From positions 1-40,431 of IMG/VR virus record IMGVR_UViG_3300035698_016663: a stretch of 40,431 nt of DNA, one strand, 5' to 3'. Source of the DNA: a virus. Each line of letters starts with the position of its first letter. Within the stretch, counting starts at the first letter, position 1. Shown in pieces: positions 1-40,431 of the stretch. The position numbers and the translations under genes are program-made. Below the pieces are notes generated by a model that was not told where the DNA came from, made no database searches, and was given only the letters and a program-made list of their open reading frames with translations.

Positions 1-130
1 TCATTCTTTGCTCCTCTAATAAATCTTCTATTTTGCTAATTACTGGAGTTATGAAACCACCCTCTCTTACTCCTATTAAAAGCTTTTTTAATATTTTTCT
101 TCTTTCAAAATTTTTCTCAAAATCTTTCAT
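1..130 (-). CDS. Partial hypothetical protein (N-terminal 43 residues)
   Basis: The gene begins with ATG at 130-128 and runs off the left edge without a stop. The visible residues are highly charged (start MKDFEKNFERRKILKKL) and look helical. Its ATG overlaps the TGA of the upstream methyltransferase in an ATGA arrangement, which suggests translational coupling as the next gene of the same minus-strand operon. Function is not recognisable from this fragment. Confidence 0.6.
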   Translation of the reverse strand, partial: MKDFEKNFERRKILKKLLIGVREGGFITPVISKIEDLLEEQRM

Positions 131-627
131 AGTTTTTTAGCTTTAATAAAGCACCCTGTACTAGAGTCTCTCAACTCCATAACCTCAAACCCACTCTCCT
201 CTAATAATTTGAACGCCCCTAGTTTAGTATACCTTAGATAGTCTCTGCCTTTCATTGGGGGAATGTTGAGGTGGAAGTTGATATAGAGTAGCCCTCCCTT
301 CTTTAGAAATATATTTATGTTGTGCAAAGCTCTTAATGGCTTATACATAAATTGCATTACTTCCGTGCAAAATGCTATATCAAAAGTATCATATTCTTCC
401 ATATATTTCGGTACTATATGCTCATTCAAATCAGTTACAAAGTCTGTATTTGTTTTAACACCCTTCCTAGACTTACTTCTTCTATCTAATACCTTACAGT
501 CCTTAACTTTCCAACTCTTAACTCTAGTGGGGATTGGCAAAGCCACACCCCCCACATCCAATACCTTATCGGCTTTAACATCAATAGTCTTAAGCCAAGC
601 TTCTAATTCTCTTCTACTCTTTGACAT
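127..627 (-). CDS. Class I SAM-dependent methyltransferase (small, type 11-like)
   Basis: This 166-residue protein has the layout of a minimal Rossmann-fold methyltransferase. The SAM-binding motif I is VLDVGG near residues 23-28, an acidic motif follows (FVTDLNEH), and a motif IV-like FDIAFCTEVMQF precedes the KKGGLLYINF strand typical of the type 11 family. The substrate is unknown; sugars, small molecules and nucleic acid are all possible. It starts inside the end of the upstream gene (14-nt overlap) and its TGA overlaps the next ATG, so it sits in a tightly coupled operon. It is a different gene from the methyltransferase at 21936-22703. The fold call is firm; the substrate is not. Confidence 0.75.
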   Translation of the reverse strand: MSKSRRELEAWLKTIDVKADKVLDVGGVALPIPTRVKSWKVKDCKVLDRRSKSRKGVKTNTDFVTDLNEHIVPKYMEEYDTFDIAFCTEVMQFMYKPLRALHNINIFLKKGGLLYINFHLNIPPMKGRDYLRYTKLGAFKLLEESGFEVMELRDSSTGCFIKAKKL

Positions 628-880
628 ATTTCTTTTTAGCAGTTACTTCTTCTTCCTTAACTTTGAACTCTAATTTCTCTTCTTTCTCTGGTTCTTTTGA
701 GGCGACTGCGGGGTAATATCCAAAAGCTGAGTCAACTACATTCTTTGCTATCTTAATAACTTCAGGCATAATTGGGTCTTTTTCTGAACCTGCCTTAATA
801 ATGTAACAATTAACTGTTTTGCAGAACAATTCTCTAGCTTCTTTTCGAAGCCAATTTTTCTCTTTGTTTGTTTCACTCAT
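614..880 (-). CDS. Hypothetical protein, 88 aa
   Basis: No family is recognised. The N-terminal two thirds look helical with two cysteines (ELFCKTVNCYIIKAG); the last 25 residues are a Lys/Glu-rich tail (EPEKEEKLEFKVKEEEV) that is probably disordered. The start is supported by an ATGA overlap with the stop of the upstream SWIM protein, and its own 3' end overlaps the methyltransferase. The leader (AAACAAACTATT before ATG) has no Shine-Dalgarno sequence, as for most genes in this operon. Confidence 0.6.
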   Translation of the reverse strand: MSETNKEKNWLRKEARELFCKTVNCYIIKAGSEKDPIMPEVIKIAKNVVDSAFGYYPAVASKEPEKEEKLEFKVKEEEVTAKKKYVKE

Positions 881-1110
881 AATAGTTTGTTTTTAAATAA
901 ATGCTTTTTAATTATTTTCACATGACGACAATTTGTTTTACCAAAGAACATAGCCTCACAATCACACAGTATCTTTCCGTCATCAAATACTTGAACTAAA
1001 TGAAACAGCCCTTTTTCAGTTTTGCTTGGTACTTTGAACTTGTACTTAGGCAAATACTGTTTAGCTCTTTCGTGGAAGATACTATCAAGAGTAACTTTTT
1101 TATTTTTCAT
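877..1110 (-). CDS. Small SWIM-type zinc-finger protein
   Basis: This 77-residue protein carries C49, C51, C61 and H63 in a CxC-x9-CxH arrangement (CDCEAMFFGKTNCRH), which is the SWIM zinc-finger signature. SWIM domains bind nucleic acid or protein partners and often occur in transposases, SNF2 helicases and recombination mediators; here the domain makes up most of the protein. A start at TTG 1119 is possible, but the ATG at 1110 is preferred because AGGA lies about 9 nt upstream. The gene overlaps the end of the upstream membrane peptide. A nucleic-acid-binding accessory role is inferred only from the finger. Confidence 0.65.
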   Translation of the reverse strand: MKNKKVTLDSIFHERAKQYLPKYKFKVPSKTEKGLFHLVQVFDDGKILCDCEAMFFGKTNCRHVKIIKKHLFKNKLL

Positions 1111-1255
1111 TTTTGTCAATTCCTAATACAGCTAATACTACTAAATAAATTCCCAATGCAAGGTAATTATTTCTCATTGAATATCCTATTAGGATAAAAC
1201 CTGCCCAACCTGTAATAGCAAATAGAATATTACCTTTTATACTTTTATTTTTCAT
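1100..1255 (-). CDS. Two-TM small membrane protein, 51 aa
   Basis: This short gene reads MKNKSIKGNILFAITGW onward. It has two hydrophobic segments (about residues 9-24 and 31-46) separated by a short polar turn (SMRNN) and a charged C-terminus (DKNEK), so it should form a membrane hairpin. Its ATG lies within the end of the upstream OB-like gene and its TAA lies within the start of the SWIM gene, an arrangement shared by all genes here. A role in host membrane modification or superinfection exclusion is conceivable but not shown; a holin role is less likely in this early operon. Confidence 0.55.
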   Translation of the reverse strand: MKNKSIKGNILFAITGWAGFILIGYSMRNNYLALGIYLVVLAVLGIDKNEK

Positions 1256-1592
1256 CTTCTTCCTCTATAACAGGAATTTCCTCTTTAGAAGCATATTTGT
1301 CTACTTCATAGGTAGTAGCCGTTGCCATTCCAACCCTAGTAACCTTAATTTCGTCTCCCTCTTTAACTTTAGCTTTCATTAGGTTGTTTAAAAAGGTAAA
1401 ACTCTTTGTATTTAAGATTTTCTCACTACCATCTACCAAGAAAGTATAATGATAACTTCTTCCAAACTTGGTTTGGACATCTTCGACTTTAACAAATTCT
1501 CCCTTAAAACTTTCTCCGTCTTCTAAGGATATAAATGTTCCTAATGTTCTCTTTTTGTCTTTCTCTATACCGTAAATATCTGCTAGGCTCAT
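1245..1592 (-). CDS. Hypothetical protein, possible OB-fold nucleic-acid binder
   Basis: This is a 115-residue protein with a predicted beta-rich body. Alternating strands such as SFKGEFVKVEDV, YHYTFLVDG and EGDEIKVTRVGM end in an acidic tail (PVIEEEDEK). Small size, a beta-barrel-like strand pattern and an acidic C-terminus are features of phage single-strand DNA-binding proteins, but there is no diagnostic motif, so this is a weak inference. The start is fixed by an ATGA overlap with the upstream gene. Confidence 0.5.
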   Translation of the reverse strand: MSLADIYGIEKDKKRTLGTFISLEDGESFKGEFVKVEDVQTKFGRSYHYTFLVDGSEKILNTKSFTFLNNLMKAKVKEGDEIKVTRVGMATATTYEVDKYASKEEIPVIEEEDEK

Positions 1593-1921
1593 AATTTTAG
1601 ATTTAATTGGTTAATATAATTTTTATCCCAGAGTCTAATTGGGATATAGAACGTTTCCCCGCCCCTAAACTTCCTGTAGAAGCCCCTAGTCCTAGCTTTC
1701 TCAATAGAAATGCTATAAACTACTTTGCTATCTTTGTCTGTATAGACTAGTCTTTCAACATTTTGCTCCATACACTTTATTAGAGCATCTGGGTGGATAG
1801 ACCAAGCATCAAATATCTGCATCCTGTCTTTGGCATAGCTTACTTTTCTGCTAAAGATTTTCTTTTTAATGTCTCCGTGATACTTCTCTCCATATGGAGT
1901 GCTTACCATTATTTTAGCCAT
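1589..1921 (-). CDS. Hypothetical protein, about 110 aa
   Basis: The family is not recognised. The product is a mixed alpha/beta, Lys/Arg-rich soluble protein with a C-terminal stretch FYRKFRGGETFYIPIRLWD. Two starts are plausible: ATG 1921 (MAKIMVSTPYG) and ATG 1933 (MTNSMAKI), the latter with GGAG about 9 nt upstream. Either one overlaps the end of the preceding gene. The TGA overlaps the next start. Confidence 0.6.
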   Translation of the reverse strand: MAKIMVSTPYGEKYHGDIKKKIFSRKVSYAKDRMQIFDAWSIHPDALIKCMEQNVERLVYTDKDSKVVYSISIEKARTRGFYRKFRGGETFYIPIRLWDKNYINQLNLKL

Positions 1922-2111
1922 TGAATTTGTCATCCCCGAAATCTCCATCAAAGATTTTCACAATACTTTTCTTTGTTTGTTCTAAGATTTCTGGGTCTAA
2001 TTTAATACTCCCTCCACCTTTGGACGACCATTTGACTCCTACCTTAAAGAAGTACTCTACTAAAACTCTCTCTAAATGGATGTCTATTTGTGCTTTAGTT
2101 TCATTACTCAT
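1914..2111 (-). CDS. Hypothetical protein, 65 aa
   Basis: This is a small protein with an amphipathic N-terminal helix (KAQIDIHLERVLVEYFFKVG) and an acidic C-terminus (IFDGDFGDDKFNG). It has no recognised domain. The start overlaps the TAA of the HTH gene by one base and the end overlaps the next gene by 8 bases, so it is translated as part of the operon starting at 2368. Confidence 0.55.
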   Translation of the reverse strand: MSNETKAQIDIHLERVLVEYFFKVGVKWSSKGGGSIKLDPEILEQTKKSIVKIFDGDFGDDKFNG

Positions 2112-2368
2112 TAATTTTTATTTAATTGTCTTTTTTTAGTTTCTGAAATTTTCTTTTTCCAAATTCTATGTTTTGTCGACCCTCTTCTCATAGGAACTTT
2201 CACCCCGAATTTAGCAAGAATTTGCTTAACCCTTTGCCCAGATATTTCGTGCTTCGCACCCAAGTCTCGGTAGTTGGTTTCTCCCAGCACAGCCTCTTGG
2301 ACAATTTCCTTATTCCTTTGTTCTATCCTCTTTTTTAGCTCTAATTTAAGCTCATTTATAGTTTTCAT
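2111..2368 (-). CDS. Small HTH DNA-binding protein (sigma region 4-like HTH)
   Basis: This 85-residue basic protein has a helix-turn-helix at about residues 30-54 (NYRDLGAKHEISGQRVKQI), resembling the sigma-70 region 4/LuxR-type HTH in which the last helix reads the major groove. An Arg/Lys-rich tail follows. A longer reading frame extends to TTG 2425, but that TTG is the first part of a TTGACA promoter box and the -10 lies inside the extension, so ATG 2368 is chosen. It is the first gene behind the promoter at 2397-2425 and is the natural candidate to regulate the adjacent control region, possibly by binding the GTGTCTGANNGCGT boxes. Whether it represses or activates cannot be told. Confidence 0.7.
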   Translation of the reverse strand: MKTINELKLELKKRIEQRNKEIVQEAVLGETNYRDLGAKHEISGQRVKQILAKFGVKVPMRRGSTKHRIWKKKISETKKRQLNKN

Positions 2369-2396
2369 AATAGTCTTGACAATGTTAGTTGCTTTT

Positions 2397-2425
2397 ATAT
2401 TATCAAAACCAAAAGACTCTGTCAA
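2397..2425 (-). promoter_or_regulatory. Sigma-70-type promoter for the 2368-1 operon
   Basis: On the minus strand, TTGACA (2425-2420) is followed after exactly 17 nt by TAATAT (2402-2397). Transcription should start near 2390, giving a leader of about 20 nt before the HTH gene's ATG at 2368. Confidence 0.7.
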
Positions 2426-2472
2426 GTGCTGACAGAGTTGTGAGTGTGTGTCTGATTGCGTTGGTCAAAAAC

Positions 2473-2501
2473 TTGACAATTATTTTAGAAAAGACTAGTA
2501 T
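2473..2501 (+). promoter_or_regulatory. Candidate plus-strand promoter divergent from the HTH operon
   Basis: TTGACA (2473-2478) is followed after 17 nt by TAGTAT (2496-2501). No plus-strand gene follows, so a product would be an RNA of about 270 nt ending at the bidirectional terminator near 2775. The -10 matches consensus at only four of six positions. Confidence 0.4.
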
Positions 2502-2563
2502 ACATCTAAGGGGGGTTAATAAAAAAACGTTCCTGTTCATCTACTAGTACTAGTGTAAAGAAA

Positions 2564-2593
2564 CCACCCTACCTATTATTGGATACAGGGTGG
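2564..2593. terminator. Hairpin CCACCCT/AGGGTGG, possible minus-strand terminator
   Basis: A 7-bp perfect stem (2564-2570 with 2587-2593) can be extended by inner CC/GG pairs. Read on the minus strand it is followed by TTTCTTT, so it could be a weak terminator; on the plus strand there is no U-run. Confidence 0.4.
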
Positions 2594-2650
2594 CTAAGAA
2601 ACATTGTTAACTTTGTTTGCTTTATTCATATTGATATCTAGATTTTAATT

Positions 2651-2679
2651 AAATTAGCACGATTAGGAAAACTTGTCAA
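2651..2679 (-). promoter_or_regulatory. Candidate second minus-strand promoter
   Basis: TTGACA (2679-2674) is followed after 17 nt by TAATTT (2656-2651) on the minus strand. Two GTGTCTGANNGCGT boxes lie immediately upstream, as expected for an activated promoter with a weak -10. It would read through the hairpin at 2564-2593 toward the HTH gene. Confidence 0.4.
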
Positions 2680-2749
2680 GAGCAGGTGTCTGAAAGCGTC
2701 CAAAAGAGTAGGTGTCTGACTGCGTTCAGATGAATAAAAAAATCTAACA

Positions 2750-2777
2750 AAAAGCCACTCCCTAGGAGTGGTCTTTT
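2750..2777. terminator. Bidirectional rho-independent terminator
   Basis: CCACTCC (2755-2761), a 3-nt loop and GGAGTGG (2765-2771) form a perfect stem that can be extended by AAAAG/CTTTT with one bulge. On the minus strand it is followed by CTTTTTGTTAG and a further T-run, so it should end the operon that stops at 2794. On the plus strand the U-run is TCTTTT. Confidence 0.75.
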
Positions 2778-2793
2778 GCTGAGTGAGAGGAGA

Positions 2794-3000
2794 CTAAACC
2801 CTTTTAAGGATAATAAGTGATATTAGAGGTAGCATTTCGACGATTAAAGCCCTCTTTATTAGGTAGTTATCAATTAGCGTGAAAACTACTAGTAGCACTA
2901 AGATTAAAAAGGCTACGATTAAACTGTTTCTGAGCCTTTTTTTCTTACTCTCTGAGAGTTGTTTTTCTAGCCTTTTTTCCCACTCCTTAACTTCTTTCAT
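2794..3000 (-). CDS. Small two-TM membrane protein with amphipathic N-terminus
   Basis: This 68-residue protein has a charged helical N-terminus (KEVKEWEKRLEKQLSESKKKR), a hydrophobic segment at about residues 26-42 (SLIVAFLILVLLVVFTL) and a second at about 49-66 (RALIVEMLPLISLIIL). It is the last gene before the terminator at 2750-2777, and its ATG overlaps the TGA of the upstream gene. Function unknown; the shape fits phage membrane-associated accessory proteins and does not exclude a holin. Confidence 0.6.
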   Translation of the reverse strand: MKEVKEWEKRLEKQLSESKKKRLRNSLIVAFLILVLLVVFTLIDNYLIKRALIVEMLPLISLIILKRV

Positions 3001-3254
3001 TCTTCCCTTACCATTAGAGCCATTTTGCCTAATCTCCTTAAAGCCGTTTCTTTTGCTTTAAGCCCCCAATAGTTTTGCCACTCGGTTAGTATTTTAAACC
3101 TTTTCTCGTCAAATGCTTTCCAGTCCTCCTCACTTGGTAGCCACCCCTTATGAATAACGCTTTTTAAGTTTTCTGTGTATCTCTTATCTAGGTTTTCCAG
3201 TTCGGGAGTGGTTAGAAATCTTTTTAAGACTTCTACATTAAGATTTTTTCTCAT
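2997..3254 (-). CDS. Hypothetical helical protein, 85 aa
   Basis: This is a soluble, Lys/Glu-rich helical protein (LTTPELENLDKRYTENLKSV, then GWLPSEEDWKAFDEKRF) of unknown family. A longer frame starts at ATG 3323, but that ATG is the last three bases of a perfect 11-bp hairpin (3321-3349) and has no leader signal. ATG 3254 lies 38 nt after an AAAAAGGTCGGAAA box (3293-3306), and the gene upstream (3913) also has this box 34 nt before its ATG, so 3254 is preferred. Confidence 0.55.
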   Translation of the reverse strand: MRKNLNVEVLKRFLTTPELENLDKRYTENLKSVIHKGWLPSEEDWKAFDEKRFKILTEWQNYWGLKAKETALRRLGKMALMVREE

Positions 3255-3292
3255 ATTTTTTCTACTAATATTAGTTTTTAATAGTTTTTCTG

Positions 3293-3306
3293 TTTCCGAC
3301 CTTTTT
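3293..3306 (-). promoter_or_regulatory. GGTCGRA leader box upstream of the 3254 start
   Basis: The minus strand reads AAAAAGGTCGGAAA. The same 14 nt occur at 3948-3961, also on the minus strand, before the next upstream gene. Related boxes precede four plus-strand genes. Confidence 0.5.
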
Positions 3307-3320
3307 GAATAACCCCTATT

Positions 3321-3349
3321 CATAGCACTAGGGCTTTACTAGTGCTATG
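3321..3349 (-). promoter_or_regulatory. Perfect 11-bp hairpin in intergenic leader
   Basis: CATAGCACTAG (3321-3331) and CTAGTGCTATG (3339-3349) are exact inverted repeats around a 7-nt loop. There is no U-run on either side, so RNA processing or translational isolation of the two flanking genes is more likely than termination. Confidence 0.6.
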
Positions 3350-3361
3350 CTAACGGGCTAC

Positions 3362-3913
3362 TTAGGGTCTATTCACATTCTTAGAGGGTACTCTGACCTC
3401 TACATTGAAGTCTTTTAAGTTTACTGTCGGCATTTTACCGATTAGAGCCTCTATAATCTTGGTTTGTCTCTCAATATCTGAGTTCTTAGCCCTTACAATA
3501 AGCTCTAAGGCTTCTACCTTAGCCTCATTGATAGGTTTCATAACCTCAATTAGCTTTTTCTTAGCCTCTAGTAAATCAGACTGTGAAGAATATCTAGCGT
3601 TTAAAGTCGCTTGATTATGATTAGACCGATTTTCAAATACCTCTTTTTGGTTTTGAGTTTTCTCCACCATTACCGCCTCCTCTATTTTTGAGTCCTCTCT
3701 GCGATGATGCCAATTCGTGTGATATTCTACCTCCTCTTTATATCCCTCAGTTTCTATATCTAGCCTTTTGTTTAAGATGTTTTTTCTAGCTTCAAGCAAA
3801 CCCTCATTTTCTCTTAGAATTGATGTTCTAATATCTAGCTTTGCCTCCGCTAGTTCTATCCTATTTCTCTCAATATACTTATTTTGAAAATACCTTTTTA
3901 TGAAATTAAACAT
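3362..3913 (-). CDS. Coiled-coil hypothetical protein, 183 aa
   Basis: The protein is almost entirely helical and highly charged, with heptad-like stretches (RIELAEAKLDIRTSIL; LLEAKKKLIEVMKPINEAKV). The N-terminus MFNFIKRYFQNKY is amphipathic and could touch a membrane. The last 25 residues change to beta-like text (LKDFNVEVRVPSKNV). No family recognised. The leader holds AAAAAGGTCGGAAA 34 nt before the ATG and A-rich sequence instead of a Shine-Dalgarno. Confidence 0.6.
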   Translation of the reverse strand: MFNFIKRYFQNKYIERNRIELAEAKLDIRTSILRENEGLLEARKNILNKRLDIETEGYKEEVEYHTNWHHRREDSKIEEAVMVEKTQNQKEVFENRSNHNQATLNARYSSQSDLLEAKKKLIEVMKPINEAKVEALELIVRAKNSDIERQTKIIEALIGKMPTVNLKDFNVEVRVPSKNVNRP

Positions 3914-3947
3914 AGTTTTTTTATTATTTTTTTATTAGTTAGTATTT

Positions 3948-3961
3948 TTTCCGACCTTTTT
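3948..3961 (-). promoter_or_regulatory. GGTCGRA leader box upstream of the 3913 start
   Basis: The minus strand reads AAAAAGGTCGGAAA, identical over 14 nt to the box at 3293-3306. It lies between the stop of the 3975-4322 gene and the start at 3913. Confidence 0.5.
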
Positions 3962-3974
3962 TTTAAACTTTTGG

Positions 3975-4322
3975 TTAGTCTTCTTTACTTCTCAAGTACT
4001 CCTCCCAATCGTGAATAGCTGACGCAAAAGAAAATGTTAAGGTATCAATATTAAGAATACCCATATTCTCTAAGTCGTCTAAGACTTTTATTGCTTGTTC
4101 TTCTGTTAGCCCGTTTTCTTGTTTTCGTTGATGTATTCTAAAGACAAGTCTAGCAGTTTGAATTGACGACCCCGCACTTTTTATGGCTATTTTTTTAAAC
4201 TCTGGTTCATTTTTAAGCCTCCCTAAGAGTAGTTTACTCCTTTCGTCTATACTCTTTTTGTCTTTTTTAACTCCTTTGTCTACAATTTCGGGGTCTAGGT
4301 CTCTTTGAAAATCAAAACTCAT
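3975..4322 (-). CDS. Hypothetical protein, paralogue of 4371-4721
   Basis: This 115-residue helical acidic protein aligns along its length with the upstream neighbour. Shared features in order are a GRLKNEPEFKKIAIK block (ERLNNEADFRRISQK in the neighbour), a central Ala/Arg helix ending in RKQ or NKQ, the turn NGLTEEQ (NGLPEEQ), a conserved LE pair, and a C-terminal F(A)..DWEEYLR (MDNWESILR). The pair arose by tandem duplication. Position directly downstream of the MoxR-VWA genes suggests they belong to the same module, perhaps as substrates or adaptors; this is inference. Confidence 0.65.
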   Translation of the reverse strand: MSFDFQRDLDPEIVDKGVKKDKKSIDERSKLLLGRLKNEPEFKKIAIKSAGSSIQTARLVFRIHQRKQENGLTEEQAIKVLDDLENMGILNIDTLTFSFASAIHDWEEYLRSKED

Positions 4323-4370
4323 ATTTTTATTGTTATTTTGTAAATTTCTATCATTTTTTTAGTTTTAATA

Positions 4371-4721
4371 TTATTCTTCCTCGCCCCTCAAAATGCTTTC
4401 CCAATTATCCATTACCATAGCAAACGCATAAGCTAGACCTAATTGTTTGAAAATATTAAGATGTTCTAATTGGCTTAAAAAAAACTCTACTTGTTCCTCT
4501 GGTAGCCCGTTGTCGTCTCCGTTTTCTACAAGTTGCTTGTTATATTCTCTAATCATATTAACTGAGGCTTTAATTAGAGTATGAGAGCCTTTTTGTGATA
4601 TTCTTCTAAAATCTGCCTCGTTATTTAGCCTCTCTAATACCTCTCTACCCTCTTTTTTTACTGTTGCCTCTACGGGGTATTTTTCTTTGTTTACTGTAAA
4701 TTTTGGTTTAAAATGTTTCAT
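4371..4721 (-). CDS. Hypothetical protein, paralogue of 3975-4322
   Basis: This 116-residue helical protein is the upstream member of the tandem pair. It has the shared blocks ERLNNEADFRRISQK, NGLPEEQVEFFLSQLEHLNI and DNWESILRGEEE. Its ATG overlaps the stop of the VWA gene (4718-4721), so the two are translationally coupled, which strengthens a functional link with the MoxR-VWA system. The start also has TTATTAA on the minus strand 10 nt upstream (4732-4739). Confidence 0.65.
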   Translation of the reverse strand: MKHFKPKFTVNKEKYPVEATVKKEGREVLERLNNEADFRRISQKGSHTLIKASVNMIREYNKQLVENGDDNGLPEEQVEFFLSQLEHLNIFKQLGLAYAFAMVMDNWESILRGEEE

Positions 4722-6895
4722 TTCTTTAATTTTAATAACTTTTTTAACATTTCTGAAAACTTTTGAGGCAATTCTTCGGCATTTTTGATTAGAAAAACCT
4801 CGTCTAATTCGTCTAAATCACTTAGAGGCTCTTGCCCTATGTATTCTTGTAAGCCAAACCCTAAACTTATCCACTTCTCTTTTCTCCTTTTTTCCTCTAG
4901 GAGAGTATTGACCTCGTCGGGATATGCTACATCTCCGTCGGTTATTAAGATAAGTATTTTATTGTTTTGCGGTTGTTTGCTTAACTCTACCTCCTCTAAG
5001 CAGTCTATGGCTACCGTGCCTCCTCCTCCCCTCGTAAGTATACCCGCTATCTTGTTTGAGGCTTTTTCACTTATGGGTTGCTGATAGAACTCCTTAATTT
5101 TAGCCACGCTATCGTCAAATGTAAGTATCTCATAGGGTATCTCCATTTCTTCAAAAACCTCAGATAATACTATTAGACCCCTAACCGCACTAATTATATT
5201 AGAGGCTTTAGGTATTCCATTTTCGTTTACTGTACCCGAATACATAGACCCCGATACATCTAAACAAATTGAAAAGACGAATGATTTTATTGTGTCTACT
5301 GTCTCTAGTTTTTTTCTGAATAAATCTCTTTTTCCTATTCTTTGTTTATGTATTCTTTTCAAGTCTAATTTTCCTCTCTTTTGTTTCCTCTCCCATTTTA
5401 AAGAAATCTCCTCTCTTCTTAAAAACTTCAATTTTCTTACAAGTTCTTTAATTAGCGGTAGTACGCTGTTTTTTAGGGTTTTGTAGTCTCCACTTCTCCA
5501 TTCTTTTAAAGCCTTTCGTTGGTTACCCGCTGTTGATATTTGAGTGTTTGAGGAGTGTTTTAGTTTACCGTCCATATCTCTCATAGTTTTACCCTTTTCT
5601 CCCATACTGTGTTTCACATAGGCGTTTATCTCGTTTGCGGTTTTATCTGTAATCATTTTTACTAATTTACTTCCGTCATTTTTAGCTGTTTGATAATTCT
5701 GGGTACTATCTCCTTGCTTGATTAAGTCCTTAATATGTGGCAAAACCTCTTTTAGCCAAATCTTCAAACCCTCTTGAGTACTTTTAGCCTCTTTAATCAA
5801 TGGGATAGCGTGTACGGTTTTATCTATTCTAGCTTGTATTTTTGGAGTGGCTTTTACATCTTCCTCGGCTATTTTTAGAGTTAAGTGTTCCATATAGCCA
5901 AACAAGTTTTCTTTTTCTACCTTAGACAATACTTCAAGTTTTGCTATCATATCGTCTAGGTTGTTTTCATTGTAAAACTCTAAAACTTTTTTCTCTACTT
6001 TGTCGTGGTCTAGGCGTGGGTAATGGTCTTCTACAAATATGAGTTGGTTTAATTCGTTTCCATCGTGTATTTTCATATTACCCGCTATCTCTACCAATTC
6101 GTTTTTGTTTGATTTTTTATTTTTTAAGTTTGTTAGTTTACTTATGGTCTCTTGTATAACTCGGCTTTCTACTATCTTTATCTCAGCTGATAGATGTGAA
6201 TACCTATCGGCTACTTGTAGTCCAATTTTTTTACTACTTTTGAAAATATCCTCCGCCCCCGAATACTCACTACTCATTATCACATTAACCCTCTCGTCCT
6301 CAAATATTTCAAAAACTTTTAGGGCTATGTTTGATAGGTCTTGCTGTTTCATTTCTTGTATTACGGGTCGCCAAATACTATTGTCGGCAAACGGGGTTGT
6401 ATGTTTTATGTGTCCTATATTGTGTAGTAAAAAGAAAATCAATTCTGACTTAGTACCATAAATCAAAGAGACGGGGTCATATTTTAAAACTCTGTTCTCA
6501 ATATCTATGTGCCAATGGTCGGTTTCCTCTATGGTTATTTTAAAGCTAGAGCCTAGTGCGTTCGCCATTTTTCTAATGTAAGAACTGTCTAGGGTCGGGG
6601 GTAAGTAGTAGTCATATCCTTTCCAATAAGTACTTTTAGCTATCTTGTCTCTGTATCTGTCCGTTTCTCCGCCTAGCCCTCGGTCTAAGTCATAGTTGTC
6701 AAAATCAAGTTCTCTATATTTTGGTTTTTTCCACCACGCATTACTCTTTAAGAGTTTGTCTTTTAAATCAGAGCCATAGTTCCACAGAGTTTTTTTTCTC
6801 TTGGGGTCTTTTCTTTTCTTTTTAGTACTCATTGAGTTTTGGAGTTTCTCCAAATCTTTTAACTCTTTTCTAATTTTGCTGAAAATGTTAGTCAT
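4718..6895 (-). CDS. CobT/DUF2201-like protein: degenerate metallopeptidase domain plus C-terminal VWA domain
   Basis: This 725-residue protein pairs with the MoxR-type ATPase encoded just upstream. The C-terminal region (about 538-715) is a von Willebrand A domain with an intact metal-ion-dependent adhesion site: DVSGS at 546-550, the Thr in GGGGT near 627, and TDGD at 652-655. The N-terminal part resembles metallopeptidase-like domains of CobT/DUF2201 proteins, with LLHNIGHIKHT at 156-166 and the third-ligand-like FEIFEDERVN at 195-204. The expected HExxH is HNIGH, so the catalytic Glu is Asn (codon AAT) and proteolysis is unlikely. The middle is helical and charged. In known MoxR-VWA systems the pair acts as a chaperone or metal-insertion machine; the phage target is unknown. 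Confidence 0.8.
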   Translation of the reverse strand: MTNIFSKIRKELKDLEKLQNSMSTKKKRKDPKRKKTLWNYGSDLKDKLLKSNAWWKKPKYRELDFDNYDLDRGLGGETDRYRDKIAKSTYWKGYDYYLPPTLDSSYIRKMANALGSSFKITIEETDHWHIDIENRVLKYDPVSLIYGTKSELIFFLLHNIGHIKHTTPFADNSIWRPVIQEMKQQDLSNIALKVFEIFEDERVNVIMSSEYSGAEDIFKSSKKIGLQVADRYSHLSAEIKIVESRVIQETISKLTNLKNKKSNKNELVEIAGNMKIHDGNELNQLIFVEDHYPRLDHDKVEKKVLEFYNENNLDDMIAKLEVLSKVEKENLFGYMEHLTLKIAEEDVKATPKIQARIDKTVHAIPLIKEAKSTQEGLKIWLKEVLPHIKDLIKQGDSTQNYQTAKNDGSKLVKMITDKTANEINAYVKHSMGEKGKTMRDMDGKLKHSSNTQISTAGNQRKALKEWRSGDYKTLKNSVLPLIKELVRKLKFLRREEISLKWERKQKRGKLDLKRIHKQRIGKRDLFRKKLETVDTIKSFVFSICLDVSGSMYSGTVNENGIPKASNIISAVRGLIVLSEVFEEMEIPYEILTFDDSVAKIKEFYQQPISEKASNKIAGILTRGGGGTVAIDCLEEVELSKQPQNNKILILITDGDVAYPDEVNTLLEEKRRKEKWISLGFGLQEYIGQEPLSDLDELDEVFLIKNAEELPQKFSEMLKKLLKLKK

Positions 6896-6904
6896 ATTTT
6901 TTTG

Positions 6905-7858
6905 TTAGTTTGCCCTAGGTCTTAACTTACCTTTTTGAGGCTTATGGGTTTGAATTTTAGGGGCGTCAATATTTTTAAAGTGTAAAGAGATTAAGTCCTT
7001 AACGGTATCAAACTCGTCGGGGTCTACCTTATTCAAAACTGCCATTTCTACGCTTGGGATATATTTACTGCCTAGCTTTCTGTATAATTTAGCCCATAGT
7101 AGCAATTCTCTAGTTGATAAAACAAACTCCAAATCTCCTTTCCTATGTGAGGCTCTAATCTGAGTCGCAAATGCTATCATTCTTTTAGCCACTTCTTTTT
7201 TAATTTTTTCCCTTTTCATAAGTATTCTCATTTCTACTGCGGGGGCGGGAAAGTCTATTTTAAAGACTACAAATCGGCTCATTAAGGCTTTGTTAAGTTT
7301 CTTAGTACCCACATAATCAGCGGGAGGGTTGATAGCCCCAAAAAATCTAAAGTTCTCGTGAGGTATTACTACCTCTCCGTCCTTTTCTGGTAAAACTACA
7401 TAGCCGTCGTCGTCTAATAAACAATGATAGATAAAACTTATCTCTGGGGAGGTAGCATTGAGTTCGTCGGCTAAGTACCAATAACCTTTTCTCATAGCGT
7501 CAATTAAAACTCCGTCTACCCAATAAGTACCTTTTTCATTGATTAAAACCTTACCTACAATATCGTCTACTGTTGTGCCTCCATTATGGTTTACTCGTCT
7601 AAAAGCGTTGTTAGTTTGATTTGCTAAGTATCTTACCAATGAGGTTTTACCCGTTCCCGTCTCTCCTATTAGTAAGACGGGCAATTTCACATTCACGGAG
7701 ACTGCTATTCTCTCTAGTATCTGTTTTTGGTTTTCAAAATCAAATGACTTAGGTACAAACTGCCTATGCTCTTTGTTAGTGCTAGGGTTGAGAGGTAGCA
7801 ATATTCTTTTTCTTGCGTTTACTATTAAATCGGTTGCTGTTTTTTTCATTTTACTCAT
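6905..7858 (-). CDS. MoxR/CobS-type AAA+ ATPase
   Basis: This 317-residue AAA+ protein has Walker A GETGTGKT at 65-72, Walker B WYLADELN at 127-134, a sensor-1-like GAINPP at 174-179 and a candidate arginine finger in LMSRFVVF near 195. The Walker B and AINP text match the MoxR/CobS clade, whose members work with VWA-domain partners to remodel or activate proteins. The partner is the adjacent VWA gene, 9 nt downstream. The C-terminus ends in KPQKGKLRPRAN, and GKLRPRA recurs in the membrane protein at 8673-9191. CobS-like ATPases are known from other phages, where their role is also unclear. Confidence 0.85.
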   Translation of the reverse strand: MSKMKKTATDLIVNARKRILLPLNPSTNKEHRQFVPKSFDFENQKQILERIAVSVNVKLPVLLIGETGTGKTSLVRYLANQTNNAFRRVNHNGGTTVDDIVGKVLINEKGTYWVDGVLIDAMRKGYWYLADELNATSPEISFIYHCLLDDDGYVVLPEKDGEVVIPHENFRFFGAINPPADYVGTKKLNKALMSRFVVFKIDFPAPAVEMRILMKREKIKKEVAKRMIAFATQIRASHRKGDLEFVLSTRELLLWAKLYRKLGSKYIPSVEMAVLNKVDPDEFDTVKDLISLHFKNIDAPKIQTHKPQKGKLRPRAN

Positions 7859-7868
7859 AAGAATTGTT

Positions 7869-8027
7869 TTATTTTAATATTTTTATTTCTTTATCTGTCG
7901 GCTGAAAGCCAAACTCAGAATAGATACTAATTCTAACCTTATCCTTAGCCTCTCTCTTACTAGTTGCCTCAATGCTACCCGTCCAAATAGGTCTAACCTC
8001 ATAATCGTAATCTTTTGTTTTTTTCAT
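7869..8027 (-). CDS. Hypothetical protein, 52 aa
   Basis: This short gene starts MKKTKDYDYEVRPIWTG and contains IEATSKREAKDKVRISIYSE. Its strand-helix-strand character resembles small phage proteins in which an xxA-xSxxEAxxKV helix follows a beta strand. The ATG overlaps the TGA of the upstream gene (ATGA, 8024-8027), which is good evidence that it is translated. Function unknown. Confidence 0.6.
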   Translation of the reverse strand: MKKTKDYDYEVRPIWTGSIEATSKREAKDKVRISIYSEFGFQPTDKEIKILK

Positions 8028-8671
8028 ATTTTCATTTTAATTAAAAAGTTTTTCCAAAACTGAGACAATAGAGGAGACTGTAAACTCACATATTCTCCCC
8101 GCTTCATAGTTGCTTTAGGTAAAAAGTTCTCAAACTCCATTTTCTCGTCTCCTCCTCCACTTATCTTAAACATACTCATAGCCATTTTTTGATTTTCATT
8201 CATTACATTCATTACCAGAGCCTCGGTTTTCCTCCCTCCCTTAGTTGCGTCTTTTTTAAAGTCTTGGTAGTTTTCGGTATCGCTTTTGCCCTTTTGAGGC
8301 TTAAAGTCTACCCCGTCCTTTCCCTCAAACATATCAGCTACGCTGAAAAACCCTACTGCGTTGATTTTCTCTATCTTATTGCCAATAAAAGAATTAGGGT
8401 CGTCCATTTCTGCTCTAATATGCCCCGCTACCTCTTTGATTATCTCATATCTATCGTCTATCTGGTCGCCGTGAAACGGTACAAGCATAAGATGTTGATT
8501 TTTGCCCTTACCGTTCCATAGTTTTTTGCTATCCTCGGACGGCTCAATGAAGCAAACAAAACTTGAAAGAGGTATATCGTCATTCTTGATTATGAAACTT
8601 ACCATATCCTCTAAGTAGCTTTTTAAATTGTTTTTAACTTGCTTTTTCTTTGAGTTAGTTAGATATAACAT
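8024..8671 (-). CDS. Hypothetical protein, 215 aa, in MoxR-VWA gene cluster
   Basis: No family recognised. The first 110 residues look alpha/beta (SYLEDMVSFIIKNDD, then QHLMLVPFHGDQIDDRYEII); the middle is Lys/Gly/Asp-rich and probably flexible (FKPQKGKSDTENYQDF); the C-terminus is helical. It lies between a two-TM protein and the ATPase in one operon, so a role with the MoxR-VWA pair is plausible but unproven. Confidence 0.6.
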   Translation of the reverse strand: MLYLTNSKKKQVKNNLKSYLEDMVSFIIKNDDIPLSSFVCFIEPSEDSKKLWNGKGKNQHLMLVPFHGDQIDDRYEIIKEVAGHIRAEMDDPNSFIGNKIEKINAVGFFSVADMFEGKDGVDFKPQKGKSDTENYQDFKKDATKGGRKTEALVMNVMNENQKMAMSMFKISGGGDEKMEFENFLPKATMKRGEYVSLQSPLLSQFWKNFLIKMKI

Positions 8672-8672
8672 A

Positions 8673-9191
8673 TTATTTTTTGTCTTTTTTAGGCTTCTTT
8701 TTATTATCCTTTTTAATTTTAAACTGATACTTGCTCTCTTCTTTAGTTTTAGGTTTGCGGTTGATTAGCTTTATTTTCTCGTCTCCCGTCTCCTCCCCCT
8801 CTATCTCCTCTGTTCCCATAACTGAAACATCTGGTCGGGAGGCTCTAGGTCTTAGCTTTCCTCTCTCTCTTCTCATTCCTTTTTCCGCTTTGGCTAACCT
8901 TTTGAACGCTTGGTCTACGCCCTCATTTCCCTCCTCCCCCTCACTTGCTCTTATCAGAGTGTATGTAATCGCTGTCATTGTGGTAATAACCTCTTTTACA
9001 TTCTCAAAAAAAGCCCCCCACATAAAGATAAGGGCTAGTTGAAACTCGTACGGGAGTTGATAGTGTCTACCAATTATGCCAATGCTAATTGAAAACATAA
9101 GCAGTCCAATTATGCTGTGAGGGAGTATTTTTGCTGAGTTGTTCTCCTCGCTAACCGCCCTTTCCTCAATACTTAATGGGTTGAATTTCAT
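8673..9191 (-). CDS. Two-TM membrane protein with long basic cytoplasmic tail
   Basis: This 172-residue protein has two hydrophobic segments at about residues 25-41 (HSIIGLLMFSISIGIIG) and 49-64 (FQLALIFMWGAFFENV), then about 100 charged residues ending in a Lys-rich tail (NKKKPKKDKK). The tail contains RGKLRPRASRPD near residues 114-125; GKLRPRA is also the C-terminal motif of the ATPase at 6905-7858. The two proteins may therefore share a binding partner or contact each other at the membrane. The start is coupled by ATGA to the 26-residue peptide upstream. Confidence 0.65.
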   Translation of the reverse strand: MKFNPLSIEERAVSEENNSAKILPHSIIGLLMFSISIGIIGRHYQLPYEFQLALIFMWGAFFENVKEVITTMTAITYTLIRASEGEEGNEGVDQAFKRLAKAEKGMRRERGKLRPRASRPDVSVMGTEEIEGEETGDEKIKLINRKPKTKEESKYQFKIKKDNKKKPKKDKK

Positions 9192-9268
9192 AGTTCGTCG
9201 TATAATTGTTTACTAATAATAATGAAAGCTATCGTGAAGCCCCATAAGAGGCTTGTTAAGATATTCAT
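9188..9268 (-). CDS. Single-TM micropeptide, 26 aa
   Basis: The peptide begins MNILTSLLWGFTIAFIIISK and ends QLYDEL; it is essentially one transmembrane helix. Both ends are tied into the operon by ATGA overlaps: its ATG overlaps the TGA of the YopX-like gene (9265-9268) and its TGA overlaps the ATG of the two-TM protein (9188-9191). This double coupling makes real translation likely in spite of the size. It may assemble with the two-TM protein encoded next. Confidence 0.5.
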   Translation of the reverse strand: MNILTSLLWGFTIAFIIISKQLYDEL

Positions 9269-9738
9269 TTTTCTAATGTTTTAACTCTATTTTTGAGTTT
9301 TTCAATTTCTATTTTTAGCCTCCTGTTTCCTTCGGGTTTTAATAACTCTTTGCGTTGAAATCGGTTGCCTACCACTACGCCCTCCAAATAAGTATAGTCT
9401 AAGTTTAGGTCTACTGTATAGGGGGAGTGAATAGTCGGTACAAATATTTCATACTTGCCATATTGTTCGTTCCATTCTACGACCCCCATAAACTCGTCGT
9501 CGTGGCATTTTCCGTCTATTAAGTCGCCCTCATATATTTCAAGTCCGTTGTTATCCTCTTTGCCCGTGTATAATAAGATTTTGTAATTTCTCGGGTTTCT
9601 CCTTACCTCCTCTAAGTCTTTTTTGTCTATTTTCCAAATTGGTCTACCCTCGCTGTAAAGAAACATTTTTTGGTCTATTTTCAAAATCTTAACTTTTATC
9701 TCTCTAACACAGTTTAAGTTTTGTTTGATAATACTCAT
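9265..9738 (-). CDS. YopX-like phage protein
   Basis: This 157-residue protein has the hallmark central text of the YopX family: KILLYTGKEDNNGLEIYEGD followed by a GVVEWNEQYGKYEI strand pair. YopX proteins are common in phages and prophages and have no settled function. The C-terminal 30 residues form a short coiled coil (LKIEIEKLKNRVKTLEK). The leader has TTATTATTAA 11 nt before the ATG on the minus strand, not a Shine-Dalgarno, and a 10-bp hairpin (AATGCTCTAA/TTAGAGCATT) lies upstream near 9808-9830. Confidence 0.75.
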   Translation of the reverse strand: MSIIKQNLNCVREIKVKILKIDQKMFLYSEGRPIWKIDKKDLEEVRRNPRNYKILLYTGKEDNNGLEIYEGDLIDGKCHDDEFMGVVEWNEQYGKYEIFVPTIHSPYTVDLNLDYTYLEGVVVGNRFQRKELLKPEGNRRLKIEIEKLKNRVKTLEK

Positions 9739-9810
9739 TTTAATTAGTTTTAATAATAAATTGTGAGTGGTTGTCTTGAAACAATTTTGATCGTTGCTCT
9801 CTCAAATGCT

Positions 9811-10062
9811 CTAAAAGTTAGAGCATTGAGATTTTTGCCACTCTGTGAAGTAAAAATCGTCATACTTCTCAGCGTACGCTTCCCACTTGAGGCACTCTAG
9901 CCTCTCGCTTTCCGTTAGCCCGTAAGCTAAGCCCCAGAGGAAGACAAAACCTAAGAGTGCTAATAGACTGACGAATAAAACAATTCTCATTATCTTATCC
10001 CTCAAGTCCATAAGGTTTAACTTCTTAGCCGTGTTCTTAACGGCTTCAAACTTCTTACTCAT
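9811..10062 (-). CDS. Single-TM protein, 83 aa
   Basis: The start at ATG 10062 (MSKKFEAVKNTAKKL) is preferred to the longer frame from 10134, because the extension would translate the 13-bp hairpin at 10096-10130 and ATG 10062 has an ATATTATTAA box 14 nt upstream. One strong TM segment (about residues 27-48, VLFVSLLALLGFVFLWGLAYG) follows a basic N-terminus. The C-terminal 35 residues are acidic and aromatic with two cysteines. Function unknown. Confidence 0.6.
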   Translation of the reverse strand: MSKKFEAVKNTAKKLNLMDLRDKIMRIVLFVSLLALLGFVFLWGLAYGLTESERLECLKWEAYAEKYDDFYFTEWQKSQCSNF

Positions 10063-10141
10063 ATTGTTAAGTGCTTTTAATAATATTGAATTGATTAGAT
10101 AGCAGAAGTCTTGCGTTCTTCTGTTATCTATCAAGCCACTA
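10063..10141 (-). promoter_or_regulatory. Structured leader element, copy A
   Basis: Between the stop at 10139 and the ATG at 10062 the minus strand reads TAGTGGCTTGATA, a 13-bp hairpin (10096-10108 with 10118-10130), CTAATCA and then ATATTATTAA. Copy B at 10585-10666 has the same flanks around a hairpin of different sequence. Confidence 0.55.
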
Positions 10142-10333
10142 GTCTATGTCATTATTAACCGCTTTCACAAACCTTTTTTTATTGAATAAAGCATTGTCAT
10201 TCCTCAGCATTTCAATAAAATCGTCAATTATCATTCTCAATATGTCCGTTGTAGCAGTTGCCTTATATTCATTGTGAGTTTTAATAGCTTTGTTTAATAT
10301 CTTGGCTATTTTGATGTAATCTTGTTTACTCAT
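10139..10333 (-). CDS. Small phage protein, 64 aa
   Basis: This helical protein (KQDYIKIAKILNKAIKTHNE; DILRMIIDDFIEMLRNDN; NKKRFVKAVNNDID) follows a pattern seen in many small hypothetical phage proteins: an N-terminal IAK helix, a central IIDD helix and a closing RF-x-x-AV helix. Function unknown. The leader contains ATATTATTAA 15 nt before the ATG. Confidence 0.6.
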   Translation of the reverse strand: MSKQDYIKIAKILNKAIKTHNEYKATATTDILRMIIDDFIEMLRNDNALFNKKRFVKAVNNDID

Positions 10334-10338
10334 AAGCG

Positions 10339-10584
10339 TTATGTGTTCTTAATAATATCAAGCCTCAATGCTGAGACCCACAATGGGATATTCTGACCTT
10401 TCCTAATATCTACATTGTAAGCTAGGAGGTCTTTTCTTAGTTGTTCTATCCCGAAGCGTTGTCGGGTCGGAATAACATTAAATAACCTAGCCTCAAACTT
10501 AGCCCTCGCACATCTACCGCACTTTAGAGTGGAGAGGGGGTTTAGATAACCGCAGTCTCTACATCTCTTTAAACTATCACTCAT
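10339..10584 (-). CDS. Zinc-ribbon protein, 81 aa
   Basis: The start is ATG 10584 (MSDSLKRCRDCGY); an upstream ATG at 10638 would run through the hairpin of leader copy B. Two knuckles, CRDCG and CGRC, spaced by about 10 residues, form a small zinc ribbon near the N-terminus. The rest is Arg/Leu-rich (RFGIEQLRKDLLAYNV; LWVSALRLDIIKN). Zinc ribbons of this sort bind nucleic acid or RNA polymerase. As the second gene behind the strong early promoter it is a candidate early regulator. Confidence 0.6.
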   Translation of the reverse strand: MSDSLKRCRDCGYLNPLSTLKCGRCARAKFEARLFNVIPTRQRFGIEQLRKDLLAYNVDIRKGQNIPLWVSALRLDIIKNT

Positions 10585-10666
10585 AGTTTTTTTGGACTTA
10601 ATAGTATTGGACTGATTAGGTAGCACAATGTAGTCCAAACATTATGCTACTTATCAAGCCACTAAC
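10585..10666 (-). promoter_or_regulatory. Structured leader element, copy B
   Basis: The minus strand has TAGTGGCTTGATA, an 11-bp hairpin (10620-10630 with 10640-10650, one U-G pair), CTAATCA and ATACTATTAA before the ATG at 10584. The hairpin loop (TTTGGACT on the minus strand) is complementary to AGTCCAAA just before the ATG, so a pseudoknot that covers the start region is possible. Confidence 0.55.
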
Positions 10667-10837
10667 TTAGTTCTGAGACTTAACCCTTTTATTCTTGCCT
10701 AACAAGTTGTTTAGTCTCGCCCCTATCACGACCTCATTATTACATCTATCACAACATCTCCCCTTATTCACGGGCATAGCATTATTACCGAAGCCCGAAA
10801 ACTTTGACCCGCAAATAGAACATACTTTTTTACTCAT
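10667..10837 (-). CDS. Small zinc-ribbon protein, 56 aa, first gene of the early operon
   Basis: The product begins MSKKVCSICGSKFSGFG and has a second knuckle CCDRC, giving a CxxC-x18-CxxC type ribbon, followed by a basic tail (LLGKNKRVKSQN). It is the first gene after the perfect consensus promoter at 10871-10899, with a predicted leader of about 27 nt that contains ATTATTATTAA 12 nt before the ATG. Early expression, small size and a zinc ribbon fit a host-takeover or regulatory peptide, but no specific function can be named. Confidence 0.6.
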   Translation of the reverse strand: MSKKVCSICGSKFSGFGNNAMPVNKGRCCDRCNNEVVIGARLNNLLGKNKRVKSQN

Positions 10838-10870
10838 TGGCTAATTTCTTTAATAATAATCGTATAACTA

Positions 10871-10899
10871 ATTATATTAAATAGAAACAACGCTGTCAA
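10871..10899 (-). promoter_or_regulatory. Perfect-consensus sigma-70 promoter of the left (early) operon
   Basis: The minus strand carries TTGACA (10899-10894), exactly 17 nt, then TATAAT (10876-10871), all 12 consensus bases. Transcription should start near 10864 and read leftward through 10837-2794 to the terminator at 2750-2777. Confidence 0.85.
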
Positions 10900-11053
10900 G
10901 CACTTAGACCGCTGTTAAGGTATAAAGACTAACACAAGCCAATAAAGACACAAAACCCCTAATTTTCGTCAATTTGCTCATAATCAGAGGCTCTAAAATG
11001 CTCTCTAACGGCTTTTAAATAGCAAAGAGGTCTAATCACTCACATACCAAACC

Positions 11054-11096
11054 CTTACATTGTAAAGCCTCTTACATAAGAATAAGCCCCTTACAT
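11054..11096 (+). repeat. Three CTTACAT direct repeats
   Basis: CTTACAT occurs at 11054-11060, 11071-11077 and 11090-11096, at spacings of 17 and 19 bp, with related flanks (TAAAGCC, ATAAGCC). They are iteron-like. Confidence 0.5.
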
Positions 11097-11170
11097 AATA
11101 ACCACGCTATTTGCGACCGCATTTAATTAGCTTATCCCTCGGCTCTCCCTAGCCCCCTCTTTTAGAGTTG

Positions 11171-11250
11171 TACTAGTACAAGTAGTCTAGTACTAGTACC
11201 CTAACCTTAACCCTAGTCCTAGATACTAGTACCTCATACTAGTACTAGTA
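11171..11250. repeat. Cluster of TACTAGTA palindromes
   Basis: The 8-bp palindrome TACTAGTA occurs five times, at 11171, 11191, 11224, 11237 and 11243 (start positions), the last two overlapping. The same palindrome occurs at 2542-2549 in the other control region. Confidence 0.6.
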
Positions 11251-11290
11251 CTATGTACTCATACATATTAGTTATGTTTTAACATATAGA

Positions 11291-11445
11291 GGGGGGAGAT
11301 AGGAGGGGGGAGACACATCAACGCCTCCCTCTTAGCCTTACTCACTCCCCAATAAACCTTTTTTTTAAAAGCTCTTATCCTATATAGGGGGGGTGGGGGG
11401 TGGTCTTTTCTATATATTCGTGTTCTGATATGAAAGGGGTGGGGG
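11291..11445 (+). other. G-rich tracts with quadruplex potential
   Basis: Runs of 6, 6, 7, 6, 4 and 5 G occur at 11291, 11305, 11387, 11395, 11436 and 11441 on the plus strand, in an otherwise AT-rich genome. The 11387-11403 block (7 G, T, 6 G, T, 2 G) and the paired runs at 11436-11445 are the strongest candidates. Confidence 0.45.
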
Positions 11446-11574
11446 TATGTCGTCTTTTCAAGTCTCTCTATATGTTTATCACTCCAAACCAGTCTACATA
11501 AAAAAATACAGTTTAAGAACCTTCTACTTGACACCCCATCAATATTTACTTGTCACTCACTTGATACTCTATAG

Positions 11575-11603
11575 TTGACAAACCAGGTATTTTGTGATAT
11601 GTA
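11575..11603 (+). promoter_or_regulatory. Candidate rightward (late operon) promoter
   Basis: TTGACA (11575-11580) is followed after 17 nt by TATGTA (11598-11603), preceded by TGA as in an extended -10. Transcription would begin within a few bases of the first ATG (11612), giving an almost leaderless mRNA. The -10 match is modest. Confidence 0.45.
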
Positions 11604-11611
11604 ATATACTA

Positions 11612-11845
11612 ATGGAAAACTTACTTTTGTACTTTATGTTAGGTTTAACTTTAGGTTCTTCTGTCACGTTCTTTATTATGTTATTGAATCTTCCCAAAAT
11701 AGCCAAATTCCCTATAAAAAAAATAAAAAGTAAGAGAAAACCAAAAATTTCGGTGTTTAGTACTAATGACCTAGAAAAGGACAGGGCTAAACAAGCTAGG
11801 CTAAGGGCGGCTGAGAATGAACTCCCCCATCCAATAGAAAAATAA
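11612..11845 (+). CDS. Single-TM protein, 77 aa, first gene of the rightward operon
   Basis: The start is ATG 11612 (MENLLLYFMLGLTLGSSVTF); an in-frame GTG at 11594 overlaps the promoter. An N-terminal TM segment (about residues 3-25) is followed by a strongly basic stretch (KIAKFPIKKIKSKRKPK) and a charged helix (LEKDRAKQARLRAAENEL). An N-out, C-in membrane anchor with a basic tail is expected. No family recognised. Confidence 0.55.
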   Translation: MENLLLYFMLGLTLGSSVTFFIMLLNLPKIAKFPIKKIKSKRKPKISVFSTNDLEKDRAKQARLRAAENELPHPIEK

Positions 11846-11859
11846 TTAACTATAAAACT

Positions 11860-11976
11860 ATGGATAGTGATATAATGGGTTTCGTAGTAATGGCGTTGCT
11901 TTTAATAGGATTTCTAGCTACAGCACCATTTTGGGTCGTATGTTTGGTTCTAATATATTACTTATTGAGAGACTAA
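11860..11976 (+). CDS. Single-TM micropeptide, 38 aa
   Basis: The frame starts MDSDIMGFVVMALLLIGFL and ends VLIYYLLRD with TAA. It is nearly all hydrophobic. It lies 14 nt after the previous gene, and an ATG follows its stop directly. It may be a small membrane accessory protein; no Shine-Dalgarno sequence is visible. Confidence 0.45.
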   Translation: MDSDIMGFVVMALLLIGFLATAPFWVVCLVLIYYLLRD

Positions 11977-12052
11977 ATGAGAATAGATTTTAGTCCCAGG
12001 GGAATAGGAGTGAAAAAGTTGGTTAAAATAATAACTAAATCTATAAAGGAGG

Positions 12053-12274
12053 ATGAAAGTACAACAAGACACAATAGAAAAACTAAGGTTTATGCTGGCA
12101 AAGGGCAAGAATACAAAAGAGTTTCAGAGGGAATATGTTAAGTTAAAACATGCTAGATTGATGCAATTAGACCCTGAATATTTGACAGACCTCAATAATG
12201 TGTGGAATAATCTACAAAAGGAACATGCCAAAAGAATTAGAGCAGAAAAAGAAGAAGCGAAAAACAAAAGCTGA
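12053..12274 (+). CDS. Hypothetical helical protein, 73 aa
   Basis: This is a charged, helical protein (MKVQQDTIEKLRFMLAKGKN to KRIRAEKEEAKNKS) directly before the terminase genes. GGAGG abuts the ATG with no spacer, too close for a normal ribosome binding site, so the real start may be further downstream. The 3' end overlaps the small terminase gene by about 50 nt. Function unknown; packaging accessory by position only. Confidence 0.5.
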   Translation: MKVQQDTIEKLRFMLAKGKNTKEFQREYVKLKHARLMQLDPEYLTDLNNVWNNLQKEHAKRIRAEKEEAKNKS

Positions 12275-12716
12275 CGTTCTCTCCAATAAGGAGAAGATGT
12301 TTTCTAAGATTTTTGCAAAAAACGGAAATGCAACTGATGCTGCTATGATTGCTTATGACGTCAAAAAGAGGTCAAGTGCAAGTTCAATGGGTTCTGCTAT
12401 GCTTAAAAAGCCTAAAATTAGCCGAGCCATTGATTTCTATATGGAAGAAGCAGGATTGACTGAGGATGTGATTGTCCAGAAGATTCAAGAAGGTTTAAGT
12501 GCTAATTTGGTGGGAGACTATAAGGGAGTTCCGTTCGAATCAGACATCCCCGACCAAAAGGTGAGACATAAATATTTGAATACAGCGATAGATATAAAGG
12601 GTCTTAAGGCACCACAGAAAATACAAAGTGTCAATATAGACATTGAACTCGATAACCTTAGCGTTGACGAGCTTTTAGCTTTAATAACCGCAGAAGTAAA
12701 AATATTAAAACAATAA
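12225..12716 (+). CDS. terS: Terminase small subunit
   Basis: This 163-residue basic protein has the N-terminal pattern of small terminases: LSNKEKMFSKIFAKNGNATD, the HTH-like AAMIAYDVKKRSSASSMGSAML, then a KPKISRAIDFYMEEAGLTED helix and an IQEGLSANL segment. TerS oligomers recognise phage DNA and load it on the large subunit. The gene is one removed from TerL. GTG 12198 would add nine residues; ATG 12225 is preferred because AAAGGAAC precedes it. It could also start at ATG 12297, which has AAGGAG upstream, but that would lose the basic N-terminus. Confidence 0.75.
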   Translation: MPKELEQKKKKRKTKADVLSNKEKMFSKIFAKNGNATDAAMIAYDVKKRSSASSMGSAMLKKPKISRAIDFYMEEAGLTEDVIVQKIQEGLSANLVGDYKGVPFESDIPDQKVRHKYLNTAIDIKGLKAPQKIQSVNIDIELDNLSVDELLALITAEVKILKQ

Positions 12717-12717
12717 A

Positions 12718-12969
12718 ATGATTAAAAAGGAGGAAAAAATCGCATTCTTAGAAGATATTATTTTTGATTTAAAGAAAGAAATAATAGTTGCAGAGTTAAA
12801 TTCTAGATATATTATGAGGTCAAAAGTTACTGCTACAGCAGACCAGTTAGTTCCACTTCAACAACAAGAGAATCAATGGAAAGGTATTTCAGAAGGTTTA
12901 AATACAAAATTAGAAGTTGCAATTGATGAACTTAGCGAAACTAAAAAATCTAAATCTACCAGTAAATAA
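12718..12969 (+). CDS. Hypothetical coiled-coil protein, 83 aa
   Basis: This protein, helical throughout (KKEEKIAFLEDIIFDLKKEI; then LNTKLEVAIDELSETKKSK), starts one base after the TAA of TerS and overlaps the start of TerL. No known family; position between the two terminase subunits suggests a packaging or gene-spacing role. Confidence 0.55.
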   Translation: MIKKEEKIAFLEDIIFDLKKEIIVAELNSRYIMRSKVTATADQLVPLQQQENQWKGISEGLNTKLEVAIDELSETKKSKSTSK

Positions 12970-14491
12970 GGATAAGAAATACTTAATAGCACTTTTAAAG
13001 AAATTAAGGAGAGAGAACGCAAAGAACAATATTGAGTATTTTGCAAGAACTTATCTTTCCCATATAGTCCCAGACAAGACTCCTGCTTTTCATAGAGAAA
13101 TTCATAATCTCTTATTGAACGAAAGCAGAATCGCTATTGCTGCTCCTCGTGGATTCGCAAAATCTACTACAGTTCAAATTATATTTGGATTACATTGTTT
13201 GCTATTCAGCGAGGGGGAGGACATATTGTCCATCTCTGCTTCAGCTCAGATGGCTGAGGACTGGCTTTTGAGAATCAAGAATGAACTGGAAACTAATGAA
13301 TTGCTTAGAAGCGATTTCCTTGGAATCCTGAATTGGGGTGACCAGATATCCAGCAGATGGACTGGTAACCACATTATCATACAAAAAGGAAACAAGGTGT
13401 ATTCCCAGCTCAGAGCCAAAGGAAGAGGATGTCAGGTTCGTGGACTAAGACCAACTAGAATCTTCTGCGATGATTTGGAAGACGAAGACTTAGTTAGAAG
13501 TGATGACCAAAGAAGATTATTAAGAAATTGGTTCTTAGGTGCTTTGATGAATACCGTTCGTGTAGACCAACAGGTCGTTATTATCGGTACCATCCTCCAT
13601 CCTATTGCGTTGCTATCTGACATTATTAATAAGAAAGAAGAGTTCGGAACTTGGACAACCAGGAAGTACAAAGCTTGGAAAGATGACGATACAAGTCTTT
13701 GGGCAGAAAGGTTTACAATGGATGAATTAAGAAGAAAGAAACAGGAAATTGGTACCTATAAATTTGAATCGGAATTCCAGAACAACCCAATCGCTTCAGA
13801 TATTTGTTTATGGAGACCAGAGTGGTTGGTAGATTATGATAAAAGTATAGCTTTAGATATAGTTGAGAAATTTATGGCGGTAGACCCTGCTATCTCAATG
13901 AGTGAATCAGCTGACTACACAGGAATTGTAGTTTTAGGGATAGGTACTGATGGCAAGATTTACGAAGTCGAATCAGTTAAGGGAAGATGGGGGACCTGGG
14001 ATTTCATAGACAAGATAATTATGATGTATGTGAAGCATAAGCCAACAAGGATAGGAATTGAAAAAGAAAAGGTAGAACAGGTTATGAAGCCAATCTTATT
14101 AAAAGAAGCTAGAAACCGTGGTATTTATTTACCACTTCAATCAATCTCCCTAGGAATGTACAAAGAGGGAGAGAGACGAGCTTCACGAGATAAATTCTCA
14201 AGAGCAATGACAGTTATTCACTTTTTTGAGCAGGATTTGATTCGATTAAGACCAGGTAGCGATTTGAGAGATGAGTTGGCTATGTTCCCAACAGGCTCAG
14301 GAGATGACTTAGTTGATGCAGCAGTTCATTGTTTACATTTAATACAGAGATATTCTTCTAAAGTAACGGTTATGAAGAAAGCAGAAAAGAAGAAAGAAGT
14401 AAAAGGTTTCGAAATTATTAACGAAACAATGCCTTGCCTAACATCAATTGACGAAGCATTTGGTGTAGGAGGAGGAGATTGGAGGATATGA
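12926..14491 (+). CDS. terL: Terminase large subunit (ATPase-nuclease packaging motor)
   Basis: This 521-residue protein has both expected domains. The ATPase has a Walker A variant APRGFAKST at 73-81 and Walker B RIFCDDLED at 178-186. The RNase H-like nuclease has acidic residues in MAVDPAIS (Asp320), GIEKEK (Glu379) and GSGDDLVDAAVH (Asp460-464). It drives DNA into proheads through the portal and cuts concatemers. Frames from TTG 12917 exist, but ATG 12926 is preferred; it overlaps the previous gene by 44 nt. The TGA overlaps the next ATG. Confidence 0.93.
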   Translation: MNLAKLKNLNLPVNKDKKYLIALLKKLRRENAKNNIEYFARTYLSHIVPDKTPAFHREIHNLLLNESRIAIAAPRGFAKSTTVQIIFGLHCLLFSEGEDILSISASAQMAEDWLLRIKNELETNELLRSDFLGILNWGDQISSRWTGNHIIIQKGNKVYSQLRAKGRGCQVRGLRPTRIFCDDLEDEDLVRSDDQRRLLRNWFLGALMNTVRVDQQVVIIGTILHPIALLSDIINKKEEFGTWTTRKYKAWKDDDTSLWAERFTMDELRRKKQEIGTYKFESEFQNNPIASDICLWRPEWLVDYDKSIALDIVEKFMAVDPAISMSESADYTGIVVLGIGTDGKIYEVESVKGRWGTWDFIDKIIMMYVKHKPTRIGIEKEKVEQVMKPILLKEARNRGIYLPLQSISLGMYKEGERRASRDKFSRAMTVIHFFEQDLIRLRPGSDLRDELAMFPTGSGDDLVDAAVHCLHLIQRYSSKVTVMKKAEKKKEVKGFEIINETMPCLTSIDEAFGVGGGDWRI

Positions 14492-14859
14492 TAACAAATA
14501 AAATTCGATGTCTAGAGTGTGGGGGCAGATTAAGATTAAGAGTAAATACAAATAGATACGGGAAAAGTGTAGTGGGCGGGTGTACAGAGTGTGATTTCAG
14601 GTTTTTAATGAAACCTAATGAAATGCAATTTGTGCAACCAGATTCTGAAATTTTCACTTTAATTTACGGTTACCATCCAGATGCTCAGATAAAAGCAAAA
14701 GCAAAACTTAAAGCACAACAAGAAGAAATGAGGAAGGTAGCATTAGAAAAGAAGTATGATGAAAAGTATTCTGGAAGTTCTGGTCCAATCAAGGTTACAA
14801 ATAAAGCAGCAGAAAAAAGGTTACTTAAAAAAATAGTATTGGAGGAAGAAATATATTAA
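14488..14859 (+). CDS. Zinc-ribbon protein between terminase and portal
   Basis: This 123-residue protein has an N-terminal zinc ribbon (CLECGG, then GGCTEC about 20 residues later) followed by a Lys/Glu-rich helical region (AQIKAKAKLKAQQEEMRKVA). GGAGGAT directly before ATG 14488 and an ATGA overlap with TerL's stop support this start. Function unknown; its place suggests a role in packaging or head assembly. Confidence 0.65.
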   Translation: MITNKIRCLECGGRLRLRVNTNRYGKSVVGGCTECDFRFLMKPNEMQFVQPDSEIFTLIYGYHPDAQIKAKAKLKAQQEEMRKVALEKKYDEKYSGSSGPIKVTNKAAEKRLLKKIVLEEEIY

Positions 14860-14863
14860 TATC

Positions 14864-16597
14864 ATGGCAAAACAAAGTAAATTAGAAAGGTTGTTATTAA
14901 CAAATCGTCCTACAGAGAGTACAAGCGATAATGATTTGTTAGCTTTGGCTAATCAATGGATTACGGAGGCTGAGCCATATAACAAAGAACTTAGAAAAAT
15001 AGGGAAACAAAATGAACAATATTATTTAGGAAATCAAACTCAAAGAGATAGAGTTCCTAGTGATATGTCAAATGCAGTTCAGAACCATATCTTTATGGGA
15101 GTAGAAACTGCTATTCCAATTATTACTGGAAATCCTCCACAATTTATTGTTGAACCGCCAGATGACTCAGAGTTAGCTAGACAATATACAAATACATTAC
15201 AGAAAGTTTTAGCTGCACAATATGAAACAATAGATGTCAGGACTAAAGGTGAATTTTTAATGAGAAACACTTTAATTTATCGTTATGGTGTTTGGAAAGT
15301 TTTTTGGAATGAGAAATCTAATAATGTTGATGTATCTAATGTGCGTCCTGGCAGAATATATATTCCAAAATATGGAATGTCACAAGATGATTTGCCATAC
15401 ATTCTAGAACAGATTGATATGACATATGGACAGTTCGAAGACATTTTTGGAAAAGCTAAATTAAATAAATTATTGAAAAGTGGTGGAAGCAATACTGCCA
15501 TTAGCGAGGATGAAGACGGTGAAGCAATGATTGATGAGGTTGGAAACAAACAGGTAACTAAGATAAAGGGAGCTATAACGATTTGGGAGATTTGGACTGA
15601 CGATGTAGTGTTCTGGAAGTATGGAGGAATGATTATAGATAAGAAGAAAAATCCATATTTCAAATATGATGATATGGAAGCAAACCATTTTGATTTCCCT
15701 AGGAAACCTTACATTTTCTCTTCAGTTTTTAGAATCGGACGTTCTGTTATTGGAGATACCGATTTGATTCAGCAAACAATTCCAATTCAGGATGTTATCA
15801 ATGTAGTGAACAGACGTATTATTAATCAGGCTAATAAGATGGGAAATGCTGCTTGGTTGATAGACTCTGAAGTTATGACAGAGGAAGAAGCAAGAAGCAA
15901 GATTACTAACTCCCCAGGTTTGATTATCTACGGAGCTGGAGTTGCTAATGAAAATATGATGAGAAGAGATGTCCCACCTCCACTACCAAATTACATCCCA
16001 GAAACCAAGATGATGGCTGAAAAGGCATTTGATAATATATTCGGAACTCACTCTACAACAAGAGGAGAGAGAGGACAACCAGAGACTTTAGGTGGAAGGA
16101 TGTTACTAAAACAGGCAGATATTGGTAGAATTGATTTAGTGGTAAGAGAGTATGAAAGATGTGTAGCTGAATTAGGAAATTGGTTTGTTCAGATGATGAA
16201 GCTATTTTATACTGGTGGCTCAAAGACATTTAGACGTTATGGAGAGGCAGGAATGGAAGTTATCACATTTAAAGTAGATATGATTGAAAGAGGAATTAAA
16301 GTTATTGTGAGGTCTGGAACAACCCTTCCAACAGATGAGTTGTCCAGGAGAAGAGAAGCTATGGAATTGTGGGCAGCAGGTGGAATAGACCCTATTACCT
16401 TATTTGAAAGATTGAAATTTCCGAATCCAGCTGAGACCGCAAATAGGCTAGTATTATATAAAAACAACCAGTTACAAGCAGAGATTCAGGCGAAGTTAGC
16501 ATCACAAGAGAAACCTGGTGGTGCTGAGGGAGGGGCTAATATACCATTGGTAAGCCCCAACAAAGAACTAGCAGAAGGAGAGCAGAGCATCACATAA
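14864..16597 (+). CDS. Portal protein (P22-type)
   Basis: This 577-residue protein resembles P22-type portals in text and length. An N-terminal ALANQWITEAEPYNKELRKI helix precedes the QYYLGNQT segment. A body follows with VETAIPIITGNPPQFIVEPP, FLMRNTLIYRYGVWKVFWNE, an IWEIWTDDVVFWKYGG strand and a long helical stem/crown (residues about 300-500). The C-terminal 40 residues are Gly/Ala/Glu-rich and likely flexible. The dodecameric portal is the DNA channel and head-tail joint. It follows TerL and precedes the scaffold, the usual order. Confidence 0.88.
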   Translation: MAKQSKLERLLLTNRPTESTSDNDLLALANQWITEAEPYNKELRKIGKQNEQYYLGNQTQRDRVPSDMSNAVQNHIFMGVETAIPIITGNPPQFIVEPPDDSELARQYTNTLQKVLAAQYETIDVRTKGEFLMRNTLIYRYGVWKVFWNEKSNNVDVSNVRPGRIYIPKYGMSQDDLPYILEQIDMTYGQFEDIFGKAKLNKLLKSGGSNTAISEDEDGEAMIDEVGNKQVTKIKGAITIWEIWTDDVVFWKYGGMIIDKKKNPYFKYDDMEANHFDFPRKPYIFSSVFRIGRSVIGDTDLIQQTIPIQDVINVVNRRIINQANKMGNAAWLIDSEVMTEEEARSKITNSPGLIIYGAGVANENMMRRDVPPPLPNYIPETKMMAEKAFDNIFGTHSTTRGERGQPETLGGRMLLKQADIGRIDLVVREYERCVAELGNWFVQMMKLFYTGGSKTFRRYGEAGMEVITFKVDMIERGIKVIVRSGTTLPTDELSRRREAMELWAAGGIDPITLFERLKFPNPAETANRLVLYKNNQLQAEIQAKLASQEKPGGAEGGANIPLVSPNKELAEGEQSIT

Positions 16598-16610
16598 CAA
16601 TAACGATTAG

Positions 16611-16623
16611 TAAAAGGTCGAAG
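16611..16623 (+). promoter_or_regulatory. GGTCGRA leader box upstream of scaffold gene
   Basis: TAAAAGGTCGAAG lies in the 98-nt gap between portal and scaffold, 72 nt before the ATG. A small hairpin (ACGGG/CCCGT) follows in the same gap. The scaffold start itself has no Shine-Dalgarno. Confidence 0.5.
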
Positions 16624-16695
16624 TTATAGAACGGGACTCAACCCGTAAAAATGATTAAAGTCAACAAAGACGTTAAAATGTAACCATTAAAATAT

Positions 16696-17244
16696 ATGGC
16701 AGATGAAACAAAGAAAATTGAAGCGGAAGAGGGAGAACCATCTACTCCAAACGTTGGGGAAGAGGATAAAGGAGGTAAAGGCACCCCAAAGGACGTTCCT
16801 TACGCAAGGTTACAAGAGGTTATCAAGGAAAGGAACGAACTTAAAGAACAGATTTCCAAAAATGCTCCTAAGGAAGATTTGAAGGAAAAGGTGAAATTAA
16901 CCATGCAAGAGATTGCTAAAGAGGAATCAACAAGTAAGATTGAAAAGGAAGCTGCTAGAAAGGAAACTTTCAAGAAGCTTAAAGAAGTTTATGGCGAATT
17001 CGATGAAAAGAAATTAGTCGAAATTGTCGCTGAGTATGGTGTTCCTGGTGAAGAAGGTAAGGTAGATTGGGATAAGGCTATAGCCTTGATGGGGAAGATT
17101 GAAAAATTAACTCCACCAAAGTTAAAACCTACCAAAATGCCAGATTCTAGCACTAAGGAGGAGGGTGAGGCAGGTGTCTATGACATCACCAACAAACCTC
17201 TTCATAAGATTCTCGAAGATTCCAAAAAGGAGATAAGTGAATAA
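16696..17244 (+). CDS. Head scaffolding protein
   Basis: This 182-residue protein is very rich in Lys and Glu, with a disordered N-terminus (EAEEGEPSTPNVGEEDKGGK), the VPYARLQEVIKERNELKEQ coiled-coil entry typical of phage scaffolds, and a charged helical C-terminus. Position between portal and coat protein is diagnostic. Scaffolds template prohead assembly and leave before DNA entry. No protease domain is seen here or nearby. Confidence 0.8.
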   Translation: MADETKKIEAEEGEPSTPNVGEEDKGGKGTPKDVPYARLQEVIKERNELKEQISKNAPKEDLKEKVKLTMQEIAKEESTSKIEKEAARKETFKKLKEVYGEFDEKKLVEIVAEYGVPGEEGKVDWDKAIALMGKIEKLTPPKLKPTKMPDSSTKEEGEAGVYDITNKPLHKILEDSKKEISE

Positions 17245-17267
17245 TTATTAACTTTTTTGGTAAACGT

Positions 17268-18272
17268 ATGGCTTTTAGTGATTTTGTTACAACGATTACC
17301 CAAGATAGATTTCTTCCTAAAGTAACAGATAACATTTTGAATGGTAATGTTCTTTTAGAAATGTTCTTGGGCAATTACAGACCATGGGGTTCAGGACATC
17401 AGTTAGAAGTACCTCTAAAGTACCAAACATCAACTTCTGGTGGTTCTTATGCAGGATTTGACTCTATGTCAACTTCTCAAAAGAATACCAGAGTATTGGC
17501 TAAATTTGACCCTAAACAGAACTACTTTTCAGTAGTTATCAACGGAATCCAACAGGCAGTTAACAAGGGCGATGCTGCTATGTTAGATTTAGTTGCTGTG
17601 GAAATGGCGTCAGTTCAGGCTGATATGGCTGATGGATTAGGTACTCAAATGTACTCAGATGGTACTGGCAATTCAAATAAGGACATCACAGGTTTAGCTG
17701 CTGCAATCGATGACGGTGCAGTAGTTGCTACCTACGCTGGTTTGCTTAGGTCAACTTACACAACTTGGGTAAGTGATTTAGACGACTCATCCAATTCAAT
17801 TACAGTTGCAGAAATGCAAGCTAGTTTTGATGCGGCTAAACACGGCAATGATGCTCCTACTTTTATTGTTACAACTCCTGCAATTTGGACAACTTACGAA
17901 GGTCTCTTAATGGCTACCATCAATTATGCATCTCAAGTTCAGGGCTATCCTAAGTTAACTAGATTCGGTGTCAACAGAAATGCTGGTACTGGACAAACTG
18001 GTGACCTTGGGTTTGACTCCTTGTTCTTTAGAGGTATTCCAGTCGTCTCTGACGAAAAGTGTACTTCTGGATACATGTATATATTGAATGGCAAACATTT
18101 ATGGTTTAGTGTTCTTCCTCATTCCAGACATCCATTGATTAAAAATGGATTCGCTTGGACTGGGTTTAAAGAACCTACAAACCAGGACGCTATCGTAGGT
18201 CAATTCCTGTTGTATGGTCAATTGATTACAGATTCATGTCGTACAAGTGCTTTCCTAACTGGTAAATCATAA
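17268..18272 (+). CDS. Major capsid protein (HK97 fold)
   Basis: This 334-residue protein follows the scaffold and precedes the decoration protein. It has an N-terminal VLLEMFLGNYRPWGSGHQLE and PLKYQTSTSGGSYAGFDSM that recur in a family of HK97-fold coat proteins, an alpha/beta P-domain-like middle (VEMASVQADMADGLGTQMYS), a TPAIWTTYEGLL segment, and a C-terminal LFFRGIPVVSDEKC strand. Expected to form the icosahedral shell. Start is ATG 17268 after an A/T-rich leader without Shine-Dalgarno. The lack of an N-terminal delta domain fits the separate scaffold gene. Confidence 0.85.
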   Translation: MAFSDFVTTITQDRFLPKVTDNILNGNVLLEMFLGNYRPWGSGHQLEVPLKYQTSTSGGSYAGFDSMSTSQKNTRVLAKFDPKQNYFSVVINGIQQAVNKGDAAMLDLVAVEMASVQADMADGLGTQMYSDGTGNSNKDITGLAAAIDDGAVVATYAGLLRSTYTTWVSDLDDSSNSITVAEMQASFDAAKHGNDAPTFIVTTPAIWTTYEGLLMATINYASQVQGYPKLTRFGVNRNAGTGQTGDLGFDSLFFRGIPVVSDEKCTSGYMYILNGKHLWFSVLPHSRHPLIKNGFAWTGFKEPTNQDAIVGQFLLYGQLITDSCRTSAFLTGKS

Positions 18273-18276
18273 AATT

Positions 18277-18759
18277 ATGGCACAAGACGTAAGACAGTTG
18301 TCAGGAGAATCTAGGATTTTCGCTGATGACACCTCTGTTGTTGACACCACCCAACAGTACCCATTTGGTTTCAGAGCTAAAGACACATTAGGTAATGAGT
18401 TTATTTATCTAACAGGTGTGGCTTCAACCATTGCTGGGTCTTGGGTTACTTATGATGAATTAGGAATTACTACTCTTTTAGGTGCCAATGCTATTGGACC
18501 TGTTGCTGTCGCTATGGCTGCAATTGATAGTACTTCTGAATACGGTTGGTATTGTATTTATGGTACAGTTGAGGGCGACTATTCGGCTAACTGTGCTGCT
18601 GACGTAACTATTGGTTACGAAACAGCAGCAGGACATGTCGGAGATGGTCAAGCAGCTGGAGATACCATCTATGGTGCAGTAAGTAGAGACACAATAACTA
18701 CTGCTGGACTTGGAACGACACAAATCAACTATCCATCTGTGGATGACAACAGTAATTAG
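18277..18759 (+). CDS. Capsid decoration/stabilisation protein
   Basis: This 160-residue beta-rich, Ala/Gly/Thr-rich protein is encoded 4 nt after the coat gene. The sequence YGWYCIYGTVEGDYSANCAA, then a GYETAAGHVGDGQAAGDTI block and a closing TQINYPSVDD, resembles small head proteins next to coat genes in many phages. It probably sits on the capsid surface and stabilises it. Confidence 0.65.
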   Translation: MAQDVRQLSGESRIFADDTSVVDTTQQYPFGFRAKDTLGNEFIYLTGVASTIAGSWVTYDELGITTLLGANAIGPVAVAMAAIDSTSEYGWYCIYGTVEGDYSANCAADVTIGYETAAGHVGDGQAAGDTIYGAVSRDTITTAGLGTTQINYPSVDDNSN

Positions 18760-18854
18760 TAATTGATTTCAGATACTCTTCTTCTCGATAATGTTTCTTG
18801 CGGAACTAGAGGAGAAGATAGATGTGCAATTAATATTAATGGGAGGTAAAAAAC

Positions 18855-19466
18855 ATGGCAGACCCAACTCCATATGCGAAAGGTGCGACTCCAATGTATC
18901 TTACTGATGGTCGTAATTTTGCTAGAATAGATGATATTACTGGAGCTTTGAGTATTATTGATTATGCTCATCATGAAATACATGCAGGAAATTCTTATTC
19001 TGCTGTTATTTCAACTGATGATTTAGATGATAATATTTTAAGATTTAATTTCAAAACACCAGCTACAGGGAAACAATCACATTTATTTACTCTTGCCTAT
19101 TCTTCTGGGAAAGCAGAACTATTTTTGAGAGAAGCTTATACTAGTGGAGGAGGTAATGGAAGTACTTATACTCCAAATAATAGAAATAGAAGTATTAGTA
19201 CTGCTAGTACATTGATTAGTACACATGGAACTGCTACTCCTGGAATAATTACTCAAGGAGCAGATACTGCAACAGGTGGAACAATTTTAATTCATGAACA
19301 ATTTGGAGCAGGAAAAGATAAACAATCAGGAGAATCAAGAAATGAAAATGAATGGATATTAAAAGCAGACACACTTTATCAATTAGAATTCACTTCTGCA
19401 ACGAATGCTATTATTGCTTCATTGACAATGGATTGGTATGAACATACACCAAAAACAAAAGATTAA
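18855..19466 (+). CDS. Virion structural protein, head-associated
   Basis: This 203-residue protein is predicted to be mainly beta. It has IDYAHHEIHAGNSYSAVI, a FKTPATGKQSHLFTLAYSS strand pair, a Ser/Thr/Asn-rich loop, and a C-terminal EWILKADTLYQLEFTSATNA ending in DWYEHTP. This arrangement is common in structural proteins encoded just after decoration proteins in short-tailed and siphophages, with no agreed function. GGGAGG stands 8 nt before the ATG, a true Shine-Dalgarno. Confidence 0.6.
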   Translation: MADPTPYAKGATPMYLTDGRNFARIDDITGALSIIDYAHHEIHAGNSYSAVISTDDLDDNILRFNFKTPATGKQSHLFTLAYSSGKAELFLREAYTSGGGNGSTYTPNNRNRSISTASTLISTHGTATPGIITQGADTATGGTILIHEQFGAGKDKQSGESRNENEWILKADTLYQLEFTSATNAIIASLTMDWYEHTPKTKD

Positions 19467-19479
19467 TTAAAGGTCGGAG
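19467..19479 (+). promoter_or_regulatory. GGTCGRA leader box
   Basis: TTAAAGGTCGGAG follows the stop of the 18855-19466 gene, 25 nt before the next ATG (19505), whose leader is A/T-rich and lacks a Shine-Dalgarno. Confidence 0.5.
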
Positions 19480-19504
19480 TAAATTAATAAATTAACGAAA
19501 ACAT

Positions 19505-19879
19505 ATGGCATTAAGATACGATTTAAAATCAATATATAACAAGCTAGATGAGGATTTTACTTTTAATTGGGATGGTGAACCTTATACGGTTCCAGCCAAA
19601 ACATTAAAACTTTATCCATCTTTTTTAGCCGACCATGGAGCTAAAAGGTTAGCTGAACACATATTGAGCTTGAAAGGCGAAAAAAGGAGCCAAGAAAATG
19701 TTTTAGCAATGCAAACCGAGTTAACACAACACGAATACGAGGTTGTTCAATTAGATATTGAAGTACCTACTAAATCAGAAGTAAGGGAAGAGCCAGCAAA
19801 GAAAGAGTCACCACCAGAACAACCAAAAGAGAAAGAAGTAAAGGAGGAAGTCAAAAAGACTTCTAAAAAGAAGAATTAA
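19505..19879 (+). CDS. Virion-region protein with charged C-terminal tail
   Basis: In this 124-residue protein, the first 65 residues form a compact domain (DFTFNWDGEPYTVPAKTL; FLADHGAKRLAEHILSL) that recurs next to coat genes in other phages. The remainder is a Lys/Glu/Pro-rich disordered tail (PAKKESPPEQPKEKEVKEE). It might be a minor head or connector protein. Confidence 0.55.
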   Translation: MALRYDLKSIYNKLDEDFTFNWDGEPYTVPAKTLKLYPSFLADHGAKRLAEHILSLKGEKRSQENVLAMQTELTQHEYEVVQLDIEVPTKSEVREEPAKKESPPEQPKEKEVKEEVKKTSKKKN

Positions 19880-19967
19880 ATAAAGGTCGAAGGTTCAGGC
19901 TCCAGATTGGAGTCTGAACCAGAGACTATAGTGGAGTCCATCCTCCTAGGACAATATTGTAGTCTCT
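19880..19967 (+). ncRNA. Structured intergenic RNA element with GGTCGAA box
   Basis: A box ATAAAGGTCGAAG (19880-19892) leads into a 12-bp hairpin with one G-U pair (19892-19903 with 19909-19920). A second helix AGAGACTA/TAGTCTCT (19921-19928 with 19960-19967) encloses GTCC/GGAC. No U-run follows, so this is not a simple terminator. It separates the head genes from the next gene, whose ATG is at 20006. Confidence 0.55.
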
Positions 19968-20005
19968 AGTTAAGATTCTAATTTGGAGGAAACAGAAACA
20001 AAAAT

Positions 20006-20344
20006 ATGGCAATGGATTTTCAGTCAGTCGCTTATATAGCGATGTTAAATGGAAAAGTTGAGACGAGCTTAGCTGCATTAACCGAAGTTAAGGTTGGAGC
20101 TACAGCAATGGAAGGGAGAAAGTGGCTTTATATTTTAAACGCTTCTACCGTACCAATATACATAGGTTCCCAAACAGCTTTGGGTACTCCTGTTACTGGT
20201 GGAGCTAATGGAACATTAGCAAAGAGGGGTATTAAAATGGCTGCAGGTGATTCAATATGGTTGCCAGTAAATGATAATATTACTATTTATGCTATGTCAC
20301 ATTCTGGAAATTCAAACAGATTGAGAATAGCGGAACTAGGATAA
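20006..20344 (+). CDS. Small beta-rich virion protein
   Basis: This 112-residue protein, predicted as a beta-sandwich, contains WLYILNASTVPIYIGSQTAL and GIKMAAGDSIWLPVNDNI. Such proteins occur near the head-tail genes of many phages. It immediately precedes the Ser/Thr repeat gene (4-nt gap), with which it may be co-assembled. GGAGG lies about 20 nt before the ATG, too far for normal use. Confidence 0.55.
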   Translation: MAMDFQSVAYIAMLNGKVETSLAALTEVKVGATAMEGRKWLYILNASTVPIYIGSQTALGTPVTGGANGTLAKRGIKMAAGDSIWLPVNDNITIYAMSHSGNSNRLRIAELG

Positions 20345-20348
20345 TACT

Positions 20349-20636
20349 ATGGCAAACTTTGGATTTGGAGATACGTCTCTGACATTTACAACATCTAGTT
20401 CAAGCACTACGTCTACTACTTCTAGTACTACTTCTAGTACTACTTCTAGTACAACAAGTACTACAACTAGTGCAACTTCAACAACAAGTACTACTTCAAG
20501 TACTACATCAAGTACTACTTCTAGTACAACAAGTAGCACAACAAGTACTACGACTAGTGCAACGACTACAACAAGTAGCACTACTTCCAGTACAACAACT
20601 AGTAGCACAACTAGTACTACTACTACTGGACCATAA
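20349..20636 (+). CDS. Mucin-like Ser/Thr-repeat protein, 95 aa
   Basis: After a 13-residue head (MANFGFGDTSLTF) almost every residue is Ser or Thr, with Ala only in TTTSAT units and a final TGP. There is no globular domain. Such sequence is an extended, potentially heavily O-glycosylated stalk. The same higher-order motif (STTSTTTSATSTTSTTSSTT) recurs in the long protein at 26795-28573, and the sugar cassette lies between them. It may be a virion surface decoration, an acceptor for the encoded glycosyltransferases, or a remnant of a partial duplication of the larger gene. Confidence 0.7.
   Translation: MANFGFGDTSLTFTTSSSSTTSTTSSTTSSTTSSTTSTTTSATSTTSTTSSTTSSTTSSTTSSTTSTTTSATTTTSSTTSSTTTSSTTSTTTTGP
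20388..20633 (+). repeat. Ser/Thr codon repeat tract, copy 1
   Basis: About 245 nt of near-exclusive ACN, AGY and TCN codons encode the repeat of the 95-residue protein. Synonymous codons are mixed (AGT, TCA, TCT; ACA, ACT, ACG). Confidence 0.85.
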
Positions 20637-20659
20637 ATAACTTCACATAAGGAGGAAAA

Positions 20660-21925
20660 ATGAAGAAAAAAATTGGTATTTTAACGACTTTCTACGAATG
20701 GAACAAGTCTTACAGCTTAACTTCAGTAGTAGAAAATCAACTTCTATCTCTTTTAAAGAATGGATATGCACCAGTTCTATTGGTTCACGATAATTTCAAA
20801 GATGAAACTATTGTGCCATCTGGGGTAGAAGTTCGCAAAGTAGTTCCAAGATTCACGTTGGTTGATTATGCGGGGAACCAACAAGTTGATAAAGATTTTG
20901 AGGAACAAGTGAAAACAGCAAAGGAGGCGTTTGAAGCTCATTTACAAGATATAGACGTGGTTTTAACCCATGACCTTATCTTCCAAGGATGGTTTCTGCC
21001 TTACAACGTAGCTATGCGACAAGCTCAACCTAATCTAAAATGTCGTTGGTTACATTGGGTGCATTCAGCTCCATCACCAAGACCAGCAAACTTAGCATAT
21101 CCACATGACTGCAGATATAAGATGATGCCTAATTCTAAGCTCATCTATATGAATCATTATGATACTCTCAAATTAGCAGAAATGTATGCTGGTAGGATTG
21201 ATGATATAAGAGTTGTTTTTAATCCATTAGACCCAAGAAGTTTCTATAAGTTACATCCATTAGTTCATAAGGTCATTGACAAATATGACTTATTGAGTGC
21301 TGATATAGTGGATGTATACCCAGTTTCATCAACAAGATTTGGGGGTAAACAAGTTAAGAAAGTAATACAAGTTTTGGCAGAAATTAAGAAACAAGGACGT
21401 TCAGTTAGATTTGTGTGTCCAAATGCACACGCTAACGCAGACAGAGAAAAGAAGGCAGTAGAAGAATTACTGCACTACGGAATTGAACGAGGTTTAACTA
21501 GAGAGGAAATGATTTTTACCTCTTTTGAGGATACGCCAGATTATGAATCTGGGATTCCACACGAAGCGGTTAGAGATTTCTTTCTCTTATCAAATCTGTT
21601 TATCTTCCCTACTTTATCTGAAAATTGTCCCTTAATTCTTTTGGAGGCTGCTATGGCAAAGTGTTTACTAGTTCTTAATAAGAATTTCCCACCATTAAGA
21701 GATTTCTTTGGAAAAGATGCATTATATTTCGAATTCGGTTCTCTAGTTCAGAATATTAGCTACAATAATGAAGAACAGTTCTTCAGAGATGTAGGATTAA
21801 TAATTATAGCTGAATTAGAAAAGAACAGACCATTAAATGCATTTAAAACTATTAAGCAGAAATTTAACTACGATTTCGTGTTCAAGAAAATGATGGAACC
21901 ATTATTTTTTGAGCAATGGGATTAA
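20660..21925 (+). CDS. GT4-type glycosyltransferase
   Basis: This 421-residue GT-B enzyme has an N-terminal acceptor domain that starts KKIGILTTFYEW and includes VVLTHDLIFQGWFLPYN. The C-terminal nucleotide-sugar domain has the EX7E signature of retaining GT4 enzymes: ENCPLILLE, Glu321 and Glu329, within FIFPTLSENCPLILLEAAMA. A conserved RFGGKQVKKV donor-phosphate segment is near 226-235. Acceptor and sugar are unknown. AAGGAGG stands 6 nt before the ATG, so it is well translated. It is the first gene of the sugar cassette and follows the Ser/Thr repeat gene by 23 nt. Confidence 0.85.
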   Translation: MKKKIGILTTFYEWNKSYSLTSVVENQLLSLLKNGYAPVLLVHDNFKDETIVPSGVEVRKVVPRFTLVDYAGNQQVDKDFEEQVKTAKEAFEAHLQDIDVVLTHDLIFQGWFLPYNVAMRQAQPNLKCRWLHWVHSAPSPRPANLAYPHDCRYKMMPNSKLIYMNHYDTLKLAEMYAGRIDDIRVVFNPLDPRSFYKLHPLVHKVIDKYDLLSADIVDVYPVSSTRFGGKQVKKVIQVLAEIKKQGRSVRFVCPNAHANADREKKAVEELLHYGIERGLTREEMIFTSFEDTPDYESGIPHEAVRDFFLLSNLFIFPTLSENCPLILLEAAMAKCLLVLNKNFPPLRDFFGKDALYFEFGSLVQNISYNNEEQFFRDVGLIIIAELEKNRPLNAFKTIKQKFNYDFVFKKMMEPLFFEQWD

Positions 21926-21935
21926 CCACAAAAAT

Positions 21936-22703
21936 ATGGCAGATAAATCAATAACAAATCTAGAATACAAAGAACATCCAGAGGTAGACTACACCAAAAG
22001 GAAACAATGGTTGAGGAATGTAGATATGTTTAAGAAGACTCATCAGATTTTACAACCAACCACAAGAGCAATCTACCAATACATTAAAGATGTTTGTACA
22101 GACCACGTAAAGAACCACCCACAATATCCTAAATTTAATTGGAAACCAAAGATTATAGACATAGGATGTGGAGGGGGATATGGTTCAAATGTTCTGTCTC
22201 AAGAAGCTGACTTTTGTTGGGGGATTGATATAGACAAAGAAAGTATTGCTTGGGCAAAGCAAGTTTTCACTAGACACAAGAATAATATCTATTATTCATC
22301 TCAATTAACTTTTGATGTAATGGATATTACTAATGAGCCTAGAGAATTAATGGCTTTTGATATAGCAGTATGTGTCGAAGTAATTGAACACATTGAAGAT
22401 TATGAGAAGGTGATTGAGTTTATTAAGAGGGTTTGTAAGAAGCATAAAAAAACTGGTAAATACTTAGAACCACCTCAAGGAACTCAAATTTACATTTCTT
22501 CACCAAATAGGAATCATCCTAAGATAAGTAATGATAGTCCTAAAAACAAAATGCACGTTAGAGAGTGGACTCCAGCTGAGATGTATGACATCTTAACAAA
22601 GCACTTTAAGTATGTTGTTCTAATGGACTGTCACGGCAAACCATTAGAATTAGATGACAAAACTAGTTCAATCCTATTATTTAAGTGCGAGACACCAAAA
22701 TGA
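21936..22703 (+). CDS. Class I SAM methyltransferase of the sugar cassette
   Basis: This 255-residue protein has motif I IIDIGCGGGYG at 73-83, the acidic GIDID at 96-100, and FDIAVCVEVIEHIEDYEKV as motif IV and post-region, typical of the UbiE/type 11 family. Within a cluster of glycosyltransferases an O-methyltransferase that caps or modifies a sugar is the likely role. The ATG at 21936 (MADKSITNL) is preferred over an upstream in-frame start that overlaps the previous gene. Its TGA overlaps the next ATG. Confidence 0.78.
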   Translation: MADKSITNLEYKEHPEVDYTKRKQWLRNVDMFKKTHQILQPTTRAIYQYIKDVCTDHVKNHPQYPKFNWKPKIIDIGCGGGYGSNVLSQEADFCWGIDIDKESIAWAKQVFTRHKNNIYYSSQLTFDVMDITNEPRELMAFDIAVCVEVIEHIEDYEKVIEFIKRVCKKHKKTGKYLEPPQGTQIYISSPNRNHPKISNDSPKNKMHVREWTPAEMYDILTKHFKYVVLMDCHGKPLELDDKTSSILLFKCETPK

Positions 22704-23866
22704 AAACACCAATAGTATCAGTCATAATTCCAGCAAGAAACGAGTTCCCTCAGATAGTTTTCACAGTATATTCCATTATTCATGATTTAGAAACATTTTT
22801 AGAACCATCAGAATTTGAGATAATTATTTGTAATAATTGTCCCTCTGATGAAGTCTATCCTAGAAGGGCGTTAGGAGGAAGCATCGATTATTTGATGCCA
22901 AGGGGAATATATTGGAACAGAGTATTGAAAGTGCTATATGACCCAATAGCTGGGAATCACAGCACCAGGAACAAAGGTGTTGATATAGCAAGAGGTAAAT
23001 ACATTTTCTTTAGTGACGCACATATGGCGTATAGAAGAGGATATTTTCAAAAGATGATTAAAGCTATAGACGATACTGGAGGATTAGTCCACGGAACCAT
23101 AGGATGGATGGGAGCATATCCAGTCGGAGGTTCAATGGGTTACCAGTATACAATGAAGTTGGGCGAGGAAATTAAGGGAACCTGGAATAATTACAAACTT
23201 GTAGATGACCCATTCTACATTCCGCTACAAGGGCATTGTTGCCTAGGAATGACTAGAAAACAATTCATAGAGTTTGGAGGTTATCCAGAATATCACAGAT
23301 GTTATGGGGGTGGAGAATTCTATCTTGATATGAAATGGTGGATGTTTGGTTCTACTGTATCAGTAGTACCAGGAGCCGTTGCTTATCATCTGAATGCTCC
23401 AAGAGGATATAGTTATCATCACGATGACTATATTCACAATATCTTCTTAATAGGACATGCCTTGGGAATGGAGGGTTGGGCAGAAAGAGCCTACCTTAAC
23501 TGGATGAGAAAAGGGACTGGAGAGATTGTTACTAGATTATGGGAAGAAGCTAGAGAGGAAGCTAAGGAAGACAAGGAGTTCATTAAATCAAAGACTGTTA
23601 AAACTTTCAATGAATTATTGGTAGAGAGACCTTGGGACAAGTTGAATGAAGCAAAATATGGTAAGTCAAATTCTTCAATGTTAATTTTTCATGATACTTG
23701 GATTCCACTAATTAAAGGAACTCCTGCTGAAAAGCTATACAACGAATCACAACTTCAGAAGGATTTAGCCAAATTCATTAATGAGAATTTAGCAGATAAA
23801 GTTTACAAGAGAGGATATAAGCCACCTGTTCCAAAAAGAATAATTGAACACAAAAAAGATGGCTAA
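22700..23866 (+). CDS. GT2 family glycosyltransferase
   Basis: This 388-residue GT-A enzyme opens with VSVIIPARNEFPQIV, the GT2 nucleotide-binding start, followed by ICNNCPSDE and NHSTRNKGVDIARGKYIFFS. The metal-binding motif reads DAH (106-108) where DxD is usual. The region HCCLGMTRKQFIEFGGYPEY and the GGGEFYLDMKWW segment match the acceptor and catalytic-base part (ED-type). The C-terminal 130 residues are a helical extension. It is coupled by ATGA to the methyltransferase. Confidence 0.82.
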   Translation: MKTPIVSVIIPARNEFPQIVFTVYSIIHDLETFLEPSEFEIIICNNCPSDEVYPRRALGGSIDYLMPRGIYWNRVLKVLYDPIAGNHSTRNKGVDIARGKYIFFSDAHMAYRRGYFQKMIKAIDDTGGLVHGTIGWMGAYPVGGSMGYQYTMKLGEEIKGTWNNYKLVDDPFYIPLQGHCCLGMTRKQFIEFGGYPEYHRCYGGGEFYLDMKWWMFGSTVSVVPGAVAYHLNAPRGYSYHHDDYIHNIFLIGHALGMEGWAERAYLNWMRKGTGEIVTRLWEEAREEAKEDKEFIKSKTVKTFNELLVERPWDKLNEAKYGKSNSSMLIFHDTWIPLIKGTPAEKLYNESQLQKDLAKFINENLADKVYKRGYKPPVPKRIIEHKKDG

Positions 23867-24602
23867 AAAATTAAGTATATTAATTTCGGCTTACAATAAG
23901 AATGATTTAGCAGCAGCACACGTGAGAGAATGTATGAATTCTACCAGAATGCCAGATGAGATAATCGTTGTAAACGATGGTGGAGCAATAGATTTGAGGG
24001 ACAAAATAGCAGCCTTAGATATTAAAACAAGAGTTGTTTATGCTAGGGTTCTCGAAGATATCCCCTGGAATTACACAGGAGCTAGGAACCTAGGGTTCTG
24101 GCTATCAACTGGAGATTATGTAGTAATTGAAGACACAGACCAAGTTCCATTTCCAGAATTCTACGAAGAGGCTATAAAGTATTTAGAAGAAAATCCTGAA
24201 TGTGGAAAAGTATGTTCAACTGGTCGAGAAAAGGTCTTATCAAACGACATCATCAATAAAGATAAGAAGGATTGGAAGAAGTTAGGATATACTGCCTATC
24301 ACAGAGATACGGGAATGCATAGAAGGGAAGTCTATTTGAAACTTAAAGGCTATGACGAGAGATTTGCGGGAGCTTATGCCTGGTGTTCAACTGACTGGCA
24401 GAGAAGAATAGAGAGGGCTGGTTACAAAATTGGTAATATTGGAAAATACTACACAGTAGTAGACGGAGATACAGAGGGGCTTACTAGGCAAAAGAGTTAC
24501 AGAAATTGGGAAATGGCTAGAGAAGCAGATGGTCATATCCAAGGTCCAATAGGAATTTTAAACTTTAAATACGAATATGAAGTCTTTGAACCTAAGGAAT
24601 GA
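23859..24602 (+). CDS. GT2 family glycosyltransferase with galactosyltransferase-like C-terminus
   Basis: This 247-residue protein begins MAKKLSILISAYNKND and has NYTGARNLGFWLSTGDYVVI then EDTDQVP with the DxD at 92-94. The C-terminal part FAGAYAWCSTDWQRRIERAG resembles the Glyco_transf_7C region. It overlaps the previous gene by 8 nt. The donor and acceptor are unknown; with the other two transferases it could build a short oligosaccharide. Confidence 0.82.
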   Translation: MAKKLSILISAYNKNDLAAAHVRECMNSTRMPDEIIVVNDGGAIDLRDKIAALDIKTRVVYARVLEDIPWNYTGARNLGFWLSTGDYVVIEDTDQVPFPEFYEEAIKYLEENPECGKVCSTGREKVLSNDIINKDKKDWKKLGYTAYHRDTGMHRREVYLKLKGYDERFAGAYAWCSTDWQRRIERAGYKIGNIGKYYTVVDGDTEGLTRQKSYRNWEMAREADGHIQGPIGILNFKYEYEVFEPKE

Positions 24603-25134
24603 TGATGTATTACAAATTAATCCAGTTTCAGCACAACAAAGAAATGCTATAAGAGAAAAAAGTTTGTTTGAAAAATTCTTAGAAGCAGATAAGATTTTTG
24701 AAGAATATAATTATCCTTGCACATTAACAGTTTTAGCAGAAGGTATTGACAAAAACCCAGAATGGGTACGTCATATCAAAGAGAATTTAGACCGTTACAA
24801 CATTGAATTACACGGATGGTCTCATGATAAGTATATCAGAATGTCAGAAGAAAATGGTGAAAAAGAATTAGCTAGAGCCATCAGAAAGATAGAAAAAACA
24901 TTCGGTATTAAAGTCTCAATTTGGTACGTTCCATATGGGAGGGGAAATGTACCAGAATGGGGACATAGAGTTTGTAACAGATTAGGAATTAAAATGGATG
25001 TTCCAACAATGAAATGTTTACCTTACTTCTGGAAAAGAAAACCAGAAAGGAAAGAAATCAATTTTCATTATTGGGATGATAGACAGGTTAGGCAAATTAA
25101 AAAAATAATAAAGGAAATATGTCAAAACAAATAG
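24577..25134 (+). CDS. NodB-type polysaccharide deacetylase homologue
   Basis: This compact 185-residue protein retains the main NodB motifs: an N-terminal RNDD (Asp9, Asp10), the metal-binding HGWSH (His79, His83) and WYVPYGRGN near 116-124 in place of RxPYG. It would remove acetyl groups from an N- or O-acetylated sugar. Usual NodB domains are close to 200 residues, so it is complete but minimal, with no signal peptide, in keeping with an intracellular or virion-sugar substrate. It overlaps its neighbours on both sides (26 and 16 nt). Confidence 0.75.
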   Translation: MKSLNLRNDDVLQINPVSAQQRNAIREKSLFEKFLEADKIFEEYNYPCTLTVLAEGIDKNPEWVRHIKENLDRYNIELHGWSHDKYIRMSEENGEKELARAIRKIEKTFGIKVSIWYVPYGRGNVPEWGHRVCNRLGIKMDVPTMKCLPYFWKRKPERKEINFHYWDDRQVRQIKKIIKEICQNK

Positions 25135-25916
25135 CTATTATAGGAAGTGAGGGCTATGTTGGAAAAGGTATGGTGGAGTTCTTCGGAGAACACTACAGCC
25201 TTGTAAAATATGACCCAATTCTAGGCGGAGACAACGCCAGTAAGAAGGAAGTCAATAAATGCATTTTAGCAGTTGTTGGAGTTCCTACAGAGATGAATGA
25301 AGACCGTTCCGCAAACATTTCTATCGTGGAGGAAGTAGTTAGTTGGATTGAAGCACCAGTAATCTGGATTCGTTCAACTGTGCCTCCAGGCACATGTGAA
25401 ATGTTAAGTAAGAAGTATAAGAAAAGAATAGTATTCTCCCCAGAATATCTTGGAGAGAGTAAATATTGGACAGCTTGGAAATTTCACAACAGCGAGAAAG
25501 AGTGTCCTTGGTTCATTTTAGGAGGAGATAAGGAAGACACTCAGTACATTCTCGATTTAATAGTCCCGATTGCTGGTCCTTCAAAACATTATAGGCAAAT
25601 GAGTGTATTAGAAGCTGAAGTTGCCAAGTATATGGAAAATATGTACTTCGCAATGAAGGTAACATTTGCTAATGAGATGAAAAAAGCGTGTGATGCCCTC
25701 GGAGCCAATTACTGGCAAGTAAGAGATGGTTGGGGATTAGACCCAAGAGTAGACAAAATGCACACAGCAGTATTCCCAAACAAACCAGGCTTTGGAGGGA
25801 AATGCTTACCAAAGGACTTAAACGCATTTATCGCAGCCTGTGAGAAAGCAGGATACGACCCATTGTTCTTAAAAGAAATTTGGGAATCTAATAAAAGATT
25901 TAGAGGCGATGAGTAA
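25119..25916 (+). CDS. Short UDP-glucose/GDP-mannose dehydrogenase-like enzyme
   Basis: This 265-residue protein has an N-terminal Rossmann fold (IAIIGSEGYVG, Gly9/Gly12/Gly15), STVPPGTCE, FSPEYLGES, a central EVAKYMEN helix and the catalytic-Cys motif GFGGKCLPKD with Cys229. These match the UDP-sugar 6-dehydrogenase family. Normal members exceed 380 residues; here the sequence ends after the central domain and lacks the C-terminal UDP-binding domain, so the substrate pocket must be completed by a dimer partner or differs. Likely reaction: NAD-dependent oxidation of a UDP-hexose to a uronic acid. It overlaps the epimerase gene by 8 nt. Confidence 0.8.
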   Translation: MSKQIAIIGSEGYVGKGMVEFFGEHYSLVKYDPILGGDNASKKEVNKCILAVVGVPTEMNEDRSANISIVEEVVSWIEAPVIWIRSTVPPGTCEMLSKKYKKRIVFSPEYLGESKYWTAWKFHNSEKECPWFILGGDKEDTQYILDLIVPIAGPSKHYRQMSVLEAEVAKYMENMYFAMKVTFANEMKKACDALGANYWQVRDGWGLDPRVDKMHTAVFPNKPGFGGKCLPKDLNAFIAACEKAGYDPLFLKEIWESNKRFRGDE

Positions 25917-26781
25917 TATAATCGTAACAGGAGGTGCGGGGTTTATTGCCTCGCACTTGGTAGACAGACTTATTGAGTTAGGACATGATGTCTTGGTCAT
26001 TGACAATTTAAGTACGGGAAAAAAGGAAAACATTAATTCTAAAGCTCAATTTTTAGAATTTGATGTACAAAATGTTCTTTTAACAGAAGAAATAGATTAC
26101 ATTTTTCACTTAGCAGCTTTAGCTAGTGTTCCAGAATCTGTAGATAAACCAAGAGAAGCACACATTTCTAATGTAGATGGTACCTTCAATATATTAAATC
26201 AGGCTAGATTGGCTGGAGTTAAGAAAGTTATCTTCGCTTCATCCTCAGCAATTTATGGAGACCAAAAATTACCATATTCTGAAGACCTACCAAACCTACC
26301 AAAAAGCCCTTACGCCTTGCATAAGGCAATTGGAGAAGATTATTTAAAATTATTTGATGAATTATATGATTTACCGACCCTCTCTCTTAGATTTTTTAAC
26401 GTATATGGGAATAGAGCAGACCCTAATAGCCAGTATTCGTTGGTAATATCTAAGTTTTTGAAGCTAAAGAAAGAGGAAAAGCCGTTAACAATTTACGGGG
26501 ACGGAGAACAAAGCAGAGATTTCGTTTACGTAGATGACGTAATAGATGCTTTAATAGCAGCTATGGACTCAGACGTAAGAAACAAAGTAATTAATATCTG
26601 TAGTGGAAAGAGAACTTCAATTAATGAAATAGCAGATATTATAGGAGGAGAAAAGAAGTATCTTAAAAAAAGGAAGGGAGATGCATTACACACACAAGGA
26701 AACAATTTTTTAGCATTGCAATTATTGGGATGGTCACCAAAAGTATCAATTAAAAAGGGAATTAAGAAAATAAAAATTTAA
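25909..26781 (+). CDS. Extended SDR NAD-dependent epimerase/dehydratase
   Basis: This 290-residue protein has the GGAGFIA cofactor motif at 8-14, IFHLAALASVPES, FASSSAIYG, the catalytic YALHK (Tyr135, Lys139), and RFFNVYGNRADPN, all typical of UDP-hexose 4-epimerase-like and UDP-glucuronate epimerase or decarboxylase enzymes. With the dehydrogenase upstream, a UDP-Glc to UDP-GlcA to epimer or pentose route is a reasonable inference. It is a little shorter than bacterial GalE. It closes the sugar cassette. Confidence 0.85.
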   Translation: MSNIIVTGGAGFIASHLVDRLIELGHDVLVIDNLSTGKKENINSKAQFLEFDVQNVLLTEEIDYIFHLAALASVPESVDKPREAHISNVDGTFNILNQARLAGVKKVIFASSSAIYGDQKLPYSEDLPNLPKSPYALHKAIGEDYLKLFDELYDLPTLSLRFFNVYGNRADPNSQYSLVISKFLKLKKEEKPLTIYGDGEQSRDFVYVDDVIDALIAAMDSDVRNKVINICSGKRTSINEIADIIGGEKKYLKKRKGDALHTQGNNFLALQLLGWSPKVSIKKGIKKIKI

Positions 26782-26794
26782 GGGAGGGAAACGA

Positions 26795-28573
26795 GTGATA
26801 GATAAAACATTATTATTACAATTTGCAAATACACCAATTGGGAGGGAGTATTTTGGGGTGCCAGAAAGAAAAGAAGTCATTAAAATTACTGATGGTTCTG
26901 TTCATTATTATACAGGAAAATTATCTAAAAATCCTTTAAATCCTGAAGCAAAAGTAATTTGTTCTCAAGGAACTCCTGGTGGAAGAAATATAAAAAGAGT
27001 TAAACAATTATTAAAGATATTTCCATCTATAATTGAATTAGCTTTAATGGGACAAAAATATCCTTTAGTATTTTTAATGGCTGATACAGGATATAATTCA
27101 CCAACGGCAACAGGGGGAACTTACAATCAATGGACTAATCCTGCTAATGCTTATGCTAGTAATGATACTTATGCTACAAGAACAGACCCAAGCACTACTA
27201 AGTATAAACAAAGTTATGAAACATTTGGCTTTGGAGTCCCCGTTGGGGCGACAATAGACGGCATAGAGGGTAGTTACGAAGGTAAATGTTCAGCAAACAG
27301 TAAGCCGTTTTATGTTGGAGTCAAGAGAAATACGACCTTTAATGCTACTTTTAAACAATTACTTTTTAGTATCGCAGAAAGCACTCAGACAGCAGGGGGA
27401 CCTGAAGATATATGGGATGCGTGGGCAGAAGACATATGGTCAAGTAGTGATTTCGCAGACGGAACTTTTGCGGCAAGTATTTCAACCACGGGAAGTGAAG
27501 GCGGATATACTTATTCTCTTGATCATATACAAATAAAAGTTTATTATACCGTTGTTACAACTACTAGTACCACATCAACTACTAGTAGTACTACTAGTAC
27601 ATCTACGAGTACTACTACCAGCTCTACAACTAGTTCAACTACATCCACCACAACTTCAGCTACTTCAACAACTTCTACAACTAGTTCTACTACCTCAACA
27701 ACAACATCAGCTACTACTACAACAAGTACTACTTCTTCAACTACATCTAGTACTACTAGCTCAACAACATCAACTACAACTTCAGCTACATCTACTACGA
27801 GTACTACATCATCTACAACATCAAGCACCACATCTTCTACAACCTCTAGTACTACAAGCACAACTACAAGTGCTACATCTACAACTTCCACAACCTCCAG
27901 CACAACTACCTCAACAACAACTTTCATAACTACCACAACTTCTTCGACTACTAGTACTACTACAAGTGCTACTTCAACAACTTCTACAACTAGTTCAAAT
28001 ACTTCAACTACATCTACGACTAGTTCAACAACATCTAGTACAACAAGTTCAACTACTAGCAGTACTACAAGTACTACATCTAGTACTACTTCAAGTACTA
28101 CATCAAGTACTACTTCTAGTACTACTTCTACTACAAGTTCAACTACATCTTCTACTACATCTAGCACAACAAGTTCTACAACAAGTTCTACTACAAGTAC
28201 TACATCTAGTACTACATCTAGCACTACTTCAACTACTAGTTCAACTACAAGTTCAACAAGTTCAACAACTTCCACTACTACAAATACCAGTTCTACAACT
28301 TCAAGTACTACCAGTTCTACTACATCAACAACAACCAGTTCTACTACATCAAGTACAAGTTCTACAACATCCAGCACTACTAGTTCAACTACAAGCAGTA
28401 CCACCTCTTCAACCACCTCAACCTCTAGTACGACTTCAACATCAACTTCAACATCAACATCCACTTCTACATCAAGTACAACCACAGCTCCACCATTCAT
28501 GGTAGCTCAGTTGGAGAAAGAAGATTTTAAACCAATACTTGATATTGATATTAATTGGAGGGAGAATAGATAA
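26795..28573 (+). CDS. Large virion protein with beta domain and mucin-like Ser/Thr stalk
   Basis: This 592-residue protein starts with GTG at 26795 behind a strong GGGAGGG. Residues 1-105 form a basic N-terminal region. About 110-252 look like a beta-sandwich domain of a type common in phage proteins (NQWTNPANAYASNDTYAT; FGFGVPVGATIDGIEG; YSLDHIQIKVYY). Residues 254-564 are almost purely Ser/Thr with periodic TTTSAT. The last 28 residues (MVAQLEKEDFKPILDIDINW) may anchor it in the virion or act in assembly. The stalk is the obvious acceptor for the adjacent glycosylation enzymes. It lies directly before the adaptor gene, so a surface appendage or host-binding role is likely. Confidence 0.75.
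   Translation: MIDKTLLLQFANTPIGREYFGVPERKEVIKITDGSVHYYTGKLSKNPLNPEAKVICSQGTPGGRNIKRVKQLLKIFPSIIELALMGQKYPLVFLMADTGYNSPTATGGTYNQWTNPANAYASNDTYATRTDPSTTKYKQSYETFGFGVPVGATIDGIEGSYEGKCSANSKPFYVGVKRNTTFNATFKQLLFSIAESTQTAGGPEDIWDAWAEDIWSSSDFADGTFAASISTTGSEGGYTYSLDHIQIKVYYTVVTTTSTTSTTSSTTSTSTSTTTSSTTSSTTSTTTSATSTTSTTSSTTSTTTSATTTTSTTSSTTSSTTSSTTSTTTSATSTTSTTSSTTSSTTSSTTSSTTSTTTSATSTTSTTSSTTTSTTTFITTTTSSTTSTTTSATSTTSTTSSNTSTTSTTSSTTSSTTSSTTSSTTSTTSSTTSSTTSSTTSSTTSTTSSTTSSTTSSTTSSTTSSTTSTTSSTTSSTTSTTSSTTSSTSSTTSTTTNTSSTTSSTTSSTTSTTTSSTTSSTSSTTSSTTSSTTSSTTSSTTSTSSTTSTSTSTSTSTSTSSTTTAPPFMVAQLEKEDFKPILDIDINWRENR
27557..28487 (+). repeat. Ser/Thr codon repeat tract, copy 2
   Basis: About 930 nt of Ser/Thr codons form a direct repeat with the 20388-20633 tract. 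Synonymous codon choice is strongly mixed. The antisense strand stays open over most of the tract as a by-product. Confidence 0.85.
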
Positions 28574-28582
28574 AACAAATAT

Positions 28583-29953
28583 ATGAAACTTAAAGCAGAC
28601 AACAGAGTCCTAATAAAGGACCAACCAAAAACAATACTTGCATCAGCAGTTTCAGCTGCAGGAACAACATTAACTGTTAAAAATAATGGAGGTTTAACTA
28701 TTAATGATTTTCTTCTTATCGGAAAAATAGGCGAAGAGAAAACAGAAATTAAGAGAATCTCAGCAACAGTAGTTGCAGGAACCTCTTTAACAGTAGCAGC
28801 GATAACATTCGACCACGATGAAAATACTGAGATTACAAAGATTGATTTTGACCAAGTAAGATTTTATAGAGGAGCAACATCAACAGCTTCAGCTTCAACA
28901 GCTTTAGCAGCAGCTCAAGCCATAGACCCAACAGAAATTTATTCTTACTATGAGGATGCTACCAATACTACAGGTTATGGATTCGTAAGATTTTATGATG
29001 CTACTGGAACAAGTTATTCTGTTTATTCAGATGCTATTCCTTACGCTACTGGTTATGGTCCAAGAATGCTAAGGGCTATGAGAAAGAGAGTGAGAGAATT
29101 CTTAAATGAAACTGATGAATTAAACAGTCCGATTACCAATGTAATGATTGATAAAGAAATTAACATTGCAGAGAAAAGAGTAGCTCACGTAAGACTTTGG
29201 AGCTTTTATGAGAAAACTAAATCATTCTCTTCTGTAGCAGACCAGTTTGAATATAGCTTAGCAACAGATGCTTTCAAATGCTTTGAAGCTAAATATAACA
29301 CTCAACCTTTAGCAGTAATTGTTTTGAGAAGATGGAACATGTTGAGATGGGATACCTTCCAAACTGGAGACCCAACACATTTCTGTATATGGAGAGATAA
29401 GGCTAAGGTTTATCCTTACCCAGATAGTTCTGCTAATACTACTACTTTGACTGGTAATCATACTGCAGCAATTGTTACTATAACAGCTGCTGATACTGAT
29501 GATTTTAAAGAACAAGGAAGAATCATTATTGGTTCAGAGGTTATTTCATATACTGGCAAAACTTCTACTACATTTACTGGATGTACAAGAGGGATAGAGG
29601 GGACTACACCTGCATCTCATTTATCTGCAGTTACAATTACAGAAAGAGATTTCATTTACTATTTCCAAGAAGAACCAACTGGATTAACAGATGAAACGGA
29701 TGAAACACTCATTCCAGACCCAGACATAGTAGCTTACAAAGCAGCTGCAGAATTAGCTTTAGGACAACTAGAGAAAGAGACACTACATGACAGATTGTTC
29801 GCTAAGTATAAGGACGCACTTAGAGAATTAAAGGATATAGATAGTCCTAAAATTAAAGGAAGTTTTGGGAGAGTAATTAATATGGAAAATGTTGTTAGTG
29901 ATTCTAATACATTAAGAAACCCGAATGACTTTCCATCAGGATTAAGTGGCTAA
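28583..29953 (+). CDS. Head-tail adaptor protein with N-terminal beta-domain insertion
   Basis: This 456-residue protein has a middle region RVREFLNETDELNSPITNVM with a helical RVAHVRLWSFYEKTKSF segment and PLAVIVLRRW strand, typical of the adaptor (gp4-like/tail tubular A) proteins of short-tailed phages that bind below the portal. The N-terminal 155 residues are beta-repeat domains (SAAGTTLTVKNNGG; DFLLIGKIGEEKTEI). A second such domain at about 290-350 (GRIIIGSEVISYTGKTSTTF) is inserted in the core. These may decorate the neck. It follows the mucin-like gene by 9 nt. Confidence 0.7.
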   Translation: MKLKADNRVLIKDQPKTILASAVSAAGTTLTVKNNGGLTINDFLLIGKIGEEKTEIKRISATVVAGTSLTVAAITFDHDENTEITKIDFDQVRFYRGATSTASASTALAAAQAIDPTEIYSYYEDATNTTGYGFVRFYDATGTSYSVYSDAIPYATGYGPRMLRAMRKRVREFLNETDELNSPITNVMIDKEINIAEKRVAHVRLWSFYEKTKSFSSVADQFEYSLATDAFKCFEAKYNTQPLAVIVLRRWNMLRWDTFQTGDPTHFCIWRDKAKVYPYPDSSANTTTLTGNHTAAIVTITAADTDDFKEQGRIIIGSEVISYTGKTSTTFTGCTRGIEGTTPASHLSAVTITERDFIYYFQEEPTGLTDETDETLIPDPDIVAYKAAAELALGQLEKETLHDRLFAKYKDALRELKDIDSPKIKGSFGRVINMENVVSDSNTLRNPNDFPSGLSG

Positions 29954-30035
29954 AAAAGAGAAAAAGAAAATTAAATGTCTTCTAGGATACAAAGAATGTA
30001 TCCAATGTGGATTAAAATGTAATGGCAATAAATAA
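29946..30035 (+). CDS. Possible Cys-rich micropeptide, 29 aa
   Basis: A GTG at 29946 overlaps the adaptor stop, and the frame ends at TAA 30033-30035 inside the start of the next gene. The product starts MAKKEKKKIKC and has four Cys in CLLGYKECIQCGLKC, suitable for one zinc. The gap is otherwise unexplained, and the double overlap resembles other genes here. Translation is uncertain. Confidence 0.35.
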   Translation: MAKKEKKKIKCLLGYKECIQCGLKCNGNK

Positions 30036-31467
30036 TTTCTACAATTTATCAGGAGGAATGAACGTGAAAACATCACCATTGATTTTAACTGATGCTGAAT
30101 CTGAGTTGATTCAGAACTATCATTTAGATACTTTGGGGGCTTTGACTAAGAGAAATGGAATACTTTACTTGATTGGACAAACAGTTAATAATAAAGCTAT
30201 TACTGGAATGTTTTGGTTTGAAGACAAACTTGGAGTAGACTATTCTAATATCTTAATATCTGTTGACACAACCATTAAAAAGATTGCTACTAATACTTGG
30301 TCTAATTCAGATACTGGCTTAACCGCTGGAGATGAATTATATTTCACTACTTTTGTAGATTATGTATTTAGACTTGATGGCAGGGGAGTGATGGAATCTA
30401 GTGCTGATTTATCTACTTGGGGAACAACAAATTGTTTGGCAGGGAGTTTAGTTCCTAAATATATTGCACTTTGGCAAGATAGGGTTTACGCTTTGAATGA
30501 TGCTAGTTCAACCAAATATCCATCTAGAATGTATTGGTCATCTCTTCCAACTGGTACTCCGTTAGCTTTAACTTGGACACCAGCCTCAGACTATGTAGAC
30601 GTAAATCCAGATGACAATGATGAGATTACTTGGGGTGAACCATTTGGTAAAGAACTTTTAATCTTTAAAAAGAAGTCAATGTATCGTTGGACTTTTGGAC
30701 AAGTTGAACCAGATAAGATTATTGATGTAGGAACTCCTCAAGGAAGGACGGTTAAACAAACAAGAAGTCTTTGTTTCTTTACTAATGAACAAGGCGTTTA
30801 TGTTTATCTTGGACAAGGGCAACCAACTTTAATTTCTAAAAAAGTTCAACCATTTATAGATGCAATTACAGACTTTGACGATTTAAGAGCAGAAGTGGAT
30901 AGAGACCATTATTATTTATATATAGGGGATGTGACTGTTAAGGGAGTCGATTATGCAAATACAATGCTGGTTTATACAATATCTAACAAATCTTGGCATA
31001 TAGAAACCTATCCATTTGAAATTAAATCTATGGCTAGAATGCAAAGGAAAACATTGGGTACTACAGAAATTTATGACAGTATTTACTTAGGAGATGATGA
31101 CGGATTTATTTACAGGAAGGATGTTGGAGTTGTTGATTATTTAGGAACAACTGCCAAATCAATTAATGGTAAAATTATTAGTAAAGAATTTACTCTTCAA
31201 AACTTTCCAAAAGAATCTATTTTAGAACAATTATTTATTGCTGCTACAGACCCTGGCGGAGTGCAAGTAGGATATAGATTAAATAGAGCAAAAGACTTCA
31301 AAGCTTGGAAAGACCTAAAACAAAGATTTACAGAGGGTAGGGTTAGTGGTAGAGGAAAGACAATACAATTTGTTTTAACAGATAATTCAAAAACATCATC
31401 CAGTATTGAGGGTTATTCAGTAGAAGTTAAGATAGAAGAAACTAACAGAAGAGAAAAAAATGGCTAG
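30022..31467 (+). CDS. Tail nozzle/hub beta-propeller-like protein
   Basis: This 481-residue beta-rich protein begins NLSGGMNVKTSPLILTDAES and proceeds through repeats such as RVYALNDASSTKYPSRMYWS, WGEPFGKELLIFKKKSMYRW and TNEQGVYVYLGQGQPTLIS. This pattern is that of the nozzle (T7 gp12/P22 gp10-like) proteins of short-tailed phages, which plug and extend the tail below the adaptor. Position after the adaptor and before the fibre supports it. It overlaps the fibre gene by 8 nt. Confidence 0.72.
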   Translation: MAINNFYNLSGGMNVKTSPLILTDAESELIQNYHLDTLGALTKRNGILYLIGQTVNNKAITGMFWFEDKLGVDYSNILISVDTTIKKIATNTWSNSDTGLTAGDELYFTTFVDYVFRLDGRGVMESSADLSTWGTTNCLAGSLVPKYIALWQDRVYALNDASSTKYPSRMYWSSLPTGTPLALTWTPASDYVDVNPDDNDEITWGEPFGKELLIFKKKSMYRWTFGQVEPDKIIDVGTPQGRTVKQTRSLCFFTNEQGVYVYLGQGQPTLISKKVQPFIDAITDFDDLRAEVDRDHYYLYIGDVTVKGVDYANTMLVYTISNKSWHIETYPFEIKSMARMQRKTLGTTEIYDSIYLGDDDGFIYRKDVGVVDYLGTTAKSINGKIISKEFTLQNFPKESILEQLFIAATDPGGVQVGYRLNRAKDFKAWKDLKQRFTEGRVSGRGKTIQFVLTDNSKTSSSIEGYSVEVKIEETNRREKNG

Positions 31468-33421
31468 ACTAGAGGATTATTCCTTACAATTTGACGAATT
31501 TTTAAACAACAGAGGTTCACTTTTGGTAGAACAAAATGAATTATCTTCTTTGGTTGACCAATTATTGGGTGGAATGTCTGCTGACATGTTACAGTCTGGA
31601 GTCTTTGGAGCTTATGATAGTGAGAGTGGTATTCAATTTGATGGCGACCCAGCTAATCAGATTAGTTATATTCAGTCTCGTAACTTTGTGGCTGGTTCTA
31701 CTGGATTCAGACTTGATAGCAATGGATTAATTCAAGCTACTTCTCTTGTTTTGGTAGGCGGAACTCTTAGTTCTGGAAAAACCTCTTTCACAGATAGCAC
31801 TAATGCAGGTTATTATTTTAGTACTGATGGACTATATGCTGGAGCTGCAAGTGATGCAAACTATCTTAAATATGATATTGGTGGTGGAACTTTTGTATTA
31901 TATGGAATGGCTGTAAATTCTGCTGCTATAGACAATGCTTCTACTGTAGGCGGAAGAACTGCAAGTGTATTAGCTGCGGCAATCGATGCTAGTGGTCACT
32001 TCGCAGATGATGCAATTGATACAGCAAATAAAAATATTATAGATGCGTTCACTTTCGGAGTTTCTGGAGCATTACAAATTGGTACTTATTCAATAGGAGT
32101 TAGTGGAGATTTGAAAATAAGTCCTAATGGTATTTTGGCAAGAGACGATTCAGGAGCAACTACATTCTCTATTGATGGAACAACTGGAGTAGCTGTATTG
32201 AATGGATTGGTTGTTGGAACAAATGTAGGATTAGGAACAGCTGAAGATAGTGCAGGAGTAACTACAATTGTTGGAGCTACTGTAACTACAGGATATGTTA
32301 ATGCTTTATCTGTTATAGCTGGAAGTGTTGCTGCAGAGAATTTGACAGGAACATATGTTACTGGTTTTATTGTCAGAACATCAAATACTACTACAAGAGT
32401 TGAAATGAGTTCTGTAGACAATACTTTATCTGTTTACGATAGTGGAAACAAAAGGGTTGTTATAGGTAGCGGGGTAGTAGCATTTTTAACTGCAGCAGAA
32501 TTAGGTTCTGGAGAAATTTATGGATTAGGAACTAATCAATTAGGCTTTAATGTTAGTGGTAGTGGAGATTATGGAATGAGTGCTTCAGCATTTTATGGAT
32601 TGTCTGATGATACATATGACCTTGGAACTACATCCCTTCAATGGCAAGATTTATATATAGATGGAACGGCTTATATAGATGCATTAAGTATGGGAGGGCA
32701 TATAACGCCAGAAACAGATGATGCCTATGATTTGGGTGGTGCTTCTTATCAATTTAGAAATCTTTATGTAGATGGAACAGCTAATATAGATGCTGTTAGT
32801 TTATTGGGAAATATTATACCCGAAGCTTCTAATTCATCTACTTTAGGAAATACAACTTATCCTTTTGGAACTACTTGGTTAGGACAAACTAGAGCAAGAT
32901 TATTATACCCAGCAACTAATGCTACTTATGATTTAGGAACATCATCTATTGAATGGAGAAGTTTATATGTTGATAAAATCTATGATGGAAGTACTCAACA
33001 AATACAATTTGAAAGTTTTATGACAGAGTTTTTAACACCAATTAGGTTAGATAATCAAAATGCTTATCCTGCTTCCAATCTTGAAATTGGACAAATGTAT
33101 TATCATACTGGAGAGGATGATGTGAGAGTAAGGCGTGGAGATAGTTCTTGGTCAGATTTATGTTGGTATGATGAAAGAAACGTTGCTTCCCCAATCCCAA
33201 CTTATTCAGAAGGATTAAAAGAATTAAAGAAAATTAAAGCACCAAAAATGATAAAAGGAATACTGACATATGATACAGAAGACTTCCCAGAATCTTTCCA
33301 ATTAGAAAGAAAGGGTGGAAAAAGAGACAAAGACCATATAGACTTAAAATCAGTTGTAGGTTTATTATTAAAAACAAATCAAGAGCTTTTGGCAAAAGTT
33401 GAAGCACTTGAAGCAAAATAA
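31460..33421 (+). CDS. Tail fibre/appendage protein with YDLG-LYVDG repeats
   Basis: This 653-residue protein has a helical N-terminal region that probably docks on the tail. A long Gly/Ala/Ser/Thr-rich beta region follows, then three to four fibre repeats of the form YDLGTSS-x-W-x-LYVDG (for example TYDLGTTSLQWQDLYIDG and AYDLGGASYQFRNLYVDG at about residues 385-450, and again near 490). The C-terminus has a short trimeric-type coiled coil (LLLKTNQELLAKVEALEAK). No enzymatic depolymerase motif was seen. It is a likely receptor-binding or receptor-positioning protein. Confidence 0.72.
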   Translation: MARLEDYSLQFDEFLNNRGSLLVEQNELSSLVDQLLGGMSADMLQSGVFGAYDSESGIQFDGDPANQISYIQSRNFVAGSTGFRLDSNGLIQATSLVLVGGTLSSGKTSFTDSTNAGYYFSTDGLYAGAASDANYLKYDIGGGTFVLYGMAVNSAAIDNASTVGGRTASVLAAAIDASGHFADDAIDTANKNIIDAFTFGVSGALQIGTYSIGVSGDLKISPNGILARDDSGATTFSIDGTTGVAVLNGLVVGTNVGLGTAEDSAGVTTIVGATVTTGYVNALSVIAGSVAAENLTGTYVTGFIVRTSNTTTRVEMSSVDNTLSVYDSGNKRVVIGSGVVAFLTAAELGSGEIYGLGTNQLGFNVSGSGDYGMSASAFYGLSDDTYDLGTTSLQWQDLYIDGTAYIDALSMGGHITPETDDAYDLGGASYQFRNLYVDGTANIDAVSLLGNIIPEASNSSTLGNTTYPFGTTWLGQTRARLLYPATNATYDLGTSSIEWRSLYVDKIYDGSTQQIQFESFMTEFLTPIRLDNQNAYPASNLEIGQMYYHTGEDDVRVRRGDSSWSDLCWYDERNVASPIPTYSEGLKELKKIKAPKMIKGILTYDTEDFPESFQLERKGGKRDKDHIDLKSVVGLLLKTNQELLAKVEALEAK

Positions 33422-33425
33422 ATAT

Positions 33426-33614
33426 ATGAGTAAAAAAAATAAGAAGTTAATAGATAAAAAGGTCGTTAAAAAAAGAAAATCTGTACAGGCTCTGAAAAAA
33501 GAAAGGATAGAGCTTGTGCAAAAGATTCAATTCTTTGAACAAAATAAAACAAAGGCATTGGTGAGATTAGGAGAAGTTCAAGGAATACTAAAATATTTAG
33601 GCGAGGGAGGATAA
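33426..33614 (+). CDS. Small basic coiled-coil protein, 62 aa
   Basis: The start at ATG 33426 (MSKKNKKLIDKKVVKKRK) follows the fibre stop by 4 nt; a longer frame would overlap the fibre. A Lys-rich N-terminus precedes a single coiled coil (ALKKERIELVQKIQFFEQNK) and a GEVQGILKYLGEGG end. Possible fibre chaperone or virion protein; no family recognised. Confidence 0.5.
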   Translation: MSKKNKKLIDKKVVKKRKSVQALKKERIELVQKIQFFEQNKTKALVRLGEVQGILKYLGEGG

Positions 33615-33619
33615 AACAA

Positions 33620-34930
33620 ATGGCAAAAAATACAGCGATATCAATTCAAGACTACTTAGAAGAAAAAGGTGAAGCTGGAGATTACAGCTCTAGGAAGACT
33701 TTGTATGGAGATAGTGGGCTAGAGCAAAGACTCGGCTCTTATAGAGGAGGTCCCCAACAAAACACAGCATTGCTTAACTACAGAAGGGAGCAAGATGCTT
33801 TAACAAGAGATGACAAAATCCAGTCTGCACAAGAGAAATTAGATGCAATCAAGCAGAAGGCTGCTGGTTTAACATCAATGGTTAAACAAGTAACTCAACT
33901 TCACGAAGCTGGAGTAGACATAGACCCATCAACAACTAGGTTTAGTGCAACTAAAGAATACTCTGAGGCTTATGGAGAAGACGTAACAAAAGACGAACCA
34001 GGGGCTGTAAGGTATAATCCAGTAACTAACCAACCTGAAGTTTTGAAGGATGGAGGTCAATGGGAAAAAATTACCCCAGGTGGTGAAGGCGGTGAAGGTA
34101 GTGAAGGTGAAGAGATTATCAATCCTTTAAATGATGATGATATTTCTAATATCATTGAAGATATTTCTACTGGAGATATAACAAGCCCAGAATTAGAACT
34201 TACAAAAGCCAAGTTAAAACTGAAAGAAGGGTCTGAAAAAGACAGAGTTAAAGCAGCATTAAATAGTGCAAGGAACGCTTTGGCTTCTAGAGGAATGACA
34301 TTCTCTGGATTAAGAACTGATACCGAAGCTAGAATACAAGCAGAACATCTTTCTAATATGTCTGGTATCTCTCTTGACTTAGCTAGTGCTATTGTTTCAG
34401 CTGCTCGTTCAGAACAATCTGCTAGGAAGCCAGAATACAGAAGTGTAGGCGGAGACTTATACGCTATAAGACCAGGACAGGAACCAGAGAAAGTTATTTC
34501 TGCTCCAAGAGAAGTAGAGTCTATGACATTTGACGGAAGAAAATGGGAAAGAAATGCAGATACTGGAGAATGGCAATTAGCCTTTGAGGCTCCAAGACAA
34601 TTTGAATCTGGAACTCCAACCTCCTTCAAAGAATGGACGTTAGCTGGAGGTCAGACTGGAACTGGACTTGGATATAATGAATGGATAGAGAATAACGATG
34701 CTGACCCAATTACACTTTCAAAGAGTCAAATTAGAGATTTAACTGTTATGGGCGTTACTGAAGTTGTGAGTACTGGAATTTTCGAAGATATGGCAGCAGG
34801 ATATACACCATCACAGATTGAGAATAATTTAAAATCTCAAATGGGAGAAGAAAAAGGTGCATCTGCATACAAGAAATTTATAGAATTCATGGACAAAGAA
34901 AAGAAAAAAGGATTCTTCGGAGAATACTAA
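33620..34930 (+). CDS. Putative internal virion/ejection protein, 436 aa
   Basis: This soluble protein has a helical N-terminal region (LNYRREQDALTRDDKIQSAQ), a Gly/Glu-rich linker near residues 150-165, and a helical Ala-rich middle (VKAALNSARNALASRGMTFS; ISLDLASAIVSAARSEQS). The latter pattern is seen in ejected proteins of short-tailed phages. A C-terminal GTGLGYNEWIENNDADPI and helical end follow. It lies between the tail genes and the 1472-residue protein, the place of the ejection module in P22- and T7-like genomes. No catalytic motif was seen. Confidence 0.5.
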   Translation: MAKNTAISIQDYLEEKGEAGDYSSRKTLYGDSGLEQRLGSYRGGPQQNTALLNYRREQDALTRDDKIQSAQEKLDAIKQKAAGLTSMVKQVTQLHEAGVDIDPSTTRFSATKEYSEAYGEDVTKDEPGAVRYNPVTNQPEVLKDGGQWEKITPGGEGGEGSEGEEIINPLNDDDISNIIEDISTGDITSPELELTKAKLKLKEGSEKDRVKAALNSARNALASRGMTFSGLRTDTEARIQAEHLSNMSGISLDLASAIVSAARSEQSARKPEYRSVGGDLYAIRPGQEPEKVISAPREVESMTFDGRKWERNADTGEWQLAFEAPRQFESGTPTSFKEWTLAGGQTGTGLGYNEWIENNDADPITLSKSQIRDLTVMGVTEVVSTGIFEDMAAGYTPSQIENNLKSQMGEEKGASAYKKFIEFMDKEKKKGFFGEY

Positions 34931-34934
34931 AATT

Positions 34935-37900
34935 ATGGCTGACTATATTCCATTAAGCCGACAAGGCATAAAACCTGAGGAAGATACCAAGGGGTATATT
35001 CCTTTACAACAACAAACTCCAGAAAGTAGGGAGAGGCTTTTCAATTGGGTTGACCAACAAGAGAAAATTAAAGTAGCTCAAGAAGAAGGCGAAAAAGCAT
35101 TCAAAGACGCTGAAGACCAAGCAAGACTAACAAGTATTGCCACAGAAACAGTCAAGGGTGTTTTTAAGAAACAAACTTGGAGTAAATTGAAAAACATTGT
35201 TTCTGAAGATATAGGAGCTTTGAAACATTTTCTTCCCGCTTTGAAAGAAACTCTTTTTGATAAACCAACTATTCCAATGGTTATACAGGAGTTTAGCGAT
35301 ACATTCCTCCCAACAAGAATGCTGGGAGCTTTAGACAAGCACTTCGGACTTAGTGAAAAGATGGAAGAGATTGAAGAGAATATAGAAGCTAGAACTCAAG
35401 GAATTAGAAAAACCTTAGGAATGACTCAAACAACAGAAGGAGATAGAGCTGTATTAAGACAAAAAGCTTTAGAAGATTATGGTAAGGAATTAGAACAAAT
35501 TGAAGTTGCTAAAGGAGAAATGCCTTTAGCTACTTATAGTGCAAGTCTATTAGGTCACGTAGGTAGTGCATATTTTTATGGAAAAATGTTTGCACCATTA
35601 GACAAATTGGTAGCAGCTAAAATACCATTATCAACTCAAGTTTTTAATTCAACTCTAGGTGAAATTGCGAAGGCTTTGCCATCTTCAATAAGCACCGCTA
35701 CAACTATCAGAACATTAACTGAGGTTGCTGGACAATTAGAGTCTGGAGAATTTAGTATGTTAAATGTAGGAAGAGAGTTTATCAAAGGTGTAGGATGGGG
35801 AACTGGAATGGCTGTAGTTTCAGGATTACCAACCGTACCACAACAAACAGGATGGGCTGCTATTTTAGGAGGGGGAATGGTTGCTGCAGAAAAACTACTT
35901 GTGAATGGTGAGATTACTAAAGAAGACTTCCCAGATATTGTTACAAACGCTGCAGTTACAGCCTTAATAGTAAACATCGGAGCTAACGCAAGAACAAAAC
36001 AATTCCAAAGAAACTACCAAGATGCTTTCCAGAAATATGTTGTTTCTGAGAATCTTCCTGGAGATAAAGCATTGAAGGAGCAGACTGTTGACTTATTAGC
36101 AAAATTGAATGCTAGTGTAGTTAGTGCTGGACCTGGAACTCCAGAAGGAAAGTTAGCCCAGAGTGCTTTTAATAAGATTTATGCAAATACTCTTTTGAAG
36201 GAAGGGGTTGATTATGTGAAGGTTGATGAGCTTGGCAATATTGTTAAAGGAGGTACACCGCCAAAATCATTATCAGAACTTCTTACCCCAGAAGAGAAAT
36301 TTATTATAGAACAAATAAATCAAACAGTAGGGAATCCACCTCCACTAGTCGGAGAACTTTTTAGAGAGGCTCCATTAGTTAGAGAGGCTGAGACTCCCGA
36401 TATTATATCTCAATTAGATAACGTTATTATACCTGCTATAAACGCAGAGATAGGTGTCCCAGCATTACCAGCAACCCCTGGTTTGCCACCAACATTAATT
36501 GAGGCTGGTTTGCCAGTATCAATAATGGTGGAAGACTTAGGCAAAGAGGAACAGGTGTTAGTTAAAGTTTTCAATAAAGAAAAGAACGGTTTTGTAAACG
36601 TTGGTGAAGTGAAAGCAATTCAGAATTCTATTGTAAATGACCCTGCAATTGTTAAAGCTTACGAAAAAGGTGTGGAGAAAGAAAAGGAATTAGCCAAGAA
36701 AGAGGGAGAAAGAGGCTCTGTAAAACTACCTACTTCTAACTTAAAAGATAAGATTTCAGAACAAGTTAGTGGAATTGTCAACCATATAGAAGATATTGTA
36801 AAACCATTTGCTTTCTATCCAGACCTTCCAATGGAACTAAGAAACGATGTCAGAAAATTCATCGGTTACATTGGTCAGGCTGAAAAGAGTGTATATGAAA
36901 TAGCGGGTACTGCTATATGGGGAGGGCTTACTGAGAAAGAGGTAGCAGATTCAGTAGAAATTATATTTGCAAGGAATGAGGTAGCCAGACAAAAGCAATC
37001 AAGAGGAAACCCAGAGATTACACTATCAGAAGCAACACAAACATTATCTGAGTTAGAGTCTAAGGCTTCTCAGAAAATTATTGACTCTACAAAGGTTTGG
37101 AAACAAGCAGCTTCAATTGCTAGAACTAAATTAGGATTGCCAGACAACGCTGGGTTTGATGACTATGCTCCACTTTATGTAAAGGATTATACTATAGGCT
37201 CTACATTTAGTGTTGGTTTACCGTCCACATTAAAAAATCCATTTAAGGGATATACCAAAAAAGCTAAGGGAACTACTAAAGAATATATCAAAAGTTCTGA
37301 TGCCCTATTGGGTTATCTTCTTCAAGTTGAATATCATAATTTATTAGAGGCATTTATTAAAGATACTGCAAAGAGATATGATATTACGACAAAACTTTCT
37401 AAGGCACAAAAGACTGCTTTATTTGGAATGACCAAGGGAGGCAAAACTAGAAGCTATGCTAAACCTGGGAGAGTCTATATTATAGATGATGAAAAATATA
37501 CAGCTTACTCACCAGATGCCCCATTCACAAGACAACTATATCCTACAGTTGGTGGCTTAATGGTAGTGGGCGGATACAAAAAGACATTTTTATTACCAGA
37601 AAACATATATTCTGCATTCAAATCCTTCGTTGAGAAGGGTAACAGACCATTATATCTAATTAATAGAGCTGTTGGATTCTGGAAAACAATGGCTATTATG
37701 GCTAGAGCTGGTTCATTTAACTTGAACAATATGATTGGAGATACTTGGATGGCTCTAATGCAGTCTCCAGAACCAATAAAATTATTGGATGAGGTTCAAA
37801 TTGCTATCTCATACCTGACAACTAAAGTTGGAGAATATACTCCTTATCAAAAGAAATTAGACAATTTTGTAAATAAACACGTAATTCTAGAGGCAGGATA

Positions 37901-39353
37901 TGTTGATAGAGAACTTATTAAAACAAGAGCAGCAAATAATCCATTTGCATTCTTACTTAAAAAGGCTTGGCAATTATCTGATGACAGAGAATCTATCCTA
38001 AGAACCGCCTATGCTTCTTATCTTTTAAAGGGGATGGAAGCTGGAAATGGACTGGATTTGATTAAAGCTCACAATTGGATAGATACTGACGGCTTAAATA
38101 CAGAGGATGGTCTTGGAAAGATTGCAAGAGATTTATTAATAGACTACTCTTGGTTTTCCAAAACATACAAGAGATGGATAAGAGGTTTAGTCTTTCCATT
38201 TGGAACGTGGTATCTACGTGCTTCCCAACAAACTTGGAATTGGAGTATGAAGAACTTAGGTAAAGCTTTGGTAGCCTTCTTCACCCTTCCATTTATAGGA
38301 GCTTGGTATAATAGCAGAAATGATAAAATAAAAGAACTCGAAAAACAATTACCAGATACTGTTAGAGACAGAATCCATTTTGTTTTGGGAGAGACTGAGA
38401 AAGGAGAAATTGACGTCTATATGCCACAGTTACCACAAGATGCTTTAATAGGAACAAAAATCTTTAGCATAATTACCTCCCAAGCAACTATGGTTATCAA
38501 TGGAGAGAAGAATGTTAGAGACGCTTCTATAGACACAATTAAGAGATGGGGAATCAGAGAATTACAGGGAATAGCATACTTGCTAAATCCTGTGGTTAGA
38601 ATGATACAAGGAATGATAGACGGAAAAGACCCATTCGATAAGAGTCCAGTTTATTCTAACGACCCTAGTAGAATGAATGAATTTGACAAAGCTAAGGACA
38701 GAGGAATGTTTATCATAAAAGCTTCCGTGCCATTCTTAACTGACTTAGTTAAAACTTACCAGTTTGAAATTCCAATAGATGTAGCTGCCAGAGACTTGGC
38801 TAATTCTTTAGCTGGGAAAGGAATGCTTGGATTGTATTCTATGAGCAAAAAAGGAAAAGTTATTTTGAATGACCCAACAACTGGTCAAGAAATTGAATTA
38901 GACTGGGATGATATGGCTAAAATTTCAGCAGTAGAAAATGAAGAATTAAAACTTATTGGAAAGATTCAAAACAAATGGATAGATAGTGGTTTAGTACCAG
39001 AAGCCTTTATGAAAACAGAAGAATACACAGAATCTTTGGACAAGGTTTGGGATTTATGGACTAAAACATTTCCAACTATTCAAGATGAAATTGGAGAAGA
39101 AGAAAAATATTCTTTAATGGAAACTGAATTGGGAGACAGATTAGCTAACGCTTTAGGAGCTGATGCTTCTTCCGCCCAGAAATGGTATAACATTCAACTC
39201 AAGAGAGCAAAAGACCCAGAAAAAATAGAGAAGTTAAAAGAGGATTACGAGGCTGTCAAAACAGATAACTTCATTAGTTCTTTAAAAAGAAAGTCGAAAA
39301 CCGCAAGAGGTCTATACCTCAGATATTTAGAAGAAGAATCATCATTGAAATAA
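34935..39353 (+). CDS. Very large internal virion/ejection protein, 1472 aa
   Basis: This is the largest gene of the window. The N-terminal 300 residues are helical (EQIEVAKGEMPLATYSASLL) with a hydrophobic Gly/Ala-rich segment near 285-330 (GWGTGMAVVSGLPTVPQQTG; WAAILGGGMVAAEKLLV) that could enter a membrane. The middle is helical with Pro-rich linkers (VPALPATPGLPPTLIEAGLP). Residues around 640-1100 resemble the large-polyvalent-protein-associated regions of giant phage proteins (AIWGGLTEKEVADSVEIIFA; ARAGSFNLNNMIGDTWMALM). No lysozyme, RNA polymerase or protease motif was seen. Size and place fit a protein ejected with DNA to form a conduit into the cell; a tape measure is less likely without tail-tube genes. 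Confidence 0.55.
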   Translation: MADYIPLSRQGIKPEEDTKGYIPLQQQTPESRERLFNWVDQQEKIKVAQEEGEKAFKDAEDQARLTSIATETVKGVFKKQTWSKLKNIVSEDIGALKHFLPALKETLFDKPTIPMVIQEFSDTFLPTRMLGALDKHFGLSEKMEEIEENIEARTQGIRKTLGMTQTTEGDRAVLRQKALEDYGKELEQIEVAKGEMPLATYSASLLGHVGSAYFYGKMFAPLDKLVAAKIPLSTQVFNSTLGEIAKALPSSISTATTIRTLTEVAGQLESGEFSMLNVGREFIKGVGWGTGMAVVSGLPTVPQQTGWAAILGGGMVAAEKLLVNGEITKEDFPDIVTNAAVTALIVNIGANARTKQFQRNYQDAFQKYVVSENLPGDKALKEQTVDLLAKLNASVVSAGPGTPEGKLAQSAFNKIYANTLLKEGVDYVKVDELGNIVKGGTPPKSLSELLTPEEKFIIEQINQTVGNPPPLVGELFREAPLVREAETPDIISQLDNVIIPAINAEIGVPALPATPGLPPTLIEAGLPVSIMVEDLGKEEQVLVKVFNKEKNGFVNVGEVKAIQNSIVNDPAIVKAYEKGVEKEKELAKKEGERGSVKLPTSNLKDKISEQVSGIVNHIEDIVKPFAFYPDLPMELRNDVRKFIGYIGQAEKSVYEIAGTAIWGGLTEKEVADSVEIIFARNEVARQKQSRGNPEITLSEATQTLSELESKASQKIIDSTKVWKQAASIARTKLGLPDNAGFDDYAPLYVKDYTIGSTFSVGLPSTLKNPFKGYTKKAKGTTKEYIKSSDALLGYLLQVEYHNLLEAFIKDTAKRYDITTKLSKAQKTALFGMTKGGKTRSYAKPGRVYIIDDEKYTAYSPDAPFTRQLYPTVGGLMVVGGYKKTFLLPENIYSAFKSFVEKGNRPLYLINRAVGFWKTMAIMARAGSFNLNNMIGDTWMALMQSPEPIKLLDEVQIAISYLTTKVGEYTPYQKKLDNFVNKHVILEAGYVDRELIKTRAANNPFAFLLKKAWQLSDDRESILRTAYASYLLKGMEAGNGLDLIKAHNWIDTDGLNTEDGLGKIARDLLIDYSWFSKTYKRWIRGLVFPFGTWYLRASQQTWNWSMKNLGKALVAFFTLPFIGAWYNSRNDKIKELEKQLPDTVRDRIHFVLGETEKGEIDVYMPQLPQDALIGTKIFSIITSQATMVINGEKNVRDASIDTIKRWGIRELQGIAYLLNPVVRMIQGMIDGKDPFDKSPVYSNDPSRMNEFDKAKDRGMFIIKASVPFLTDLVKTYQFEIPIDVAARDLANSLAGKGMLGLYSMSKKGKVILNDPTTGQEIELDWDDMAKISAVENEELKLIGKIQNKWIDSGLVPEAFMKTEEYTESLDKVWDLWTKTFPTIQDEIGEEEKYSLMETELGDRLANALGADASSAQKWYNIQLKRAKDPEKIEKLKEDYEAVKTDNFISSLKRKSKTARGLYLRYLEEESSLK

Positions 39354-39354
39354 A

Positions 39355-39540
39355 ATGCAAAACAGACCATTCGATACAGAATTAGAAATCGCAGCGTTAG
39401 CAATTGGTGCAATAGTAATTTTAGAATCTATTGCTCTATGGAAGGGTGTTAATGGAACAATGTTCGGAGCAGCTATGACTTGCATAGGTGTGATTATAGG
39501 ATATGTATTTAAGACCTATAAAGTTAGAAAAGATAAATAG
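39355..39540 (+). CDS. Two-TM holin-like protein, 61 aa
   Basis: The ATG is one base after the previous stop. Two hydrophobic helices (about residues 11-27, IAALAIGAIVILESIAL, and 33-50, TMFGAAMTCIGVIIGYVF) flank a short turn (WKGVNG), and a basic C-terminus follows (KTYKVRKDK). Size, topology and place at the end of the virion genes are those of small holins. No endolysin was found in the window; it may lie further right. Confidence 0.6.
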   Translation: MQNRPFDTELEIAALAIGAIVILESIALWKGVNGTMFGAAMTCIGVIIGYVFKTYKVRKDK

Positions 39541-39541
39541 C

Positions 39542-39569
39542 TTGACAAGGTTTTAAAATATGAGACAAT
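39542..39569 (+). promoter_or_regulatory. Weak candidate promoter before the 39647 gene
   Basis: TTGACA (39542-39547) is followed after 16 nt by GACAAT (39564-39569). It lies just after the holin-like gene and could give separate transcription of the 39647 gene and the structured RNA. Confidence 0.3.
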
Positions 39570-39606
39570 TAAATCATATGATTAATATGATAAAAAACAT
39601 GGCTTA

Positions 39607-39619
39607 GTAAAGTCGAAAT
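39607..39619 (+). promoter_or_regulatory. Variant GGTCGRA leader box
   Basis: GTAAAGTCGAAAT lies about 27 nt before the ATG at 39647, differing from the other boxes by one missing G. The leader has no Shine-Dalgarno. Confidence 0.35.
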
Positions 39620-39646
39620 ATTAACAACCTAATTAAGTCATTATAT

Positions 39647-39871
39647 ATGAGCAATTTTAAAAGAGGTGACGTAGTAAAACACATCTCAACCAAACAAGAG
39701 ATGGTAGTTTTAAACTTACGTCACGAGAGAGAAGAGTCTGATTGGAACTACAGAAGGAAAGAAAAAGATACAATCAAAATCATCAAAGAAGACCAAATTG
39801 AATGCAGATATACCTCTACAGATTGTGGTTTCTGTACCGAATGGTTCTATCCAGAAGAATTAGTGAAATAG
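39647..39871 (+). CDS. YodC/DUF2158-like small protein
   Basis: This 74-residue protein opens with FKRGDVVKHISTKQEMVVLN and closes with DQIECRYTSTD and EWFYPEELV. That is the pattern of YodC-type DUF2158 proteins (FK-x-GDVV, a central M-V strand, a C-R/W strand and a final F-x-EE-L), a small SH3-like beta barrel of unknown function found in bacteria and phages. It is longer than usual by a charged insertion (RHEREESDWNYRRKEKDT). Confidence 0.65.
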   Translation: MSNFKRGDVVKHISTKQEMVVLNLRHEREESDWNYRRKEKDTIKIIKEDQIECRYTSTDCGFCTEWFYPEELVK

Positions 39872-40382
39872 AATAGTGTCATAGTCTTTGCTCAGAAAGC
39901 TTATAGCTTTCTGGGTAATAGATAGATTGAGTGCCGTCAAAGAATACGGCTTTGGATTAGCAAAAATCAGGTCTATATCCGAGATATTCGAGGGTCGAAA
40001 GTCCCTAGTATAATATGCTAGTTAACTGGCAGACTATACGGGTAGTATGAGTGTACTGTCACTTGGACAAGTTCCTAATTACCACAAACATCTATCTAAT
40101 ACCCAGCAAACTATGCTGGAGAAAGACCCTTTGAGGACCCTAATACTCAACCAACTTCGGTTGGTTGGGCGAGAATAATAGTAACCTAGTATATATGCGG
40201 ATTGCTTTGGCTAGAATTATTATTCTTACCCGACCAACTAAGGTCATAGTAGTTCTTTGAAGTCATGGGCGTAAGGAGGTGATTCGACCGCAAGATGAGT
40301 ATGTTGTGTAAAAAAAAGTTGACAGGCATAGGCTACCGCACAACTGCATCTTAATCCCGTTAGACATGATGGAGGAGTAATT
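39872..40382 (+). ncRNA. Candidate large structured phage ncRNA
   Basis: These 511 nt hold no credible gene but many helices. They are CAGAAAGCT/AGCTTTCTG (39893-39913), GCCGT/ACGGC (39933-39950), a GAAA-capped stem AGGG/CCCT (39991-40006), CCAGCA/TGCTGG (40103-40119), an 8-bp stem with UUCG loop (40148-40167), and a 19-bp imperfect helix 40160-40180 with 40218-40238 that excludes the UUCG hairpin. A last hairpin GTTGTG/CACAAC lies around 40303-40346. Length and place at the end of virion genes recall the ornate phage RNAs GOLLD and ROOL, but I cannot confirm membership. Confidence 0.55.
40273..40291 (+). promoter_or_regulatory. Extended complement to the 16S rRNA 3' end
   Basis: AAGGAGGTGAT (40273-40283) is an 11-nt perfect complement to the usual bacterial 16S 3' end, and CCGC four nt later also matches. 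The nearest ATG is 15 nt beyond GGAGG and opens only a 19-residue frame (40295-40354), so ordinary initiation is doubtful. Confidence 0.5.
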
Positions 40383-40431
40383 ATGCAAACTTGTACAAAA
40401 TGTGGAAGAATTGTATCCGACAAGGAAGAAA
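40383..40431 (+). CDS. Partial zinc-knuckle protein (N-terminus)
   Basis: The gene begins at ATG 40383 with GGAGGAG 5-6 nt upstream, the best ribosome binding site near the right end, and runs off the window. Visible residues MQTCTKCGRIVSDKEE hold a CxxC knuckle as in the N-terminus of many phage HNH-type or zinc-ribbon proteins. No further call is possible. Confidence 0.6.
   Translation, partial: MQTCTKCGRIVSDKEE

Follow-up and report, generated by a model that had tools for sequence, protein, structure and literature searches.

Organization of the locus

The window, by which we mean the whole stretch of DNA analysed here, is a 40,431-base IMG/VR virus record (IMGVR_UViG_3300035698_016663) of an uncultured bacterial virus, available only as a metagenome contig. 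Its early block lies on the minus strand and its late block on the plus strand, the latter running from terminase, portal, scaffold, major capsid protein and head genes to Ser/Thr and sugar genes, followed by further structural genes; the portal belongs to phrog_156 and matches the SU10/P22-like portals of Pfam. Within this structural operon, at 20349-28573, two genes encoding Ser/Thr tracts (ST-short and ST-long) enclose seven sugar genes, all on the plus strand (Table 1). These are, in order, a GT4-like glycosyltransferase, a methyltransferase (MT), two GT2 glycosyltransferases (GT2a and GT2b), a NodB-type deacetylase, a shortened UDP-sugar dehydrogenase and an SDR epimerase. Neighbouring cassette genes overlap by 4-26 bases, and gaps of 23 and 13 bases separate the cassette from the flanking tract genes. 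Pfam assigns all seven enclosed genes, as GT4 (weakly, below cut-off), methyltransferase, two GT2, Polysacc_deac_1, UDPG_MGDP_dh and NAD-dependent epimerase.

A first-pass annotation, made from sequence alone, had described two Ser/Thr genes around seven sugar genes, on one strand, mostly overlapping and within the late operon, and this description held. Its estimate of Ser/Thr-only tracts of about 80 and 310 residues also held (85 and 317 residues measured, with 95% Ser/Thr), as did its enzyme families, which Pfam supported, with the UDP-sugar dehydrogenase corrected to a form lacking the C-terminal domain. The first GT2 gene was initially listed from the GTG at 22685; the ATG at 22700 is a more likely start, and GT2a residue numbers are counted from it.

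Table 1. Genes of the Ser/Thr-tract locus and their assignments
Feature	Position	Strand	Description
ST-short	20349..20636	+	95 aa: 8-residue N-terminus and 85-residue Ser/Thr tract; follows a head-region gene; predicted O-glycan acceptor
GT4-like glycosyltransferase (core)	20660..21925	+	Phage-specific family with E-x7-E motif; weak Pfam PF00534
SAM-dependent methyltransferase, MT (core)	21909..22703	+	PF08241, E 1.6e-14
GT2a (core), polypeptide-GalNAc-transferase-like GT-A enzyme	22700..23866	+	D106-x-H108 and H230 metal ligands (inferred from alignment); GGGE206
GT2b, second GT2 (accessory)	23844..24602	+	Nearest in PDB: chondroitin/heparosan synthases; 52% identical copy in G002
NodB-type polysaccharide deacetylase (accessory)	24577..25134	+	PF01522, E 2.4e-12; copies in G045 and G050
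Short nucleotide-sugar dehydrogenase (accessory)	25119..25916	+	PF03721 and PF00984; TIGR03026 E 1e-39, below cut-off
SDR nucleotide-sugar epimerase (accessory)	25909..26781	+	PF01370, E 1.5e-59; TviC 7e-49 and GalE 1e-47, both below cut-off
ST-long	26795..28573	+	592 aa: an N-terminal region precedes the Ser/Thr tract (317 residues), with an APPF...KPILDI tail at the C-terminus; predicted acceptor stalk

Ser/Thr-tract proteins

The tract of ST-short occupies residues 9-93 (33 Ser, 48 Thr and 4 other residues) and that of ST-long residues 248-564 (128 Ser, 174 Thr and 15 other). Ser and Thr make up 95% of both, against a background of 14% in other late proteins; these two are the only window ORFs with such a tract, and a comparable one was found in 0/30 shuffled windows. 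All Ser and Thr codons occur in the tracts, with Ser encoded by TCN as well as AGY codons, and the synonymous choice matches the usual preferences of the genome, indicating that the Ser/Thr bias is maintained at the protein level and is not a simple DNA repeat. Expansion of a DNA repeat as the sole origin of the tracts was thus rejected because their codons are mixed. An antisense ORF at 27544-28500 was also discarded, as a by-product of the ST-long tract.

The same head-region gene precedes ST-short in close relatives, and genes of the ST-short type occur in records G002, G005, G008, G017, G035, G045, G046, G052, G055, G056 and G058. ST-long proteins carry varied N-terminal domains, followed by the tract and by a C-terminal tail that is conserved and includes a PILDIK-like motif; the G002 counterpart, for instance, has a different middle domain and a similar tail. 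This motif is present in 15/15 long Ser/Thr proteins of this phage lineage versus 8/504 control proteins, although it was defined on the same long sequences in which it was counted. Read most simply, ST-long would comprise a head and a stalk followed by a tail that serves for anchoring or recognition, with either end a possible docking site on the particle. The PILDIK-like C-termini (28490-28570 in the window) could be docking or enzyme-recognition tags.

Conserved core and accessory genes

Comparison of relatives showed that GT4, MT and GT2a (20660-23866) form a conserved core, whereas the genes between the tracts are otherwise variable; the three were taken as the core because they keep their order in relatives even though relocated. 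MT is 40-66% identical to its copies in relatives. GT4 was recovered at 44 viral loci; the genome collection gave only generic, partial GT4 matches and no cellular homologue of GT2a, so that neither a host nor a cellular ancestor can be named. A PDB search with GT4 gave no informative relative, and single-sequence searches of cultured phages returned no match to GT4 or ST-long and a single, distant one to GT2a.

Among the accessory genes, the dehydrogenase (265 aa) retains only the N-terminal and central domains, together with the GGKC motif, and its activity is uncertain. Dehydrogenases of 247-279 aa are found in the window phage and in G002, G008, G035, G047, G050, G051, G055 and G056. The suggestion, in the first-pass annotation, that the glycan might contain uronic acid is consequently its weak part, since it rests on this short two-domain form, which is outside the conserved core. 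The epimerase is nearest to the TviC/GalE C4-epimerases, and it might fit the supply of a galacto-configured UDP-sugar, although it is also accessory.

GT2a resembles polypeptide GalNAc-transferases

Pfam alone classifies GT2a as a plain GT2. When a GT2a family profile was compared with PDB, however, polypeptide GalNAc-transferases (GalNAc-Ts) were the top matches, with E 1e-8 for a profile of 5 sequences and E 1e-13 for one of 16. These matches span the catalytic domain, whereas ordinary GT2 enzymes score lower and mostly over the N-terminal half; the GalT1 structure 5hea was also a weaker match than GalNAc-Ts. Used as a control, GT2b retrieved chondroitin/heparosan synthases and not GalNAc-Ts. 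An AlphaFold2 model built from the 16 sequences reached a pLDDT of 85, replacing a poor first model from 5 sequences (pLDDT 60), and all 50 PDB matches listed in a fold search with GT2a were GalNAc-Ts (E 4e-16 to 7e-13), with moderate fold similarity (TM about 0.5-0.6) and 15-19% identity.

Residues D106, H108, H230 and E206 are invariant across the 16 family members. The first three align with the metal-ligand positions of GalNAc-Ts, corresponding to D276, H278 and H414, the Mn2+ ligands of Toxoplasma gondii GalNAc-T3 (PMC11074326); this is a sequence match, and metal binding by GT2a itself is inferred. The ricin-type lectin domain of GalNAc-Ts was not found in GT2a by Pfam, and the C-terminal part of the AlphaFold2 model is helical. 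Because of the missing lectin domain and the moderate fold similarity, we call the enzyme GalNAc-T-like and claim neither GT27 membership nor a GalNAc donor. Fold and motifs show that GT2a specifically resembles peptide O-glycosyltransferases; transfer of GalNAc from UDP-GalNAc to Ser/Thr remains an inference.

A distant GT2a homologue lies at 1567-2565, between terminase and portal, in the cultured Tunturiibacter phage Tunturi_4 (L378, PP885687.1; host phylum Acidobacteriota). This phage has no real Ser/Thr tract, an ST-like ORF having been rejected as antisense over an annotated gene, indicating that GT2a alone does not imply a tract. Tunturi_4 may be a tractable laboratory relative. Separately, GT2a ORFs of 667-706 aa, with an insertion of about 300 aa, occur in G056 (14523-16565, plus strand), G058 (16669-18672, minus strand) and L250; the G056 copy has a weak LAGLIDADG match, and the insertion is probably an intein within the GalNAc-T-like gene.

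Linkage between the core and the tracts

In L008 (record G002), whose capsid protein is 48% identical to that of the window, a short Ser/Thr gene, a cassette of different content and a long Ser/Thr gene precede the same downstream structural gene. The near-complete G002, G008, G017 and G035 carry GT4, MT and GT2a in the same order, on the opposite strand and after the structural genes, with 40-55% identity, and in most of the fully checked relatives the core lies elsewhere in the genome while the Ser/Thr genes are still present. Among capsid-family records of at least 20 kb, tracts occur in 10/10 core-positive and 0/13 core-negative phages. Core-positive phages form one clade in the capsid tree (where G065, also core-positive, is displayed unlabelled), so this contrast represents few independent events and not 23. 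In three records, the major capsid gene is split into two ORFs by an intervening ORF (L233 from G018, 5540-7315; G055, 9369-11324; L011, 6344-8308), possibly reflecting group I introns with homing endonucleases.

A scan of IMG/VR with a GT4 profile identified 44 loci, some of them near-copies of each other. Tracts were found within 10 kb of GT4 in 27 of the 44, and 12 more appeared once full records were retrieved, giving 39/44 records, and 25/26 of those longer than 17 kb. Of the five records without tracts, four are fragments shorter than 17 kb and the fifth is truncated where its contig ends. The profile included, among its 16 sequences, two (L162 and L202) that had originally been found by a Ser/Thr DNA pattern. 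As controls, tracts were present in 1/17 epimerase-anchored loci and in 0/76 capsid relatives without the core.

Core and tracts also coexist in G047 and G050, on a backbone with an unrelated capsid protein (phrog_371), and in further backbones, namely large phages (L335-L338, 113-277 kb) and phages of the L340/L341 type, with the Ser/Thr gene next to GT4 or one gene away. The T7-like phage G059 has GT2a and Ser/Thr genes without GT4. The presence of the pairing on several unrelated backbones indicates that the association outlasts backbone change. The reverse does not hold: loci chosen by a Ser/Thr DNA pattern showed little enrichment for a nearby GT4 or GT2a (5/62 versus 1/58), and many viral Ser/Thr tracts thus have no such core nearby.

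According to the first-pass annotation, its reading would be refuted if repeats and cassette occurred independently in related phages; this comparison did not refute it, the linkage of GT4, MT and GT2a being near absolute. The search of viral contigs for co-occurrence that it had proposed showed, in turn, that the linkage to the GT4 core holds even with the enzymes in another operon or on an unrelated backbone.

A putative mucin-type glycosylation module

The data above establish the tracts, the families of the enzymes, the linkage between core and tracts and, for GT2a, a GalNAc-T-like fold with the matching motifs. From these, we consider it likely that the phage encodes a module for mucin-type O-glycosylation of its own Ser/Thr stalks on the virion; the acceptor, the identity of the sugar and the virion location are inferred. 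The tract proteins would be made late, together with the remaining structural proteins. Glycosylation would take place in the host cytoplasm, GT2a attaching the first sugar to Ser/Thr and GT4 extending it, or the reverse, and MT would cap or modify the sugar, while the strain-variable GT2b, deacetylase, dehydrogenase and epimerase would change sugar supply and identity. The predicted outcome is densely glycosylated stalks, with ST-short in the head region and one or more spike-like ST-long near the tail genes; such stalks could shield or extend the particle or help it bind surfaces.

It is by inference that we take the tract Ser/Thr as acceptors, assign to GT2a the start of the glycan or an essential part in it, assign to MT the methylation of the sugar and place the products in virions; the order of steps and the benefit to the phage are inferred as well. 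The lack of glycan or virion data and of a proven initiation enzyme limits the mucin-type reading. The earlier proposal that the phage builds a methylated glycan on its own virion stalks is hence supported by the linkage and by the type of GT2a, whereas glycosylation, presence in the virion and the sugar are still inferred. A bolder version, which in our judgement could as well prove wrong as right, is a mucin-type system in viruses of bacteria, in which a GalNAc-T-like enzyme modifies, inside the bacterial cytoplasm, a Ser/Thr stalk that its own virus encodes. GT4, MT, GT2a and the ST-tract acceptors would then make up a portable unit that has moved between unrelated phage backbones, with the glycan diversified by swappable sugar genes.

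Alternative explanations

Surface sugars of the host are a frequent target of phage glycosyltransferases, and the cassette enzymes might likewise alter the host envelope polysaccharide, for serotype conversion or receptor masking, the tracts being unglycosylated flexible linkers that are neighbours by chance. The deacetylase, dehydrogenase and epimerase, all of polysaccharide-pathway type, would agree with this. However, core and tracts co-occur almost absolutely, even from different operons, GT2a is like peptide glycosyltransferases and unlike polysaccharide polymerases, the cassette of the window is enclosed by two structural genes of the late operon, and Pfam identified no GtrA/GtrB-like or flippase family among the cassette proteins. 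Host-envelope modification is possible, but we regard it as unlikely, for it leaves unexplained the persistent association of core and tracts across different operons and backbones.

Less probable still is that the core glycosylates another virion protein, such as the capsid or tail tube, and that the tracts are unrelated spacers. Capsids and tail tubes of mycobacteriophages are glycosylated (as cited in PMC12619734), and the distant GT2a homologue of Tunturi_4 lies between terminase and portal without a tract; nevertheless, members of the GT4 family accompany Ser/Thr tracts on backbones whose capsid genes are unrelated. Hypermodification of phage DNA by the glycosyltransferases, known in other phages (Pyle et al. 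2024, as cited in PMC12619734), seems very unlikely: searches of the window proteins, which covered only part of the small early ORFs, revealed no base-hydroxylating or thymidylate-synthase-like gene, the linkage is to protein tracts, and the nearest structures are protein glycosyltransferases.

Relation to known systems

The putative mucin-type module shares with animal and apicomplexan mucin-type O-glycosylation (GalNAc-Ts, CAZy GT27) the Ser/Thr-rich acceptors and a GT-A enzyme with a DxH...H metal site. It differs in that GT2a is phage-encoded, lacks the lectin domain and any membrane or Golgi stage, shows only 15-19% identity, and is accompanied by a phage-specific GT4 and a methyltransferase. 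In serine-rich repeat adhesin loci of streptococci and staphylococci (Fap1, GspB; GtfA/GtfB and further transferases), dedicated glycosyltransferases are also encoded beside a Ser-rich acceptor (PMC11983588); the phage acceptor, in contrast, is a late protein, the putative initiating enzyme belongs to a different family, and Pfam and NCBIfam searches found no accessory Sec export genes (SecA2/SecY2, Asp) in the cassette.

Mycobacteriophages encode glycosyltransferases that modify virion proteins (Freeman et al. 2023, via citing papers), the acceptors being capsid and tail-tube C-termini (PMC12619734). The window phage differs in its dedicated Ser/Thr-tract proteins, GalNAc-T-like enzyme and variable sugar genes; in it and its relatives the glycosyltransferases are linked to structural genes, and a glycan on a virion protein is inferred. 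Morons that glycosylate host O-antigen or DNA share generic GT2/GT4 and sugar-nucleotide enzymes, but those of the window are tightly linked to Ser/Thr-tract structural genes and not to membrane-anchored Gtr or DNA-modifying genes. Virion glycosylation itself is therefore already known, from few cases with capsid or tail tube acceptors, and what is new is the combination; the literature searched, which leaves most subscription papers out of scope, contains no earlier description of such a phage module.

Dedicated acceptors and enzymes that travel together predict a class of 'mucin-coated' phages, and GT2a hints at a soluble prokaryotic enzyme similar to those that initiate mucin glycosylation, bearing on the origin of GalNAc-transferases and on tools for glycoengineering. 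Outside the locus, in the early region of the window (4718-7858, minus strand), a VWA-domain protein adjoins an AAA_5/CbbQ-like ATPase, forming a pair of the MoxR-VWA type.
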